Assembly: GCF_011516645.4 (NCBI RefSeq)
Contig: NZ_CP088285.1
Coordinates: forward strand, 1,240,001 to 1,304,000
Direction: 5' to 3'
DNA from: Bradyrhizobium septentrionale
GTDB taxonomy: Bacteria > Pseudomonadota > Alphaproteobacteria > Rhizobiales > Xanthobacteraceae
DNA: 64,000 nt
Position 1 is the stretch's first letter. The number at the start of each line of letters is the position of its first letter. A program made the position numbers and the translations under genes. Below, one piece after another: positions 1-64,000 of the stretch. The notes beneath the pieces are model-generated. The model was given only the letters and a program-made list of their open reading frames with translations. It searched no databases and had not been told where the DNA came from.

Positions 1-1452
1 CCGCGCTGGGCCTGCCGGATCAAGCCGAGATATGAATTGTTCACGACGACGTGGATGTAGGGCAGATTGAACTGGGCCCCGACCGCGAGTTCCTCGATCA
101 GGAACTGGAAGTCGTAGTCACCCGACAGCGCGACAATGTCGCGGTCGGGGTCGGCGGCACGCACACCGAGCGCGGCCGGCAATGTCCAGCCGAGCGGACC
201 GGCTTGGCCAGCATTGATCCAGTTACGCGGACGATAGACGTTGAGGAACTGGGCGCCCGCGATCTGCGACAATCCGATCACCGTCACGTAGCAGGTGTCG
301 CGGCCGAAGGCCTTGTTCATCTCCTCGTAGACGCGCTGTGGCTTGATCGGGATGTTGTCGAAATGGCTCTTGCGCAGCATCGAACGCTTGCGGTCGCGGC
401 AGGCAGCGGGCCAGGCTTGCCGATCGCGGAGCTTCCCTGACTTGCGCCACTCCTTCGCAACGCTCGCGAACATCTCCAGCGCGGCCTTGGCGTCCGACAC
501 GATGCCGAGATCCGGATTGAACACGCGTCCGATCTGGGTCGGCTCGATGTCGACATGGACGAATTTGCGCCCCTTCGTGTAAGTCTCGATCGAACCGGTA
601 ATGCCGGTTGGCCCAGCGATTTCCGATGCCGAGCACGAAGTCGGATTCCAGCATCGTGGCGTTGGCGTAGCGATGGCTGGTCTGCAGGCCGACCATCCCC
701 GCCATCAGCGCGTGATCGTCGGGAATGGCGCCCCACGCCATCAGCGTCGGAACCACCGGGACGTTGACCGCTTCCGCGAAGGCGACCAGCAGCTCGGATG
801 CATCGGCGTTGATCACGCCGCCGCCGGCCACGATCAGCGGCCGCTCCGCGGCGTTGAGCATCTCGAACGCCTTCTCGATCTGCTTTCGGGTCGCCGTCGG
901 CTTGTAGACCGGCAGCGGCGAATAGGTCTCGTCGTCGAACTCGATCTCGGCCAGTTGCACGTCGAGCGGAAGATCGATCAGCACCGGTCCCGGCCGTCCC
1001 GACCGCATGACATGGAAAGCCTGGCTGAACACGCGCGGCACCAGCGCCGGCTCGCGCACGGTGACGGCCCATTTCGTCACCGGCTTTGCGATCGCCTCGA
1101 TGTCGACGGCCTGGAAATCTTCCTTGTAGAGCCGCGCGCGCGGCGCCTGACCGGTGATACAGAGGATCGGGATCGAATCCGCGATCGCCGAGTAGAGGCC
1201 GGTGATCATGTCGGTTCCGGCGGGTCCCGAGGTGCCGATGCAGACGCCGATATTGCCCGCCTTCGCCCTCGTATAGCCTTCCGCCATATGCGAGGCGCCT
1301 TCGACGTGCCGCGCCAGAATGTGCCGGATCGAGCCGTTCCGCTTCAGCGCGGAGTAAAGCGGGTTGATCGCGGCGCCGGGAACGCCGAACGCGCAGGTGA
1401 TCCCTTCGCGTTCGAGAATGCGCACTGCTGCATCGATTGCTCGCATCTTCAT
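1..1452 (-). pseudogene. gcl: Glyoxylate carboligase (tartronate-semialdehyde synthase), frameshifted and cut by the window edge
   Basis: ThDP-dependent enzyme that condenses two glyoxylates to tartronate semialdehyde and CO2. From the ATG at 1452 the product has the Gcl N-terminus ([18 protein letters not shown]), the ThDP pyrimidine-domain pattern [10 protein letters not shown] and the central domain up to GNRWANRH. There the frame breaks: one extra base at about 598-601 turns the expected [13 protein letters not shown] into nonsense. The Gcl sequence resumes in the next frame and reads into the ThDP domain, ending at [13 protein letters not shown] at base 1. The C-terminus lies outside. 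Either a real recent inactivation or a base-calling error; the rest is well conserved, which favours error or very recent loss. The IclR gene upstream on the same strand is the expected regulator. hyi and glxR, usual partners, are not in the window and could lie to the left. Confidence 0.9.
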
Positions 1453-1633
1453 CTGATGATCCCGCTTCGCTAGGAGTTAACCTGAGCATGATCATCAGAC
1501 CCGCGAGCGTCGATCTCAACGCAATCGATGGGATTTTCCACGCTATGGCAGCGCACGCGATTTCTTGCGCGGCTTCAAGCGATTAACGTCGGCGAAGAAA
1601 TGGAAATGGTGATGGACGAAAATGCGGAAAGTC

Positions 1634-2482
1634 TCACGCCTGCGCTTGCTGCGTGCGGCTCCCGCGAAGCTCGGCGGTGAGTTCGGCTGCGATCTGGTGC
1701 ACGATCGTGCCGATGTCCGGCAAGCGTTCGTTCGTCAGCCGGTCCGCCGTGCCCGATACCGAAATCGCGGCAAATGGCTCGCTGCAGTCGTTGAAGACGA
1801 CGGCCGCCACGCAGCGCAGGCCGAGGCGGGCCTCTTCATCATCCACTGCATAACCCTGACGCCGCATGCTCTCCAATTCCTTGAACAGTTCGCCTGGCCG
1901 CACGATCGATTTTTCAGTCAGCCGCGGCATGCCCTGACGGCGGATGATCGCGTTGACGTCGGCATCGGAATAGGTCGCCAGCACCGCCTTGCCCACGCCC
2001 GAGGCGATCATTGCGACGCGTCCACCCACCTTGGTCAGCGAACGCATGATCTCCCGGCTTTCAATGCGGGACACGACGATGATGGACTCATCATCGACCA
2101 CGGCCAGGTTGGCGGTTTCCCTGGTCTGGTCGCGCAGCTTGCGCAGATAGGGCAAGGCCTGCGCGGCAAAATTGCGCCGGCGCATGAAGGTCGAGCCGAC
2201 CACGAAGCTTTGCGCGCCGATGTGCCATTTGGATTCGTCGCGGTCGAACTGCACGAATCTGCGGTTCTCGAGCGTCGTCAGCAGCCGATGAACGGTCGAC
2301 GGCGACAAGCCGGTGCGGATCGCGAGATCGGTCAGCCGATAACCTTCGTCGTCCTCTGCAAGCGTCTCCAGGATCTGCAGCGCACGATCGACAGATTGAA
2401 CGCCGCCGTCTCGTGCGTCCGGATCCGGCTGCGCGCGAAAATCGGGTTCGGTCGGCTTGCGCCGGATCGGCTCTCTTTTCAT
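1634..2482 (-). CDS. IclR-family transcriptional regulator, probable glyoxylate/oxalate regulator
   Basis: A 282-residue regulator with an N-terminal winged helix-turn-helix (VQSVDRALQILETL, then LSPSTVHRLLTTLENRRFV) and a C-terminal IclR effector domain (VVSRIESREIMRSL, ASGVGKAVLA, GYAVDDEEARLGLRCVAA). I chose the ATG at 2482 (MKREPIRR) because a purine-rich AGGGGCAGGG lies just upstream. An upstream in-frame ATG at 2566 would add 28 residues without family similarity and overlaps the putative operator. It lies directly upstream of gcl on the same strand and diverges from the CBS/oxidoreductase operon, so it plausibly controls both through the 238 bp between them. IclR proteins such as AllR bind glyoxylate; the ligand here is inferred from context only. 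Confidence 0.9.
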   Translation of the reverse strand: MKREPIRRKPTEPDFRAQPDPDARDGGVQSVDRALQILETLAEDDEGYRLTDLAIRTGLSPSTVHRLLTTLENRRFVQFDRDESKWHIGAQSFVVGSTFMRRRNFAAQALPYLRKLRDQTRETANLAVVDDESIIVVSRIESREIMRSLTKVGGRVAMIASGVGKAVLATYSDADVNAIIRRQGMPRLTEKSIVRPGELFKELESMRRQGYAVDDEEARLGLRCVAAVVFNDCSEPFAAISVSGTADRLTNERLPDIGTIVHQIAAELTAELRGSRTQQAQA

Positions 2483-2555
2483 CACGACCCTGCCCCTAAC
2501 CAGTTGCGATTCAGAACGGTATTGCGTCCGAAGGACGAGTGTCAGGATTGGTATA

Positions 2556-2565
2556 TGGCATGCCA
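2556..2565. promoter_or_regulatory. Perfect palindrome TGGCATGCCA, candidate IclR operator
   Basis: It sits in the 238 bp region between the divergent IclR (start 2482) and CBS-protein (start 2721) genes. It is embedded in a longer imperfect dyad, TTGG at 2549-2552 and CCAA at 2563-2566. A TTGACA at 2650-2655 could be a -35 box for the rightward operon, but I see no convincing -10 box at normal spacing. The operator role is inferred from position and symmetry. Confidence 0.4.
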
Positions 2566-2720
2566 AATAGATCGGGAGTCAAGCTACAGAGATCATCAGA
2601 TAGGTCAGTATATTTGCCGTTTTCTTCAAAATCTTTCTGATTCTTTCGTTTGACAACTGGGATAATGTATACCACCATTATTTTAGAACGACCTGATGAG
2701 ACAAACGGGAGAACGCTGCC

Positions 2721-3137
2721 ATGTACGTCGGGGACATCCTTCGCAACAGCCCGCACCTCGTGACGATCGGCTCGAACGAAACCGTGAGCATTGCGGCGAA
2801 CCTGATGTACGCGAGCAATGTCGGCGCAGTCGTGGTCAGGAGCGTCTCGCGCAGCAAGGACGCCGCGGTGATCGGAATGTTCAGCGAGCGCGACGTCGTC
2901 GCTGTGATCGCCGAACACGGCACCGGTGGGCTTGCCATGAAAGTCGCGCAGTTCATCTCGCGGCCGCTGGTGTCCTGCAATTCGCAGGACACGCTCGCGG
3001 ATGTCGAGCATCTCATGGGCCGTCACGGCATCCGCCATGTCCCCGTCATCGACAACGGCCGGCTCGTCGGCGTCGTCAGCATGCGGGACATCACCACTGC
3101 TTACGACGAGGCCACCTGCGCAGTGCAGGCGGCCTGA
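2721..3137 (+). CDS. CBS-domain pair protein
   Basis: A 138-residue stand-alone protein made of two CBS motifs. The first covers about residues 7-63 (ending GMFSERDVVAVIAEHG), the second about 73-128 (RHVPVIDNGRLVGVVSMRDI). Such Bateman modules bind adenine nucleotides and sense energy state or regulate a partner; no catalytic domain is attached. The ATG at 2721 follows a GGGAGAA ribosome site. It is the first gene of the rightward operon and is followed by a strong hairpin before the next gene, so it may also be made as a short transcript. A regulatory role on the downstream enzymes is only inferred from position. Confidence 0.85.
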   Translation: MYVGDILRNSPHLVTIGSNETVSIAANLMYASNVGAVVVRSVSRSKDAAVIGMFSERDVVAVIAEHGTGGLAMKVAQFISRPLVSCNSQDTLADVEHLMGRHGIRHVPVIDNGRLVGVVSMRDITTAYDEATCAVQAA

Positions 3138-3170
3138 CAGAATTTTCCAAGACAATTGCCACGCAACCCG

Positions 3171-3193
3171 GTTCGAGCCGCTGCGGCTCGAAC
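3171..3193 (+). terminator. Perfect 10-bp hairpin between the CBS gene and the oxidoreductase gene
   Basis: GTTCGAGCCG at 3171-3180 pairs perfectly with CGGCTCGAAC at 3184-3193 across a CTG loop. It follows the CBS stop codon by 33 bases and precedes the next start by 29. There is no T run, so it could be a partial terminator, a processing site or an mRNA-stabilising hairpin. Confidence 0.6.
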
Positions 3194-3222
3194 TGTGTCC
3201 CCACTCTGCTCGCGAGGATTTC

Positions 3223-4242
3223 ATGAGGATCTGCATCTACGGCGCCGGCGCCATCGGCGGTTATCTCGGTGTCGAATTCATGCGCGCTGGCGCCGATGTC
3301 AGCCTGGTCGCGCGCGGCGCGCACCTTGCCGCGATGCGACAGAACGGTCTGAAGCTCCTGATCGGCGACGAGGAGCGCGTGGTGCATCCGCGCTGTACCG
3401 ACGACCCCACCGAGCTCGGCGAGCAGGATTTCGTCATCGTTTGCCTCAAGGCGCACTCGATCACCGGCGTCATCGAACGCATGCAGCCCCTGCTCGGTCA
3501 GCGCACCCGCATCGTCACCGCCGTCAACGGCATTCCCTATTGGTATTTCTACAAGCACGGCGGACGGCACGAAGGATCGGCGCTCGAGAGCATCGACCCC
3601 GGCGGACGGCAATGGAAGGAACTTGGCCCCGAGCGCGCGATCGGCTGCGTGGTGTATCCCGCCACCGAAATCGAAGCGCCCGGCGTGATCCGCCACGTCT
3701 ACGGCAACAACTTTCCGCTGGGCGAACCTTCCGGCGAGATCACCCCCGAGGTCGAGAGCCTGTCCGCCCTGTTCGACGCAGCCGGCATGAAGGCGCCGGT
3801 TCTCGACCGCATCCGCGACGAGATTTGGCTCAAGCTGTGGGGCAATGTCTGCTTCAACCCGATCAGCGCCCTGACCCATGCGACCCTCGACGTGATCTGC
3901 AGCAACCCCGGCACGCGCGCGCTGTCGAAAGCGATCATGCTGGAAGCCCAGGCGATCGCGGAAAGCCTTGGCGTCAAGTTCCGGGTCGATGTCGAACGCC
4001 GCATCGAAGGTGCGCGCAAGGTCGGCGCGCACAAGACCTCGATGCTGCAGGATCTCGAGCGCGGACGTCTGGTCGAGATCGATCCGCTGATCACCGTCGT
4101 CCAGGAGATGGGCCGGATGACGGGGATTGCAACGCCCGCCCTCGATGCGGTGCTGGCCCTGGTCGCGCAGCGTACCAGGCTGGCGGGCCTCTACGACGGG
4201 GCGGCCGGCGTTGCCGAAACAAAATCGCTTGCGGTGGCGTGA
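3223..4242 (+). CDS. Ketopantoate reductase (ApbA/PanE)-family oxidoreductase
   Basis: A 339-residue NAD(P)H-dependent 2-oxoacid reductase. The N-terminal Rossmann fold has the glycine-rich GAGAIGGYLG at residues 7-16. The ketopantoate-reductase signature region follows (IVCLKAHS, TAVNGIPYW), then the helical C-terminal domain with EIWLKLWGNVCFNPISAL, which carries the usual catalytic lysine and asparagine. The ATG at 3223 is preceded by GAGGA. True PanE proteins are nearer 300 residues; this longer form, lying with an FAH-family enzyme and an oxalate-type carrier, more likely acts on another 2-keto or 2-hydroxy acid in the same pathway. The exact substrate cannot be read from sequence. Confidence 0.85.
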   Translation: MRICIYGAGAIGGYLGVEFMRAGADVSLVARGAHLAAMRQNGLKLLIGDEERVVHPRCTDDPTELGEQDFVIVCLKAHSITGVIERMQPLLGQRTRIVTAVNGIPYWYFYKHGGRHEGSALESIDPGGRQWKELGPERAIGCVVYPATEIEAPGVIRHVYGNNFPLGEPSGEITPEVESLSALFDAAGMKAPVLDRIRDEIWLKLWGNVCFNPISALTHATLDVICSNPGTRALSKAIMLEAQAIAESLGVKFRVDVERRIEGARKVGAHKTSMLQDLERGRLVEIDPLITVVQEMGRMTGIATPALDAVLALVAQRTRLAGLYDGAAGVAETKSLAVA

Positions 4243-4247
4243 TCCTG

Positions 4248-5030
4248 ATGAGCAACGTCACACGCTGGGTCCGCTTCCGCCACCATGCCGACATCGGCTT
4301 CGGGCAACTCACACCATCCGGCATCTCGGTGCACGTCGGCGACATGTTCGGCGACGCGCGGCCGACTGGACGAACGCTGGCACTCGACGCCGTCGAGCTG
4401 CTCGCACCGACGCAACCAAGCAAGATCATCGCGCTCTGGAACAATTTTCACGCGCTGGCCGCCAAGCTGAGTTCGCCCGAGCCGGCCGAACCGTTGTACC
4501 TGCTGAAGGCGCCGACCAGCGTCACCGCGCCTGGCGCCGTGATCAGGCGTCCAGCGGGTTACGACGGCAAGACGACCTATGAGGGCGAGCTCGGCATTGT
4601 CATCGGCAAGACCTGCACCGCGGTCGCTCCCGAACAGGCCGACGCCTTCATCTTCGGGTACACCTGCACCAACGACGTCACCGCCGCAGACATCCTCAAT
4701 CGGGATCCGACTTTCCCGCAATGGGCCCGGGCCAAAGGCTTCGATGGCTATGGCCCCTTCGGTCCCGTTATTGCCTCGGCCCTCGATCCGGCAAGCCTTG
4801 TGGTGCGCACCATCCTCAACGGCGTGGAGCGCCAGAATTATCCGATCGCGGACATGATCTTCAGCGCGCAGGCGCTGGTCAGCAAGATTTCACACGACAT
4901 GACGCTGTTGCCGGGCGACCTCATCTGCTGCGGGACATCGATCGGTGTCGGCGTGATGAAAGAGCCGATCAATACGGTCACCGTCGCGATCGACGGAATC
5001 GGCGAACTGACCAACCAATTTTGCCAGTAA
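4248..5030 (+). CDS. Fumarylacetoacetate hydrolase (FAH)-family protein
   Basis: A 260-residue protein. The N-terminal part (PTQPSKIIALWNNFHALAAK) and the core YEGELGIVIGKTC, FIFGYTCTNDVTAADI and RAKGFDGYGPFGPVI are hallmarks of FAH/HpaG enzymes, whose metal site uses the acidic residues in EGELGIVIG and the NDVTA segment. Family members act as acylpyruvate hydrolases, hydratases or decarboxylases of 2-keto diacids. The ATG at 4248 lies 5 bases after the stop of the reductase gene, so the two are translationally linked and probably act in consecutive steps. Substrate unknown; the neighbouring carrier suggests a small di- or keto-acid. Confidence 0.85.
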   Translation: MSNVTRWVRFRHHADIGFGQLTPSGISVHVGDMFGDARPTGRTLALDAVELLAPTQPSKIIALWNNFHALAAKLSSPEPAEPLYLLKAPTSVTAPGAVIRRPAGYDGKTTYEGELGIVIGKTCTAVAPEQADAFIFGYTCTNDVTAADILNRDPTFPQWARAKGFDGYGPFGPVIASALDPASLVVRTILNGVERQNYPIADMIFSAQALVSKISHDMTLLPGDLICCGTSIGVGVMKEPINTVTVAIDGIGELTNQFCQ

Positions 5031-5105
5031 GCGGCCGCGGGACGAGAGCCCGACGCCGCCGGACTAGCAGCCATTAAAACTACAAACTCCTGCTTTGGGG
5101 GACTC

Positions 5106-6467
5106 ATGAACTCCGGCACGAAACCGGTATCATCGCCCGGCGGCTTCCGCTGGCTTCAACTTGCGATCGGCATCGTCTGCATGGCGATGATCGCCAACCT
5201 GCAATATGGCTGGACGCTGTTCGTCGACCCGATCGACGCGCAATATCATTGGGGCCGCGCCGCCATCCAGCTCGCCTTCACGATCTTCGTGATGACGGAG
5301 ACCTGGCTGGTGCCGGTGGAAGCCTGGTTTGTCGACAAATACGGCCCCCGTATCGTCATCATGTTCGGCGGGCTGATGATCGCCCTCGCCTGGGTGCTGA
5401 ACGCTTACGCCTCCTCGCTCGTCACGCTCTATGCAGCAGCTGTCGTCGCCGGCATCGGCGCCGGCGCCGTCTACGGCACGTGCGTCGGCAACGCGCTGAA
5501 ATGGTTTCCGGACCGGCGCGGCCTGGCCGCCGGCGCGACCGCCGCCGGGTTCGGGGCCGGCGCGGCGCTGACCGTCGTGCCGATTGCCAACATGATTGCC
5601 GCGAGCGGCTACCAGAGCGCCTTCCTGACGTTCGGTATCGGGCAGGGACTGACGGTTATCCTGCTCGCCGCGTTCGTCCGTCCGCCTGATATCACCGTGT
5701 CCGCCAGACGGAAGCAGCTCAATCTGCCCCAGACCGCCGTCGATTACACGCCGGTTCAGGTGTTGCGCGCCCCGATCTTCTGGATGATGTACCTGGTGTT
5801 CGTGATGGTGGCTTCCGGCGGCCTGATGACCGCCGCCCAGATCGGGCCAATCGCCCATGACTTCAAGATCGCCGATACTCCGGTCACGTTGGCTGGCTTC
5901 CAGATGGCGGCGTTGACGTTCGCCATCTCGCTCGATCGCGTGTTCGATGGTTTCGGTCGCCCGTTCTTCGGCTGGATCTCCGACAATATCGGCCGTGAGC
6001 ACACCATGTTCATTGCGTTCGCGACTGCGGCGCTGATGTTGCTGACGCTGTCGGTCTATGGCCACATTCCGGTTGTCTTCGTGTTGGCGACGGCCGTTTA
6101 TTTCGGCGTTTTCGGGGAAATCTACAGCCTGTTTCCGGCAACATCGGGCGACACGTTCGGCGCCAAATACGCGACCACCAACAACGGCATGCTCTACACC
6201 GCGAAGGGCACTGCGGCGCTGCTCGTGCCGCTGGCGAGCATCATCTCCTCCCAGTTTGGCTGGCAGGCCGTGTTCATCGTCGCAGTCGCGCTCAACGCCA
6301 CCGCGGCCCTCATGGCCGTGTTCGTGATCAAGCCGCTGCGCCGCGCGTTCATTCTCGGCAGTGAAAGCACGGCACGTGCCGCGGTTGCTCGTGCAGCGGC
6401 GGCTCACAGCGAAAGCGGTCTGCCCAAGGGACCGCTATCCTATGACAGCCTCGAGAAGGCTCCCTGA
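5106..6467 (+). CDS. Major facilitator superfamily carrier, OxlT-like (oxalate/formate antiporter family)
   Basis: A 453-residue inner-membrane protein with about 12 hydrophobic segments starting near residue 16. OxlT-like features are the first-helix segment NLQYGWTLFVDPI, the early VDKYGPR loop between helices 2 and 3, and a glycine-rich segment GIGAGAVYGTCVGNALKWFP. A GGGGG ribosome site precedes the ATG at 5106. It lies in the operon with the FAH enzyme, glycerate kinase and pyruvate kinase, which fits uptake of oxalate or a related two- or three-carbon acid. The family also contains general monocarboxylate carriers, so the substrate is an inference. Confidence 0.85.
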   Translation: MNSGTKPVSSPGGFRWLQLAIGIVCMAMIANLQYGWTLFVDPIDAQYHWGRAAIQLAFTIFVMTETWLVPVEAWFVDKYGPRIVIMFGGLMIALAWVLNAYASSLVTLYAAAVVAGIGAGAVYGTCVGNALKWFPDRRGLAAGATAAGFGAGAALTVVPIANMIAASGYQSAFLTFGIGQGLTVILLAAFVRPPDITVSARRKQLNLPQTAVDYTPVQVLRAPIFWMMYLVFVMVASGGLMTAAQIGPIAHDFKIADTPVTLAGFQMAALTFAISLDRVFDGFGRPFFGWISDNIGREHTMFIAFATAALMLLTLSVYGHIPVVFVLATAVYFGVFGEIYSLFPATSGDTFGAKYATTNNGMLYTAKGTAALLVPLASIISSQFGWQAVFIVAVALNATAALMAVFVIKPLRRAFILGSESTARAAVARAAAAHSESGLPKGPLSYDSLEKAP

Positions 6468-6539
6468 CGGAGGACTTCTCCCGGCCCGAAGCTGCGCTCG
6501 ATTTGAGACGGCCGCGTCGCTCGAGAGAGCCATTGACCA

Positions 6540-7874
6540 TTGGACCAATTGGCCGGAGTGCAGCGATTGAACGCGAACTGGACTGACCTGCGAGCCCGCA
6601 CTGCGCTGCGACGAATCTTCGACGCCGCAATCGCCAGCGCCGATCCAAGGATCACGATCGCATCTGCTTTGCCGGCAAAGCCCAGGGGCAGATGCATCGT
6701 CATCGGCGCAGGCAAGGCCTCGGCGGCGATGGCAGCCGGGCTCGACGCGGCATGGCCTGACGTCGAACTTTCGGGCGTCGTGGTCACGCGCCACGGCCAT
6801 TCGGCTCCCGCGGGCCGGATCGAGGTACTGGAGGCATCTCACCCCGTACCCGACGACACGAGCAAGGCGGCCGCCATTCGCATGTTGCGCGCCGTCGAAG
6901 GACTTTCATCGGATGATCTTGTGGTCGTACTGATGTCCGGCGGCGGCTCGGCGCTGATGACGCTTCCTGCATCCCCGATGACCCTCGCCGATAAGCAGGC
7001 GGTCAACCGGGCACTGCTTGCAAGCGGCGCGACGATTGCCGAGATGAATGTCGTCCGCAAGCATCTGTCGGCGATCAAGGGCGGACGGCTGGCGCTGGCC
7101 GCGCGTCCCGCCCGCGTCACGACCCTGGTGATATCGGATATTCCCGGCGACGATCCCGCGGCAATCGGTTCCGGTCCCTCGCTTCCGGACAGCAGCACAA
7201 AGGCCGATGCGCAAGAGATCATTGACCGGTTTGCAATCGACTTGCCGGCAGCGGCGCGGCTTGCACTCGAGCAGGCCGACGAGACACCCAAACCCGGCGA
7301 GATCGATGCAGACGTCCGCATCCTTGCCGCGCCGTTCCATGCGCTTGACGCGGCTGCCAATGTGGCCCGAGATGAGGGCCTCACTCCGATCCTCCTTGGC
7401 GACGCGATCGAGGGCGAGGCACGGGAACTCGGAACCATGATGGCCGGCATCGCCCGGTCGGTCGCGATGCATGCTCAGCCAGGTCAGGCCCCTGCGGTTC
7501 TGCTGTCGGGGGGAGAGACAACGGTCACGATCGGACGCGGGCCGGCGGGCCGCGGCGGCCGCAACACCGAATTCTTGCTGGGACTTGTCATCGCCCTGTC
7601 GGGCGCAGCCGATATCTGGGCCATCGCGGGAGACAGCGACGGCATCGATGGAACGGAAGATGCGGCTGGTGCTTTGATCGGTCTGGATACACTGCAGCGC
7701 GCCGCCGCGAAACTCCTCGACGCACGGGCTTGTCTGGCGGCCCATGACAGCTACACATTCTTCGATCGCCTGGGAGACCTCGTGCGCACCGGGCCGACAC
7801 TGACCAACGTCAACGATATCCGCGCCGTGCTGATCGGAGCCGGCAAGCCGGGAATCAAGTTAAGGATGAGGTGA
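6540..7874 (+). CDS. ttuD: Glycerate 2-kinase (MOFRL/TtuD family)
   Basis: Phosphorylates D-glycerate to 2-phosphoglycerate, the step after tartronate semialdehyde reduction. The product is up to 444 residues. It has the N-terminal DUF4147 domain (CIVIGAGKASAAMA, VLMSGGGSALM, NVVRKHLSAIKGGRLA, SDIPGDDPAAIGSGP) and the C-terminal MOFRL domain (LLSGGETTVTI, GRGGRNTEFLL, AGDSDGIDGTEDAAGA). The start is uncertain: TTG at 6540 gives the longest form, but a TTG at 6567 (NANWTDLRAR) has a GGAG at better spacing. It ends 3 bases before pyruvate kinase, so the two are co-translated. The neighbourhood of gcl supports the glycerate pathway. Confidence 0.9.
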   Translation: MDQLAGVQRLNANWTDLRARTALRRIFDAAIASADPRITIASALPAKPRGRCIVIGAGKASAAMAAGLDAAWPDVELSGVVVTRHGHSAPAGRIEVLEASHPVPDDTSKAAAIRMLRAVEGLSSDDLVVVLMSGGGSALMTLPASPMTLADKQAVNRALLASGATIAEMNVVRKHLSAIKGGRLALAARPARVTTLVISDIPGDDPAAIGSGPSLPDSSTKADAQEIIDRFAIDLPAAARLALEQADETPKPGEIDADVRILAAPFHALDAAANVARDEGLTPILLGDAIEGEARELGTMMAGIARSVAMHAQPGQAPAVLLSGGETTVTIGRGPAGRGGRNTEFLLGLVIALSGAADIWAIAGDSDGIDGTEDAAGALIGLDTLQRAAAKLLDARACLAAHDSYTFFDRLGDLVRTGPTLTNVNDIRAVLIGAGKPGIKLRMR

Positions 7875-7877
7875 TCC

Positions 7878-9293
7878 ATGCGTCGTCATCGACGGGCCAA
7901 GATCGTTGCAACCGTCGGCCCCGCCAGCAGTTCTCCCGAAATGCTCAAGGCGCTGCTGGAGGCGGGCGTCGATACGTTCCGCCTGAATTTCAGCCACGGA
8001 ACCCAGAGCGATCACGCCAGGATTCACGCCGCGATCCGAAAGCTGGAACAGGAAGTCAACCGGCCGATCGGCATTCTGCTGGATCTGCAAGGCCCGAAGA
8101 TCCGCGTCGGCACCTTGCGCGATGGCAAGATCACCGTCGCGGCCGGAGAGACCATCCGCTTCGTGCTGTCCGGGTCGGATGGAGATCGTGGCGCAATTCC
8201 GCTCCCACATCGGGAAATCTTTGCGGCCGTGGCTCCCGGTCACGATCTCTTGATCGACGACGGCAGGGTCCGCGTTCGCGTCACCGGGCTCGGTGACGAT
8301 TTCATCGAAGCCAAGGTGATCGTCGGCGGCACGATCTCGAACCACAAGGGCGTCAATCTGCCGGGGACGGTACTTGATCTCTCACCGTTGACGACAAAGG
8401 ACCGTCTCGATCTGGAGTTCGGCCTGAAACTCGGCGTCGACTGGGTCGCCTTGTCGTTCGTGCAAAAGCCCTCCGATATCATCGAGGCGAGAAGCCTGAT
8501 CGGCGACCGCGCCGGTCTGATGGCCAAGATCGAGAAGCCCGCAGCGCTTGAGCGGATCGACGATATCATCCAGCTGTGCGACGCCATCATGGTTGCGCGG
8601 GGCGACCTCGGCGTCGAGATTCCACACGAAGACGTGCCGGGCCGTCAGAAGGAATTGGTGCGGGCCTGCCGGCTTGCCGTGAAGCCCGTGATCGTCGCCA
8701 CGCAAATGCTGGACTCCATGGTCGCCGCCCCCACGCCGACCCGCGCCGAAGTCTCCGACGTTGCGACCGCCATCTATGATGGCGCCGACGCGGTGATGCT
8801 GTCGGCGGAATCTGCCACCGGCCGCTATCCGCAGGAGGCGGTCGAGATGATGGACCGCATCATCCGCAGCACCGAGCAGCACAAGATGTACCGCTCCATC
8901 GTCGAGGCGACCCAGCCGGGCGAAGAACAGACCGCGCCCCACGCTGTGGCAACGGCCGCGGCCGACCTCGCCTCCGTCGTTCACGCCAAGGCCATCGTGG
9001 CCTATACGTCGAGCGGAACGACCGCCGCACGCGTGGCACGCAAGCGGCCGAGCTTGCCGATCCTCGTCATCACCCCGAGCCGCGAAGTGTCGCGCCGCCT
9101 GTGTCTGCTGTGGGGCGCTCACAGCGTGCTGTCCGACAATGTTCGGAGCTATGAGGAGATGGTCGAACGCGCGACTGCATTCGCGCTTGCGGAGCAATTC
9201 GCATCAAGCAGGGATCTGCTGGTTGTCGTCGCCGGCATTCCATTTGGACAAGCGGGTACAACAAACAATCTGCGCGTCGTTTCGCTCCCCTAA
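7878..9293 (+). CDS. pyk: Pyruvate kinase
   Basis: Converts phosphoenolpyruvate and ADP to pyruvate and ATP. The 471-residue product has the N-terminal strand RRAKIVATVGPAS, the substrate segment FRLNFSHG, the B-domain entry DLQGPKIRVG, the active-site region AKIEKPAALERIDDI and MVARGDLGVEIP, the K+/Mg motif VATQMLDSM with PTRAEVSDVATAI, and the C-terminal domain (VAYTSSGTTAARVARKRP). Length is normal. Linkage to glycerate kinase makes this probably the pyruvate kinase isoform dedicated to the glyoxylate/glycerate route, as in other proteobacterial glycerate operons. Confidence 0.95.
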   Translation: MRRHRRAKIVATVGPASSSPEMLKALLEAGVDTFRLNFSHGTQSDHARIHAAIRKLEQEVNRPIGILLDLQGPKIRVGTLRDGKITVAAGETIRFVLSGSDGDRGAIPLPHREIFAAVAPGHDLLIDDGRVRVRVTGLGDDFIEAKVIVGGTISNHKGVNLPGTVLDLSPLTTKDRLDLEFGLKLGVDWVALSFVQKPSDIIEARSLIGDRAGLMAKIEKPAALERIDDIIQLCDAIMVARGDLGVEIPHEDVPGRQKELVRACRLAVKPVIVATQMLDSMVAAPTPTRAEVSDVATAIYDGADAVMLSAESATGRYPQEAVEMMDRIIRSTEQHKMYRSIVEATQPGEEQTAPHAVATAAADLASVVHAKAIVAYTSSGTTAARVARKRPSLPILVITPSREVSRRLCLLWGAHSVLSDNVRSYEEMVERATAFALAEQFASSRDLLVVVAGIPFGQAGTTNNLRVVSLP

Positions 9294-9402
9294 CAGAATC
9301 AGGATTGCGCCATCAGCGCATCGCCAAGGTCGTGGTTTGCCGGAGCAACGCGTGGGCCATGCTAGCGACGAAGCGCTGCCGTTCTTCCCAAGATCAGCCG
9401 GT

Positions 9403-9430
9403 ATCTCATCCGTCAGGTAGAGGATGAGAT
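9403..9430. terminator. Perfect 9-bp inverted repeat between convergent pyk and LuxR-type gene
   Basis: ATCTCATCC at 9403-9411 pairs with GGATGAGAT at 9422-9430 across a 10-base loop. It covers the end of the minus-strand regulator gene (stop at 9413-9415) and lies 110 bases after pyk, so it could act on both strands. No T run is present, hence moderate confidence. Confidence 0.4.
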
Positions 9431-10045
9431 CGCGAGCGTGGCAAGAACGGTCCTGTTGCTGATCTCGAGCTTGCGGAAAATGTGGTGGAGATGAACCTTG
9501 ATGGTTCCGTCAGCCACCTTCAGACGGCGGCCAATCTCCTTGTTCGACAAGCCTTCCGACACCAAACGCATGATCTGACGCTCGCGCTCCGTCAGCACCG
9601 CAAGATACTTCTCCGGAATCGCCGTCGGCGCGCGAGAGATGACTTCCTCGGACGCGGGCGGCGGCAACATTCGCTGGCCGTCGGCGACCTGCCGCAACAT
9701 CTGAATAAGGGTTTCAGGCTCCTCCTCGCTCAGGATGACGCCGTAAGCCCCCGCTGCCGCCAACATGGCGAGATCGCGATCCTCAACAGAGGTGGCGAGG
9801 AAAACGAGCCGCACACCAGGCGTCCCGGAATTTGCGATATCGGGCGTGGCCTGCGCAAAGATGTCAGGCATCGACATGTCCAAAATGGCGATGTCGGGCG
9901 CGAGGCTCCGGATTGCCTTGAAACAGCTCGCTCCATCATTGCAGCGAGCAACAACTTTGAAATCACGCTCTGCTTCGAGCAGACAATTCAGACCCAATAA
10001 AACGACCGGATATCTGCTAGCAATCACTACACGACTGAAATTCAT
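9413..10045 (-). CDS. NarL/FixJ-type response regulator (LuxR HTH)
   Basis: A 210-residue protein with an N-terminal receiver domain (about 5-120) and a C-terminal LuxR helix-turn-helix (LTERERQIMRLVSEGLSNKE, then KVADGTIKVHLHHIFRKL). The phosphoacceptor Asp56 is retained in IAILDMSMPD. However, the acidic pair after strand 1 is missing (VVIASRYP) and the conserved Lys near the end is Ser (YGVILSEE), so phosphorylation may be weak or replaced by another signal. A GGAGGGA lies upstream of the ATG at 10045. It diverges from a second LuxR-type regulator and borders the EPS locus, which it may control. No sensor kinase is nearby. Confidence 0.88.
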   Translation of the reverse strand: MNFSRVVIASRYPVVLLGLNCLLEAERDFKVVARCNDGASCFKAIRSLAPDIAILDMSMPDIFAQATPDIANSGTPGVRLVFLATSVEDRDLAMLAAAGAYGVILSEEEPETLIQMLRQVADGQRMLPPPASEEVISRAPTAIPEKYLAVLTERERQIMRLVSEGLSNKEIGRRLKVADGTIKVHLHHIFRKLEISNRTVLATLAISSST

Positions 10046-10469
10046 TTACGTCCAATCCCTCAGTCCCTCCAATTCAGCAACGCGCCCATTTCATTTAAGA
10101 AGCTACTCCAATATGAGGCTTTTCAGTAAGCTTTTGTTGTTGCGGCGCGCCCCGTGAATCTACTGGCCGAGCGCCCAAGCACATGCGATTTGCGCAACGT
10201 TTGATTGCGGCGACGGCCCAGCTAACCCCAAGCGAGCGTCCAAAATGCCTATAACCAACGGTATATAGGGATATTGGGGATTAGCATTTAAAATTCCTAA
10301 ATATTGAGAGACTGGGCTCGGGATTTTTCGTCCCAAATTTGTGTCCAAATCTACGAAGTCTGAAGAAGCAGTTTTGTTGCGTTTTTTTAGCTGGGCGGTC
10401 CATCAACAAGAATGAGCCGGATTCAACTGACCCGCCCCCTGTATCATTGTAGCGTCCGGGAGAGTTTCC
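10046..10469. promoter_or_regulatory. AT-rich divergent intergenic region between two LuxR-type regulator genes
   Basis: 424 bases with base composition visibly more AT-rich than the surrounding genes (for example runs around 10270-10390). No coding sequence is credible here. It must hold the promoters of both divergent regulators. I could not identify a convincing -35/-10 pair; a GGGAGAG ribosome site precedes the ATG at 10470. Confidence 0.5.
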
Positions 10470-11387
10470 ATGAGACGGCGATATCCTTTTACTGCTGTGC
10501 TTGTTGGTGAAAATAGTCTTCGCAAAGAAGGTCTTGCCAGAATTCTGAATTCCGAGAATTTTCAAGTCCTTACTTCAATATCCGATGCCAACGATTTGCT
10601 AGGCGATGACGCGCTTCAGAAGGTGCCCGTTGCTTCGGCGTTGTTTCTGATTGTTCACAATGGCGATGATTTTCGCCCGACAATCGAGCAAATCGACTCC
10701 CTCAAGCGCCGTCACGCCGACGGACGCGTGGCGGTCGTCGCAGATCAATATCGACTGAGCGATCTGGCGGCCGCATTCCGGGCCGGCGCCACCGGATATT
10801 TCATCGACGTGATGAACTGTGACGCGTTCATCAAGTCCATCGAGTTGGTCATGATGGGCGGGACGGCATTCCCGCCGGCATTCCTGACCTCCGCCCTCGA
10901 CGCCGAGACGCGCGACGTGGACGATGCGCCCGCACCCGCCGATGCCAATCATGTCGTAGCAAAGGCGGATGACAAGCTTGCCCAGCAACTTTCGCCGCGG
11001 GAAATCTCAATTCTGCAGTGTCTGATCGAAGGCGATTCCAACAAGTGCATCGCGCGCAAGATCAGCATTGCCGAAGCCACGGTGAAGGTTCACATCAAGG
11101 CGATCCTTCGGAAGATCCGGGTCCAGAACAGAACCCAGGCAGCGATCTGGGGGTTGAACCATCGACCTGCGACCTGGCTGAAGAACGACAGGTCTGCGCA
11201 TCAGACCGCCGACGTAGCCGACCGACTCCTCCCGCCCCAGAGAGAAATTCCCAAGATCGGGAGGGCGGGCCGGCCGGTGCCGCTTGGCGCGATCGACCAT
11301 GCCGCAAGCTACTTTGAAATGCCGCTTGCAAACGGCCACGTCCACAAGGATATGAGCTCGAAAATCGACAGGGCGACCCGCAAATAG
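10470..11387 (+). CDS. Atypical LuxR-type regulator with degenerate receiver and long C-terminal tail
   Basis: A 305-residue protein. Residues about 7-130 have the receiver fold, but the normal acidic pair is LVGENS, the phosphoacceptor position reads LFLIVHNGDD (no Asp at the strand-3 end) and the conserved Lys is replaced (GYFIDV). Phosphorylation is therefore unlikely. A clear LuxR helix-turn-helix follows (LSPREISILQCLIEGDSNKC, then IAEATVKVHIKAILRKI). About 75 further residues after the HTH resemble no known domain. Similar proteins are found at rhizobial EPS loci; it lies upstream of galE and the EPS genes and could be an EPS regulator that responds to a ligand or protein partner. Confidence 0.85.
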   Translation: MRRRYPFTAVLVGENSLRKEGLARILNSENFQVLTSISDANDLLGDDALQKVPVASALFLIVHNGDDFRPTIEQIDSLKRRHADGRVAVVADQYRLSDLAAAFRAGATGYFIDVMNCDAFIKSIELVMMGGTAFPPAFLTSALDAETRDVDDAPAPADANHVVAKADDKLAQQLSPREISILQCLIEGDSNKCIARKISIAEATVKVHIKAILRKIRVQNRTQAAIWGLNHRPATWLKNDRSAHQTADVADRLLPPQREIPKIGRAGRPVPLGAIDHAASYFEMPLANGHVHKDMSSKIDRATRK

Positions 11388-11410
11388 CTGAAACTCGTCC
11401 GGTCTGGCGC

Positions 11411-11433
11411 CCCGCCGGGTGACCTTCGGCGGG
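11411..11433 (+). terminator. 7-bp GC-rich hairpin after the atypical LuxR gene
   Basis: CCCGCCG at 11411-11417 pairs with CGGCGGG at 11427-11433, loop of nine bases, 24 bases after the stop codon. No T run. Confidence 0.35.
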
Positions 11434-11594
11434 ACGTCGAGCTCGGAATCTGTGCCGCAAAGATGGATGCGGCACCGGGTCACATCGCGGCGGTTCGCCA
11501 CCATCGGTGCCGGCCTCTCTACCGTTCGGTTTTAGCGGGATTGATTTTCGCCCGCGGCAAAAATTGACCATCCAGGCGCGGAACGGAAGCGGAA

Positions 11595-12605
11595 ATGATC
11601 TTGTTGACCGGAGGCGCTGGCTATATCGGGTCCCATATCGCTGTCGCGCTGCTCAATGCGGGGCTCGATGTCGTCGCGGTCGACAATCTCTGCAACAGCA
11701 ATCGCGCCTCTCTCGAACGGGTGCAAACCATCTGTGGGCGATCGCTCGTCTTCCGGCATGCCGATATCTGCAATGAGGAAGCGATCTACGAGATTCTGCG
11801 CACTCACGACGTGACCGCAGTCATTCACCTCGCCGGGCTCAAGGCGGTCGGCGAGTCCAGTGCTCAACCCATGACCTATTACGAAAACAACGTCGTGGGC
11901 ACGATGCGGCTCGTGTCAGCCATGGCGAGAGCAGACGTCAAGACGCTCATCTTTAGTTCGTCCGCAACGGTCTACGGGACGCCCGCATACCTGCCGCTGG
12001 ACGAGAAACATCACGTCGGACCGATCAATCCGTACGGCCGCACAAAGTACTTCATCGAAGAGATACTCAAGGATCTCCACGGGTCCGACAGCGATTGGCG
12101 GATCGCCATCCTGCGTTACTTCAATCCGGTTGGCGCGCACGAAAGCGGGCTCATCGGAGAAGACCCTCTCGGCGTGCCCAACAACCTGTTGCCGCTTGTG
12201 GCGCAAGTGGCAATCGGACGGCGTGAGAAGCTGCAGATTTGGGGAAACGACTACGATACTCCGGATGGCACCGGCATCCGCGACTTCATTCATGTCGTCG
12301 ATCTTGCATCCGGACATCTGAGCGCCTTGAGCCAGCTGAGACAGCCCGGCGTTCTTACCGTCAATCTCGGAACAGGAAGCGGCAGCAGCGTCATGGAGGT
12401 GGTCCAGACATTTGAGGCCGTGAGTGGCCGGCCAGTTCCGTATGTGATCGACCAACGCAGGGTCGGTGATGTCGCAATCTGTTACGCCGATCCGACGCTC
12501 GCGAAGAACCTGTTGGGCTGGACATCCCGGCGATCACTGACCGAGATGTGTGCGGATCATTGGCGTTGGCAGATGCAGAACCCGACTGGCTACCGTGGCG
12601 CCTAG
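11595..12605 (+). CDS. galE: UDP-glucose 4-epimerase
   Basis: Interconverts UDP-glucose and UDP-galactose, supplying galactose for polysaccharide assembly. The 336-residue extended short-chain dehydrogenase has the NAD-binding GGAGYIGSH at residues 6-14, the FSSSATVYG strand with the catalytic serine region, the catalytic Tyr and Lys in NPYGRTK, and the GalE-typical RYFNPVGAHESGLIGEDP and GTGIRDFIHV segments. It is the first biosynthetic gene of the EPS locus and is followed immediately by a hairpin, so it is probably transcribed alone. Confidence 0.95.
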   Translation: MILLTGGAGYIGSHIAVALLNAGLDVVAVDNLCNSNRASLERVQTICGRSLVFRHADICNEEAIYEILRTHDVTAVIHLAGLKAVGESSAQPMTYYENNVVGTMRLVSAMARADVKTLIFSSSATVYGTPAYLPLDEKHHVGPINPYGRTKYFIEEILKDLHGSDSDWRIAILRYFNPVGAHESGLIGEDPLGVPNNLLPLVAQVAIGRREKLQIWGNDYDTPDGTGIRDFIHVVDLASGHLSALSQLRQPGVLTVNLGTGSGSSVMEVVQTFEAVSGRPVPYVIDQRRVGDVAICYADPTLAKNLLGWTSRRSLTEMCADHWRWQMQNPTGYRGA

Positions 12606-12621
12606 ACGGCGAGAGCCGTCT
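12604..12621 (+). terminator. Hairpin terminator of galE
   Basis: AGACGGC at 12604-12610 pairs perfectly with GCCGTCT at 12615-12621 around a GAGA tetraloop, overlapping the galE stop codon. A short CTTG follows, no long T run. Confidence 0.55.
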
Positions 12622-12796
12622 GCGTCTTGAGCAGTCGCCACGACCTTGCGGCTGCCAAGTCGATCCGGGTCCCCGCTCGCCCTCTTCCGATTGTGCCGCG
12701 GGCAGCACGTCAGAAGCCCGCCATGCTGCTGCGCGGAGAAGGGTTGCCATCATAAAAACCGCTCCGACCTTGCTTTGAGTAAAGGACTGCGAACTG

Positions 12797-12960
12797 CGGC
12801 ATGGATTGCGGTCGCCGACCGTCTCGAGGGAGCACCGCGGCAGCTTCGCCGACGCTGGTCGGACGAGTTCAAAGCGCAAGTCGTGACAGAGGCGCTGGAG
12901 CCCGGCGTATCGCCAACGGCTGGCCGAGCACCCGAATCGAGGCGCTTATGCTATGGAACC
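12797..12960 (+). pseudogene. Remnant of an insertion-sequence orfA (IS66/IS3-type small transposase protein)
   Basis: The reading frame ADRLEGAPRQLRRRWSDEF followed by KAQVVTEALEPGVS resembles the helix-turn-helix start of IS66-type TnpA proteins. After that the frame degenerates and no further transposase sequence, partner orf or terminal repeat is recognisable. It lies in the 768-base gap between galE and the acyltransferase gene; the remaining ~410 bases up to 13373 show no credible gene. Family assignment is tentative because only about 40 residues are readable. Confidence 0.45.
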
Positions 12961-13373
12961 ACGCCGTCTGAACGGCCTCAGCGTGCCGCTTACGCTGAGC
13001 AGCCGGACGTCGGCTATGGCAGGCCGCGGTGAGCGGGCAGGGTCAAGGCCAAGACGGGGGTGCCCAGCGCCAGCCTTAAGACCGGCCGATCACAGACCCA
13101 CTTCGGCACAGCCGCTCCGCTGGCAAAAGTTGCAGCAGCTACCGTGGGTAATCAGAAAGGGCCCACACACGGGTCGAATTCCCGATATAGTTCCGCTATC
13201 GCCTCCGCCGAAGCGACGGTCAGAGACGTCCAAGGGGGCGTTTCCGCGAGAAGGATACGTGTGTGACCAGCCATCCAGACCCATCATCGGATTGTACGCG
13301 ATCGTTGCAGCTGGGTCCTTGTTCTTCCGTCGCACCGCGTTTGCGGTCTTCTGGCGGTGAACGAGAAATAAGC

Positions 13374-14540
13374 ATGCCTGAAGCGGACACCGATGTCAGC
13401 CTGGAGGCCTTGAAGAGCATTGCGTGGCTTGAAACCGCGTGGAAGGAGCTCGAAGCTCGAGTGCCTCACTCGTTCTTTTTGTCTTGGCTCTGGATCGGCA
13501 CTTGGCTACGGCATATCCCGGATGGCACGGAACCACACGTCCTCGTAGCTCGGTCGTCAGGCAAGATCGTTGGCTTGGCAATTATTTGCCGGCGGAGAGC
13601 GTGGAGGCTTGGGCCGCATGCGCGGACACGTTGGCTGCTCAATGAAACCGGAGATACGCGTTTCGACCGATTGTTCATCGAGTGCAATAATATTCTTGCA
13701 GAGCAACCGGACACCATCATACCGGCAGGCCTCGATGCGTTGACGTCGCGCTTGCGCCGCTCGGATCAGTTGGTTCTATCCGGAATTGATCCAGACCTTG
13801 AGTTGGCCGCTTGTCGCGCCGCGGGCCGGGCTGGGTTCGTTACCGAGGTGAAACAGGCTGATGCGGCATTGTGGGTTGATTTCGCCAAAGCTCGCCAGCA
13901 AGGGAAGGATTATCGCGCCACACTGGGCCGCAGTACTCGCCAGGCCGTTAGCCGTGCCATACGGTTGTATGCCGAACGCGGCCCCCTTGAACTCCGGATC
14001 ATGGAAACCACGACGGAAGCCCTCGCCGCGTTCGATTTGCTGAGCGACTTCCATCGATCGCGATGGGGACGCAGGGGGGCCTTCGCCAATCCGGGATTCC
14101 GTCCGTTTCACGAGGAGTTAATTTCCCGCGGAGTCCCCACGGGGGCCATCCGTATCTCACGGACATTGGTTGGGAACCAGACAATCGGGGTCCTGTACAA
14201 TTTCGTGCATGACGGCCGTGTCCTCAACTACCAAAGCGGCTTTCTCTACGAGAGCGATAGCCGGATCAAACCCGGGCTTGTGAGCCATGTGCTGGCTATT
14301 GAGGAGAGCATCGCACGCGGGGAACGCGGCTACGACTTCCTGGCTGGTGGCGCCGGGCATAAATCCCACCTGGCTAACAGGGAGTATGCCATGAAGTGGA
14401 TCGCAATGGGCAGAGACAGCCCAGAGCGCCACATCGAGGCGAAGCTCCGCGATGCCAAGCGGATGCTGCGCGCCATCGCTACGAATCTTTCAAAAAAGAA
14501 GCTACGGCTTCGTATTCCGTATTCGGCGTCTAGTTCCTAG
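13374..14540 (+). CDS. GNAT-fold acyltransferase of the BcsL/CelD type
   Basis: A 388-residue cytosolic protein with the architecture of CelD/BcsL (Acetyltransf_6) proteins from polysaccharide loci. The N-terminal half contains FFLSWLWIGTWLRHIPDG and LVARSSGKIVGLAII. The GNAT core lies in the C-terminal half (GVLYNFVHDGRVLNYQSGFL, then GYDFLAGGAGHKSHLA). Family members are thought to acylate sugars or sugar precursors during exopolysaccharide assembly. I chose the ATG at 13374 (MPEADTDVS); an upstream in-frame ATG at 13263 would add 37 residues lacking family features. It converges with the asparagine synthase gene. Confidence 0.8.
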   Translation: MPEADTDVSLEALKSIAWLETAWKELEARVPHSFFLSWLWIGTWLRHIPDGTEPHVLVARSSGKIVGLAIICRRRAWRLGPHARTRWLLNETGDTRFDRLFIECNNILAEQPDTIIPAGLDALTSRLRRSDQLVLSGIDPDLELAACRAAGRAGFVTEVKQADAALWVDFAKARQQGKDYRATLGRSTRQAVSRAIRLYAERGPLELRIMETTTEALAAFDLLSDFHRSRWGRRGAFANPGFRPFHEELISRGVPTGAIRISRTLVGNQTIGVLYNFVHDGRVLNYQSGFLYESDSRIKPGLVSHVLAIEESIARGERGYDFLAGGAGHKSHLANREYAMKWIAMGRDSPERHIEAKLRDAKRMLRAIATNLSKKKLRLRIPYSASSS

Positions 14541-14668
14541 ACGATCGGTTTGGGCTATTCGGCGAGGCTACTCAAATCACCTAGGCTCAAGTCCCTAGCA
14601 GGCGTTCACGCCTAGACAATTCTGCATCGAATATCCGTCCGCCTACGTGAGAAGCGTGCTGGCGTCGA

Positions 14669-16357
14669 TCATGGATGGTCCCTAAGACCAACCGCGTTAT
14701 CAATGGCCTGAATGTGAATTCCTTTCACAGCCCGTCCAGATGGGTCATCCACGCTCGCAAATTGCTGAGACCAGAGAAACGCGGTCGGCGAGGAGCACGC
14801 GATCGAGGGACCGACGGGGACAGTTAGGCAAGCTGTCGGATTCATGAAAATGCCATCAAAGATGGTCCGGTAGAAGTATCCTTCTTTCGAAGTCGGCGTT
14901 TGCTGCGGAAAGCGCTTGCTGGCCTCCGCGAGCATCTGATCCGAGACTTTGTTTTCGGCGTGATTTCTCAAACATTCAATCCAGCCGTACCCCACTCCGT
15001 CGGAAAACTGCTCCTTTTGACGCAACAAGATCTCTTTCGGCAACAAACCGGCAAACGCTTCCCGCAATATGCCCTTTTCGATTTTTGCGCCAGGGCACAT
15101 TTTCTCGGCAGGGTCTATCGACATCGCGTAATCTAGAAATTCCTTATCGAGGAAGGGCACGCGGGCTTCGACGCCCCAAGCAGCTGTTGCCTTGTTCGCC
15201 CGACAGCAATCATACCTGCTCAATGCAAAGAGCTTTCGAACGGTCTCCTCGTGGAATTCTTCTGCCGATGGTGCCATGTGGAAGTAGAGATAGCCGCCAA
15301 ACACCTCGTCAGCGCCTTCTCCGGACAATACCATTTTAATGCCCATTGACTTGATTTTACGCGCCATGAGATACATCGGCGTGCCGGCACGAATGGTGGT
15401 GACATCAAAGGTCTCCAGGTGCCGGATCACATCCGGCAACGCGTCCAATCCTTCCTGCAAAGTGAAAACAACCTCATGATGGACCGTGCCAATGTGAGTC
15501 GCCACGCTTCGCGCATACTTCATGTCAGGTGAGTTTTCCAGGCCGACAGAAAACGAGTGTAGCCTTGGCCACCACGCCTCTTCGGTCTCTCCAGACTCGA
15601 TCCGTTTGAAGCGGTGGCGCGCTGCGAGCGCCGCGATCAGGGAAGAGTCGAGCCCACCAGAAATAAGTACCCCGTAAGGCACATCGCACATCATTTGCTG
15701 TTTGACCGCAGCTTCGAGCGAAGTTCGGAGCTCGTGCAAGGACACCTTCCTGGTTGGAAGTGTATGCGCCCACTCTGGATCATACCACTTGACGAACTGT
15801 CCGGCTTTGCCGCTGTAGTAATGTCCCGGCGGAAACTCCTGGATTGTCTCGCATACGCGATCGAGAGCTTTCATTTCGCTCGCGACGTAAATCGCGCCGT
15901 CGCTGCCCCATCCGATGTAAAGCGGAACGATACCGATGTGGTCTCGGGCGACGAAGAACTCGCCACTGCGCTCATCGAAGATGGCAAACGCAAAAATGCC
16001 ACTCAGCATGCCGCACACGGCTGATCCGTACTCGTCGTAGAGATACAGGATAATTTCGCAGTCCGACTTCGTTTTCCAGACGTGCGGCAGCTTCAGTGCG
16101 TCGCGCAAAGCGACATGATTGTAGATCTCTCCGTTCACAGCCAAAGCCCGGCCCGCAGTAACATCGAGAAGGGGTTGGGCGCCGTGCTCCACGTCGACGA
16201 TGGAAAGGCGTTCGTGCGCGAGTATTGCGCACTCGCTGGAATAGATGCCGCTCCAGTCTGGCCCGCGGTGCCTGACCGTCTTTGCCATCTCGAGAGCCCG
16301 GTTGCGCGCCGATTCAACCGATTCGGTAAATCCAAAGATACCAACGAAACCGCACAA
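14669..16357 (-). CDS. asnB: Glutamine-dependent asparagine synthase-like amidotransferase
   Basis: Transfers glutamine-derived ammonia to an ATP-activated carboxylate. The 562-residue form begins at a TTG at 16357, giving MCGFVGIFGF, so Cys2 becomes the N-terminal nucleophile as required for class II glutaminases. An AAGGGTAG ribosome site is well placed. A longer reading from 16438 would bury this cysteine. The glutaminase domain (RHRGPDWSG, VNGEIYNH) is followed by the synthetase domain with the PP-loop LISGGLDSSLIAAL and the LSGEGADEVFGGY segment. At EPS and O-antigen loci such proteins often amidate uronic acids of the glycan (WbpS-like), which is as likely as free asparagine synthesis. 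It converges with the acyltransferase gene. Confidence 0.88.
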   Translation of the reverse strand: MCGFVGIFGFTESVESARNRALEMAKTVRHRGPDWSGIYSSECAILAHERLSIVDVEHGAQPLLDVTAGRALAVNGEIYNHVALRDALKLPHVWKTKSDCEIILYLYDEYGSAVCGMLSGIFAFAIFDERSGEFFVARDHIGIVPLYIGWGSDGAIYVASEMKALDRVCETIQEFPPGHYYSGKAGQFVKWYDPEWAHTLPTRKVSLHELRTSLEAAVKQQMMCDVPYGVLISGGLDSSLIAALAARHRFKRIESGETEEAWWPRLHSFSVGLENSPDMKYARSVATHIGTVHHEVVFTLQEGLDALPDVIRHLETFDVTTIRAGTPMYLMARKIKSMGIKMVLSGEGADEVFGGYLYFHMAPSAEEFHEETVRKLFALSRYDCCRANKATAAWGVEARVPFLDKEFLDYAMSIDPAEKMCPGAKIEKGILREAFAGLLPKEILLRQKEQFSDGVGYGWIECLRNHAENKVSDQMLAEASKRFPQQTPTSKEGYFYRTIFDGIFMNPTACLTVPVGPSIACSSPTAFLWSQQFASVDDPSGRAVKGIHIQAIDNAVGLRDHP

Positions 16358-16662
16358 GGTGGCTACCCTTCTTATGAATTCAGATCGCGGGCGAAACAGA
16401 TAGTGGGCTGAGAACGGCAAAAGCTGCAAGGTGTTCAAGGTTCATGCGATCAGCACAATTGGCCTATGCTTAAGACGAAACCCTCGCATTGGCGGCAAAA
16501 ACACACACCTGCCTGAGCAGGCGTCGCACTTCATGGATGCTCGCGTCTTCCAATTCTAGGTAGCCCTGATGCGGGACTGACCGTTGATGCGATCGAAAGA
16601 AACGCGAATTGCCCGCTTCGCTTAATCTGCCGGTCCCAGCTACTACGCCGGCTCCGCCCTCG

Positions 16663-18039
16663 TCATCTTCTGTCGCGCAACGAATCTGCCGCGGTTACGT
16701 CGGTCCGACCTATCACCGCTGGGACGTTTGCACTGCTTAGCTTTCTGGGGGGCAAATCCGGACCATCCTGGTATCGCAGGCTGACCTCGATGGTGTCACC
16801 CGGCTGCAACTCGGTATCCTCGTTGGCGATAATCCGTTCCGGTCCCTTCTCGTTGCTTCTAATAATAGCAATATCGGGCTTACTGCCGGATCCCCGTGCG
16901 AGCTGCGATCGAACCATCGAAGTGTACTGAAGCTTCTCACCGACGCTCTGCAGTTTCTCGCGAATCTGATTGAGCTTTAAGCTGGTGTCTTGCAGCTCCC
17001 GGAGCAGGTCAAGCCTCCGCTGATCGTCGAGCTTCACGAGCCTTCTGGCGAACTCGTCTTGCTGTTTCTTGACCTGCAGCAATTGCGCGGAGGTCTGCAG
17101 CCTCCGGGTTGCTGACAGCAGAACCGCGCGGCGCGCGTCCGTCACGCGGGGGCTAATCAAGGATCCCTTTCCGAACAGATCGGTCGCCTTCTGAAGGTCC
17201 TCGACGTCGGACTGAAACCCCTCTTCATCTTTCTTTTGCTGCTCTGACAGGACGCGGACCTCGTCGTCTCCCTGTCGAACGCCACGCTGCAGGAACAATT
17301 TCTCCTGCTGATAGTCATTCTGCTTCGTCTTCAAATACTCCGCTTCCGCATTGACGATTTCCGAAATTGCGGACCGAGCTATGGGCATATCACTCAGAGC
17401 AGCGGGACTGATCTGCGCCCCCTCTCCGAGTTCGGTCTTGATGCGCCACATACGCGCCTGTTCCTTGGCGAGTTCTGTCCAAAGCGATCCATACTCGCTT
17501 CTTAGATCGGCTGACTCCAGATACGGGTTGTTCATTCTGATATGCATGATGTCGTAGCCACCCGCCACGGCGATGAGCTGGCGTGCGGTGCTCGCCGGGC
17601 GATAGGGGTACTCACCCGGCTTCGATACGTCCCCGTTGACGTAAACGGGCCTGTACTCCGCCACGATCGCCGTCACTTGGTCTGCATCTATCACGACCAC
17701 GACCTCGCGGCCGTCAATAGTCCTTTGTCGAAAGACCTTGTTCGTCAGTGCGACCCCGATCTTGGCTCGAATCTCCGGCAAGGGCAGGCCGGCGACCGCG
17801 ACCATCCCAACCAGCGGTATCGAGATATTGCCGTCCACCTGGACGGGAGCACGTTGCCGCAGGTCCGGCACGCCTGCCACCGCGACCTCCAGAACATCTC
17901 CGACGTTCACTCGATATTCGGCCTTCGCCTGAGCGGAAATCATTAGGCTAACAGCTACCAGACCCCATCTCATGCAATGAGCGGGTTGACCGCCGCGTAT
18001 GTCACGATTGAAGCAGTTGCGCAGCTTGGAGTTGGGCAT
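16663..18039 (-). CDS. exoF: ExoF-like polysaccharide export protein
   Basis: A 458-residue exported protein of the Wza/ExoF type. A signal peptide covers about residues 22-41 (LVAVSLMISAQAKA, mature start EYRV). The Poly_export domain follows (YRVNVGDVLEVAVAGVPDL, VDGNISIPLVGMVAVAGLPL), then an SLBB-like segment (YRPVYVNGDVSKPGEYPYRP), a long coiled-coil region (about 215-400) and a final SLBB-like part (LQPGDTIEVSLRYQD). There is no lipobox cysteine, in contrast to Wza. It would form the periplasmic/outer-membrane conduit for the EPS. It diverges from the sugar-phosphate transferase gene across 169 bases that must hold both promoters. Confidence 0.85.
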   Translation of the reverse strand: MPNSKLRNCFNRDIRGGQPAHCMRWGLVAVSLMISAQAKAEYRVNVGDVLEVAVAGVPDLRQRAPVQVDGNISIPLVGMVAVAGLPLPEIRAKIGVALTNKVFRQRTIDGREVVVVIDADQVTAIVAEYRPVYVNGDVSKPGEYPYRPASTARQLIAVAGGYDIMHIRMNNPYLESADLRSEYGSLWTELAKEQARMWRIKTELGEGAQISPAALSDMPIARSAISEIVNAEAEYLKTKQNDYQQEKLFLQRGVRQGDDEVRVLSEQQKKDEEGFQSDVEDLQKATDLFGKGSLISPRVTDARRAVLLSATRRLQTSAQLLQVKKQQDEFARRLVKLDDQRRLDLLRELQDTSLKLNQIREKLQSVGEKLQYTSMVRSQLARGSGSKPDIAIIRSNEKGPERIIANEDTELQPGDTIEVSLRYQDGPDLPPRKLSSANVPAVIGRTDVTAADSLRDRR

Positions 18040-18208
18040 GGCGTGTTCGACTGGTCTGTCCTCAACTGATTGATCTACAATCTAGTCTCGCAACGCTTCG
18101 ACTCAACTGACCATCGTAGTTACTCCACGCTACCCATTTATTGCCGGTCCGCCTTCTGACCTGAATGTTATTGTTCTCGTTGGAAGATGGACTGCCTGGG
18201 AGCAATCG

Positions 18209-19687
18209 GTGACCTATGCGTCGTTCACCAATTCGCCGGCCGAGCGCCCGGCGCGTTCGGTCGCTGTCGGCAAGGCAATTCCGGCGGGCGTCGGCAAAAA
18301 TCGATTGGCTGCCTTACTGGTATTGGCAGCAGGCGCCGAATTCCTCTTCGTAGCCTTTGGGGCTTATTGCGCTGCCGTCCTCTATCATCACGGCTCTCCG
18401 GACGCCCCCAAATATATCCAGGAATCCATTCTCATTGCCGCAATGCAGCTGCTCGTATCCGTTGGACTCCGGCAGTATTCGCGGATCCAGACGCAGCCCC
18501 GGCACGTCTTCCTGTGGAGCGGCGTTAGCGCCGTCTTGTTCGTATTCGCGTTCTTCATCTCGACGATATTTCTTCTCAAGGTCTCGGAGGGCTACTCGCG
18601 CGCGACCGTCATAGCCCAGGCCGCAAGCGTCCTCGTTATGGTGCTCTGCGTACGGGCAATATGCTTCTCATTGCTGCAACCTGCGATCGCATCCGGACTG
18701 ATCGACGCCAGGCGCATCATACTCATAGGAGACCCGAGCCACTGCTTGAACTTTTCCGCACGAGTAATCGCCACCGGAATCCGGACCATCCGCTCGTTCG
18801 ACTTTCCGACCTTTCGCACCGGCTCTTCAGTACCTGAGCGCTCCGACGCGGTCGAGGTGCCATCCCATACGCGCGAACTGATCACGGAATGTCGGCCCCT
18901 CCGAGCGGACGACATTGTCATTCTGACTTCGGAGGTGGATGTTCCGGCCGCACTCGCTCTGGCTGGCGCCCTGTCAGAGCTCCCGGCTGATGTTCACGTC
19001 GTCCCTGTCGGGGCAGTCGATCTCATGGCCGTGTCGCGCATCGCGCAGTTCGGCAACATGGTGACGATGCGCATCTTCCAGTCTCCCCTGACGCCGTTCC
19101 ACCGGGCAATTAAACGATCATTCGACATCGCGGCCGCAATTGTCGGTCTGGTCGTAGTCAGTCCCCTCTTCGTCATCCTAGCGCTGGCAATCAAGCTCGA
19201 TTCCCGCGGGCCAGTGCTATTTCGTCAGACGCGGCATGGCTACAACAACGAGACCATCCGCGTGGTGAAATTCAGATCGATGACCGTTACGGAGGACGGC
19301 GACAATTTCAAGCAGGTAACCAGACATGATCCACGTGTGACCCGGCTGGGGCGCATCATGCGCCAAACTAATATCGATGAGCTGCCGCAGCTCTTCAATG
19401 TGCTGGTTGGCGATATGTCACTCGTCGGGCCTCGTCCGCACGCGACCTCGCAGAACGAAGCTTTCGCCCGGCTGATTTCGTCATTTTCCCGTCGCCACAA
19501 CGTCAAGCCCGGAATTACCGGCTGGGCACAGGTCAATGGCCACCGTGGAGAGACCGACACCCTGGAGAAGATGCGGCGTCGTATCGAGCACGACCTGTAT
19601 TACATCGACAATTGGTCATTCCTCCTCGATCTCAAGATCATCGTTATGACCCTCTTTTCCAGAAAGGTCTATTGGAATGCCTTTTAA
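18209..19687 (+). CDS. Polyprenyl-phosphate sugar-1-phosphate transferase (EPS-priming enzyme)
   Basis: Starts repeat-unit assembly by moving a sugar phosphate from UDP-sugar to undecaprenyl phosphate in the inner membrane. The 492-residue product has several N-terminal membrane segments (about 30-170), a cytosolic CoA-binding-like region, and the C-terminal bacterial sugar transferase domain from about residue 295: a membrane hairpin ([20 protein letters not shown]), [41 protein letters not shown] with [12 protein letters not shown] at 18209 is the likely start, after GGGAGC. This WcaJ/PssY-type length differs from short ExoY proteins. Confidence 0.9.
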
Positions 19688-19810
19688 CGCGACGTCGCCT
19701 GCCGCATGCTGTCTTTACGGCAAACTCGCAAGGGCATTGCAGTTGATCCCGATCTTGTTTGATCGGCGGAACCGTCGGTAGGTGCCACCAGTAAGCGCAG
19801 GTTCGACAAA

Positions 19811-20977
19811 ATGCTGCAGACTCACAGAACAGACAGCTCGGCACCTCAAGACATGCCGCCTGAATTTGGTTCGGCGGCCGAATTCGTGGCGGACGGCCTC
19901 GCTTTTTTACGCCGCCGCCTCTCTATTATACTGCTGACGTCCTTTTTGATGCTTGGCACAGCGTTGCTTTATCTCGTTCTCGCAGTTCCGACGTTTACCG
20001 CCACCGCACAACTCATCGTCGACGTCGACGCCAAATCGACTTCGACCGACACGGCGGCGGTAACAACGGCCGTGGAAAGTCAGATCGCAATCCTGAAGTC
20101 CGAGGGCGTCGCTCGCGCGGTGATAGCGAAGCTCGGTTTGGCGGAGGATCGGGAATTTTCGGCAGGTGCCCTGCACCGCTTCAGTCAATCGACATCCCGG
20201 CTGCTCGGCTGGAGCAGACCAGAAACGGGGTCCAGCAACACGCGCGATGCAGTGGAAGCCTTCGAGCGCAAGCTTTCGGTTAGGCGCGCCGGCCTCACCT
20301 ACATAGTCGATCTTGGCTTCAATTCCGCCGCACCCGATCGGGCAGCGCAGATATTGAGCGCTATCGTGGAGAGCTACATTACGACGCAAATGGACGCGAA
20401 ATACAAATGGGGTCTGCAAAACGAGAAATGGGTCAAGGATCGTGTCAGCGATTTGAGCAGCCACGCGTCAGCCGCCAAAAAAGCAGTAGCGGATTACAAC
20501 AGGGCCAGAAACGGTGTCGCGGCTCCCGCGGGTACCGCCGAGGCAGGCACTCTCTCGTCGCAATCGACCGGGAGGACGCCAGACGAACTCCGCGAACTGG
20601 AAGCCACCGCGGACGCCGCCGCCAAGGCGTATGAAAATTTTCTCCGGATGCTGCGTTATACGGACGCTACGCAGCAGCAATCCCCGCCGGTGTTCGAGGC
20701 GCGTCTGCTCACCGGGGTATCCGAGCCCTACACGGCCAGTTCGCCAAAGGCCCGATTAGTACTTGGAATGGCGATCCTTGGCGGCATACTTCTTGGTATC
20801 GGAATCGGATTGCTGCGCGAATGGTCTGACCGACGACGCGCACCAGCGCGTTGGAGCGCGTCCGGAGGAACCTCAGTCGTGCAGGGGCTCAAGGCAGGCA
20901 GTGCCAGGCCCCATCTCGATGGCTCGTTCAAAGTCGAGAAGCAAAACGCGTACAAGGAGGCCAATCCCGACTTATAG
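19811..20977 (+). CDS. Wzz-like polysaccharide co-polymerase without kinase domain
   Basis: A 388-residue inner-membrane protein that would set chain length of the EPS. One membrane segment lies near residues 38-60 (LSIILLTSFLMLGTALLYLV), then the periplasmic Wzz domain (FTATAQLIVDVDA, VESQIAILKSEGVARAV) with helical stretches, and a second membrane segment near 315-337 (LVLGMAILGGILLGIGIGLL). Full-length ExoP/Wzc proteins add a cytosolic tyrosine kinase; here only a ~50-residue tail follows and no Walker motif is present. No separate BY-kinase or phosphatase gene is in the window. It follows the priming transferase by 123 bases. Confidence 0.82.
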   Translation: MLQTHRTDSSAPQDMPPEFGSAAEFVADGLAFLRRRLSIILLTSFLMLGTALLYLVLAVPTFTATAQLIVDVDAKSTSTDTAAVTTAVESQIAILKSEGVARAVIAKLGLAEDREFSAGALHRFSQSTSRLLGWSRPETGSSNTRDAVEAFERKLSVRRAGLTYIVDLGFNSAAPDRAAQILSAIVESYITTQMDAKYKWGLQNEKWVKDRVSDLSSHASAAKKAVADYNRARNGVAAPAGTAEAGTLSSQSTGRTPDELRELEATADAAAKAYENFLRMLRYTDATQQQSPPVFEARLLTGVSEPYTASSPKARLVLGMAILGGILLGIGIGLLREWSDRRRAPARWSASGGTSVVQGLKAGSARPHLDGSFKVEKQNAYKEANPDL

Positions 20978-21339
20978 TCGCACGAACTGCGTTTCCGATT
21001 GTCGTCCCGCAGCAAGCCCGACTGGAACGATCCTCTACATCACCGTCGAACAGTGCTCGTCGGCAGCCGCCCTCATAGCAACGAAGACGGCATTATTTCC
21101 TCTTGTTTCTCGTTGCGGGCCGGAGTGGGTAATCCAGAAGGCCCGACGGTCTCCGAACCCGAGGGGGTTATATTCCACCCTGCGACAATGTGCCGATTTG
21201 ACAGAGAGTCACTCTTGAACACTCAGCCTCCGCCAAATCCACCCACGCCTGCCAGGCATGCCGAACCGGGAATTCCGGGCAAGGGCTCGATCACAACCCG
21301 CTGGGCGTCGCGTGGCGTCCACCAACGTTGGCATGAGCA
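20978..21339 (+). other. Gap without a recognisable gene
   Basis: 362 bases between the Wzz-like gene and the flippase. Several short frames are open but none has a ribosome site or family resemblance. I see no clear hairpin. It may carry the promoter of the flippase gene. Confidence 0.3.
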
Positions 21340-22818
21340 ATGACGAGCTTTAATCGGGCGTTTGGCGGACCAGCGACCATGTTCAGCAATGTCTTCCGGC
21401 AGTCGTGGCTAGCCTTGATCTATCGCTGCTCGGGCGCCGTCGTCTCCCTTCTCTTCGGCGTATGTTTTGCGCGGATGATGAACATAGAGGAATACGGGGC
21501 GCTCATGTCGCTGATGACGTTCGCGGTCGTCGCCTCCACGGTCGGCCTCGTCGGTCAGCAATTTCGCGTGCTGCGGGAAATACCAAGCATCGCCGCCCGG
21601 AAAAATTACCTAGAGATCGGCTCGATCGTCGCACAGCGGCTTCGTGTGGCATGTTTTGGCAGCGTTGCTGTGATCGTGATCTCGCTCCTGCTGTTCGTCG
21701 TAGCTCGCGGCCGCGACGGAATATTCGGAAGCTGGCAGTATTCCACAAGCTTGCTTCTGATATTGCCGTTGGCCTTGATCGAAATGCAGAGCTCGCTGGG
21801 GCGCGCGCTTGGCTCCGTCAACCTCGCGCTCGTGTCCAAGGATGTGTTGTGGCGACTTCTCATCATATTGTTTGGCGGCATTCTCTTCACGACATATGGC
21901 CATCCAGTGCCGGCGGAAGACGTTCTGGCGATTGCGACCGGAATTCTGGTCGTGCTGATCGCCGCTCAGAACGTTTACCTACGACATCTCGCGGAGGGTT
22001 ATAAGGTATTCACCATGGCGGTGAGGCGATCGAATAATCGGATTGCCGACGTTTTTTTCACTTCGGGACCGTTCTGGGTAACCAGCATCGCCAGTGTCAT
22101 GGGCGGCACGATCGATCTCCTCATCGTCTCGGTCATGGTCGGCCCGGAAGCCGGTGGATACTACTACGCTGCCAGCCGGATCGCGCTCCTTCTTGATTTC
22201 TTCCTGGCGACCTTCTGCATTCCCGCAGCGCCTCTCATCGCACGCCTGTTCGATGAGAACCGTCATGCGGAAATCACGCGCGTCACGTCGGGAGCGTCAT
22301 TGGCTGCGTTTGTCGCGGTCTTCGGCTGCGTTGTGGCTTTGGCACTGGCTGGGGACCTCGCGCTGATGGCGTTCGGAGGGGCTTTCAGCCGCGCCCACAG
22401 CATCCTGATGGTTCTGTCGATCGGCCTGCTGGTGTCGACATACTTCGGGATCGGCCCAATCGCACTGAATATGACCGGACACCAGCGAGCCGCGATGCAC
22501 ATCGTGGTGATCACTTGGGCGGTCGGGATCCTGGCCATGATCGGCGCGACCTGGGCCTTCGGGACTTTAGGTGCGGCGGTTGCTGGGGCCTGCGCGGGTG
22601 TCGCAACCAGGGTGTGGACAGCGGCCTACATGTATGCGGCGGAAGGCATCGATATCACGGCCACGACGACGCTCCGCGCGTTAGTAAGGCGCACAACGCA
22701 GAGAGACATATCCGAACCGCGCACGGAGGCGATGCGGCCAGAAGCCGGCGGCACCATTCTCGACCTGCAGCCAAGCTTGCGGCAGCCGGGACACAACGTA
22801 CATGAATCGGGGAGATAG
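21340..22818 (+). CDS. Wzx-type polysaccharide flippase
   Basis: A 492-residue membrane protein with about 12-14 hydrophobic segments, from AGAVVSLLFGVCFARMMN-like helix 1 to the C-terminal AVGILAMIGATWAFGTLGAA. The early FARMMNIEEYGALMSLMTF resembles the FxRxLGxxxYGxxxL pattern of Wzx/MATE-like exporters of the polysaccharide synthesis family. It would flip lipid-linked repeat units across the inner membrane. The start at 21340 lacks a strong ribosome site; an ATG at 21379 (MFSNVFRQSW) is an alternative. It is closely followed (4 bases) by the FkbM gene. Confidence 0.85.
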   Translation: MTSFNRAFGGPATMFSNVFRQSWLALIYRCSGAVVSLLFGVCFARMMNIEEYGALMSLMTFAVVASTVGLVGQQFRVLREIPSIAARKNYLEIGSIVAQRLRVACFGSVAVIVISLLLFVVARGRDGIFGSWQYSTSLLLILPLALIEMQSSLGRALGSVNLALVSKDVLWRLLIILFGGILFTTYGHPVPAEDVLAIATGILVVLIAAQNVYLRHLAEGYKVFTMAVRRSNNRIADVFFTSGPFWVTSIASVMGGTIDLLIVSVMVGPEAGGYYYAASRIALLLDFFLATFCIPAAPLIARLFDENRHAEITRVTSGASLAAFVAVFGCVVALALAGDLALMAFGGAFSRAHSILMVLSIGLLVSTYFGIGPIALNMTGHQRAAMHIVVITWAVGILAMIGATWAFGTLGAAVAGACAGVATRVWTAAYMYAAEGIDITATTTLRALVRRTTQRDISEPRTEAMRPEAGGTILDLQPSLRQPGHNVHESGR

Positions 22819-22822
22819 TTGA

Positions 22823-23830
22823 ATGCGTTCGCTGGCATACGAGGACGCGACTGCTGCAATCGGATTTTCGCGCGGGAGACGGTATTTGATGGATGGGGGT
22901 ACTTTCGATTACGAGGTGTCAGGAAGCCGGCTTTCGATGGGGCTGGTGAGGCTTCTGCACACTATTGTCTCGCGGAGTACCGGGCGTGGTATGGGACTCG
23001 CCATGCGGGCGGTCCGGCCGCTCCTGCATTCCCAACTGTCTTGCGTCCATTTCGCGGACGGCAGCCGTTTGTACTTTAAGCTGGACGACATCTACTGGAA
23101 TGCGTTCTTCATCGGTCACCCAGGAATGACCTACGAGGCGGACATAGGGAAGCTTCTGCTGCGGATGAAGGATATCGACTATACGTTCTTCGATTGCGGC
23201 GCCAACATCGGATACTGGTCCGTTCTTGTCACGTCGGAAATGCTGGGTCACAAGCGCGCGATTGCTGTTGAGGCCTCGCGGACGACGCTCGCGATTCTCG
23301 AGCAGAACCGTGACGCCAACGATCAGCGCTTCGAGATCTGCCGCAAGGCATTGTTCGAATACGACGGACACAGCCTGTTCTTCTCCGACGACGGCCCTCA
23401 TTCGGCCCGACACATCGTGACGTCGCAGAGCAGCCGCCCGTCACAGGCCGAGCCCGTCATGTCGATAACGCTCGATGCGCTGGCAAGGCAACAGCAACTG
23501 ACCGACAGCGATCGGCTCGTCGTCAAGCTCGACGTCGAGGGCGCAGAGATTTCGGCTCTAAAGGGCGCTCAGCAGGTCCTGAAGCGCGACACGCTGATCA
23601 TTTACGAAGACCATGGCGATGATCGGACCCACACGACCACGAGGCATGTGCTCGACGTGCTCGGATTTCCAGTCTTTTTTCTCGCTGCGGACGGGGCAGT
23701 TACGAAGGTCGATGACCCCGTTGCAATGGATCGGCTGAAACCGAACCCCAAAATCGGCTACAATTTCGTGACCTGCCCGCCCGGATCCGGCTTCCATCGT
23801 TGGATAGCAGGAATTGCCGACCGCGCATGA
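22823..23830 (+). CDS. FkbM-family SAM-dependent methyltransferase
   Basis: A 335-residue enzyme. The SAM-binding Rossmann core starts with YTFFDCGANIGYWSVL (about residues 116-131), followed by AIAVEASRTTLAIL and the FkbM signature LVVKLDVEGAEISALKGAQ. FkbM enzymes O-methylate sugars or polyketides; at this locus methylation of a sugar in the EPS repeat unit is likely. The gene follows the flippase with only a 4-base gap, so the two are co-transcribed. A hydrophobic or helical N-terminal extension of about 100 residues precedes the core and is not assigned. Confidence 0.85.
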   Translation: MRSLAYEDATAAIGFSRGRRYLMDGGTFDYEVSGSRLSMGLVRLLHTIVSRSTGRGMGLAMRAVRPLLHSQLSCVHFADGSRLYFKLDDIYWNAFFIGHPGMTYEADIGKLLLRMKDIDYTFFDCGANIGYWSVLVTSEMLGHKRAIAVEASRTTLAILEQNRDANDQRFEICRKALFEYDGHSLFFSDDGPHSARHIVTSQSSRPSQAEPVMSITLDALARQQQLTDSDRLVVKLDVEGAEISALKGAQQVLKRDTLIIYEDHGDDRTHTTTRHVLDVLGFPVFFLAADGAVTKVDDPVAMDRLKPNPKIGYNFVTCPPGSGFHRWIAGIADRA

Positions 23831-23949
23831 TCGTGCTGTGGGGGCCGATCCCGACACGCGGGGCCGCCGGCTTCGATGCCCGACCGCTTTTCGTGCCCCA
23901 ACGAGATTCGCGCGGATGCGGCTCTTCGATACTATCAGAATTCACTATA

Positions 23950-25047
23950 TTAATTGCTACGCCCCAACAGCATCTCGACCGCAGACTGGACGCCGTTCAT
24001 TCGCCCCTCGAACGCAATTCTCGAATCGAATGGGCCTCCCAACGCGATGCGCGGAAGCGCAAAATGATTGGGCTTGCGATCGGATATCTGCCCATGCCGC
24101 GTTGTGACCGCGGTCGAAAAGCCTGCCTCCACCGCAAGATGCTGTTCCCGAGGGCCGCATGCCCTGGCGTTGCCGTAAGGAAAGGCGACGTGCCGAACCG
24201 GACGCTGAAGCAGTCCCTCCAGATAGTTGCGGTTATCGGCCATTTCGGCGCGCGCTAACGCTTCATTGAGGTACGCGAGTGCTGGATGCGACTCCGTGTG
24301 CCCGCCGATCGAAGCGAGAGGATGACGCGCCAGGGCCTGAAGCTCGGCTCCATTGAGGAAATACGTGTCGTTCAAGGACTCCAGCGATAGGCCTGCTTTG
24401 TTGAACGTAGGCGTGAGCATTTCGACTCGATGATAATCTTCGTGTACCCAGTTACTTACCTTCTCCAACGCCGATGCTTTCTCGTCAAAATCGCGACAGC
24501 TGAATCGCATGGCCATGCCGTCGATCGCAATGCTGTCTCTCAAGCGGAATAGTTCGCGCAAACCCAGCCACCACGGTTGCAACGTCCGCGTCACCGCCCC
24601 GGTCGGTACGTACACTGTGAACGGCGCGTTATGTCGCTCTAGGATTGGCAATGCAGTCGCGACGTTGTCCCTATAGCCGTCGTCGAAGGTAAGAACCGCA
24701 TAGCGGTGGGGTTGAGTATCCGCCGCCAACTGCTCGAGACATGTATCGAGACTGACAATCTCCCACCCTTCTTGACGCAGCCACTTCAGCGAATATTCAA
24801 GAAAGTCAGGTGATGCACCTGTCTTTAGCTCCCAGCGCCAGTCCTGCTGAATCTCGTGGAGCATCAGGATAGCGGCCCTGCCGGCGAATGCCCTGCGCAG
24901 AGCCGGCGCCAGTCCGGCCCAACCAGCCGCGTGAAATACGGTTCGGCTGATAAGTTGCTTCACGCCGAGCAACCGCCGGACAGACCGGTTATGCGAGTAC
25001 TGGCCACGCGGCTTACTTGATCGCGTGCGCGGCCTGCCCATGCTCAT
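23950..25047 (-). CDS. Polysaccharide deacetylase (NodB-homology, CE4 family)
   Basis: A 365-residue protein with the three CE4 motifs: LTFDDGYRDN (catalytic Asp and metal-binding Asp), GGHTESHPAL (metal His pair HxxxH) and HVAFPYG. It would remove N-acetyl groups from the EPS or its intermediates, or the fold may act on lipid-linked sugars. I place the start at the ATG at 25047 (MSMGRPRT) after an ACAGGTG site; a longer form from 25161 lacks support. No signal peptide is evident, although AILMLHEI is the normal start of the domain. It is transcribed opposite to its neighbours and diverges from the GT4 operon. Confidence 0.88.
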   Translation of the reverse strand: MSMGRPRTRSSKPRGQYSHNRSVRRLLGVKQLISRTVFHAAGWAGLAPALRRAFAGRAAILMLHEIQQDWRWELKTGASPDFLEYSLKWLRQEGWEIVSLDTCLEQLAADTQPHRYAVLTFDDGYRDNVATALPILERHNAPFTVYVPTGAVTRTLQPWWLGLRELFRLRDSIAIDGMAMRFSCRDFDEKASALEKVSNWVHEDYHRVEMLTPTFNKAGLSLESLNDTYFLNGAELQALARHPLASIGGHTESHPALAYLNEALARAEMADNRNYLEGLLQRPVRHVAFPYGNARACGPREQHLAVEAGFSTAVTTRHGQISDRKPNHFALPRIALGGPFDSRIAFEGRMNGVQSAVEMLLGRSN

Positions 25048-25313
25048 CGTCAAAACACCTGTCGCGTGCGCTGTAAGCGCTACTGTATCCGATGGGAAAC
25101 AAAACGCCCTACATTTATCGACGAACTGCGCCGCGCTGGCAACTGCGGCGCCGGTACTCACTCCTAGGTACCCCAGATTTCGTCGCCTCCACTCTGAATG
25201 CGCCGCCTGCGTCGGACTGCTTTCAAGGTAGCTTTTTTTTCGTCAGACACCGAGTGCACCGGCCGCTGGTGGTACCGGCCTAGTGATCTGCGTACCGACG
25301 AAACGGCTCATCA

Positions 25314-26534
25314 ATGAAAGTACTGCTCGCCAACAAGTTTCTGTTCAACAACGGTGGCGCGGAGGCCGTGTTGCTTCAGGAAAGAGCGTTTCTGATGAGC
25401 AGCGGAGCCGACGTCATCGACTTCGCCATGCGGCACGACCGAAACATCGAGTCACCCTACGCAGCACATTTCGTGTCTCTCCAGGAATACCGGAGCGGCG
25501 GCTATCTCGCCAAGGTAAAGAGCGCACTCTCCTTGATTCACTCGCGTGAGGCCGTCAGCAAACTCGCCTCCTTGATCGAGGCGACGCGGCCGGACTTGAT
25601 GCATTGCCACAACATCTATCATCAGCTGACCCCGTCGATTGTCGGCGTCGCCAAGTCGCGCGGGATTCCGGTTGTACTGACGCTGCACGATTCGAAGCCG
25701 GTGTGTCCGGTGCATACACGCATGCGAGAGGACCGATTGTGTTCGTCGTGTCTCGCAGGAGATTTCCATCACGTGCTGACGCACCGCTGTGCTGACGGAT
25801 CGATCGCACAAAGCGCAACGCTTTACATGGAAGCGGTCATTCAGCGCTGGTTCGGCAACTACGAGAAGGTGGACCGCTTCCTCGCACCGAGCCAGTTCAT
25901 GCGGGAGTCGGTGTTGCCTCGGTTCGCCGCGGACCGGGTGCAGCTGCTCTACAACGGCGTCGATGTCACCAGCATTTCGGCGAGCGATCGGGACAAGGGA
26001 TACGTGCTCTATTGCGGTCGGCTCGCGCCGGGAAAGGGTGCAGAGACACTGCTGCGCGCCCATGAAGCAGCGAACTGCCGGTGGCCTCTCGTCATCGCAG
26101 GCTCGGGCCCGCTGGCGGATGACCTGAAGTCGCGATTTACCCGGAATGTGCGCTTTGCGGGCCAGCTGTCCGGGGAGACATTGAAGGCGACGATCGCCGA
26201 AGCTTCGGTGGTGGTTGTCCCTTCGGAGTGGTGCGAGAACTGCCCGATGTCGGTGCTGGAAGCGATGGCCTATGGCAAGGCGGTCATAGCGACCCGCATC
26301 GGTGGCATTCCGGAGCTCGTCGACGATCGCGTGACGGGGCTTTTGTTTGAGCCCGGCAATGCGGACGAGCTGCGAAACCATGTCGATTGCCTTATGAGCG
26401 ACGCCGCGCGCCGTGCGCGCATGGGGGCTGCAGGAAGGGCCCGCGTCGAAACGGAGTTCTCTCTCGAGAAGCATAACGCCGATCTGATGGCCGTCTATCG
26501 ATCACTGGTGAGCGAGCGGCATGCATCGCAGTGA
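25314..26534 (+). CDS. GT4-family glycosyltransferase
   Basis: A 406-residue cytosolic GT-B fold retaining transferase that would add a sugar to the lipid-linked repeat unit. Visible features are the N-terminal FNNGGAEAVLLQERAFL acceptor loop, DLMHCHNIYHQL, the linker LYNGVD, the C-terminal donor domain VLYCGRLAPGKGAETLLRAH and the EX7E-type motif in SEWCENCPMSVLEAMAYGKA. A cysteine cluster (PVCPVHTRMREDRLCSSCLA) in the N-domain is typical of a subset of these enzymes. First gene of a tight plus-strand operon with the radical SAM and second GT4 genes (9 and 19 base gaps). Confidence 0.9.
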   Translation: MKVLLANKFLFNNGGAEAVLLQERAFLMSSGADVIDFAMRHDRNIESPYAAHFVSLQEYRSGGYLAKVKSALSLIHSREAVSKLASLIEATRPDLMHCHNIYHQLTPSIVGVAKSRGIPVVLTLHDSKPVCPVHTRMREDRLCSSCLAGDFHHVLTHRCADGSIAQSATLYMEAVIQRWFGNYEKVDRFLAPSQFMRESVLPRFAADRVQLLYNGVDVTSISASDRDKGYVLYCGRLAPGKGAETLLRAHEAANCRWPLVIAGSGPLADDLKSRFTRNVRFAGQLSGETLKATIAEASVVVVPSEWCENCPMSVLEAMAYGKAVIATRIGGIPELVDDRVTGLLFEPGNADELRNHVDCLMSDAARRARMGAAGRARVETEFSLEKHNADLMAVYRSLVSERHASQ

Positions 26535-26543
26535 GGATTGCAA

Positions 26544-27677
26544 ATGGATCTCACCGTAATCTCCACGTTTCGGTGCAACTCGAGATGCCAGATGTGTTAC
26601 ATCTGGAAGAATCCGACCGATCCAAAGGAAGAGGTCACGCTCGAGACGCTCGCGAAACTTCCGACGGGGTTCGATAATCTCAATATCTCCGGCGGCGAGC
26701 CGACTCTGCGGAAGGATCTTGCCGAGATGGTGGACCTGCTCCACCCTAAGGCCCGGATCATAGAGATCAGCTCGAACGGACTGCATCCCGAGCGTCTCCT
26801 GCCCATCATTAAGAAGCACCCGAAGATCAAGGTTCGTTTCAGCCTTGAGGGTGACGCGGTTACCAGCGACTCCATACGCGGCGAAAAGGACGGCTATGCC
26901 ACGAAGGTAGCCGGGCTTCGCATGCTGCAGGAGGCGGGCGGGCAAGACCTGGGATTCGCCCTCGTCATCCAGGACGAGAATGTGGCCCAGCTGGTGCGAA
27001 CCTATGAACTGGCGCGTTCAATGGGGTTCGAGCTTGCAACCTCGACGCTGCACAACGCGTGGCAATTCTACAAGAACGACAACTATTTCTACGAGCGCGT
27101 CGCGGTGGCCCGGCAGGTGGAAGGGCTTATCACTGCGATGCTCAAGAGCAACAAGCCGAAGAACTGGTTTCGCGCCTATCTGAATTTGGGCTTGATTGAA
27201 AAGATCCTCGGCCACCCGCGGTTGATACGCTGCAGCGCGGGGACGGATTTCGCATTCATCGATCCCTGGTCCGATGTGTGGGCCTGCAATGTGCGATCGG
27301 ACTTGCCGCTGGGCAACCTGGCGCGGCAGTCCTGGAGTGAGATCATCGCAAGTGACACGGCCCGGAACTCGGTCGCCAAGGTTCACGCTTGCCAACAAAA
27401 CTGCTGGATGGTGACGACCGCGCGCACGGCAATGCGCTCAACGCTGGTTCCGCAGGCACCGAAGATGGGGCCGCTGCTCTGGGTGCTGAAGAACAAGCTG
27501 AAGGCCGAGCTCGGCCGGCCGATCTGTTTCGATCAGTACATTGATTATTCCAACGTCGCCCCTACTCCGCGCGTCGAGCGAACGTCATTCCTCAACGAAA
27601 AGCAAAAGGCACGACTGGTGCGCGGGAGAGAGACGGTCGACGCGCGATATCCGCTCAAGGACTTTATGAATAATTAA
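26544..27677 (+). CDS. Radical SAM protein inside the EPS glycosyltransferase operon
   Basis: A 377-residue enzyme whose N-terminus carries the [4Fe-4S] cluster motif CNSRCQMC (CxxxCxxC) at about residues 11-18, followed by the SAM-binding NISGGEPTLRKD and the TIM-barrel strands (ISSNGLHPE, KVRFSLEGD). The C-terminal part has further cysteines (RCSAGTDFAFIDPWSDVWAC, then HACQQNCW), as in SPASM-like auxiliary cluster regions, so a second cluster is possible. The ATG at 26544 follows AGGATTG, 9 bases after the first GT4 stop. Gene linkage implies modification of a glycan intermediate or of an exported peptide; the reaction is unknown. Confidence 0.85.
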   Translation: MDLTVISTFRCNSRCQMCYIWKNPTDPKEEVTLETLAKLPTGFDNLNISGGEPTLRKDLAEMVDLLHPKARIIEISSNGLHPERLLPIIKKHPKIKVRFSLEGDAVTSDSIRGEKDGYATKVAGLRMLQEAGGQDLGFALVIQDENVAQLVRTYELARSMGFELATSTLHNAWQFYKNDNYFYERVAVARQVEGLITAMLKSNKPKNWFRAYLNLGLIEKILGHPRLIRCSAGTDFAFIDPWSDVWACNVRSDLPLGNLARQSWSEIIASDTARNSVAKVHACQQNCWMVTTARTAMRSTLVPQAPKMGPLLWVLKNKLKAELGRPICFDQYIDYSNVAPTPRVERTSFLNEKQKARLVRGRETVDARYPLKDFMNN

Positions 27678-27696
27678 TAGCCAGTAGGAGGGTGTA

Positions 27697-28878
27697 GTGA
27701 GTGCAGATCATCTGGCACTGCGGGTGATCATGCTTGGCTTGCGTGGATTTCCCAACGTGCAGGGAGGAGTGGAAGTTCACGCAGAGCATTTGTGTCCCCA
27801 TCTCAAGGAGCTGGGATGTGATGTCGAGGTGATCGTCCGCTCCTCGTATATGCCGCCTGACCGCGGTGACGAGTGGCAGGGCGTACGCTACCAGCGGGTA
27901 TGGTGCCCGAAAACCTCGGGTCTTGAGACAATCGTCCATTCGTTTCTCGGAGTGCTTGTCGCCGCATGGCAGCGGCCGGACGTTTTGCACATCCAGGCTA
28001 TCGGACCGGCCTTGATGGCGCCACTGGCGCGGTTGCTGGGACTGCATGTTGTCGTGACGCACCACGGACCGGATTACGAACGGGAGAAGTGGGGCCGATT
28101 GGCCAGAATGGCCCTGCGCGCCGGCGAGGCCTGGGGGATGCGATTTTCCGACGGCCGCATCGTGATCTCCCAGACCATCCGGAAGCTGGTGCGGGAAAAG
28201 TACGGCCTGAATTCGGACCTTATTCCAAACGGCGTCACCTTGCCTGACGTGCCGACGAGCACTTCGGCGCTGGAGAAACTTGGGCTCACGCCGGGACGAT
28301 ATGTGTTGATGGTGGGCCGGCTGGTGCCGGAGAAACGGCACCCGGACCTGATTCAGGCCTTTGCCGATGCCAGGCTCGCCGGATGGAAGCTCGTGTTCGT
28401 CGGGACTTCCGACCATCCAGACGCCTATACCGAATTGCTTGCGGCGCGCGCTGGGGCAACCGCCGGGGTGATCATGGCGGGCTTCCAGTGCGGCCTCACA
28501 CTGCGAGAGTTATACGCGCACGCTGGCATTTTCGTTTTGCCATCCTCGCACGAAGGCTTGCCGATCGCGCTGCTGGAAGCTCTGAGCTTCGGCTTGCCCG
28601 TGGTGGCCAGTGACATTCCTGCTCACCTGGAGATCGGATTGAATGACGCGCACTATTTCCATGTGGGAGATGTATCAGCGCTCGCGGATCGTCTGGCATC
28701 GTTTGCACACAGTCCGTGGCCGTTGGAGCTCCGCGAGAAGACGCGCAGCTGGTTGGCCCAACGGGAAGACTGGCGCTCTATCGCCGAGCGAACCCTCGGA
28801 TGCTATCGCAAAGCAATCGAGCCTCGTCGAGGCGGTCCTCATGTGCGGCCTCGGACGGTGCCGCCCAGCGCCGCCTAG
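27697..28878 (+). CDS. GT4-family glycosyltransferase
   Basis: A 393-residue GT-B transferase. The N-domain shows GLRGFPNVQGGVEVHAEHL, VLHIQAIGPALMAPLARLLG and VVTHHGPDYEREKWG, which resembles rhamnosyl- or galactosyl-type transferases with the GxPxxxGGxE pattern. The donor domain has VLMVGRLVPEKRHPDLI and the EX7E motif in SSHEGLPIALLEALSFGLPV. The GTG at 27697 is chosen because of the strong TAGGAGGG site upstream. It follows the radical SAM gene by 19 bases. The predicted role is addition of one sugar to the EPS repeat unit; donor and acceptor are unknown. Confidence 0.9.
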   Translation: MSADHLALRVIMLGLRGFPNVQGGVEVHAEHLCPHLKELGCDVEVIVRSSYMPPDRGDEWQGVRYQRVWCPKTSGLETIVHSFLGVLVAAWQRPDVLHIQAIGPALMAPLARLLGLHVVVTHHGPDYEREKWGRLARMALRAGEAWGMRFSDGRIVISQTIRKLVREKYGLNSDLIPNGVTLPDVPTSTSALEKLGLTPGRYVLMVGRLVPEKRHPDLIQAFADARLAGWKLVFVGTSDHPDAYTELLAARAGATAGVIMAGFQCGLTLRELYAHAGIFVLPSSHEGLPIALLEALSFGLPVVASDIPAHLEIGLNDAHYFHVGDVSALADRLASFAHSPWPLELREKTRSWLAQREDWRSIAERTLGCYRKAIEPRRGGPHVRPRTVPPSAA

Positions 28879-28971
28879 CGGGCTGCTCGCGCGGCATGGC
28901 GGCGAACGCGCCATCCCCGTCCCGCGGTTGGGGTATAGCCTCAAACCGATCGAACCAGGGCGCCGTTCAAG

Positions 28972-30291
28972 ATGAGCGCACTCCTGCTATATTTCCTCAT
29001 CTATACGTTCTTCCGATCGATCTCTAACGGCGTCGATCGTTTGTCCGGGACGAGCTTTTCCATGATCCTGTCGATCACCGTCCTCGGGATCGGTGCTGTG
29101 GCGATCTGGCAAATGCGGGACGTCAGGATACACAGACGAATTTTCACACTGCTGATCTGCTTGTCCATCTTTATTGCCGCTTGCGGACTGTCATTTATCG
29201 TCAGCGCTGGAGCCGGCAAGATAATCGACCAATATTCCGCCTGGTACGAGATCTTCAGGTACCTGCAACTGATCATGTTCGTGGCATTGCTTTCGTCCCT
29301 CTACCGACATCCACGTTTTTGCCTCAACGTCCATCGCGTTTATATGTCGCTGCTGTTCATCATTTCCGCCGTCGGACTAGGTCAATACCTGACCGGTCAT
29401 GCAGAGCTTGTCACCCAATACGACAAGTTTAAGCGGGTGGTGGGTCTTTCTTCGCATCCAGTGCCCTACAGCCTGGAGATCGTATTGACCTTTTTCGTTT
29501 GCGAGCTGTCGCGCCGGAAATTGCGACTGCCCATTCAGCACTTTCACATTGCGGTGTACGTTCTGTTTCTTGTTGCCCTGGTCCTTTCTGCTTCAAGGAC
29601 CGGTGTCGCGCTGCTCGGGGTGACCCTCAGCGTATACTTTTTTGTCCAGCGGCCTGCCCTCCTTCCGGTGTTCGCGGCAGCATTCGCGATCCTTATATGG
29701 ATATCTCCGTTTGGAGAGTTGTTTTCGGAGCTGAACACCGTTCCGGACTACATCATGAGAGGCGAATATGCGGTGTGGGACTGGCGCACCGCGCCGACCT
29801 CTGTCCATTGGCGCATTCACCACTGGTACTATCTGTCCACACTTGGATTGGAACGAGCGTGGACCGGATATGGCCCCGGTCAAGTAGGGTTCTATAGCCC
29901 GTTTCTTCTTTTGGCGCATAGTCAGTTCGTGGAAATATTCTTCGAGTCGGGCGTGGTCGGCCTGATCACCTTTGCCGTGTTTTGGTTCAGTCTTCCGCTG
30001 GCCGCGATGTCGGACCGGCAGCGGCTCGTTTCCTCATTTGGAAAACGGTCAGCAGAAATTGGAATCCTGCACTTGTGGCTTGCGATGTTTGCCGGCGTGA
30101 CGCTGGTTGCAACGTTCGATGCGAGCTTCGACAGGGAAACGGTGGCGTTTTCGCACTTGATCGTCAGCATGTTTGTGGTGCTGGCTCAACCTGAAGCCGT
30201 CACCGAACGTGACCCAAGATCGCGCTACTCGCACATCTCGATGACTGCTGGTTCGCGGATTGAAGCATCGGCGAGCCGAGAAACTATCTGA
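28972..30291 (+). CDS. O-antigen ligase/polymerase-like membrane protein (Wzy candidate)
   Basis: A 439-residue polytopic protein with about 10-11 hydrophobic segments from residue 4 onward. It has a larger periplasmic loop around residues 255-305 (WDWRTAPTSVHWRIHHWYYL, ERAWTGYGPGQVGFYSPFLL) and then AHSQFVEIFFESGVVGL. The HSQFxEIxxExGxxGL pattern is the conserved core of Wzy_C/WaaL proteins, where the His takes part in catalysis. It would polymerise flipped repeat units in the periplasm. It is the only Wzy candidate in the locus and is probably the last gene of the GT4 operon. Confidence 0.85.
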   Translation: MSALLLYFLIYTFFRSISNGVDRLSGTSFSMILSITVLGIGAVAIWQMRDVRIHRRIFTLLICLSIFIAACGLSFIVSAGAGKIIDQYSAWYEIFRYLQLIMFVALLSSLYRHPRFCLNVHRVYMSLLFIISAVGLGQYLTGHAELVTQYDKFKRVVGLSSHPVPYSLEIVLTFFVCELSRRKLRLPIQHFHIAVYVLFLVALVLSASRTGVALLGVTLSVYFFVQRPALLPVFAAAFAILIWISPFGELFSELNTVPDYIMRGEYAVWDWRTAPTSVHWRIHHWYYLSTLGLERAWTGYGPGQVGFYSPFLLLAHSQFVEIFFESGVVGLITFAVFWFSLPLAAMSDRQRLVSSFGKRSAEIGILHLWLAMFAGVTLVATFDASFDRETVAFSHLIVSMFVVLAQPEAVTERDPRSRYSHISMTAGSRIEASASRETI

Positions 30292-30347
30292 ACAGCAACA
30301 TGGCCGCTGTTGGTATCATCGGCCGATACTGGTTATGAGCACCTCCC

Positions 30348-31271
30348 ATGAAAGAGCATCTTGCCATTCCGCTCACGGCTCTCATGTTACACGGCGCCCT
30401 CGTCTCATCGGCGAGCGCCGCGACGATAGCGCCTCCATCCCAGTACGGACGATGCAGCGACAACGGCAATCTCTTGTTAGAGATCGAATCTGCATCGCAC
30501 ATGACGCAGCGGGCAATGTGTCATCAAAAACCAGTGCTGCAGGTGCAACTACGCGAGCCTCCGGCGCTCAAACCCATCTGCACGTCCTTGTCGATCGATT
30601 GTGTGGTTTCGCAAACTTCCGGATATGACAACGGAATATATCCACAAGGAGTCAGGACCTATTTCTCGTGGTATGCAGGTGGCCCCGCTGCCACCGGGAA
30701 CATTGCTTCTCCTTCCAACTTCTCTTCATTGACGGGTTGGGGACAGATATATCCGCAAGTCGGTGTTTCGAACGTTGCTGCCAGCGTCTATCTGAAGGAC
30801 TATCGCGTCTATGTGCACTTGACGAGTGGCGGTTGGCAACTTGTACAAGATCAAGCCACGAATTCCATCGGTGGCCGGCGTTACGTGGCAGACTTCTCCA
30901 ACAACTCCTCTTCGGAAATGAGTCTCGTTGTTCAGCCTGACGGAAGCGTAAGAATGGACTCGCCAGCATCCGGCTATAATAATCATTTCTGGATTGAGCC
31001 GAGAGGATCGTATGCTCCCGGAACAGTCAACGGGGTGTTCTCGCTGGCACAGCTACGCACCGATGATGCAAGTGCAAATCTGATCGCAAACTTTGGAGCT
31101 GACTGGTGGAGAGACACCTCAGCTCCGTACCTCTACCTAAATGGAGTGTTTGTAAATAATCCCGGCATCGGCATGGGCACCTGGGTCAAGTTGACGACGA
31201 CGTACCAGTACTTCTTCTTCACGACCATGACCAAATCGCAACTGCAAGCCGAGCCGCCGCCATTGAGATAG
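30348..31271 (+). CDS. Sec-exported protein with an unassigned ~200-residue domain shared with the type I cargo
   Basis: A 307-residue protein. A signal peptide covers residues 1-25 (IPLTALMLHGALVSSASA, cleavage near ASAA). A ~75-residue cysteine-containing stretch follows. Residues about 100-307 form a domain I do not recognise: YFSWYAGGP, LTGWGQIYPQ, GGWQLVQDQAT, YVADFSNNSS, SGYNNHFW, RGSYAPGTVNGVF, LIANFGADWWRD, NNPGIGMGTWVKLTTTYQYF, SQLQAEPPPLR. The same order of motifs occurs in the protein encoded at 33090-34883. Abundant Trp, Tyr, Asn and Gly suggest a beta-rich, possibly glycan-binding fold. It lies at the end of the EPS locus and would act in the periplasm or outside. Function unknown. 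Confidence 0.8.
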   Translation: MKEHLAIPLTALMLHGALVSSASAATIAPPSQYGRCSDNGNLLLEIESASHMTQRAMCHQKPVLQVQLREPPALKPICTSLSIDCVVSQTSGYDNGIYPQGVRTYFSWYAGGPAATGNIASPSNFSSLTGWGQIYPQVGVSNVAASVYLKDYRVYVHLTSGGWQLVQDQATNSIGGRRYVADFSNNSSSEMSLVVQPDGSVRMDSPASGYNNHFWIEPRGSYAPGTVNGVFSLAQLRTDDASANLIANFGADWWRDTSAPYLYLNGVFVNNPGIGMGTWVKLTTTYQYFFFTTMTKSQLQAEPPPLR

Positions 31272-31384
31272 CTGAACAGTGCTTCAGTGCTCGACAGATC
31301 CGCTCGGGCACTTGCCGCAACAGCCTCCGCGTCCAGGGCGCTCGCCAAGGATCATCGCATGCGCGGCGGCAAGATCTGAGGGGG

Positions 31385-31570
31385 TGGTTCAGGAGCGGCC
31401 ACGATGGCGATGGAAATCCAGAATATCCCGTTCAGCCCTGAGCTTGTTGACCTCACGCCTGAGCCGCGCGATTTCCTCTGCTGCTCGGGCTTCATCTGGC
31501 CGTGACCCGGCAAAGGCCTGCACAGGATCGGAGCCGAACTCCTTCACTCATTCTCGCAAAACATTCTCAT
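31385..31570 (-). pseudogene. IS3-family transposase orfA fragment
   Basis: Read on the minus strand, the segment gives a piece matching the middle of IS3-type OrfA: VKEFGSDPVQAFAGS, then after a frame slip EEIARLRREVNKLRAERDIL. The usual tryptophan before VKEFG is a TGA stop and the following KKAAA segment is lost. No OrfB or terminal repeats remain. It marks an old insertion at the right edge of the EPS locus. Confidence 0.6.
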
Positions 31571-31616
31571 GAACCTCCCAGGTCTCGGGCGGCTTGCGCC
31601 GCCGATACCCCGCGTT

Positions 31617-32354
31617 CTAGCTGGCGAGAACCATCAGTGATGCCCCGCCGAGCAAGCGCACAGACAGGTCCTCTCCGGCAACAGTCCGGACAATGCGCCG
31701 CCCGGCGTTAGCGAGGAGGGTTTTCGTGGTTCGCCATTCGGGATGGAGATGGAGGAAATCTTCAAGCCTGGTGTACTGACTGTCAATGATCTCAAAGCCG
31801 GTGTCGCGCAGTGTCGCCAGAGCTGTTGCCCGATCAAAGTAATGCAGGTGACCAACCTCCTTGCGTTTCTGAAGGGGCTGATCGCGCAGAACGCTGAGGA
31901 CATTGAGGTCGAGGGGAATATGAAACACATAGTATTTCGAACGTCCCCTGAGCTTTCGCAGAAAGCCCATATAGTCATCGATGTGCTCGAAGACATCGAT
32001 ACACAAGAGACAATCGTAGCTTTCGTTGGTTTGCAAGAAGTCACCGCAGTGGAAGCTCAGGTTGTCTCTTGCTCGCTGTTTGGCGACGCTTACGGCATAG
32101 GGAGCGATATCGTAGCCAACGGCGGTTGAGTCACGGAAGATATCCTGCTGAAGAAGGGCTGTCAGAACGCCTCCCACCCCGCAGCCTACGTCGACGATGG
32201 TCCGGCAAGTGATGTTGTTGGCGCGCACGATCTTGGCGATCTTCTCGGCCTTGCCAGCGGCATCTTCGTCATGCCAACCTGGATGGGCCTCGGCATAGCC
32301 TTTTCCAGTATAGAGATCGCTTGACATAAGCTCTGCCCCTCCGGCATTCGCCAT
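31617..32354 (-). CDS. Class I SAM-dependent methyltransferase
   Basis: A 245-residue protein with a Methyltransf_23-like core: motif I IVDVGCGVGGVLTALL, motif II VGYDIAPYAV, motif III FHCGDFLQ and YDCLLCIDVFEHIDDY. The C-terminal half includes FHIPLDLNVLSVL and HLHYFDRATALATL, frequent in methyltransferases of polysaccharide clusters. The ATG at 32354 is preceded by AGGGAGGG; an upstream ATG at 32405 is less likely. It would methylate a sugar or a surface component. It is separated from the EPS genes by the IS3 remnant and faces them. Confidence 0.85.
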   Translation of the reverse strand: MANAGGAELMSSDLYTGKGYAEAHPGWHDEDAAGKAEKIAKIVRANNITCRTIVDVGCGVGGVLTALLQQDIFRDSTAVGYDIAPYAVSVAKQRARDNLSFHCGDFLQTNESYDCLLCIDVFEHIDDYMGFLRKLRGRSKYYVFHIPLDLNVLSVLRDQPLQKRKEVGHLHYFDRATALATLRDTGFEIIDSQYTRLEDFLHLHPEWRTTKTLLANAGRRIVRTVAGEDLSVRLLGGASLMVLAS

Positions 32355-32850
32355 CGTTCCCTCCCTTGATTGAACTGCGACTTGGACGGCAGATCGATAA
32401 TCCAAAGTTTCAACCAGCTTTTGCGAGCTAAGCGGCCATCGCTAACTCTGACAGCGATCAGCGCCGCGCCCACGACCAGCGCAATTGCGCTCCATAATCG
32501 CAGTTCCGGTTCGTTCGGGAAACTAATCATTTCGAGTTAGTAGAACGCCCTAGGTAGGTAGCAAGCCTGCCCCACGAGGTCTGAAAGAGAACAACAGCCA
32601 AGGCGGCGAGCAGCCGCAACAAAATCGAGCGATCTCATGCGCGATGAAGCCGCGTTGCTTCCCTGTTTCATTTGAGCCTGAACGAAGCCCCTCGCACCAC
32701 GCGTCAAGATCGATCGACACTACGTGCGTTCGTCTCGGCTGGCGCCGTCGCTTTCGATCTCCCGCAACGCTGGTGCCGAAGCAATCCGATGAAAAAATCG
32801 AACGTGTGCCTTGAACCGATCCGATAGGGCACGTGTCGGCACCATATACG
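32355..32850. other. Gap upstream of the type I secretion locus
   Basis: About 500 bases with no credible gene. Its right end holds an inverted repeat TATAC-GCGT-GTATA at 32845-32858, directly before the leader of the cargo gene, a possible operator. Confidence 0.35.
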
Positions 32851-33089
32851 CGTGTATAAATCACATTTTGAAACTTTTTTCGCCATTTTTAATTATTAAC
32901 CCACCGGCTCAGCAGTCGGGGGGGCCAGCTACCAAAAACCCACTGCTTGAAATCTCCTCGCGGTTCGAGGCTGCAATGCTTTGAAATCTGTTCGCGACTC
33001 AGGTTGCGAGCATGCAATCTGTCGCACGTCTCTGATGTGCGGCATTGGAATTCCTCGTCCTTAAACTTGGTCTGCAATGGAGAAACACA
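32851..33089 (+). repeat. Leader element, copy A (before the type I cargo gene)
   Basis: This ~240-base stretch aligns through most of its length with the region before the ABC transporter gene (35099-35375). Shared blocks in the same order are TTTGAAACTTTTTTCGCCAT, an AT-rich TTATTAA/TGATTAA, CAGCAGTCGGGGGG, TTGAAATCTCCTCGCGGTTC with CGAGG, GTGCTTTGA/ATGCTTTGA and GCATTGGAATTCC. CCTCG-CGGTT-CGAGG (32956-32970) is a perfect small hairpin kept in both copies. A TTGAAA with an AT-rich box 17-19 bases on could be a promoter. Copy A ends at the GTG start of the cargo gene. Confidence 0.8.
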
Positions 33090-34883
33090 GTGGCGCTGAC
33101 CGATGTCATCTATCAAAATACGCCAGGCAACAGCGAAGGGTTTCCGCTTGGTGTCCCCACAAGCTATTCCTGGTACGGTGGCAGCACCGGCCATACGGGC
33201 AGCACCCCGCCCTCCAATTTCACCTCCGTCACAGGGTGGGGACAGGTCTATCCCAAATCCGGAGCGACCAACGATTCCAATCCGGCCAACGTTCAGATCG
33301 CGGACTTCCAGACGTGGGTGCATTTGAAAGGTGGCGGCTGGGTCCTCGTACAAGATCAGGCGACTGACCCCATCGCCGGAGCTCAGTTTCTCGCCGATTT
33401 TTCCGGCAACACGAACTCTGCCTGGGGCGTGACAAGGCAGGCGGACGGCAGCGCGATGGGCGCTGCGCCGCTCAATGGATACAACGACCATTTCTGGCCG
33501 GGCTCACGCGGCAGCTACACTGCCGGAACGGTCGATGGTGTCTACGTCCAAGCCAACATGAGGACCACTGATCCGAATGAGCATCTCGTTGCCGATCTGG
33601 GAGCTGATTGGTGGCTAAACCCTACGGCCCCATACGTCGACGGGTTCTCCAACAATCCCGGTGCCGGGATGAGCGATTGGGTTGAACTGACGACGAGCTA
33701 CCAGACCCTTTATTTCACCTCGATGACGTCTGCTCAGTTGCAGGCCGATCTGCCGCCTCCGCTGAGGGGCACTTCTGCCCCCACGACTCCGACGCAACCG
33801 ACCACTCCCACATCACCCACGACGCCAACCACCCCGAACGTCGCACCGTCGGTGACACAGGCCTCCGCTTCACCGGGGACCGGAACCGAGCACGTCGGTG
33901 ATGTCGTCACGTTGACGCTCACCTTCAGCGAGGCGGTGACCGTCGGGGGTGCGCCTACGCTGTCGCTCAATGATGGCGCTAAAGCCACCTATGCAGGCGG
34001 CTCCGGGACAAACACGCTCACCTTTCGGACGACCGTCGCGTCGACTGATACGAGTACGTCGGCACTCGCCATCACCGGGGTCAGCCTCGCGAACGGCGCG
34101 ACCATCAAGGATTCCGGCGGCCTCGCAGCGAACCTCGCAGGCGCGGTGAAGACGTTCTCCGGTCTCCAGATCTCGACGGCTCCGACCGCTCCAACCATGC
34201 CGACGCAGCCAACCACACCGACGACGCCGACAACCCCGTCGACTCCGACTGTGACTGCCCCGGTGCTCTCTGTCGCGGACAACTCGCTCTGGGTGGCCGG
34301 CAGAGGCGGTCAGGTCGACCTGGGGACAAAGGTGTGGACGAATGATCCCAACGATCGCGTCAGCCTGAACATCAGAGGGCTGCCGAGATACGAGACGATC
34401 ACGACCGGCGACGGCACCAGGTTCAGGGGTGACAACATCACTCTGAGCTCCGCTCAGGTCGAAAGCGGACTGACGTTGACATCGTACTACAGGGGGAACG
34501 CTCATCCCGTCGCGAATCTCACGCTGACTGCGAGTGGGACGGACCCGGTCACCGGCGCTGTGACGAAGGCGGCGTCGCAGACAATCACCGTAACGGATCC
34601 TCGGCCGTCCAGTTCGTCGCCGAGCGCGCAGAGCTTGGCAAGCCAGAGCTTCGCGCAGCTACTGGGGTCGGACACCAGCACACTGGCGTCCACCGCGCCG
34701 CAGACGACCAATTCGGCATGGCAAGACACGGCAAAAGCGTCCCACGCAAGCCAGAGCTTCGCGCTGCTGAACCAGTTCATGGCGGGTAGCTCCGGTCGGG
34801 TCGACAGCGGTCAGATCGTAGCGGCCTTGTCGAGCGGGACCGGTTGGACACAGAACTCGTTGCTGACCAAACCTCAAGGTTGA
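33090..34883 (+). CDS. Type I secretion cargo candidate: unassigned N-terminal domain, PT-rich linkers, Ig-like repeat
   Basis: A 597-residue protein with no signal peptide, from a GTG at 33090 after GGAGA. Residues about 21-226 repeat the unassigned domain of the Sec-exported protein at 30348 (SYSWYGGST, VTGWGQVYPK, GGGWVLVQDQAT, GYNDHFWPGSRGSY, LGADWWLN, NNPGAGM, LPPPLR). A Thr/Pro linker (229-250) leads to a bacterial Ig-like repeat (about 252-362: LTLTFSEAVTVGGAPTLSL). A second PT linker precedes another beta domain (391-503). The C-terminal ~95 residues are Ser/Ala/Gln rich with two ASQSFA-L-L motifs. No RTX nonapeptides are present. The downstream ABC-HlyD pair and the shared leader make it the likely cargo. 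Predicted role: surface matrix or adhesin protein. Confidence 0.82.
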   Translation: MALTDVIYQNTPGNSEGFPLGVPTSYSWYGGSTGHTGSTPPSNFTSVTGWGQVYPKSGATNDSNPANVQIADFQTWVHLKGGGWVLVQDQATDPIAGAQFLADFSGNTNSAWGVTRQADGSAMGAAPLNGYNDHFWPGSRGSYTAGTVDGVYVQANMRTTDPNEHLVADLGADWWLNPTAPYVDGFSNNPGAGMSDWVELTTSYQTLYFTSMTSAQLQADLPPPLRGTSAPTTPTQPTTPTSPTTPTTPNVAPSVTQASASPGTGTEHVGDVVTLTLTFSEAVTVGGAPTLSLNDGAKATYAGGSGTNTLTFRTTVASTDTSTSALAITGVSLANGATIKDSGGLAANLAGAVKTFSGLQISTAPTAPTMPTQPTTPTTPTTPSTPTVTAPVLSVADNSLWVAGRGGQVDLGTKVWTNDPNDRVSLNIRGLPRYETITTGDGTRFRGDNITLSSAQVESGLTLTSYYRGNAHPVANLTLTASGTDPVTGAVTKAASQTITVTDPRPSSSSPSAQSLASQSFAQLLGSDTSTLASTAPQTTNSAWQDTAKASHASQSFALLNQFMAGSSGRVDSGQIVAALSSGTGWTQNSLLTKPQG

Positions 34884-34891
34884 TCCAACGG

Positions 34892-34924
34892 CTGCACCCA
34901 GGCGCTCTGCGCCTGGGTGCAGCA
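34892..34924 (+). terminator. Strong 14-bp hairpin after the cargo gene
   Basis: GCTGCACCCAGGCG at 34892-34905 pairs perfectly with CGCCTGGGTGCAGC at 34911-34924, loop CTCTG, eight bases after the stop codon. No T run follows, but the stem is the strongest in the window and would separate the cargo transcript from the transporter operon. Confidence 0.75.
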
Positions 34925-35098
34925 CCATCGATGCTGGGGGATAGAGAACGAACGTCGATCCTCGACGTGGCAGCGAAGAGATTGTCACTCGCGGGGAATT
35001 ATTCTCGGTTGGCTTCGTCGCTCGCGCCTGTCTTTCTGACCGATCGAGCGCATGCCGGCGCAAGAGGCAGGGTATGGGGAAATGTCAGGGCGCTATCT

Positions 35099-35375
35099 AC
35101 ATGTGCAAAAGTCACGGTTTGAAACTTTTTTCGCCATCTTTCCTGATTAACTAACCGGCCAGCAGTCGGGGGGCAATTTCCAAATATCCCGCTGCTTTGA
35201 AATCTCCTCGCGGTTCGAGGCCCGAGTGCTTTGATATCTGCTTGCGCTTTTTTGGCTGCGAGCAGGCGGCATGCTGCGCGCCCTGGTGATGCGTAGCATT
35301 GAAATTCCCAGTCTTTGGAAATGCACGAGAAGGAACACAAACGCGGTCTTGGACCGCGAAGGGTAGAGTAAAGAA
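35099..35375 (+). repeat. Leader element, copy B (before the ABC transporter gene)
   Basis: Second copy of the leader found before the cargo gene. It keeps TTTGAAACTTTTTTCGCCAT (35119-35138), CAGCAGTCGGGGGG, the TTGAAATCTCCTCGCGGTTC block with its CCTCG/CGAGG hairpin (35206-35220) and the GCATTGAAATTCCCA block. Copy B is followed by about 60 extra bases with an ACGCGGTC-TTG-GACCGCG-like hairpin (35341-35358) before the ATG at 35376. Divergence between copies is substantial outside the blocks, so the conserved blocks are probably under selection. Confidence 0.8.
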
Positions 35376-38114
35376 ATGGCGATCCAGAATGGAAATGCCG
35401 ATGCCGCGGATCTGGGGCTTCGCGCGCTAGCTCTGTTTCTCCGCCTCCATGGCGTGAATACTGTGCCGGACCAGCTCCGCGATCGCTGTGGAAGCGATGA
35501 GATCGGCATCCGCGCGATGCTTCGCTGCGCGCGCGAATTTGGGATCAAAGTCCGCTCGCGGACGACGGATTGGACCCGCCTTGCGAGTATCCAGCTGCCC
35601 GGAATCGCCTCACTGCGTGACGGCGGATTTCTGCTGCTGGGAAAGATCGACGACCAGGTGGCGCTCGTGCTGCACCCGACCTCGTCGCATCCAAGCCGGA
35701 TGACACGCACCGAATTCGAAGCGATCTGGGACGGCCGTCTGATCCTCGCCGGATCACACAGCCTCACACATCACGCGCTTCACACCCTTTCCGGCATCGG
35801 CGCGCAATGCGTTAGCCTGGGTGCCCGCTTGGCGCGCCGCGCCGGCGACGTCCTGACGGGCGCACGCGATACCCTGATAAAGGCCGGCGGAAGCGTATTG
35901 ATGAAGGTTCGCGACACTTTGATGCGGGGGCCTCTCGCCGCTCCTGGCGATGTCGCAGACCATCCGGCGGCGCCTGAATCCTCGGTCGATTCCAAAGATG
36001 ACGACGAATCCGGGCTCATTGCGCTGGCGATCCTGCTACGTTGCCATGGAATCGCAGCCGACCCGGGCCAAATCCGCCATCGGGTCGGCGCGGCACGCCT
36101 CGGCGTGACCGAAATCCTGCGCTGCGCCAAGGATTTCGGGCTCAAGGCAAAGGTCCAAAGGACGAGCTGGAACAGGCTTGCGATCACGCCGCTTCCGGGA
36201 ATAGCGCTGCTGCGCGACGGCAGCTTCCTGGTTCTCGGCAAGGTCGTCGACGACAAGCTCCTCGTCCAACGGCCGCTGTCTCCGCGACCCGAATCAATCA
36301 CGCAAGCCCAACTTGAGGCGATCTGGGACGGCGGCATCATCCTGATGGCCCGCCGTGCGAGCCTCACCGATCTCGCTCGACGCTTCGACATCGGCTGGTT
36401 CGTCGGCGCCATGCAGAAATATCGCCGACTGCTCAGCGAGGTGCTGGTCGCGTCGTTCTTCCTTCAGATCTTTGCCGTCGTCTCACCGCTGTTCTTCCAG
36501 GTGGTCATCGACAAGGTACTCGTGCATCGGAGCATGAGCACGCTGGACGTGCTGGTCATCGGCCTTGTCGTGCTCACCGTGTTCGAGGCTGTTCTGGAGA
36601 TTCTGCGCGTCTATCTGTTCGCGCATACGACAAACCGTATCGACGTTGAGCTCGGTGCCAGGCTGTTTCGTCACCTGATGGCGCTTCCGATCGCCTATTT
36701 CCAGGTCCGCCGCGTCGGCGATTCGGTGGCGCGCGTCCGCGAACTGGAGAATATCCGCCAGTTCCTGACCAGCTCAGCGCTCACGCTGGTGATCGATCTG
36801 GTGTTCACCGTCGTCTTCCTCGCGGTGATGTTCTATTACTCGACGACGTTGACCTGGATCGTGCTGGCGTCCTTCCCGCTCTACATCGGTATCTCCGCGG
36901 GAGCCGCGCCGCTGTTCCGCGCGCGCCTCGATGAGAAATTCAATCGCGGGTCCGAGAACCAGGCCTTCCTGGTCGAGAGCGTCACCGGTGTCGAGACGCT
37001 GAAGGCCATGGCGGTCGAACCGCAGATGCAGCGCCGCTGGGAGGAGCAGCTCGCCGGTTATGTATCCGCAAGCTTCCGCGTGCTCAGCTTGAACAATACG
37101 GCGAGCCAGGCGGTCCAGATGATCAACAAGCTGGTCGTCGCTGCGACCCTTTACTTCGGCGCCCGCTTGGTGATCGGCGGGGACCTGACCGTCGGCGAGC
37201 TCGTCGCGTTCAACATGCTGGCCGCGCGCGTCAGCACGCCGGTTCTGCGGCTCGCGCAGATCTGGCAGGATTTCCACCAGGCCCGCTTGTCGATCGATCG
37301 TCTCGGCGACATCCTCAACACCATGCCCGAGCCAAGCTTCACGCCGTCTCGGGCGGCCCTGCCCCCGATCCGCGGCCACGTCGCATTCGAGCACGCGAAT
37401 TTTCGTTACCGCATCGACGGCCCCGAAGTACTGCACAATGTGTCCTTCAGCGTCGAGCCGGGCCAGGTCATCGGCATCGTAGGCTCGTCGGGCTCGGGCA
37501 AGAGCACCATCACCAAGTTGATCCAGCGTCTTTATGTCCCTGAGAGCGGGCGCGTGCTGGTCGACGGCGTCGATCTCGCGATGGTCGATCTGAGCTGGCT
37601 ACGGCGCCAGATCGGCGTCGTGCTGCAGGAAAACGTGCTGTTCAACCGCACGATCCGCGACAACATCGCGCTGGCCGATCCAGCCATGCCGATGGAGCGC
37701 GTCATCGAGGCGGCAATGCTTGCCGGCGCGCATGATTTCATCCTGGAACTGCCGGAGGGTTACGACACCGTCGTGGGTGAGCGCGGCAGCAGCCTGTCCG
37801 GCGGGCAGCGCCAGCGTATCGCAATCGCGCGTGCACTCATCACCGATCCACGCATCCTGATCCTTGACGAGGCGACCAGCGCGCTGGATTATGAAAGCGA
37901 ACGCGCGATCCAGCAAAACATGAAGCGGATTTCCGCCGGACGGACCGTGTTCGTCATCGCTCACCGGCTATCAACCGTACGCAATGCCAACCGGATCATC
38001 ACCCTCGAGCATGGCCGCATCGTCGAGGACGGCAACCATGACGAGTTGATCCGCACCAACGGCCGTTATGCCAACCTTCACTATCTGCAGGCGGGTATCC
38101 ATGACGGCCGCTAA
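35376..38114 (+). CDS. Type I secretion ABC transporter with two tandem degenerate C39-like domains
   Basis: A 912-residue inner-membrane exporter; HlyB-type proteins are usually near 700. The extra length is a second N-terminal peptidase-like domain. Domain 1 (about 12-128) and domain 2 (about 210-330) align throughout: GLRALALFLRLHG/GLIALAILLRCHG, LRCAREFGIK/LRCAKDFGLK, LPGIASLRDGGFLLLGK/LPGIALLRDGSFLVLGK, FEAIWDGRLIL/LEAIWDGGIIL. The catalytic Cys of C39 peptidases is Leu13 in the first and Ser212 in the second, so neither should cleave. A six-helix membrane domain (about 365-640) and the ATPase follow: GSSGSGKST near 703, LSGGQRQR near 807, ILILDEATSALD near 828, IAHRLST. It overlaps the HlyD gene by 14 bases. 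Confidence 0.93.
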   Translation: MAIQNGNADAADLGLRALALFLRLHGVNTVPDQLRDRCGSDEIGIRAMLRCAREFGIKVRSRTTDWTRLASIQLPGIASLRDGGFLLLGKIDDQVALVLHPTSSHPSRMTRTEFEAIWDGRLILAGSHSLTHHALHTLSGIGAQCVSLGARLARRAGDVLTGARDTLIKAGGSVLMKVRDTLMRGPLAAPGDVADHPAAPESSVDSKDDDESGLIALAILLRCHGIAADPGQIRHRVGAARLGVTEILRCAKDFGLKAKVQRTSWNRLAITPLPGIALLRDGSFLVLGKVVDDKLLVQRPLSPRPESITQAQLEAIWDGGIILMARRASLTDLARRFDIGWFVGAMQKYRRLLSEVLVASFFLQIFAVVSPLFFQVVIDKVLVHRSMSTLDVLVIGLVVLTVFEAVLEILRVYLFAHTTNRIDVELGARLFRHLMALPIAYFQVRRVGDSVARVRELENIRQFLTSSALTLVIDLVFTVVFLAVMFYYSTTLTWIVLASFPLYIGISAGAAPLFRARLDEKFNRGSENQAFLVESVTGVETLKAMAVEPQMQRRWEEQLAGYVSASFRVLSLNNTASQAVQMINKLVVAATLYFGARLVIGGDLTVGELVAFNMLAARVSTPVLRLAQIWQDFHQARLSIDRLGDILNTMPEPSFTPSRAALPPIRGHVAFEHANFRYRIDGPEVLHNVSFSVEPGQVIGIVGSSGSGKSTITKLIQRLYVPESGRVLVDGVDLAMVDLSWLRRQIGVVLQENVLFNRTIRDNIALADPAMPMERVIEAAMLAGAHDFILELPEGYDTVVGERGSSLSGGQRQRIAIARALITDPRILILDEATSALDYESERAIQQNMKRISAGRTVFVIAHRLSTVRNANRIITLEHGRIVEDGNHDELIRTNGRYANLHYLQAGIHDGR

Positions 38115-39528
38115 CCGCAACATCGTCCCGTTTCCGCGACGCGAGATTCGCCGCCGCGAAAACGAAATCGCCTTTCTGCCGGCGGCGCTCGAGATCGCCG
38201 AATCGCCGCCGTCGCCGATCGGGCGCGCGATCGGGGCGAGCATTATCGCCGCGTTCTGCGTCGCGCTGGTGTGGGCGACGCTCGGCAACGTCGATATCGT
38301 CGCCAGCGCTTCCGGCAAGATCGTGCCGGGCGGACGCACCAAGCTGATCCAGCCCTTTGAAACCGGCGTTGTCCGCGCGATCCGCGTCCGCGACGGCGAG
38401 AGCGTCAAGGCCGGCGACGTCCTGATCGAGCTCGACCCGACAATGACGGAAGCCGACCAGGAGCGCCAGAAGAGCGATCTGCTTGCGGCCGAGCTCGATG
38501 TCGCGCGGCTGCGCGCGGCGCTGGCCGCGGATCCGCTCGCCGCCTTCCAGCCTCCGCAGAACGCAAGCGCCGCCGAGGTTGAGATGCATCGCCAGTTCCT
38601 GATCAGCCAGCGCGCCGAACAAAGTGCAAAGCTTTCCGAAATCGAGCGCCAGCAGGGTCAGAAGGAAGCGGAACGGGCGACGACATCGGCGAGCGTCGCC
38701 AAGCTGGAGGCCACGATCCCGGTGCTGAAGGAGCGCGTCGATATCCGCAAGGGTCTCGTCGAGAAGGCACTGGCATCGAAGGTCGTCTATCTCTCCGAAT
38801 ATCAGGAACTGGTCGCCATGCAACAGGACCTCATCCTGCAGCAGAGCCGGCTGCACGAAGCCGATGCGGCGATAGCGCTGTTGAAGGAGACCAAGGACAG
38901 GACCGGCGCCGAGTATCGCCGCGCGACCTATGATGCGCTTGCAAAGGCCGAGCAGAAGGCTGCGAGCGCCGCGCAGGAGGTGGTGAAGGCGGACCGGCGA
39001 ACGAAGCTCCAGCGCTTGACCGCACCCGTCGACGGCGTCGTGCAGCAACTTGCCGTTCATACGGTGGGCGGCGTGGTGACGCCGGCTCAGGCGCTGGCTG
39101 TTGTCGTCCCGAGCGAGAGCCATCTCGAGATTGAGGCCATGCTCTCCAACCGGGATATCGGCTTCGTTCATCCCGGCCAGAAGGCGGAGATCAAGGTCGA
39201 TACGTTCAACTTCACCCGCTACGGGCTGCTTCATGGCGACGTGCTCAGCGTGTCGACGGATGCCATCACCCGCGATCGGCCGCAGGGCGGCGCCAATGAC
39301 CGGACATTGGGCACAGCGCAGAGCAGCAGTGAGCCAAAAGGTCAGGAGCTGGAATATGCCGCGCGCGTTTCGCTCGACCGGACGCACATGCAAATCGAGG
39401 ACAAGCTCGTCAAGCTCGGGCCAGGCATGGCGGTGACGGTCGAAATCAAGACCGGCACGCGCAGGATCATCAGCTACTTGCTTTCACCGCTGGCGCGCTA
39501 CCGGCAGGAGTCCCTGCGCGAGCGGTAG
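38101..39528 (+). CDS. HlyD-family membrane fusion protein (type I secretion adaptor)
   Basis: A 475-residue adaptor that links the ABC transporter to an outer-membrane channel. One membrane segment lies near 44-64 (GASIIAAFCVALVWATLGNV). It is followed by the lipoyl-like half KIVPGGRTKLIQPFETGVVR, a long coiled coil (about 120-300), the second lipoyl half (LTAPVDGVVQQLAVHTVGGV) and the C-terminal beta-barrel ending RRIISYLLSPLARYRQESL, the HlyD-type terminus. The ATG at 38101 overlaps the transporter gene, so translation is coupled. No TolC-like gene lies in the window; a housekeeping TolC elsewhere would be needed. Confidence 0.93.
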   Translation: MTAANRNIVPFPRREIRRRENEIAFLPAALEIAESPPSPIGRAIGASIIAAFCVALVWATLGNVDIVASASGKIVPGGRTKLIQPFETGVVRAIRVRDGESVKAGDVLIELDPTMTEADQERQKSDLLAAELDVARLRAALAADPLAAFQPPQNASAAEVEMHRQFLISQRAEQSAKLSEIERQQGQKEAERATTSASVAKLEATIPVLKERVDIRKGLVEKALASKVVYLSEYQELVAMQQDLILQQSRLHEADAAIALLKETKDRTGAEYRRATYDALAKAEQKAASAAQEVVKADRRTKLQRLTAPVDGVVQQLAVHTVGGVVTPAQALAVVVPSESHLEIEAMLSNRDIGFVHPGQKAEIKVDTFNFTRYGLLHGDVLSVSTDAITRDRPQGGANDRTLGTAQSSSEPKGQELEYAARVSLDRTHMQIEDKLVKLGPGMAVTVEIKTGTRRIISYLLSPLARYRQESLRER

Positions 39529-39641
39529 ACGGAGCGCAGCCCATCGTCGGGCATTGAGAACGAGGCACGGCGCGGTTTAGACGAAGCGGGGCGCGGTGGT
39601 GGGACGATTGGGGTGAGATCGCCGGCCGATTGGCGCATGCG

Positions 39642-42383
39642 CTATCGGCGCAACGCTTCCAGCCGCGATTTCGCCTCCTGGACGCCCGCGGCTTCGGCAT
39701 TGGCATAGAGGTCTCGAGCTCTGCGCGCGTCACCGCGCGTGCCGTAGGTCCCCCATTTGGCAAGAATCAGGGGATCGTAGGTTTCTGCCAGCGCGAAGCT
39801 CGCCTGGGCGCTGCCCATTTCGACGGCGCGCTCCAGTACAAGCCGCGCCGCGCCAATGTCGCCCTGCCGCAGCATCGATCTCGCTCGCGCAACCAAACCT
39901 GCAGCTTCTTCAGCTTGCTCGGGAGCAGGCTGAGCAACAGCACGAGCAGGCGCTGCCAGTGGTTGCTCGGCGATTGGGTTAGCGGCCATCTTGGCGGACG
40001 TGGACTTGTCCCGCGCCGCCGACGAGCCGGTCGCCACGACTTCTGACGCAGCGCCATGCGCGTCGCGAGCCTGCGCCTCATACGCATGGATTGCACTCAG
40101 CCACAGAGAGGGATTCTGTGACCGCCCGTCGGCCCTTGCACGCAATTGCCTCAACTCGGCGGCACCTGCTTCCGCTGCCTGCTTCTGCAGCAAAACTTCC
40201 TCGCTCGCCTTTGTCGCTCGCGCCGACTGGACCTCACGATCGCGATGCGCTGCCGCCAGATCCTGCTCCAGCCGGGCCGACCGCTCACGCTCCTTTTGCA
40301 GGTCCGCCGCGCCACTCTTCCCCGCCGATGCCAGCCGGGACATTTCCTCGGCTGCCTTGGTCACCAGCGCAGTCTTGCTCTCGACATCGCGTCGCGCCAC
40401 CGCCAGATCCTGCTCCAGCCGTCCGGACCGCTCGCGCTCCTTTTGCAGGTCCGCGGCAGCGCTCTTCCCGGCCGCTTGTACCCGCGACGTTTCCTCGGCT
40501 TCCTTGGTTACCAGCGCCGTCTTGGAGTCGACGTCGCGTCGCGCCGCCGCCAGATCCTGCTCCAGCCGTCCGGACCGCTCGCGCTCCTTTTGCAAGTCCG
40601 CGGCGGTGCTCTTCGCCGCCGCCTGCAGCCGGGACGTTTGCTCGCCGGCTTGCGTCACCAGGGCAGTCTTGGTCTCGACGTCGCGCCGCGCCGCTGCCAG
40701 ATCCTGCTCCAGCCGTGCGGACCGCTCACGTTCCTTTTGCAGGTCCGCGGCGGAGCTCTTCCCCGCCGCTTGCAGCCGGGACGTTTGCTCGCCGGCTTGC
40801 GTCACCAGCGCGGTCTTGGCCTCGACGTCACGCCGCGCTGCCGCAAGGTCCTGCTCCAGCCGGGCCAACCGCCCAATTTCGTCGGGTGTGGCTTTGTGAG
40901 CCAAAGCCGCGCCGCTTTCAGCTGCCCGCCTGAGCTCCGCCGCTTCTTCTCCGGCCTTAAGGGCCTGCGCCTCGTAGGCGTAGATCGAGCTGCGCGCCTG
41001 GGAAAGCTCCTGTGCCAGCGCGTCGGTCTTGGCGCGCGATTGCCTTAGATCGGCAGCCGCGGCTTCCACCGCCAGCTTGCGCCGCAAGACTTCCTCACCT
41101 GCCTTTGCTGCCAACGCGGTCTGGGCCTCGACCTCACGCCGCGCCAGCGTGAGGTCCTGCTCCAGCCGTGTGGACCGCTCTCGCTCCTTTTGCAGGTCCG
41201 GCGTGCCGCTCTCCCCCGCTGCCTTCAGTCGGGAGGCTTCCTCGCCTGCTTTCGTCGCAAGCGCAGCGTGGGCCTCCAGATCACGCCGCGCTGCCGCAAG
41301 ATCCTGATCAAGCCGCGCCGACCGCTCGCGTTCCTGCTGCAGGGATGCCTGCAGCTTCGCTGTGCCCTCTTCCGCTACCTTCAGTCGGGATGCTTCTTCG
41401 CCTGCCTTCGTTGCCAGCGCGGTCTGGGTTTCCAGATCACGCCGCGCCGCCGCAAGATCCCGCTCCAGCCGCGCAGACTGCTCGCGCTCCTGTTGCAGGG
41501 ACGCCTGCAGCTTCGCCGCACCGCCCTCTCCGGTCGCCTTCAGTCGGCTCGTTTCCTCGCCTGCCTTCGTTGCCAGCGCTGTCTGAGTTTCCACATTGCG
41601 CCGAGCCGCCGCAAGATCCTGCTCCAGCCGCGCGGACTGCTCGCGCGCCTGTTGCAGGGATGCCTGCAAGTTCGCCGCGCCGCCCTCTCCTGCCTTCAGT
41701 CGGGAGATTTCCTCACCCGCCTTCGTTGCCAGCGCGGTCTGGGTCTCGACATCGCGCCGCGCTGCCGCGAGATCCTGTTCCAGCTTTCCTGCCCGCTCAC
41801 GCGCCTGCTGCAGGGCGTTCTGCAGCTCTGCGCCGCCCGGCGCGGCCTGCTTTACCCGGGCAGCATCTTCGACCGCTTTGGTCGCCAGTGCTGCCTGGGT
41901 TTCGACGTCGCGTCGAGCCGCGGCAAGCTGCTGCTCCAAGCCCTCCGCCCGCCCACGCTCGTACTCGATGCGCTGCAGCAGGCCGATATCAAGCCGTGCA
42001 CTGGAGAGTTCGCAGGACAGTCGCTCCCCCCAATGGGACTCCTGTTCCGAAGGCTGTCCAATCCCGCCGGTCGCTCCCTGTACAACCAGCACCGAATCGT
42101 TCCTGCCGGCGCGGCCCGGCGGCACGCCTGCGGAATTGCCGCCCTCCGCCGCTCTAGCGGAATCGGGGTTGCGGGCAGCCGTCACATGCTGCGCATCTGG
42201 CGACGGGTGCGCCGGATCGGGCGACGCCCATGTTTCCGGCGCCCAGGCTATTGCGAGCATGGCGACGGTCGCCCGCAAGAGCGCGGGTCGTCCCACCTTG
42301 AGCACGTGCCCATTCGACGAGCCTACGGTTTCGCAGAAGGCACCTGCTTCATCACTGGGGAGAGCCGTGCGACCCATCCACAA
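39642..42383 (-). CDS. Exported repetitive coiled-coil protein with C-terminal TPR/Sel1-like tail
   Basis: A protein of up to 913 residues. A signal-like segment (LRATVAMLAIAWAPETWA) ends near residue 53. Residues about 149-765 consist of roughly a dozen units of 49-53 residues built on LEQDLAAARRDVETQTALAT and KAGEEISRLKA; 49 residues equal seven heptads, so a continuous coiled coil is expected. A low-complexity Ala/Pro stretch follows, then an 80-residue helical tail (ARSMLRQGDIGAARLVLERA, DARRARDLYANAEAAGVQEA) like TPR/Sel1 units of rhizobial proteins. The start is uncertain: ATG at 42383 or 42377 lies inside a duplicated segment, and a GTG at 42305 would also yield a signal peptide. It converges with the HlyD gene. 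A periplasmic scaffold is possible; function unknown. Confidence 0.8.
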   Translation of the reverse strand: MWMGRTALPSDEAGAFCETVGSSNGHVLKVGRPALLRATVAMLAIAWAPETWASPDPAHPSPDAQHVTAARNPDSARAAEGGNSAGVPPGRAGRNDSVLVVQGATGGIGQPSEQESHWGERLSCELSSARLDIGLLQRIEYERGRAEGLEQQLAAARRDVETQAALATKAVEDAARVKQAAPGGAELQNALQQARERAGKLEQDLAAARRDVETQTALATKAGEEISRLKAGEGGAANLQASLQQAREQSARLEQDLAAARRNVETQTALATKAGEETSRLKATGEGGAAKLQASLQQEREQSARLERDLAAARRDLETQTALATKAGEEASRLKVAEEGTAKLQASLQQERERSARLDQDLAAARRDLEAHAALATKAGEEASRLKAAGESGTPDLQKERERSTRLEQDLTLARREVEAQTALAAKAGEEVLRRKLAVEAAAADLRQSRAKTDALAQELSQARSSIYAYEAQALKAGEEAAELRRAAESGAALAHKATPDEIGRLARLEQDLAAARRDVEAKTALVTQAGEQTSRLQAAGKSSAADLQKERERSARLEQDLAAARRDVETKTALVTQAGEQTSRLQAAAKSTAADLQKERERSGRLEQDLAAARRDVDSKTALVTKEAEETSRVQAAGKSAAADLQKERERSGRLEQDLAVARRDVESKTALVTKAAEEMSRLASAGKSGAADLQKERERSARLEQDLAAAHRDREVQSARATKASEEVLLQKQAAEAGAAELRQLRARADGRSQNPSLWLSAIHAYEAQARDAHGAASEVVATGSSAARDKSTSAKMAANPIAEQPLAAPARAVAQPAPEQAEEAAGLVARARSMLRQGDIGAARLVLERAVEMGSAQASFALAETYDPLILAKWGTYGTRGDARRARDLYANAEAAGVQEAKSRLEALRR
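40140..41939 (-). repeat. Tandem repeats of about 147-159 bp inside the coiled-coil gene
   Basis: About eleven clear and one or two degenerate units, each encoding a variant of LEQDLAAARRDVE. Units in the promoter-distal half are more alike (LQKERERSARLEQDLAAARR) than those near the start (ASLQQAREQSARLEQ), suggesting two rounds of expansion. The high GC and low complexity leave long open frames on the opposite strand, which I treat as artefacts. Confidence 0.85.
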
Positions 42384-42653
42384 TCACCCCTCCCATAGCG
42401 ACACGTTCCGTTGAGGTGCGGCATTATGCGCCCAACATCCACGCGAAGCCTATAATCCGCATCGAGGACCGACCCACCCCTTTCGGGTTAGTCGTGGATC
42501 CTTCTCCTGCAGTTCCATCACGCGCACGACGCCCGATTTCACTATCTCCGCCTGACGAACGATCGGGATGTCCTTGTTCTCGGCCTTGTGCATTCTTTCC
42601 TGGGTGTTGCCGCAGGCCTTGAACGCGATCTCGGGCGTGCTCAGCGCCAACTC
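42329..42653. repeat. Duplicated segment, copy A
   Basis: Matches 48720-49049 in the same orientation, at high identity by eye. Shared blocks include CCGTGCGACCCATCC, GTTGAGGTGCGGCATTATGC, CCCTTTCGGGTTAG, TCTCCTGCAGTTCCATCACG and the DsrE 3' end. It covers the first codons of the coiled-coil gene, the space upstream, and a fragment of a DsrE-type gene. About 20 bases differ around 42464-42484. Confidence 0.85.
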
Positions 42654-42656
42654 TTC
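42483..42656 (-). pseudogene. 3' fragment of a DsrE-type gene
   Basis: Encodes about 57 residues (LALSTPEIAFKACGNTQE, then DIPIVRQAEIVKSGVVRVME) nearly identical to the last third of the intact secreted DsrE-like protein at 48873-49478. The final residues differ (after LQEK). There is no start, signal peptide or first two thirds, so it is a dead copy made by the local duplication. Confidence 0.8.
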
Positions 42657-42665
42657 TTCGTGCGA

Positions 42666-43075
42666 TGGCCCACCAGCACTGTGGACGCTTAGCGGCTAGC
42701 AATCCTCAGAACCTGGTCGTCGAGCTAGATCAATTCCGACAACATGCTCGCGCGTACTGATCGTTGCTTCAGCAATCGTATCCGGCGTCGACGTTGAATA
42801 ATCCATGCCGAGCAAGCCAACGAAGGTCCGCTACTAAGAGCATCGCTGTCGTTCGCTTCCATATGCCTTGTCAACGCCGGGGCCAAGGGCGAGAGCGTCG
42901 GGCGCTGCAATCTTCCATCGGGAAACCGGTGTGAAGCCGGACGGGTGGCTTGCGGAACCGATGCCGTTACCTGCCGAACAGCCAATTCAGCAGGAAATCG
43001 GCTGGCGGAGCCGCCCATTGGTGTGATTTGATGTCGGCAGATAGACCTTGAGTGGAGGGGGCGGGCTTTGCCCGA
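42666..43075. other. Gap without a recognisable gene
   Basis: About 410 bases between the DsrE fragment and the cyclase remnant. No family resemblance in any frame. Confidence 0.3.
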
Positions 43076-43432
43076 GGGTCGGATTCAACGGCGGTTAGCT
43101 GGCCATCTTGGCCACAGACGTTGTCGGTTATTCCGCGCTGATGGAGCGAGCGGGGGAAGCCACCTACGCCGAGTTCGAGCGGCTCAGGCGCGAGGTGATC
43201 GAGCCCAGCCACTCCCGCAACGGCGGCCGCCTGATCAAGACGACGGGTGACGGCGCGCTCGCGGAGTTCGCCAGTCCCCTGGCCGCTACGCGATGCGCGA
43301 TTGAGATGCAGGATCAACTTGCCTCGGACGGCAGTAAGCTCAAGTTGCGGATCGGGCTCAACCTCGGTGACGTGATCGTCGGCCAGGACGGTGACCTCTA
43401 TGGCGACGGGATCAACATTGCCGTCCGACATC
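43076..43432 (+). pseudogene. Remnant of a class III adenylate/guanylate cyclase gene
   Basis: The cyclase catalytic fold is recognisable in pieces: ILATDVVGYSALMERAGEAT, KTTGDGALAEFASPLAATRC, RIGLNLGDVIVGQDGDLYGD and GINIAVR. A one-base slip near 43105 separates the usual RRLAAILATD start into two frames. The gene stops abruptly after GINIAVR at about 43432, where the second half of the domain and all C-terminal TPR modules should follow; the VanZ-like gene lies there instead. It is a truncated, inactive copy. Confidence 0.75.
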
Positions 43433-43822
43433 GTCGCGACGTTGCGCGCACAATTTCAGTCCTGCCGAACGTTTGCGCAGGACGAGCAGTGTGAGGCGGC
43501 CCACGCCGATGCCGGCGAGACCTCCCGCGGCCTTGACAATCGCATCAAGCAATCGGCCGTGCCGGTCCAGCGTCAGCAATTGTATCGCTTCGAGCGTGAA
43601 CGCGCTGAAAATGACAAAGAGCACAATCAGCGCGGTGCGCCGCGGATAACCCAGCATGAAGGCCAGCGCCATCACCGCAAACGCCGCGAAATGCTCGACC
43701 TGCAGATTGGCAAACGACGGGCGGAACCGGATTGGGGACAGCGTCACGAACGCGATAAAGGCCAGCGCAAGCCAGCCGGCAATGACTCCGAACGTCTTAA
43801 TCCTTGAAGCAAGCAAAAACAC
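43412..43822 (-). CDS. VanZ-like small membrane protein
   Basis: A 136-residue protein with about four hydrophobic segments: VIAGWLALAFIAFVTLSPI, VEHFAAFAVMALAFMLGY, TALIVLFVIFSAFTLEAIQL and AAGGLAGIGVGRLTLLVL. The TLSPIRFRP, the glutamate in EAIQLLT-DRHGRLLDAI and the GGLAGI pattern are typical of VanZ-family proteins found in alphaproteobacterial EPS regions. The role is unknown. Its last ~7 codons run antisense into the cyclase remnant, so the natural C-terminus may have been replaced when the two sequences were joined. Confidence 0.75.
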   Translation of the reverse strand: MFLLASRIKTFGVIAGWLALAFIAFVTLSPIRFRPSFANLQVEHFAAFAVMALAFMLGYPRRTALIVLFVIFSAFTLEAIQLLTLDRHGRLLDAIVKAAGGLAGIGVGRLTLLVLRKRSAGLKLCAQRRDDVGRQC

Positions 43823-44593
43823 TTTCCCGGTCCAGGTGCCCTCAGGCGCACCATTGCTGGATTAGCGCATTGCTCGCGTCAGCGACAGGCTGAAACGGCA
43901 AATCTGGATTACCCCACGATGAGGGCGCTGATGCGCCCTGCCCGAAGTGTAATAGGCCGAAGCCGGATGATGAACTTCCGCGGCTGCCGCGAGGGCTTCG
44001 AAGCATGTTCAGCAGGCGCGATCGCCAAAGCTATCGGCTCAGGCGGCCGGGTCATCGGGGAGCACCGTCTTGGTCGGAGGTCGCGCCTTCAGCATCGCGT
44101 AGTCGATGGGCCGGACGGAGCCGAACAAAGTCCCGCCAATCGGAAGAATTGTCAATGTGATTGCGATCTGCGAGTTGAAGGCTCCTCTTTCCCCATAAGA
44201 ACCCTTTTCACAAAAACACCGAACGTAAGTTATGTTCGGATGCCCGTCGCGGAGAATCCTGCCAAATACTTTTCGACTCATCTGCAAGCCGTACGATGAA
44301 AGCGGTCCCCGGCCGTGATCACGCATTTTAGCCGGGGCCCTGCGCGGAGACCGCACGGGTGCAGTTGCACCCCAGGAACAGCGTTTGCGAGAAGTGCCAA
44401 AAGTCATATTCAGCGAAAAGACCAACGTGGGCTGCCGCTTGTAAGGCGGGCGGCGGTTGCAGCTTGTTGGTGACAAACGTGCAACAAGGGCGGGAAGGCT
44501 ACCCCCCTAGCGCAAAGCTGGTAGCGCGCCACAGCAAGGGAGAATCCTGATGGATGAGAGAAGAGCTGTAGCATCATGAATCGAGGTTGGCCG
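43823..44593. other. Long gap with no convincing gene
   Basis: 771 bases. A minus-strand frame ending at 44039 gives a short stretch that could be a membrane-anchored small protein (QIAITLTILPIGGTLFGS, then SVRPIDYAMLKARPP), but it has no clear start. Otherwise I see only short, unrelated frames. Confidence 0.3.
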
Positions 44594-47287
44594 CTACAAC
44601 CTCACACGCCGCGTTAGCCCCAGCTCAACCCCTCGAAGCTGGGTCTCACCATCGACTGAATGCCGGATACGCTTCTCAGAGCGCGCGCCGTCAGCCAGAA
44701 GCTCAATTCTTTGCCGCAGATGGTCAACCAAAATTTCCGCGCCGATGGTCAGGCAGCCATCGTGTCCTCCAGGCACCTGGATCACTTCAAGTTGGGAAGT
44801 GAGATGCCGCCACGCCCTGCCGTCGTGTTCGGCCGTGTAAAAGGCAACAGGGACCTCGAGCGGTGCCGGACAATATTGCGCCATTGCGATTGAATAGAAG
44901 TCCCACAACACCGGCGGAATCTTGAGCGCGGAGACCATAATCGGCGCACTCTCCGACACCTTGGAGTGTCGCTCCAGTAGTGCCATTCGTTCAAACGCCG
45001 CGCTCAGAAGGCGAGGCGAAACCAGGGGTTTCAGCAGTCCCAGGATCGACCGAGCTATCGGACGGGCACTGACGGTAGGCGGGTCCACCATCGCAACCAA
45101 ATCAACCTTGTGGCCGGCTGCCATCAGCAGGCGGGCCACTTCGAACGCCACTATGGCGCCATTGCACTTGCCGCCCAGGAGGAATGGACCACTCGCCTGC
45201 TTTGCCAGGATGAACGGCAGGCGGTCGGCGGCCATCTCCTCGATCGAGGTGGGAATCGGCTCGCCACGAAGACCATGCGGATTGATCGAGATGATCGGAT
45301 AATCCGGCCCCAGAAGCGCCATTATCCGACGCAAACTCGGATGGCCGCTGACGAGGTCGCCGTTAAAGAAATGCAGGGGAGACCGATTGTCACACGCATG
45401 GGGCTGGAACAACGGCGTCGCCGGCGTGTCCGTCTGCGCAGAAACTCTTGCGGCAAATTGCCGGATGGTTTCTGCCCCGAACATGATCGTTTCCGGCACG
45501 GGACGGCCGACGAGCCGCTCGACCTCGATCAGCATCTCCATCGCTAGAAGCGAGTCACCGCCGCTGGCAAAAAAATCATCGTCGACGGTAATGGCCTCGC
45601 TCTTGAGCAGCCTGCGCCAGAGGGTCAGCAACTCGGCTTCCAAATCCAACGGCCCGTTCACGACAGGCACGGGCATTGTCGCCTGATGACCCGATCGCCG
45701 GTCGACCAACTCGCGCAGACATCGCCGCTGAACCTTTCCCGTCACCCCCTTTGGCAGATGATCGAGCGTCAGAATGCGTCTCGGGATCTTGAACGACGCC
45801 AACTCGCGTTGCAGGAACGGGCGAAGCTCCGCAGCGGTCGCCTGCGCACCGCGACGAGGGACAATGGCGGCTGCAACGTCCTCGCCAAGGCGCGGATGTG
45901 AGATCGCGAAAGCAGCAGCCTCGGCGATGGCCGGATGCCGCAGTAGCGCAGCTTCGATCTCAGCGGGAGCAATCTTCTCACCGCCGCGATTGATTAGTTC
46001 GCTCAGGCGGCCGTGCAGCGAAAGGAAGCCATCTTCGTCGAGGCTGCCGATATCGCCGGTGCGAAACCAACCCGCTGCGAAAGCGACTTGATTGAGTTCC
46101 GGCGCATCGAGATAGCCAGACGTAACGGTCGGGCCACGAACCCAGATCTCGCCGCGCTCGCCAGCTGCCAGGGGATGTCCATCCTCACCAACAATGGCCA
46201 CGGTATCGGGCCAAGGTCTCCCGCAAGTGCCCTGCCTGTTCGGACCGGGCGGCAGTAAGTTGGCGGCGATCTGCGCCGCCTCGCTGGAGCCATAATGCTC
46301 CAGCACCGGCACGCCCAGAGCATGTTGCAAGCCGTCCTGCACGTTCCTCGGGAGCGGCGCACCGCCTGACACGACGAACCGCAGGGTGTGCGCAGCCTGT
46401 GCATTCTCGAGGCTCTGCGCCTTGTCCAGCACCGCGGTGTGAAGCGCAGGGCCTGCCGAGTACCAGGTCGGCCGCAGGACATCGAGCCACTCGTCCAGCG
46501 CGACGATGGTGCTGTTCGCCGGGATGGCAACGCTGCCTCCCGTCAGCAATGGCGTGAACACCGTTACTTTGAGCCCATGGGAATAGTAGGTGGACGACAC
46601 GCTCAGGCATCGGTCCCGGGGCGTGAGACCGAACCAGGCCTGAAGCCGTGCGGCCGCCGCCAGCATATTGTCATGGCTGAACGGAATGAGCTTCGGCTGT
46701 GCGGTGGTGCCCGACGTCTGTAGGATGAAGGCGGGGGAGCGCGGATCCGGCTCCGCGTCGATCGCAGGGGAGCCGGAGACCTGCACGGCGATTTCTGGTC
46801 TAAGCTGACCGCGTCCGCCCGGAGCGGCTTCTATAATGGCAAGCCTTCTCCGCGCAGCGGCCTGGCGAGCTTCAGAGGCGCCGCCCTGCGGCACAACGAT
46901 AGCGCTCAAGCTCAGCATGTCGAGACGCTGATCGATCTCAGATTGGGAGAGACGTGGATCGAGAGGAACCGCGATGCTGCAGCAGGCGACCGCCACGATG
47001 GCGAGAACCGCCTCCGGGCCGTTCGGCATCATGACCCCGATCCGGGCATTGCAATCGAACCCGGCCAAGCGCAGCCGCCGACGGAACGCATCCAGTTGGT
47101 GTTCAAGACCCTGGTATGTCAAAGGCGCAAATGTGCTGGAGACGATCGCTGGCTGGTTCGGGAACCGACGGGCAGTTCGACCGATCACTTGGCCCAGCGT
47201 GAGTCGGGTTTCCGACTCCGGGCCGTCGCGGGCGGAGACGCCCTCGGGGCGGATCGCGCCAGCGGGCGTCTCGTTGTCCAGAAGCAT
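44594..47287 (-). CDS. Single-module synthetase: adenylation, carrier and thioesterase-like domains
   Basis: An 897-residue NRPS-like protein. The adenylation or acyl-AMP ligase domain (about 30-530) has ILQTSGTTAQPKLIPFSH, a GSSEAA motif, GWFRTGDIGSLDEDGFLSL, ELINRGGEKI and the PKGVTGKVQ lysine near 518. The carrier domain (about 545-615) has the phosphopantetheine serine in FFASGGDSLLAM (Ser579). The C-terminal alpha/beta-hydrolase (about 635-870) has GGKCNGA in place of GxSxG, so Cys708 would be the nucleophile, and a late GGHDG supplies the His. There is no condensation domain. It would activate one acid, load it on the carrier and release or transfer it. Substrate unknown. The ATG at 47287 follows GGGAGAGGGA. 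Confidence 0.88.
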   Translation of the reverse strand: MLLDNETPAGAIRPEGVSARDGPESETRLTLGQVIGRTARRFPNQPAIVSSTFAPLTYQGLEHQLDAFRRRLRLAGFDCNARIGVMMPNGPEAVLAIVAVACCSIAVPLDPRLSQSEIDQRLDMLSLSAIVVPQGGASEARQAAARRRLAIIEAAPGGRGQLRPEIAVQVSGSPAIDAEPDPRSPAFILQTSGTTAQPKLIPFSHDNMLAAAARLQAWFGLTPRDRCLSVSSTYYSHGLKVTVFTPLLTGGSVAIPANSTIVALDEWLDVLRPTWYSAGPALHTAVLDKAQSLENAQAAHTLRFVVSGGAPLPRNVQDGLQHALGVPVLEHYGSSEAAQIAANLLPPGPNRQGTCGRPWPDTVAIVGEDGHPLAAGERGEIWVRGPTVTSGYLDAPELNQVAFAAGWFRTGDIGSLDEDGFLSLHGRLSELINRGGEKIAPAEIEAALLRHPAIAEAAAFAISHPRLGEDVAAAIVPRRGAQATAAELRPFLQRELASFKIPRRILTLDHLPKGVTGKVQRRCLRELVDRRSGHQATMPVPVVNGPLDLEAELLTLWRRLLKSEAITVDDDFFASGGDSLLAMEMLIEVERLVGRPVPETIMFGAETIRQFAARVSAQTDTPATPLFQPHACDNRSPLHFFNGDLVSGHPSLRRIMALLGPDYPIISINPHGLRGEPIPTSIEEMAADRLPFILAKQASGPFLLGGKCNGAIVAFEVARLLMAAGHKVDLVAMVDPPTVSARPIARSILGLLKPLVSPRLLSAAFERMALLERHSKVSESAPIMVSALKIPPVLWDFYSIAMAQYCPAPLEVPVAFYTAEHDGRAWRHLTSQLEVIQVPGGHDGCLTIGAEILVDHLRQRIELLADGARSEKRIRHSVDGETQLRGVELGLTRRVRL

Positions 47288-47396
47288 TCCCTCTCCCTGA
47301 ACAGGTAAGTCCGGTCGCAGGACCGTAGTCGGTCTCTCCCGAAGATGCCCTGCTATGCTAAGTTAATGGCCATCGGGAAACAGCGGCAATTAGGGA

Positions 47397-48155
47397 TTAG
47401 CCAATTTCGGTTGCAATGTGTCTTACTGCAACCTTTAACGAGCTGAGAGTGCGGTCGTACCGCAGCGCCGGGCTTTGGTGTCGATCGAATAGGAGCGCTG
47501 AGCCGATCCGCCCGGTTCGCTCCGCGGCCACCAGCGTGGTCCCAGAGCCGCTGAAGGGATCGAGTGCCGAGTTCGATATTGTTGAGATGCGGCGCGGTGC
47601 CGGACTTGAAGACGCAGATGAGCTCGTGCTGGGAGCGGTAGAGCGAGCCCATGCCGGCGTTGCTCTTGGCCCAGACGCAGATGTTTTTAAGCTCGCCATA
47701 GGCGTCCTCGCCGGCTGCGAGCATGTCCTGGATATGGCGCCAATCGATGCACTGGAACTGGATGGCGCCATCGGCCGAAAAGGCAGCAAGATGGCGGAAG
47801 ACACAGGTAAGGAAAGCTCTGAATTCTTCTGCGGACATTTCGCCGGAGGCCATGGCAAATTCCCGGTGCTGGATTTGTCCGAGCCCCGAGACGTGGCCCG
47901 CGATCGGGACGTTATAGGGCGGGTCGGAAAACACCATTTGCGCGCGCTCCTCTCCAAGCAGCGCCTGGTAGGTCTCGGGTTGGGTGGCATCGCCGCAAAT
48001 CAAGCGGTGCTCGCCAATTCGCCAGATACCGCCAATTTGGCTAGCCGCCGGTCCTTCGGGGAGCGGGATCGGCTGATCCGCGCGATCGACCAGGACCGGA
48101 TTGGTAAAGCCAAATCGTCGGATCGCCTGTGCGATCTGAGCGATCTGCTTCTTTA
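47397..48155 (-). pseudogene. DNA methyltransferase (ParB-N6-adenine methylase type) with internal deletions
   Basis: The 5' part reads AQAIRRFGFTNPVLVDRADQ then directly GIWRIGEHRLICGDAT; the intervening ParB-like part of such proteins is absent. The methylase core follows (MVFSDPPYNVPIAG with the DPPY catalytic motif). At 47563-47568 the frame jumps from NNIELG straight to LDPFSGSGTTLVAAERTGRI in another frame, losing about 65 residues; CTCG flanks the junction on both sides. The C-terminus is also altered. It therefore cannot make an active enzyme. Related genes are common on phages and integrative elements of rhizobia. Confidence 0.8.
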
Positions 48156-48360
48156 AGGGGCCGCCTTGATGTACTCCCTGATCAATTGAATCTCTTCCCG
48201 CGAGAGATTGAGCGCGGCCTGTTCGCTGGCGGCGGCGGGCTGCTTCTTTTCCGTCTCGGGCTTGCTGTCTTGCGCTTGCTCCTGTTCGGATCGAAGCTCC
48301 GCGCCGTGCAGCACATGCCGGCCGGCACGAAGCTTCAGCTCAGCGAGGTGAACGAACTGG
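48153..48360 (-). pseudogene. 3' fragment of a small rhizobial secreted-protein gene (DUF1236-like)
   Basis: The minus strand encodes AALNLSREEIQLIREYIKAA then a stop, preceded by a Glu/Gln-rich stretch. The LSREEIQLIREYIK segment resembles the helix of DUF1236-type exported proteins of Bradyrhizobium. The usual following domain is missing, no start is visible, and the end overlaps the methylase remnant. Low certainty on identity. Confidence 0.4.
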
Positions 48361-48399
48361 TTAAGCCGATGCGGTGAGCAAACCGTACCGCATCAACCT

Positions 48400-48765
48400 G
48401 TCCTGCGCGATCTCGGCCTGATCGACATCCGCGATTCAAAGCCGGTCGATGTCAGTGAGTTGGACGTCATCAAGAACCCCGGCGGCATCAAGATCGTGGC
48501 GCTGGAAGGAGCCCAGGCGCCGCGCGCACTCGACGACGTCGACCTCGCCGTCAGCCACGGCACTTTCGCAATCTACAGCGGCTTGAAGCTGACCAACGCG
48601 TTCGCGCTGGAAAAGATGACGACGCCCTTTATCAACGTGATTGCCGTCAGAAGGCCGATGCCGACTGGGCACAGGACATCGTCGCCGTAGGCCTTCAAGC
48701 CCGCGATCCTTTTCGACCGCTTCTATGAGGGGTTCACCTACGTCATCATTGAGGAGAACCGTGCG
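48400..48765 (+). pseudogene. Remnant of a MetQ/NlpA substrate-binding protein gene
   Basis: Plus-strand codons give LRDLGLIDIRDSKPVDVSEL, then LDVIKNPGGIKIVALEGAQA, RALDDVDLAVSHGTFAIYSG and PFINVIAVRR, which follow the second half of MetQ proteins (compare IENPKNLKIVELDPAQ in the intact copy at 51897). Frameshifts at about 48650-48700 break the end, which continues as DRFYEGFTYVII in other frames. The first half is gone. It lies opposite in strand to the two intact metQ genes. Confidence 0.75.
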
Positions 48766-49049
48766 ACCCATCCGCAATCACCCGTCGCAAGGCGACACGA
48801 TCTGTTGAGGTGCGGCATTATGCGCCCCAACTCCGCGCGAAGCCATCCACCCCCTTTCGGGTTAGGCGGCGGTCACGGCTTTACATAGGACCAGCCCTTC
48901 TCCTGCAGTTCCATCACGCGCACGACGCCCGACTTCACCACCTCCGCCTGACGAATGATCGGGATGTCCTTTTTCTCTGCATTGTGCATTTTTTCCTGGG
49001 TATTGCCGCAGGCCTTGAACGCGATCTCGGGCGTGCTCAGCGCCAACTC
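48720..49049. repeat. Duplicated segment, copy B
   Basis: Partner of the segment at 42329-42653, same orientation. Here it joins the tail of the metQ remnant to the 3' third of the intact DsrE-like gene, and looks like the source copy because the DsrE gene is complete. Confidence 0.85.
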
Positions 49050-49478
49050 CTCGATACGGGACTTCACCGGCGAGGTGTCATCGCGCAGCATGTGCAGGCC
49101 GGGCCCGAACGTGACCACCTCGATTTTCACTTTCTCGCCGAGATCCTTGTAGTATTGCGCGACGTTGGTCGCATTGTTGAGCGCGAGATTCATCGCGGCG
49201 GGATCATTGGTGTTCACCTGCAGGATCAAGCGGTGCGGCTTGCTGTCGGGCTGCAGCCGTGCGTTGGCGGAAAGCGGCGACCGCTCCCTCTTCTGTTTGG
49301 CCGCCCTGTGCTTGAGCGTTTTGCTTTCTGCAATCTGCTTGCTGTCGACAGCGGGATTTGTCGTGCCCGGTGTCCAGTACCGTCCGCCACTTTGCTGTGC
49401 CGCCGCAAACGATGTGGCGAGCACGACCGCTACGGCTCCGATGATGGCTACTCTCGCAGTATGTTGAAACACGCGCAT
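48873..49478 (-). CDS. Secreted DsrE-family protein
   Basis: A 201-residue protein with a signal peptide (IIGAVAVVLATSFAAA) and a C-terminal DsrE/DsrF-like alpha/beta domain from about residue 80 (HRLILQVNTNDPAAMNLALN, NVAQYYKDLGEKVKIEVVTF, GLHML, EIAFKACGNT). One cysteine (in FKACGNT) sits where DsrE-type sulfur carriers have their reactive Cys. Periplasmic members are often linked to sulfur or thiol metabolism, but function is not established. The ATG at 49478 follows AGGAGAGG. Part of its 3' end is duplicated at 42483-42656. Confidence 0.82.
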   Translation of the reverse strand: MRVFQHTARVAIIGAVAVVLATSFAAAQQSGGRYWTPGTTNPAVDSKQIAESKTLKHRAAKQKRERSPLSANARLQPDSKPHRLILQVNTNDPAAMNLALNNATNVAQYYKDLGEKVKIEVVTFGPGLHMLRDDTSPVKSRIEELALSTPEIAFKACGNTQEKMHNAEKKDIPIIRQAEVVKSGVVRVMELQEKGWSYVKP

Positions 49479-49512
49479 AATGCCTCTCCTGTCGAACATA
49501 TGTTGCTACTTG

Positions 49513-50127
49513 TTACCCATTGGGCTTGGCGATTGGCTGCGGCCACTTGCACGCGGCGGCGATCTTCACGCGCACCGCGTCCAACCCGCCGAGCGGAAAC
49601 ACTGCATCCAGGGCTGGCCCTTTGCGGGATGTGAGGTGAATATTGAGGCCTCCGTTACCCGGAAGGGACTGCAGCAGGCGGACGACATCGCCGCCGAACG
49701 CAACGCCGGTCCCCGACGCCGGCACGGCCGCCGCGATCTGCAGCGTCTGGTCGTCGTTGACGCGATAGGAGATCGCATAATCATCGCCGCGACCGGATAC
49801 GCCCGGCCCGGCGACGATCAGTTCGCTCCGTCCGCCGTGGCAGCGAATCGAAAGCGTCATCCCGGCCCCGCCGGCAGCATCGCGCGACGATGTCGTGGCG
49901 GTGGCGACCGGTGAATAGTCGACCGGCGACGTCGTCAGGCTGACGATCCAGTTGCCCGTCGGGTTCGCCGGGCGAGGCGCTGATGTGCGCGGCGATTTCT
50001 CGGGGCACTCCATCCCTTCGGGACATGCGCGAAGCTGCGCGATCCGACGATCGTCTGCCGCCTGCGCCCAGGACACCCCGCCCAGAAGCATGATTCCAGC
50101 CACCACGCGGGTCGCCGCGCCTCTCAT
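49513..50127 (-). CDS. Secreted protein of unknown function, weakly VasI-like
   Basis: A 204-residue protein with a signal peptide (VVAGIMLLGGVSWAQA). A Cys pair follows (RACPEGMECPE). The main domain has GNWIVSLTTSPVDYSPVATA, LSIRCHGGRSELIVAG, YAISYRVND, FGGDVVRLLQSLPG and a final KIAAACKW. This order resembles VasI/DUF-type proteins that assess a substrate by a beta-rich fold, but the match is by eye only. Its ATG overlaps the stop of the TAXI protein gene (ATGA), so the two are translated together and may act on the same ligand or complex. No type VI secretion genes are present. Confidence 0.65.
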   Translation of the reverse strand: MRGAATRVVAGIMLLGGVSWAQAADDRRIAQLRACPEGMECPEKSPRTSAPRPANPTGNWIVSLTTSPVDYSPVATATTSSRDAAGGAGMTLSIRCHGGRSELIVAGPGVSGRGDDYAISYRVNDDQTLQIAAAVPASGTGVAFGGDVVRLLQSLPGNGGLNIHLTSRKGPALDAVFPLGGLDAVRVKIAAACKWPQPIAKPNG

Positions 50128-51188
50128 TGCGATCGATTTGCGGCGGCGCGCGGCTCGCGATCGAGCCACGCCTGCGCCGCAGGGAAGCGCGCCAGGCCGG
50201 GAACGGTCGCTGCAAGATTGATCGCCTTCCACTTCGGGTCGAAGCCAGGCTGCTGCAGCCGGTCAATGCGCGAGAACAGATACTCTACAAAGCGCGCAAT
50301 GCGCTCATAGCGGTTCGACTTGGCCGGGAAGTTGAAGGCCACCAGAGCGGTCGGCACCGCGATTGTCGTGACACGCTCACCCGGCTTGATGAGATTGGGA
50401 TACTCCGCGGCCTCGAGCGAGGCGGGAAGATAGAAGTCCTCGAACTTCTTGTCATAAGGCACCGGCAGGAACTTGAACCCCGGCTCCCAGCGGCCGCGCA
50501 CGAAGGCATCAATCGGCTTCGAGGTGATGAAGACGACCGCGGCCATCTCGCCCTTGCGCATCTGCTCGAGCGCGACCTGATGCGGAATGAAGGTTTTTTC
50601 CACATCGAGGCCGAGGCGGCTGAAGATCAGGGGCCCCGAATAGGCCGCGGCGGTCCCCAGATTGTTGAAGTTGACCTTCTTGCCGGTGAGATCGTTCAGG
50701 CTCTGAATCTCGGGACGAACGAAGATATGCAGTTCGGACGGAAACAGGTTCAGCACATAAGCCAGCCGTTGCTGGATATCCGGAACCTGACTCCTGTACT
50801 CCTCGAGTGCGTCGGAGTTGATGATGGCGGCATCGATGCCGCGCAAATAGAGCAGCGAGTTCACGTTCTCCGTCGGTCCGCGCGTCACGACCGGCAAAAC
50901 GTGCAGCTTGTCGCCATCGTCCACGACGCGGGCGATTTCGGACGCGAAGCGAATGGGCGCGCCCTCGAGCAGGCCTCCTGCGAGGCCGACCGTCCAGGCA
51001 TTCATCGTCACCTGCGGCTTTTCCGGCGGTGGATCACGCCGTACTTGACGAGGTGCAGCACGCTGCGCCTGCGCATCCGTGCTGGACGGCGGAACGGTCG
51101 TGAGCAGCGGAACCAGCGCCGCCAGCACAAGCAACTGGAGCACTCCCCGCTTTGCGGTCCGCGCCCCACCTGAAATCACCTGTCTCAT
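50124..51188 (-). CDS. TAXI-type TRAP transporter solute-binding protein
   Basis: A 354-residue exported protein of the TAXI family of extracytoplasmic binding proteins. The signal region is VLQLLVLAALVPLLTTVPP. The mature part shows TVGLAGGLLEGAPIRFASEI, NSLLYLRGIDAAIINSDAL, LHIFVRPEIQSLNDLTGKKV, NNLGTAAAYSGPLIFSRLGL and VVFITSKPIDAF. The ATG at 51188 has GGAG six bases upstream; an alternative ATG at 51233 is less likely. TAXI proteins normally serve a fused DctQM membrane protein, but none is in the window, so it may be an orphan receptor or pair with distant permeases. Confidence 0.85.
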   Translation of the reverse strand: MRQVISGGARTAKRGVLQLLVLAALVPLLTTVPPSSTDAQAQRAAPRQVRRDPPPEKPQVTMNAWTVGLAGGLLEGAPIRFASEIARVVDDGDKLHVLPVVTRGPTENVNSLLYLRGIDAAIINSDALEEYRSQVPDIQQRLAYVLNLFPSELHIFVRPEIQSLNDLTGKKVNFNNLGTAAAYSGPLIFSRLGLDVEKTFIPHQVALEQMRKGEMAAVVFITSKPIDAFVRGRWEPGFKFLPVPYDKKFEDFYLPASLEAAEYPNLIKPGERVTTIAVPTALVAFNFPAKSNRYERIARFVEYLFSRIDRLQQPGFDPKWKAINLAATVPGLARFPAAQAWLDREPRAAANRSQ

Positions 51189-51896
51189 GGGGGGCTCCAC
51201 CCTCGCCGATCCGATATTTTGCTGTAGTCTCATGCAGTTCGGCCGCGCGCGCCACTTCCCGCATGGAGAGCGGACCTACTCCTTCCGGATTATGCGCGTG
51301 CCTCCCCCAACGCCGCAGCAGCGAGGGATCGACCGGCATCGGTCGAGGCCTCGGTTGCGCGGGTGGCGCGCGATCCGGCCCGGCATCTCGGGACGCCAGC
51401 GCCGATCACCAACTGCTCGGAGAACGAACTTTCTTTGCCCACGCCACCGACCAAACGACCGTTCTGCAAGTCGCCTCAACCCGATCCATTGATTGCAAAC
51501 TTGCGATACCGGTTGGCGTGCGCGGTCAAGCCGGACAAGGACGTGCTACCGTGAGTGAAACGACACTTCGGTGGAGGTTCTATGCATCCGGCGTCTTCTT
51601 GGCTCCACGCGCTTGGTCGTGTGGCCCGGCGCGTGCGGCGGTGGCGCAGGAGACTTGCGCGCGCCGCAAATCCCGACGGACAGCGCGACTCCCGTGAGAT
51701 CTTCCTGTTCGGGCCGCACGGCTAGTCGAGCCCGTGCGCACAAGATGCCTGCATCTTCGGCTGACCCGGGATACGCGCGGCTGACATTCCAGCCTTCGGC
51801 CTACACCCAGCGGATATGGCGCGAATTCCTTGCTGCCCTGCTCTCCCGTGCCGAAGAGACAGGGCAGCTCCCGCTCCGCCGTGAACTGACAAGCGT
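51189..51896. other. Gap without a recognisable gene
   Basis: 708 bases between the TAXI gene and metQ. A plus-strand frame (to 51900) ends AYTQRIWREFLAALLSRAEE but has no recognisable N-terminus or ribosome site. Possibly decayed sequence. Confidence 0.3.
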
Positions 51897-52697
51897 CTAG
51901 CTGCTGAAGCCGGCGGGAATGAACGCCGGCAGCTTGTCCTCGATGAATTTCTTCACCTCAGGCGAGTTGAAGACCTGGATAAAGGCCTTGAGGCGCGGAT
52001 CGTCCTTCTTGTCTGGCCGCGCCGTGAAGCGCAACACCAATCCGTCGTCCACGGTACGATCGATCAGCAGTGCCGATTTCGGATCGCCGCCCGCGGGGAT
52101 CAGATAGGTGATGTTGACGAGCGCGAGCGTGACGTCGTCGAGCGAACGATAGGTCTGGGCCGGATCGAGTTCGACGATCTTCAGGTTCTTGGGGTTCTCG
52201 ATGACGTCGAACCGGCTCACCGAGAAGCCCTTGCCCGGCGCCAGCTTGATCAGGCCGGCCCGCTCGAGCAGGATCAATCCCCGCGCGCCGTTGAGCGGCT
52301 CGTTCGGAATAGCGACGCTGTCACCGGGCTTGATCTCGTCGAGCGACTTGATCTTCTTCGAGAACAGCCCGACCGGGGCGATCACGCCGACCTTGTCCAC
52401 CTGGACCAGATTGAAGCCGCGCTGCTTGTTCTGGATCGCGAGATAGGTGCTGTGCTGGAACAGGTTCGCGTCGACGTCGCCGCTGTTGACCACCTCGTTC
52501 AATGCGACCCAATCGGACAGCTCGACGATCTTGACGTCCTGTCCCTTGTCCTTGGCGAGCTTGGCGGCGAACGCCGCCAGCTGGCCAACCGGACCGGCGC
52601 TGGTCGCGATCTTGAGGGGCTCATCGGCGACGGCATTCGCCGTCAAGGCAAGAAGGACGCCTGCCGCTTCCGCCAGGCGCAACAATGTCTTCATCAT
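51897..52697 (-). CDS. metQ: MetQ/NlpA-family substrate-binding protein (first copy)
   Basis: A 266-residue binding protein for a D/L-methionine-type ABC importer. The signal segment LAEAAGVLLALTANAVA lacks a lipobox cysteine, unlike E. coli MetQ. The fold markers are LKIATSAGPVGQLAAF, VNSGDVDANLFQHSTYLAIQ, VGLFSKKIKSLDEIKPGDSV, AIPNEPLNGARGLILLERAG and a LDDVTLALVNITYL segment. It overlaps the metY stop by four bases (ATGA), so both are one operon. Because metY makes homocysteine, the ligand is probably methionine or a related sulfur compound. The permease genes lie with the second copy. Confidence 0.9.
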   Translation of the reverse strand: MMKTLLRLAEAAGVLLALTANAVADEPLKIATSAGPVGQLAAFAAKLAKDKGQDVKIVELSDWVALNEVVNSGDVDANLFQHSTYLAIQNKQRGFNLVQVDKVGVIAPVGLFSKKIKSLDEIKPGDSVAIPNEPLNGARGLILLERAGLIKLAPGKGFSVSRFDVIENPKNLKIVELDPAQTYRSLDDVTLALVNITYLIPAGGDPKSALLIDRTVDDGLVLRFTARPDKKDDPRLKAFIQVFNSPEVKKFIEDKLPAFIPAGFSS

Positions 52698-54055
52698 CTC
52701 AATCCTGTTCCAATGTTGTCGAGTGCGATCACGCTGCCCTTGCGGGCGCTGCCACCGGCCTCGGCCTGCGCCAGGGCCTGAACGAGGTCTGCGATGATGT
52801 CGTCGGGGTGCTCGATCCCGACCGAGAGCCGCACGTAGCCAGGCGTGACGCCGGCCGCGAGCTGCTCCTCACCGGTGAGCTGCTGGTGGGTGGTCGAGGC
52901 CGGATGGATCGCCAGCGACCGCGCATCGCCGATATTGGCGACGTGATAGAACAGCTTCAGCGCATCGATGAAGCGACGGCCGGCCTCGACACCACCTTTC
53001 AGCTCAAAGCCGACGAGCGCGCCATAGCCCCCTTTCAGATAGGTGTCGGCGCGGCGCCGGTTCTCCCCCTGCTGCAGTCCCGGGAAGATCACTTGCGAGA
53101 CGGCGGGGTGCTTGACCAGGAAATCCGCCACCTTGATCGCATTCTCGTTGTGCTGGCGCAGCCGCAACGGTAGCGTTTCGAGCCCCTGGATGAACTGAAA
53201 GGCATTCTGCGGCGCGATCGCGGCGCCGAGATCGCGCAACAGCTTCACGCGCGCGCGCAAGATGTAGGCGATCGGACCGAGCGGCTTGGCCGCTTCCGTC
53301 CAGATCGCGCCGTGATAGGCGGCGTCGGGCTGGGACAGCAGCGGAAAGCGCTCGGCATGTGCCGCCCAGTCGAAATTGCCGCCGTCGACGATCGCGCCGC
53401 CGATCGACGTGCCGTGACCGCCGATATATTTCGTCGTCGAATAGACCACGATCGCGGCGCCATGATCGAACGGGCGCGCAACCAGCGGCACCGCCGTGTT
53501 GTCCAGAATCAGCGGCACACCGAGCGAGCGCCCGATGTCCGCGACCTCCCTGATCGGGAACACATTGAGCTTGGGATTGGGCAGGGTCTCGGCAAAATAG
53601 GCGCGGGTCTTCGCGTCGGTGGCGCGACGGAAATTCTCGGGGTCGGCCGGATCGACGAACCGTACCTCGATGCCGAACTGCTTCAGGGTTTGCGACAGCA
53701 GCGTCCAGGTGCCGCCATAGAGATCGGTGGAAGAGACGATGTTGTCGCCGGCCTGGGCAATGTTGAAGATCGCGAAGGCCGATGCGGTCTGGCCCGACGC
53801 CACCGCGAGCGCGCCGACGCCGCCTTCCAGCGCGGCGAGCCGTTCCTCGAAGGCATCCGCCGTCGGGTTCTTGATCCTTGTGTAGATCTGCCCGATCGAT
53901 TCCAACGCGAACAGCCGCGACGCATGGTCGGTGTTCTCGAACTGGAACGAGGTCGTCTGATAGATCGGAACCGCTACTGCGCCGGTCGCAGGATCCGACC
54001 GGTAGGACCCGCCGTGCAGGGCGAGCGTCTCGAGATTTTTCGTTTCGACCGGCAT
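52694..54055 (-). CDS. metY: O-acetylhomoserine sulfhydrylase (MetY)
   Basis: PLP enzyme that makes homocysteine from O-acetylhomoserine and sulfide. The 453-residue product has the Cys/Met-metabolism PLP fold: LALHGGSYRSDPATGAVAVP, PIYQTTSFQFENTDHA, YTRIKNPTADAFEERLAALE, the PLP-lysine region YSTTKYIGGHGTSIGGAI, RFIDALKLFYHVANIGDARS and HPASTTHQQLT, and GYVRLSVGIEHPDDI. Length is typical of MetY and longer than MetB/MetZ. It leads a two-gene operon with metQ and diverges from the frameshifted monooxygenase gene. It fits incorporation of sulfide released from organosulfur compounds. Confidence 0.93.
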   Translation of the reverse strand: MPVETKNLETLALHGGSYRSDPATGAVAVPIYQTTSFQFENTDHASRLFALESIGQIYTRIKNPTADAFEERLAALEGGVGALAVASGQTASAFAIFNIAQAGDNIVSSTDLYGGTWTLLSQTLKQFGIEVRFVDPADPENFRRATDAKTRAYFAETLPNPKLNVFPIREVADIGRSLGVPLILDNTAVPLVARPFDHGAAIVVYSTTKYIGGHGTSIGGAIVDGGNFDWAAHAERFPLLSQPDAAYHGAIWTEAAKPLGPIAYILRARVKLLRDLGAAIAPQNAFQFIQGLETLPLRLRQHNENAIKVADFLVKHPAVSQVIFPGLQQGENRRRADTYLKGGYGALVGFELKGGVEAGRRFIDALKLFYHVANIGDARSLAIHPASTTHQQLTGEEQLAAGVTPGYVRLSVGIEHPDDIIADLVQALAQAEAGGSARKGSVIALDNIGTGLR

Positions 54056-54469
54056 TTCGAAATCTCCTGGGATCGGTGAACCAAGCGTTGCAAGTCGCGA
54101 AATGATGCGCAGCGACTTTGCGGCTGTCGAGATGTCCAGGAAAATAGCGATGGACGTACTGGCGTCTCACGGAACGGCATCGTGAATTTTTCAGACGGCA
54201 CATCCGTCGCGACGCATTTGTTTCGTGTGTCGATGGCCATTGCCGGCGCGCGATATCGCGGATCACACAGCGCGGATCGCGCAGATGATCGCCTGCGCTC
54301 GCGGATTCCCAGAGACCTCCGGTCTCGACTTGAGGCGCCAATGAGCGTGACCCTGCTACCCGGGATTTCCGATACAGCAGGATTTTCACGCTTCCGCGCC
54401 GAATAGAAAACAAAGTCGCGCAGGCAAGCTGTTACGTTGTTCCGACAGGCTCCCTATCGGAACAGGTCG
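54056..54469. promoter_or_regulatory. Divergent control region between metY and the monooxygenase gene
   Basis: 414 bases with no gene. An inverted repeat GTTCCGA (54439-54445) / TCGGAAC (54457-54463) lies just before the monooxygenase start and could hide its ribosome site or bind a regulator. A second hairpin, GAGACC-TCC-GGTCTC, lies at about 54310-54324. I do not see the conserved SAM-II or SAM/SAH aptamer elements expected before alphaproteobacterial met genes. Confidence 0.45.
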
Positions 54470-55940
54470 ATGGCAAAATCAAAAGAGCTTCGCTTCAATG
54501 CGTTCAACATGATGGCGCCAAGCCACAACTGGGCCGGCCTGTGGTCGCATCCGCGCGACAGCTCGCTCAACTACAACTCACTCGACTATTGGGTCGACTA
54601 TGCCAAGACAGCCGAGCGAGGACTGCTCGACGGCATCTTCCTGGCTGACGTGTTCGGCATTTACGACGTCTACGGCAACACCCCGGACACGGCGCTCAGT
54701 CAGGCCGTTCAATTGCCGAACGCCGAGCCGACCCTGCTGGTCTCGGCCATGGCGCTGGTCACCAGGCATCTCGGCTTCGGCATCACGTCCAACCTCACCT
54801 ACGAACATCCCTACCAGTTTGCCCGTCGCTTCTCGACACTCGATCATCTCACCAACGGGCGGATCGGCTGGAACATCGTCACCGGCTATCTCGACAGCGG
54901 CGCCCGCGGCATGGGGCTTGAGGCGAACCGCGCGCATGACGAGCGCTACGAGGCGGCCGAGGAATTCCTCGCTGCGAGCTACAAATTATGGGAGGGCAGC
55001 TGGGAGGACGGCGCGGTGCGCCGGGACCGTGCGGCGCATCTTCACCGATCCGGCCAGGATCCATCCCGTCCGTCATCAAGGGGCGCACTACAAGGTCGAC
55101 GGCATCCATCTCGCGGAACCCTCTCCGCAACGCACGCCGCTTTTGTATCAGGCCGGCACCTCCAAGCGCGGCCGCGCCTTTGCGGCACGGCATGCGGAGG
55201 CGATCTTTCTCAACGGCCAGACCCGGCCGATTCTCGCCCGCGCCGTCCGCGACATCAGGAGCGCGGCAAAGGAGTTTGGCCGCGATCCCTACGATATCCG
55301 CCTGTTTGCCGGCGCGACCGTGATCGTCGCGCCGACCCGCGCAGAGGCCGAGGATCTGCTCGCGGACTATGCCGCGCATGTCGACCAGGCCGGTCAGCTG
55401 GCTCTGCTCTCGGGCTGGACCGGCATCGATTTCTCGACCTACCGCCCCGACCAGGCGGTGCAATATGTCGAGAGCAACGCGATCCAGTCGATGGTCGAGA
55501 ATTTCACCGTGCGCAGCGATCGCCCGGTCAAGGTCGGCGACCTCGCAACGCTGAGCCGCGTCGGCGCGCGCTCGCCCTTCGTGGTCGGCTCGCCGCAGGA
55601 TGTCGCGGACGAGTTGATCGCCTGGGCGGATGAAACCGACGTCGACGGCTTCAACCTGTTCCGCCTCGTCGCACCGGAATCGCTTGATGCCTTCGTCGAC
55701 CTCGTGGTGCCGGAGCTGCAGTCACGCGGGGTCTACAAGACGGCCTATCGCGAGGGTACGCTGCGGGAAAAGCTGTTCCCCGGCCGCGGTCCGCGGCTTC
55801 ACGCCACGCATCCCGGCGCGAGCTACCGGCTCGCACCGTCGAAGACGGTCCGTCCCGACGCCGCCGAAAAGGATGGCCTACCGGCGACGGGTACCCCTCA
55901 CCAGGTCGCGGCTACCAGCTCGGCAGCACGGCGCCCTTGA
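54470..55940 (+). pseudogene. NtaA/SnaA-type LLM flavin monooxygenase, frameshifted
   Basis: FMNH2-dependent monooxygenase of the nitrilotriacetate/pristinamycin/DszA group, which oxygenates sulfones, sulfonates or similar compounds. From the ATG at 54470 the family sequence is clear: FNMMAPSHNWAGLWSHPRDS, LDGIFLADVFGIYDVY, LTYEHPYQFARRFSTLDHL, NGRIGWNIVTGYLDSGARGM and LWEGSWEDGAV. The frame breaks at about 55020-55035, and the rest continues in another frame (RRIFTDPARIHPVRHQGAHY, RTPLLYQAGTSKRGRAFAA, NFTVRSDRP, DGFNLFRLVAPESLDAFVDL). Both halves are well preserved, so a very recent mutation or sequencing error is likely. The end overlaps the convergent metQ gene by 29 bases. Confidence 0.88.
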
Positions 55941-56694
55941 ACTTGGTCAAGACGAACTCCTTGACCTCGGGCGTGTGATAGCTGTCCACCAGGATCTTGA
56001 CCCACGGCTTGTCCTTGTCCGCAGCGCGAACCGCGATCAAATTGACGTAGGGTCCCTTCGGATCCTCGCGCAGGATCGGATCCTTGACCGGATCGAGGCC
56101 GGCCTGGGTGGCATAGTTCGTGTTGATCACGGCCGCGTCGACGTCGTCGAGCGCACGCGGTGACTGCGCCGCATCGACCTCGACGAATTTGAACTTCTTG
56201 GGATTGTCCGCGACATCAAGGACCGTGGGCTTGAAGCCAACGCCGTCCTTCAGCTTGATCGCACCCTTGTCGCGCAGCAGCAGCAATGCCCGGCCGCCAT
56301 TGGTGGGATCGTTCGGGATCGAGATCTTGCCGCCGTCCGGAACATCGGCCCAGCTCTTGTGCTTCTTGGAATAGACCCCGAGCGGAAAGTTGACCGTCAG
56401 GCCGACCGGCTCGATCTTGTAGCCGCGATCGGTCTTCTGATTGTCGAGATAGGGCTGGTTCTGAAACGAATTGGCCTGGATGTCGCCGGCATCGAGCGCC
56501 GCGTTCGGCACCACATAGTCGGAGAACTCGACGAGCTGGATATCGAGCCCGTTCTTGGCCGCGATCGGCTTCACCGCCTCGAGGATTTGCGCATGCGGCC
56601 CGGGCGTCACGCCGATCTTGATCGCTTCCGCCGAGGCGGCGGCCGACCAGATCGCCAGCACGCCGGCAAGCACAATAATGGGACGAAAGGACAT
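55912..56694 (-). CDS. metQ: MetQ/NlpA-family substrate-binding protein (second copy)
   Basis: A 260-residue exported protein with signal peptide (VLAGVLAIWSAAASA) and no lipobox Cys. Family motifs are IKIGVTPGPHAQILEAVKPI, VEFSDYVVPNAALDAGDIQA, GVYSKKHKSWADVPDGGKIS, PNDPTNGGRALLLLRDKGAI, DVADNPKKFKFVEVDAAQSP and ALDDVDAAVINTNYA. This copy is closer to classical MetQ than the first. It is the last gene of the flavoprotein-ferredoxin-metN-metI-metQ operon, 64 bases after metI. Confidence 0.9.
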   Translation of the reverse strand: MSFRPIIVLAGVLAIWSAAASAEAIKIGVTPGPHAQILEAVKPIAAKNGLDIQLVEFSDYVVPNAALDAGDIQANSFQNQPYLDNQKTDRGYKIEPVGLTVNFPLGVYSKKHKSWADVPDGGKISIPNDPTNGGRALLLLRDKGAIKLKDGVGFKPTVLDVADNPKKFKFVEVDAAQSPRALDDVDAAVINTNYATQAGLDPVKDPILREDPKGPYVNLIAVRAADKDKPWVKILVDSYHTPEVKEFVLTKFKGAVLPSW

Positions 56695-56758
56695 TTTGGT
56701 CTCCGTAGGAACTTAGCAATGACAAACAGCCCCGAAGGGATCGCGACGGATTCCCGTC

Positions 56759-57430
56759 TCAACTATGGCGCAGGCGGCGGTTGACGCGGCGGGCGAGATA
56801 ATCGCCGGCGGTCTGCACCGTTTGCACCAGCGCGATCAGGACGACGACCACCGCCAGCATCATTTCCGGCATGAAGCGCTGGTAGCCGTAGCGGATGCCG
56901 AGGTCCCCGAGCCCGCCGCCGCCGACCGCCCCGACCATCGCCGAATAGCCGAGCAGGCTGACCACCGCGAGCGTCAGCGCGAGCACCAGGCCGGGCAGCG
57001 CCTCGGGGATGAGCACCTTCAGCACGATCTGCAGCGGGCTGGCGCCGAACGACGATGCGGTCTCGATCAATCCGGCATCGACCTCGCGGATCGCGGCCTC
57101 GACCAGTCGTGCGATGAACGGCGTCGCCGCGATGGTCAGCGGCACGATCGCCGCGCCCGAGCCGATCGAGGTGCCCGCGATCAGGCGCGTGAACGGGATG
57201 ATGGCAACCACCAGGATGATGAACGGCGTCGAGCGCGTCGCGTTCACGATGATGCCCAGCATGCTGTTGACCGCCGGCGCCGCGAACAACTCCCCTTTGC
57301 GGCTGGTGGCCAGGAAGACGCCGATCGGCAGCCCGAACGCGGTGGCGATCAATGCAGCGATCGACACCATGAACAGGCTCTCGCCGGTGGCCTGAACGAT
57401 CAGGTTGATGAGTTCACGCGACATAGCCAA
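56759..57430 (-). CDS. metI: MetI-type ABC permease
   Basis: A 223-residue inner-membrane permease with five membrane segments, including SLFMVSIAALIATAFGLPIG and VLALTLAVVSLLGYSAMVGA. The EAA loop that touches the ATPase is seen in EVDAGLIETASSFGASPLQI. The family-typical ATRSTPFIILVVAIIPF is present. The start is the ATG at 57430 or two codons later at 57424; either overlaps the end of metN, so they are co-translated. With MetN and MetQ it forms the methionine-type importer. Confidence 0.92.
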   Translation of the reverse strand: MAMSRELINLIVQATGESLFMVSIAALIATAFGLPIGVFLATSRKGELFAAPAVNSMLGIIVNATRSTPFIILVVAIIPFTRLIAGTSIGSGAAIVPLTIAATPFIARLVEAAIREVDAGLIETASSFGASPLQIVLKVLIPEALPGLVLALTLAVVSLLGYSAMVGAVGGGGLGDLGIRYGYQRFMPEMMLAVVVVLIALVQTVQTAGDYLARRVNRRLRHS

Positions 57431-58538
57431 GGCGCTCCACCGGAAGGTTATGCTGGGAGAGATAGGACGCCGCCTTGTCGGCCGCGGGCTCGCCGCCGGG
57501 AATGCCCAACGTCAATGAGCCGACATGCTGGCCTCCGATCTCGTCGATCCGGGCCGACAGCAGCGCCACATCGATCGACAGCTCGCGCGCCAGGCGGGCG
57601 ACGATGGTGTCGCCGGCATCGGCGCCACGAACCTGCACGCGAACGACGGCCTGGCCGCCCACGACCGGCTGCGGCTGCAAGCGGCTTGCCAACGACACCG
57701 GAACGCTGTCGCCGACCACCTCCGACAGAAAGGCCTGCGTAACCGGATGGCCGGGATGCGTGAAGATATCCGCGACATGGCCGCGTTCGACGATGTAGCC
57801 GCCGTCGATCACCACGACTTCCTTGGCGAGCTGACGGACCACTGACATTTCGTGGGTGATCAGGATGATGGTGACGCCAAGCTCGCGGTTGATGTTCGCG
57901 AGGAGGTCCAGGATCGAGCGAGTGGTTTGCGGATCGAGCGCCGAGGTCGCCTCGTCCGACAGCAGCACGTTCGGCCGCGTCGCCAGCGCGCGGGCGATGC
58001 CGATGCGTTGCTTCTGGCCGCCCGACAGCTCGGACGGATAGCGATCGTATTTGTCGGCGATGCCGACGAGCTCGAGCAACTCCGCGACGCGGACCGCAAT
58101 GTCGGCCCTCGACCAGCCCGCGATCTCGAGCGGCAGTGCGATATTGTCGGCCGCGGTGCGCGACGACAGCAGGTTGAAATGCTGGAAGATCATGCCTATC
58201 GAGCGCTGCGCCAGCCGTAGCTCGCGGCCCGCTAGTCCGGAGATGTCGCGCCCATCGACGATGACACGGCCGCTCGATGGCTTCTCCAGACCGTTGATCA
58301 GCCGCACCAGGCTGGATTTGCCGGCGCCGGAACGACCGATCACGCCGGTGATCGAGCCGCGCGGAATCGCAAAGTCGATGCCTTGCAAAGCCTGCACGCT
58401 CGGCTTGTCGCGGTAGGCCGGATAGGCCTTCGAGACCTGCTCGAACCGGACCATCGCGTCCACCGCGCTCGGCGGATGCGCGGCGGGTAGCAGCGGCTCG
58501 ACGGGCCGAACCGCCGTCAGGGATTGATGCACGTTCAT
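57414..58538 (-). CDS. metN: MetN-type ABC ATPase with C-terminal NIL regulatory domain
   Basis: A 374-residue ATPase. Walker A is GRSGAGKSSL, the Q-loop FQHFNLLSSRTAADNIALP is typical of MetN, the signature is LSGGQKQR, Walker B is NVLLSDEATSALDP and the H-loop ILITHEM. The C-terminal ~90 residues form the NIL domain, which in MetN binds methionine and inhibits transport (residues about 290-374). It has a ~28-residue N-terminal extension before the ATPase fold. It is third in the operon, 49 bases after the ferredoxin gene. Confidence 0.93.
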   Translation of the reverse strand: MNVHQSLTAVRPVEPLLPAAHPPSAVDAMVRFEQVSKAYPAYRDKPSVQALQGIDFAIPRGSITGVIGRSGAGKSSLVRLINGLEKPSSGRVIVDGRDISGLAGRELRLAQRSIGMIFQHFNLLSSRTAADNIALPLEIAGWSRADIAVRVAELLELVGIADKYDRYPSELSGGQKQRIGIARALATRPNVLLSDEATSALDPQTTRSILDLLANINRELGVTIILITHEMSVVRQLAKEVVVIDGGYIVERGHVADIFTHPGHPVTQAFLSEVVGDSVPVSLASRLQPQPVVGGQAVVRVQVRGADAGDTIVARLARELSIDVALLSARIDEIGGQHVGSLTLGIPGGEPAADKAASYLSQHNLPVERLGYVA

Positions 58539-58587
58539 TCAGTCAGTCCATTAGGTCGCTTTGGTCGCCGCGATCGCGGCCGAGGCT

Positions 58588-58908
58588 TCAATGACCAAAG
58601 AGCAGATAGCTGCGGTCGATGCCGCGGCGATCGCTGGTGTCGTCGGTCCAGCCCACCGCCCGGCGGTAGCTGCCCATCCTGTCCGTTTGCCTGAGCGCAA
58701 CGAGGTCGATCGGCTGCGCCTGATCCGCAAAGGGCGAGACATAGAGCGCATCCTCGGGACAGTAGAGCTCGCAGAGGAAGCAGGTCTGGCAATCGCTTTG
58801 CCGGGCGATTACCGGAATTCCATCGGTCTTGTCAAATACGTTGGTCGGGCAGACGTTGACACAGATGTCACAGGACGTGCAGCGTTCGGCGTCGATAATT
58901 TCGATCAC
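58588..58908 (-). CDS. Dicluster 4Fe-4S ferredoxin-like protein
   Basis: A 106-residue protein with two cluster motifs: CTSCDICVNVCP (residues 10-21) and CQTCFLCELYCP (40-51), each CxxCxxCxxxCP, as in 2[4Fe-4S] ferredoxins and the AprB subunit of APS reductase. A ~50-residue tail follows (GSYRRAVGWTDDTSDRRG). Its GTG start overlaps the stop of the flavoprotein gene (GTGA). It probably shuttles electrons for that flavoprotein. Confidence 0.9.
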   Translation of the reverse strand: MIEIIDAERCTSCDICVNVCPTNVFDKTDGIPVIARQSDCQTCFLCELYCPEDALYVSPFADQAQPIDLVALRQTDRMGSYRRAVGWTDDTSDRRGIDRSYLLFGH

Positions 58909-60533
58909 TCCGCGGCCTCCGCATAGCTCGCCTCGGCATGGGGCTGGGCCGCAGTCCATATCTCGTCGAGACCTCCGGTCGTCACATAATGCCGCTGCCG
59001 GTCGTCCTGGTTGGGGAAGTCGTCGCGGCGATGCATGCCGCGGCTTTCCTGACGGGCGAGCGCGCTGCGGTACATCCACCGAGCGGTCGCCAGCATCGCG
59101 GCGGCCTCGCGCGCCCGCAAGATCTCGGACTTCCCGGCGGCGTCCGCTTCCGACACATCGCGCCACGCCGCATCGAGACGTCCGAGCGCTCCCTCAAGTC
59201 GCGACGCTTCCCGGAAATAGTTCAGCTCATAAGGGAAGACCTCGTCCTGAACCGTCTTCGCCAGCGCGGCCGGCTCGAACGCACGGCGCTGCCGGCTCCG
59301 AAAGCCGACGGCTCCCGCGGACGATAATCTGCGCCTGGCGGTCGGCCCAATTTGCCTGGCGTAGTCGGCTGCGCCCTGCCCCGCCCAGGTTCCCGACGAC
59401 ATTGCCCAGGCGGCGTTGTGGCTGCCGCCGCCGGTGAAGCCACCGCAGATCAATTCACGCGTCGCCGCGTCGCCCGCCGCATAGAGGCCGGGCACGCTGG
59501 TGGCGCAGCTGTCGTCGACGATACGAAGGCCGCCCGTGCCGCGAACCGTGCCCTCCAGCCGCAATGTCACCGGAAAGCGGTCCTTGAACGGATCGATCCC
59601 GGTGCGATCGAACGGCAGGAAGAAATTCGGCTGCGATGCGCGCATGTGACGCTGCACGTCGTCATCGGCCTTGTCGAGACAGGCATAGACCGGCCCCTGG
59701 AGCAGTGCGCGCGCAATCGCCGATCGTCCGCCCTTCGACGCCGCGCCCGGCACCACGCTGCCGTCGTCATAGCTGAAGGTGGCCCAGCCGTAGAACAATG
59801 TCTTGGTCACCGAGCCGAACGCTGGTGAGATCGCGTAAGGATTGGAGAACTCCATGCTGCTGAACTCGGCGCCGACCTCCGCGGCCATCAGATAGCCGTC
59901 GCCGGTCAGCACGTTCGATCCGAGCGTCTTGCTGAGGAAGGCGCAGCCCCCGGTCGCGATCACGACCGCCCTGGCGCGTACCGTCCAGCGGTCCTGCTTT
60001 TGCCGGCGGATGCCGCTGGCGCCGGCGACAGCCCCGTCGTCGTCGACGAGCAGTTCGAGCGCCGGACTGTGATCGAGAATGGTGACGCCGGCCTGCTTGC
60101 TGCGTTTGCGCATCAGGCGCATGTACTCAGGCCCTTGCAACGAATTGCGCTGCGACGCGCCGCGATCGTCCACCGGATAGGGATAACCCCAGTCGGCCAG
60201 CCGGTTGCTCTGCTGATAGGTCCGGTCGAGCACGCGCGCCATCCAGCGACGGTCCTGCAGATGGCCGCCCATCTTCTCGCGGTTGGCCATCGCGGCCTCG
60301 CGCAAGGCGGGATCGGGATCGATGTACCAAACGCCGGTTCCCGCCGCGGCGGTCGCCCCCGAGGTGCCGCAGAAACCCTTGTCGGCGAGCACCACCCGCG
60401 CACCGCGCTGCGCCGCGCTGACCGCAGCCCAGGTCCCCGCGGGTCCGCCACCGATCACCAGAACGTCGGCCTCAAACGCGACCGAGCCGTCAGGCGCGGA
60501 CACGCGCTCGGCGCGATGAGTTTGGTTCGGCAT
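58905..60533 (-). CDS. FAD-dependent oxidoreductase of the fumarate reductase/AprA type
   Basis: A 542-residue flavoprotein. The FAD-binding Rossmann motif VLVIGGGPAGTWAAVSAAQR lies at residues 24-43. The second FAD segment TSVPGLYAAGDAATRELICG and VVIATGGCAFLSKTL are typical of succinate dehydrogenase/fumarate reductase and APS reductase alpha subunits. The C-terminal helical region ends with RGMHRRDDFPNQDD, the part that in AprA/SdhA contacts the iron-sulfur subunit. The coupled ferredoxin gene supports an AprAB-like heterodimer. Location upstream of metNIQ and among monooxygenase genes suggests redox work on a sulfur compound; true APS reduction is uncertain. Confidence 0.88.
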   Translation of the reverse strand: MPNQTHRAERVSAPDGSVAFEADVLVIGGGPAGTWAAVSAAQRGARVVLADKGFCGTSGATAAAGTGVWYIDPDPALREAAMANREKMGGHLQDRRWMARVLDRTYQQSNRLADWGYPYPVDDRGASQRNSLQGPEYMRLMRKRSKQAGVTILDHSPALELLVDDDGAVAGASGIRRQKQDRWTVRARAVVIATGGCAFLSKTLGSNVLTGDGYLMAAEVGAEFSSMEFSNPYAISPAFGSVTKTLFYGWATFSYDDGSVVPGAASKGGRSAIARALLQGPVYACLDKADDDVQRHMRASQPNFFLPFDRTGIDPFKDRFPVTLRLEGTVRGTGGLRIVDDSCATSVPGLYAAGDAATRELICGGFTGGGSHNAAWAMSSGTWAGQGAADYARQIGPTARRRLSSAGAVGFRSRQRRAFEPAALAKTVQDEVFPYELNYFREASRLEGALGRLDAAWRDVSEADAAGKSEILRAREAAAMLATARWMYRSALARQESRGMHRRDDFPNQDDRQRHYVTTGGLDEIWTAAQPHAEASYAEAAE

Positions 60534-60848
60534 GATTCACGGCTCCAGGCAGGATCGATCGCGATGATGTGGCGCGTCGCGATATCGTGGCCCGCGCAGG
60601 CCCGCCCTGGCAATTTCAGATATTCGCGGAGACTTGGACGAAGCTTTCACCCGCCTCACCGCACGAAGAAGATTCATGTTGCGGCGCGCCGGATGTTGCG
60701 TCATCGGCAGGAAGCGCGACATGGACTTGCGCACAGGATCGCTGCGGGGGGACGGATATTTCTTTTTGCCCGCACCTGCCCACGACGCATTCTCGCGCAC
60801 GCATCGGGCCGGTATCTAGCGACAAGCATCACCGCAGATACGGCAGCC
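60534..60848. promoter_or_regulatory. Divergent region between the flavoprotein operon and an LLM monooxygenase gene
   Basis: 315 bases without a gene. It must hold promoters for both directions. No repeat or known riboswitch element stands out. Confidence 0.4.
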
Positions 60849-62189
60849 ATGTCTCATCGTCAGCTTCATCTCAACGTCAATCTTCTGCATTCCGGCGTCT
60901 ATGCGTCCGCCTGGCGACTGCCGGACAGCGACCCGCGTGCCTGCTTCGACGTCGGCCATTACGTGCGCGTCGCAGAGATCGCGGAGCGTGGCAAGCTCGA
61001 CGCGATCTTCCTCGCCGATACGCCTGCCATCACCGACCGCATCGACTATCGTTCGTTCATGTCGCTGGAGCCGACCATCGTGCTGGCGATCGTCGCCGCC
61101 GCAACCACCCATATCGGGCTGATCGCGACGGCCTCGACGACCTACAACGAGCCCTACAACATCGCACGCCGCTTCGCGACGCTCGACCTGGCGAGCGGTG
61201 GCCGCGCCGGCTGGAATGCCGTGACCACGGCCGACGCGTCAGCCGGCCGCAATTTCGGTCTCCCCAACGTGCTCGAGCACAAGGCGCGCTATGACCGTGC
61301 CAAGGAGTTCGCCGAGGTCGTGCATGCGCTGTGGGACAGCTGGGAAGACGATGCCTTTGTCGGCGACAAGACGAGCGCGCGGTTCGTCGATACGTCAAAA
61401 GTTCACGCGATCGGACATCGCGGCACCCACTACAGCGTGGCCGGACCGCTCAACGTCCCGCGCTCGCCGCAGGGACGTCCCGTCACCGTTCAGGCCGGCG
61501 GATCGAGCGACGGCCGCGACCTCGCCGCCGCGCAGGCCGAAGCGGTGTTCACGCTTGCGCAGACGATCGATGAAAGCGTCGCCTATGCCCGCGATCTGCG
61601 TGCGCGTGCCGCAGCCTACGGCCGCGCTGGTAGTTCAATCGTGATCCTGCCGGGACTGGCAACCGTCATCGGCAGCACGGAAGCGGAAGCCAGGCGGCGC
61701 CAGGGCGAGCTTTGGGAGTTGGTCCCGATCGAATACAGCCTTGCGCGGCTTGCCGGCACATTGCAAATCGACCCCGCCGCTCTCGATCTCGACAAGCCCC
61801 TGCCCGATCCATTGCCGCTGCCGGCCAACGCCAACCACACCATGTTCCAGGGAACGGTGAACATCGCGCGACGCGGCAGCCTTACCGTCCGTGAGTTGCT
61901 GCGCGCCCTCGGCGGCGGCGTCGGCCACAGGATCATCGTCGGTACGCCCGAACAGATCGCCGACGACATCGAGGCCTGGTTCAAGGCGGGTGCGGCCGAT
62001 GGCTTCAACCTGATGCCGGATGTGCTGCCCACCGGATTGGAGGTTTTCGTCGATACAGTGGTGCCGATCCTGCAGCGCCGCGGCCTGTTCCGCACCGACT
62101 ATGCCGGCACCACGCTGCGCGATCACTTCGGATTGCCGCGACCGGTCAGCCGGTTTGCGCAGGCGCCGGCGGCCGCGACAAGCGCTTGA
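60849..62189 (+). CDS. NtaA/SnaA-type LLM flavin-dependent monooxygenase
   Basis: A 446-residue FMNH2-dependent enzyme of the nitrilotriacetate monooxygenase/DszA-SnaA group. It begins LHLNVNLLHSGVYASAWRLP, then LDAIFLADTPA, NEPYNIARRFATLDLASGG, RAGWNAVTT, LWDSWEDDAFV, GTHYSVAGPLNVPRSPQGRP, VQAGGSSDGRDLAA and, at the end, DGFNLMPDVLPTGLEVFVD. I chose the ATG at 60849; a longer open frame upstream is only antisense to the flavoprotein gene. It converges with the next LLM gene with 5 bases between stops. Substrate likely an organosulfur compound. Confidence 0.9.
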   Translation: MSHRQLHLNVNLLHSGVYASAWRLPDSDPRACFDVGHYVRVAEIAERGKLDAIFLADTPAITDRIDYRSFMSLEPTIVLAIVAAATTHIGLIATASTTYNEPYNIARRFATLDLASGGRAGWNAVTTADASAGRNFGLPNVLEHKARYDRAKEFAEVVHALWDSWEDDAFVGDKTSARFVDTSKVHAIGHRGTHYSVAGPLNVPRSPQGRPVTVQAGGSSDGRDLAAAQAEAVFTLAQTIDESVAYARDLRARAAAYGRAGSSIVILPGLATVIGSTEAEARRRQGELWELVPIEYSLARLAGTLQIDPAALDLDKPLPDPLPLPANANHTMFQGTVNIARRGSLTVRELLRALGGGVGHRIIVGTPEQIADDIEAWFKAGAADGFNLMPDVLPTGLEVFVDTVVPILQRRGLFRTDYAGTTLRDHFGLPRPVSRFAQAPAAATSA

Positions 62190-62194
62190 TCCGG

Positions 62195-63265
62195 TCACCG
62201 CGAGCCGGCCAGGAGACCCGGCCTGTCATCGACTGGAGCCTGACGCACGCGCGGGATGATCTCCTTGGCAAAGCGCTCCATCTCGGCTTCGAACGGCTGG
62301 AATTGCAGCATGAACAGTTCAATGCCGGCGGCATGAAATGCCCTGATACGCGCAGCCACCTCGTCATAGCTTCCGACCAGCCCGGCGGCCGTTCCGCCAT
62401 TGCTGCCGACCCGCGCCGATTTCTGCATCGTCTGCATCATCACGACCTTGGGATCGGTGTTCTGCCTCTGGATCGCCTTGCTTGAGAGATCGAGCAACCT
62501 TTCATAGGCCGCCTCGGCCTCGGCCTGCGTCTCGCGCGCGATCACAAAGGCGGACAGCCCAAACCGAAGTGGAGCCGCCGTTCTCGGCCGGACGGCAACA
62601 TCGGCGATCAGGCCAGCAACGTCGTCGAGCGGCTGCCCATTGATGAACCAGACGTCGCCGTGCTCGGCGACCAAGGCACGCGCCGGCTCGGATTCACCGC
62701 CGACATAGATCAGCGGCCGTGGCCGGTAGAGGCTTGCGGGCCGCAAGACGTAGTCCCTGATATCGAAATGCTCACCCTTGTAGGTCAGCCGCTCGCCCTG
62801 CATCAGGCGCGACACCACGGTGACCCACTCGCGGCCGTAGGCATAACGGGCGTCGTGCTCCGCAAGGCCGATGCCTGCCTTGTCGAGCTCGGGCCGGTTC
62901 CATGCATTGACCAGATTGATCGCAAAGCGGCCGCGGCTGATGTTCTCGATCCCGAGCGCAAGCTTCGCCAGCACAACCGGATGATAGAGATAGGGCTTGA
63001 TCGCGGCGATGATCTCGATCCGGCTGGTCAACGCGGCCAGTGCGGCCGCCGCGCTCCAGGCCTCGAGCTGATCGAGATCCTCCTGGTGCGGATTGATCGT
63101 GTGCTGCGCAATCAGCGTGGAGTCGTACCCCAGCGCCTCCGCCGCGAGCACGAGATCGCGGTTGCGTTCCCATGATGCATCATAGGGCTCATCGGGATCC
63201 TGATAGGCGGCGCGCGAACCGTGCACCAGCGCCCAGATGCCGAAGCGAAGCGGTCGTGTCGTCAT
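62195..63265 (-). CDS. SsuD-like LLM flavin-dependent monooxygenase
   Basis: A 356-residue TIM-barrel FMNH2-dependent monooxygenase of the alkanesulfonate/dimethylsulfone type. Visible features are LRFGIWALVHGSRAAYQDPD, AAEALGYDSTLIAQHTINPH, AAIKPYLYHPVVLAKLALGI, RFAINLVNAWNRPEL, AYGREWVTVVSRLMQGE and PLIYVGGESEPARAL. These match SsuD/SfnG-like proteins, in which the NxVxGW-type strand binds flavin phosphate. The ATG at 63265 has GGAG nine bases upstream; a 69-residue upstream extension lacks similarity. It diverges from the acyl-CoA-dehydrogenase-like gene. Confidence 0.9.
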   Translation of the reverse strand: MTTRPLRFGIWALVHGSRAAYQDPDEPYDASWERNRDLVLAAEALGYDSTLIAQHTINPHQEDLDQLEAWSAAAALAALTSRIEIIAAIKPYLYHPVVLAKLALGIENISRGRFAINLVNAWNRPELDKAGIGLAEHDARYAYGREWVTVVSRLMQGERLTYKGEHFDIRDYVLRPASLYRPRPLIYVGGESEPARALVAEHGDVWFINGQPLDDVAGLIADVAVRPRTAAPLRFGLSAFVIARETQAEAEAAYERLLDLSSKAIQRQNTDPKVVMMQTMQKSARVGSNGGTAAGLVGSYDEVAARIRAFHAAGIELFMLQFQPFEAEMERFAKEIIPRVRQAPVDDRPGLLAGSR

Positions 63266-63537
63266 TGGCGATCTCCGAATTGCGTTTGCCGCTCCGCTTG
63301 TGTGGAAATCGCGGCGAGAGATCAAGCAACGGCGCATCAAAAGATTTTCCTTGCTGCTCGGCGCGCGCAGACAAATCAGAAAACTCCGAATCCCGCGACA
63401 ATTGAAAAACCGCTCTATTTCTGTCCACGAAAAATCGTGGGACAGTTTGCAACATGTGCACGATGCCGGCATTCGACCTCAGGTCGAACAAGTAACCGAG
63501 CAAGATCACCAACCATCCCCATCCCAGGTCGACATCC

Positions 63538-64000
63538 ATGAACAAGCCCGTGCCCGCCACCTCGCTGCAACCGTCCGACCGCCTGGATAGCCGTCCCCCC
63601 GACATCGACGCGCTGCTGCGCCGCATCGCCGAGGGTGCGAGCAAGCGCGAGCGCGAGCGTGTCCTGCCATTCACTGAGATTGATCTCATCCGCAAGGCAC
63701 GTCTCGGCGCGCTACGGCTTCCGGTCGAGGCCGGCGGCGCGGGGGCGTCGATCCGCGCCCTGTTCGAGATGGTCATCCGGCTCGGCGCGGCCGACGCCAA
63801 TGTCGCGCACATCCTGCGCAACCATTTCAGCGTGGTCGAGCGGCTGGTGCGCCGGCCACAGGACGAGCAGCACCGGAAATGGCAAAAGGCCGTCGCCGAT
63901 GGAGCGATCATCGGACTCGCGGCCACCGAGCTCGATACGCCGAAGGTCGGCAATGTCACGCCGAACACGACGCTGACCGCCGATGGCGACGACTATCTCC
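63538..64000 (+). CDS. Acyl-CoA dehydrogenase-like flavoprotein (SfnB/DszC type), N-terminal part
   Basis: Only the first ~154 residues are present; the frame is open to the window end. After MNKPVPATSLQPSDR, the N-terminal helical domain of the acyl-CoA dehydrogenase superfamily appears (LPFTEIDLIRKARLGALRLP, VEAGGAGASIRALFEMVIRL, GAADANVAHILRNHF) and then the start of the middle domain (WQKAVADGAIIGLAATE). In sulfur clusters such proteins (SfnB, DszC) act as flavin-dependent oxygenases of sulfur compounds rather than dehydrogenases. The ATG is at 63538. Confidence 0.82.
   Translation, partial: MNKPVPATSLQPSDRLDSRPPDIDALLRRIAEGASKRERERVLPFTEIDLIRKARLGALRLPVEAGGAGASIRALFEMVIRLGAADANVAHILRNHFSVVERLVRRPQDEQHRKWQKAVADGAIIGLAATELDTPKVGNVTPNTTLTADGDDYL

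Follow-up and report, generated by a model that had tools for sequence, protein, structure and literature searches.

Introduction

ExoK of S. meliloti carries a signal peptide, is exported via Sec and is encoded in the exo cluster; ExoK and ExsH are homologous to each other, both being GH16 enzymes. According to the available part of PMC4916376, these two glycanases cleave one exopolysaccharide (EPS), and the title of a reference cited therein describes exoK and prsD/prsE/exsH as independent degradative pathways. For R. leguminosarum PrsDE, the accessible text of PMC2275737 names the glycosyl hydrolase and beta-helix proteins PlyA, PlyB, RL2412 and pRL90140 as cargos exported by the type I secretion system (T1SS). 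RL2412 and pRL90140, both secreted in a PrsD-dependent manner, share 76% over the last 150 residues and differ in the remainder; pRL90140 has a TPT repeat, and plyA adjoins prsDE. Moreover, the T1SS-exported Ra/CHDL proteins RapA2 and RapD of R. leguminosarum bind EPS or CPS and influence EPS processing, as stated in the available part of PMC9298526.

The window analyzed here comprises 64,000 nucleotides of Bradyrhizobium septentrionale DNA, in which two ORFs (A and B) sharing an unnamed domain were found beside an EPS locus and type I genes (Table 1).

Table 1. Features of the EPS locus, the two domain-encoding ORFs and the type I genes in the window.
Feature	Position	Strand	Description and evidence
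Polysaccharide export protein (Wza-like), EPS locus edge	16663..18039	-	PF02563 Poly_export E 6e-17
Undecaprenyl-phosphate sugar transferase (ExoY/WbaP type)	18209..19687	+	PF02397 Bac_transf E 6.8e-69
Chain-length determinant (Wzz-like)	19811..20977	+	PF02706 Wzz E 4e-08
Flippase (Wzx-like)	21340..22818	+	PF01943 Polysacc_synt E 8.9e-09
FkbM-type methyltransferase	22823..23830	+	PF05050 E 1.2e-13
Glycosyltransferase	25314..26534	+	PF00534 E 5.2e-33
Radical SAM protein	26538..27677	+	PF04055 E 2e-14
Glycosyltransferase	27697..28878	+	PF00534 E 1.3e-27
Wzy-like polymerase/ligase	28972..30291	+	PF04932 Wzy_C E 1.4e-12
ORF A	30348..31271	+	307 aa, putatively N-terminally exported copy of unnamed domain; ORF read, BLASTP
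Signal-peptide-like segment, ORF A residues 1-24	30348..30419	+	read from MKEHLAIPLTALMLHGALVSSASA/A; hydrophobicity profile
Unnamed domain, copy A	30597..31268	+	ORF A residues 84-307; BLASTP, conservation, AlphaFold2
SAM-dependent methyltransferase, between both domain copies	31617..32405	-	PF13489 E 2.4e-14
ORF B	33090..34883	+	597 aa from GTG 33090, putative type I-type copy; ORF read, BLASTP
Unnamed domain, copy B	33102..33767	+	tabulated conserved residues retained; BLASTP
Pro/Thr linkers, Ig-like-looking stretch, conserved C-terminal module of ORF B	33768..34880	+	
HlyB-type T1SS permease/ATPase, two C39-like domains	35376..38114	+	TIGR01846 1085.2 bits (cut-off 725.55)
HlyD-type T1SS adaptor	38068..39528	+	TIGR01843 390.6 bits (cut-off 208.65)

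A shared domain that represents one unnamed family

The ordered motifs that the initial annotation had reported for both proteins were all present in the order given, with SWYxGG occurring as SWYAGG in ORF A and as SWYGGS in ORF B. BLASTP aligned residues 84-307 of A with residues 20-241 of B counted from 33045, corresponding to 5-226 from 33090 (223 bits, E 2e-72, 114/227 identical); judged from these alignments, the similarity is far above chance. The frame of ORF B is open from a TTG at 33045, the GTG at 33090 with GGAGA upstream being the likelier start.

Both copies belong to one family of at least 406 proteins. Its description as unassigned was borne out in the libraries searched, since no Pfam or other named family matched the domain in ORFs A, B or the members tested; among 120 members listed, Pfam labels occurred only where the domain was fused to other modules, and relatives were fused to CBM4_9, CBM60, malectin and legume-lectin-like modules. 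One form of the family carries a C-terminal hydrophobic helix. Three carbohydrate-active families were rejected as assignments: GH16 (PF00722) gave no match at E<=1 for ORFs A and B, the PF14099 polysaccharide lyase (heparin lyase I-like) none at E<=1, and the PL7 alginate lyase (PF08787) none at E<=1 for ORFs A, B and 20 family members. In hhalign, the 244-domain profile reached 0.1% probability against 22 GH16 heads and 0.2% against 22 lyase heads, with 85% for lyase versus GH16 as positive control.

Across 244 domains, residues W131, Y135, Q167, D182, F183, N211, H213, W215, R219, D252 and W254 of ORF A were conserved. In domain numbering, W48, Y52, Q84, D99, N128, H130, W132, R136, D169 and W171 are invariant or nearly so, and the aromatic conserved set consists of W25, W48, W80, W132 and W171. 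The AlphaFold2 model of copy A is all-beta (pLDDT 92.6, pTM 0.90); conserved residues occupy every second position on strands 44-54, 127-134 and 162-171 and are therefore probably located on one face of the sheet. The conserved site decays in some paralogues: H130, W48 and D99-F100 were all lost in 10 Sec-form copies, the loci of which also retain an intact copy.

Export features and genomic context

As described previously for one copy, ORF A features a signal-peptide-like hydrophobic N-terminus, with a cleavage-like A-S-A/A after residue 24 (site read by eye), and ends with the domain. The same N-terminal layout was observed for orthologues in loci L049 and L050, which also contain the methyltransferase gene located between the two copies. 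For ORF B, the absence of a signal peptide (no N-terminal hydrophobic segment in the computed hydrophobicity), two Pro/Thr linkers and a C-terminal tail agreed with the earlier description, whereas its Ig-like repeat corresponds to an Ig-like-looking stretch that matched no Pfam Ig family in ORF B itself; Big_13/Big_6 matches were obtained in long copies from other loci. No cadherin-like domain was matched in ORF B by the Pfam models compared. Classification of ORF B as an RTX protein was rejected, a single GGxGxN match being found instead of a GGxGxDxxx nonapeptide array and PF00353 giving no match. ORF B shows the features of a type I substrate, namely no N-terminal signal, a conserved C-terminal module and adjoining HlyB-HlyD genes. 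From these sequence features, ORF A would be exported via Sec and ORF B via the type I route.

ORF A follows wzy by 56 bp. The neighbourhood proposed initially was recovered by profile matches to Wzy, glycosyltransferases, HlyD and a HlyB-type protein with two PF03412 (C39) stretches and no Cys at the position of the C39 nucleophile.

The domain is sparsely distributed (18/195 genomes) and linked to EPS and type I genes, as had been suggested for checking. EPS genes were present in 20/20 fetched domain loci from 16 Bradyrhizobium genomes versus 1/20 control regions, and a core EPS gene in 16/20 versus 0/20. In 16/17 genomes, a HlyB-family transporter gene lies no more than 18 kb from a domain gene. 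The N-terminally exported form was present in 17/17 genomes and recurrently paired with a type I-type copy (16/17), both routes being predicted. Copies from Bradyrhizobium, Rhodopseudomonas, Tardiphaga and Methylobacterium reside among EPS genes; members outside EPS loci occur on two viral contigs, on a Nostoc plasmid and as a third copy in the B. septentrionale genome, which is 96% identical to the copy B domain and has no EPS or transporter genes beside it.

A C-terminal module with exchangeable heads

The C-terminal module of ORF B (probe 34260-34880) was found in 57/195 Bradyrhizobium genomes. In its own genome, it was restricted to ORF B and the third domain copy at E<=0.001. In a tblastn search against plasmids, it was detected only in Bradyrhizobium barranii (2 records). 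Twenty cassettes from 20 of the 57 genomes were sampled among the 30 best-scoring matches, skipping domain proteins. In 20/20, the module protein is encoded directly upstream of HlyB (79-91% identical) and HlyD. Models built in this analysis assigned the heads to PF14099-type lyases (13), an unnamed 'FN' type (4), beta-helix proteins (2) and GH16 (1); Pfam, applied to 10 of these heads, yielded lyase (5), GH16 (1), beta-helix (2) and no match (2). Lyase, GH16 and beta-helix domains thus take, in orthologous cassettes, the slot that the unnamed domain has in ORF B, which favours an enzyme.

Proposed function and alternatives

The proteins probably form a new family that either trims or binds the polymer. 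We see an even chance that the domain represents a new family of exported proteins that process EPS, with two export routes. It would be the working head, most likely a lyase- or hydrolase-like depolymerase of the polysaccharide made by its own locus. After leaving via Sec, ORF A would encounter the polymer at the cell surface or in the periplasm, whereas ORF B, exported by the adjoining HlyB-HlyD via its C-terminal module, would encounter it outside. Together, they may set EPS chain length or release, like ExoK and the PrsDE-exported ExsH for succinoglycan. Both the substrate, i.e., the own EPS of the locus, and the catalytic nature of the domain are what we infer.

The EPS-binding or matrix role suggested initially was not established. 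Lectin-like proteins that bind EPS and do not cut are possible rather than probable; A would hold the polymer at the cell or guide it there, and B would cross-link the released matrix. The aromatic-rich conserved set suits sugar stacking, and the all-beta model, several copies per locus including retained site-decayed ones, the form with the hydrophobic helix and the RapA2/RapD precedent in R. leguminosarum (available part of PMC9298526) point the same way; however, lyase, GH16 and beta-helix heads otherwise fill the cassette slot, fusions to four kinds of binding modules would be redundant for a lectin, and conservation extends beyond the aromatics to His, Arg, Asp, Asn and Gln. It is unlikely that the proteins act on foreign polymers (of the plant cell wall, other bacteria or the host surface), be it as enzymes or as lectins, and that their genes merely travel in a variable EPS locus. 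The fusions to malectin and CBM60 (annotated as xylan-binding), the homologues outside EPS loci and the sparse distribution are consistent with this, but copies from four genera sit among EPS genes, where the two export forms are repeatedly paired. Very improbable is a periplasmic or surface accessory of Wzy-dependent assembly, e.g., a polymerisation or export factor, recruited as T1SS cargo: the proximity of ORF A to wzy and the ubiquity of the N-terminally exported form among the 17 genomes fit, yet neither the T1SS copy in a lyase/GH16 slot nor the binding-module fusions would be explained.

Extending the depolymerase reading, it is tentatively suggested that the domain constitutes a new carbohydrate-active enzyme family with a fold variant of its own and a distinct active site (W48, Y52, D99, N128, H130 and R136 around a D169/W171 core). 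It would have evolved to cut the producer's EPS, use two or three export routes at once, have site-decayed partner copies in some loci that bind rather than cut and be a widespread depolymerase missing from the libraries searched, with cyanobacterial and viral-contig relatives and unrelated binding-module fusions.

In Bradyrhizobium, the family is linked both with EPS loci and with a type I cassette exchanging lyase, GH16, beta-helix and unnamed-domain heads. If the domain cuts EPS, it would be a new depolymerase family whose specificity the adjacent wzy locus may determine, with use in EPS engineering, in recognizing which rhizobial EPS undergoes trimming and as an anti-biofilm tool; if it only binds, it would be a new family of lectins for these polymers. 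In both cases, the question of what processes this Bradyrhizobium EPS can be tested with two genes.

Comparison with known systems

RapA2 and RapD are built on cadherin-like Ca2+-binding domains, whereas the domain of A and B matches no Pfam family. RL2412 and pRL90140 carry RTX motifs (available text of PMC2275737), unlike ORF B, which lacks the array. The T1SS cargos with PF14099 lyase, GH16 or beta-helix heads in Bradyrhizobium and Mesorhizobium resemble ORF B in possessing an N-terminal head and the same C-terminal module, and those of Bradyrhizobium also share its HlyB-HlyD cassette; the lyase and GH16 heads, the two covered by the comparison, differ from the ORF B domain at profile level. 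The layout of ExoK and ExsH, one Sec-type and one T1SS-type homologue, was likewise found in EPS loci for this family, with export routes predicted. ExoK/ExsH and A/B are alike as two exported proteins for one EPS, cleavage by A and B being putative; they differ in that ExoK and ExsH are GH16 enzymes, to which the domain of A and B has no similarity. The claim of an undescribed system was overstated in that its kind is known from S. meliloti ExoK/ExsH; what is new is the protein family.

Shared domain and genetic neighbourhood

The window proteins ORF A and ORF B were confirmed to carry the same domain (114 identities over 227 aligned residues, E 2e-72). In ORF A a signal-peptide-like segment stands at the N-terminus and the domain at the C-terminus; in ORF B the domain comes first and is followed by Pro/Thr linkers, a stretch that is Ig-like in appearance only, and a C-terminal tail lacking an RTX array. 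On the 5' side of both genes, Wza-, ExoY-, Wzz- and Wzx-like genes were observed together with genes for an FkbM methyltransferase, two glycosyltransferases, a radical SAM protein and Wzy. On the 3' side, HlyD is encoded together with an HlyB-type exporter in which two C39-like stretches were recognized. Both C39-like domains lack Cys at the expected peptidase nucleophile position. Full-length alignment suggests that the C39 duplication is kept in HlyB orthologues of 882-925 residues. Features are compiled in the table.

Coordinates of domain-bearing proteins and associated features
Feature	Coordinates	Remarks
ORF A	30348-31271	one copy of the ~222-residue domain
ORF B	33090-34883 (GTG start)	one copy of the ~222-residue domain
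HlyB-type exporter	window 35376-38114	two tandem C39-like domains
Coiled-coil-like ORF	window 39642-42383 (-)	913 residues; adjoins T1SS genes; relatives in L044, L045, L050, L053, L133
Third domain copy of the window's genome, ORF B kind	G000:C2:7574139-7574801	domain 96% identical to that of ORF B
Third-copy protein	L006 8666-9814 (G000:C2, ~7.574 Mb)	shortened C-terminal module
Third protein form	L040 14310-15341; L042 5551-6579; L054 7401-8549	~340-380 aa; no N-terminal hydrophobic segment; C-terminal hydrophobic helix, then basic residues
N-terminally exported copies without H130, W48, D99-F100	L037 3742-4674; L042 3341-4300; equivalents (ten loci)	other tabulated core kept
MSFNLSS-type head	L136 9654-11861; L138 9605-11899; L139 8591-10753; L140 9424-11631	~300 residues, begins MSFNLSS; same T1SS slot
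Short HlyB	L051 14929-17115	728 aa; aligns from residue 211 of window HlyB
HlyD-like protein	L051 17170-19170	666 aa; N-terminal C39-like stretch
Cyanobacterial branch	P0237-P0323; L163 8001-8645	~260 aa; several with signal- or lipoprotein-like N-termini
Viral-contig copies	L088 4797-5678; L089 1-897	one ~4 kb from an endolysin gene

Distribution and export forms

Searches with ORF A yielded 110 homologues and a broader profile search 406; among the best 120 of the latter, which were listed, at least 11 cyanobacterial-named proteins and one from a Firmicutes MAG were found. Signal- or lipoprotein-like N-termini were recognized by eye in several of 19 proteins inspected. The domain is present in 18 of the 195 genomes of the window's genus; one of these 18 (G023) has fragments only and was omitted from the 17-genome counts (16 genus genomes of fetched loci plus the window's own). 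It occurs in 2/297 genomes of the order, 1/289 of the class and 2/299 of the phylum, each count including the window's own genome. Named genomes with the domain (27 loci) belong to Bradyrhizobium, Rhodopseudomonas, Tardiphaga, Methylobacterium and one Hyphomicrobiales MAG. One copy of the cyanobacterial branch resides on a plasmid of Nostoc that was classified as conjugative.

The two export routes proposed in the initial annotation recur as putative forms assigned from hydrophobicity alone: in 16 of 17 genomes, at least one copy has an N-terminal hydrophobic segment, and at least one other is long, C-terminally extended and devoid of such a segment. The first form was fetched and checked separately for G070 and is shorter than its orthologues in G144 (259 vs about 310 residues); in G156 no long copy is present within the stretch covered. 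In a quick domain tree with long-branch warnings, neither the N-terminally exported forms (found in the clade of the ORF A copy, a 'PSPCL'-tailed one and one in locus L048) nor the long forms group in a single clade, and the pairing therefore appears to have more than one origin.

Linkage to type I secretion and EPS genes

HlyB of this family lies at most 18 kb from the domain gene in 16 of 17 genomes; in G156 the sole HlyB of this family is on another contig. Two kinds were distinguished: an HlyB with two C39 domains directly adjoins the type I-type copy in six genomes (G000, G010, G037, G012, G139, G149), and a shorter HlyB, 69-72% identical and 5-18 kb distant, was found in the remaining genomes and at a second G012 locus. 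At the related EPS locus L051, it looks as if the adaptor had taken over the second C39-like domain from the ABC protein.

The C-terminal module of ORF B is present in 57 of 195 genus genomes. Twenty cassettes, one each from 20 of these 57, all within the 30 best matches and none on a domain protein, were fetched; in all 20 the gene of the module protein immediately precedes those for HlyB (79-91% identity) and HlyD. Their heads were classified as lyase-type (13), unnamed 'FN' (4), beta-helix (2) and GH16 (1) by purpose-built models, those for FN and beta-helix being seeded partly from the same cassette proteins. Pfam, applied to ten of the 20, gave lyase (5), beta-helix (2), GH16 (1) or no match (2). 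The unnamed domain therefore occupies a slot otherwise held by carbohydrate-active domains. The two MSFNLSS heads scanned (L136, L138) had no Pfam match at E<=0.001; this type is possibly a second unnamed carbohydrate-active family. A core EPS-type gene was located near 10 of the 20 other-head cassettes, and at least one domain-bearing genome (G111) also has an other-head cassette.

EPS genes were called by tblastn (E<=1e-10) with reference EPS proteins taken from the window and locus L042, and with Wza, ExoY-type, Wzz, Wzx or Wzy counted as core. All 20 genus loci (from 16 genomes) contain EPS genes and 16 a core gene, the other four having glycosyltransferase or radical SAM matches only; among the named loci the values are 26/27 and 22/27, compared to 1/20 and 0/20 for 20 control regions of 20 kb, placed at even intervals in two of these genomes. 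L042 and, in the named set, L081 match themselves by construction; the two sets have organisms in common and include many orthologous loci, so that events are not independent. The proposed EPS link also extends to Rhodopseudomonas, Tardiphaga and Methylobacterium, but not to every copy: by the same criteria neither viral locus has an EPS gene, none is annotated around the Nostoc plasmid copy, and EPS and transporter genes are absent around the third own copy, where short ORFs look like transposase pieces.

Conserved residues and decayed copies

Over 244 domains, W80, G93, G167, D169 and W171 are invariant and Q84, W25, W48, R136, H130, W132, D99, F100, N188, Y52 and N128 near-invariant (copy-A numbering); a copy at locus L054, outside this set, has Glu at position 169. 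W48/Y52, N128/H130/W132 and G167/D169/W171 take alternate positions on three predicted strands and therefore probably share one face of a sheet, as judged from the predicted strands. The N-x-H, Arg and Tyr arrangement is reminiscent of jelly-roll lyases and serves as a lead only.

H130 is missing in 19 of 291 aligned rows (some proteins counted twice), representing only two independent losses in the tree. W48 is missing in 13 of these 19 rows vs 5 of the remaining 272, and D99 and F100 in 10 vs 2 and 0, respectively. Eleven of the 19 are copies from fetched loci; ten of these lost all four residues, and their loci also hold an intact copy. Such copies look like pseudoenzymes beside intact ones. 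None of the tabulated positions is altered in either window copy or in the third own copy.

Proposed role and comparison with known systems

Exported glycanases trimming the producer's EPS are described for S. meliloti (ExoK/ExsH; PMC4916376) and, as PrsDE substrates, for R. leguminosarum, among them the pair RL2412/pRL90140 with a common C-terminus (PMC2275737). Based on these precedents, ORFs A and B are read as an EPS-processing pair on a new domain, most likely acting as depolymerases, a reading given an about even chance. The main rival, an EPS lectin, corresponds to the binding or matrix role initially suggested; with RapA2 and RapD as precedents (PMC9298526) it is plausible, if less probable than the depolymerase.

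No family name was found in the profile libraries and literature searched. The 'undescribed system' of the initial annotation is overstated: the kind of system is already known, and what lacks a name within these sources is the protein family that occupies it. ExoK/ExsH and the R. leguminosarum PrsDE substrates represent the closest working models for ORFs A and B.
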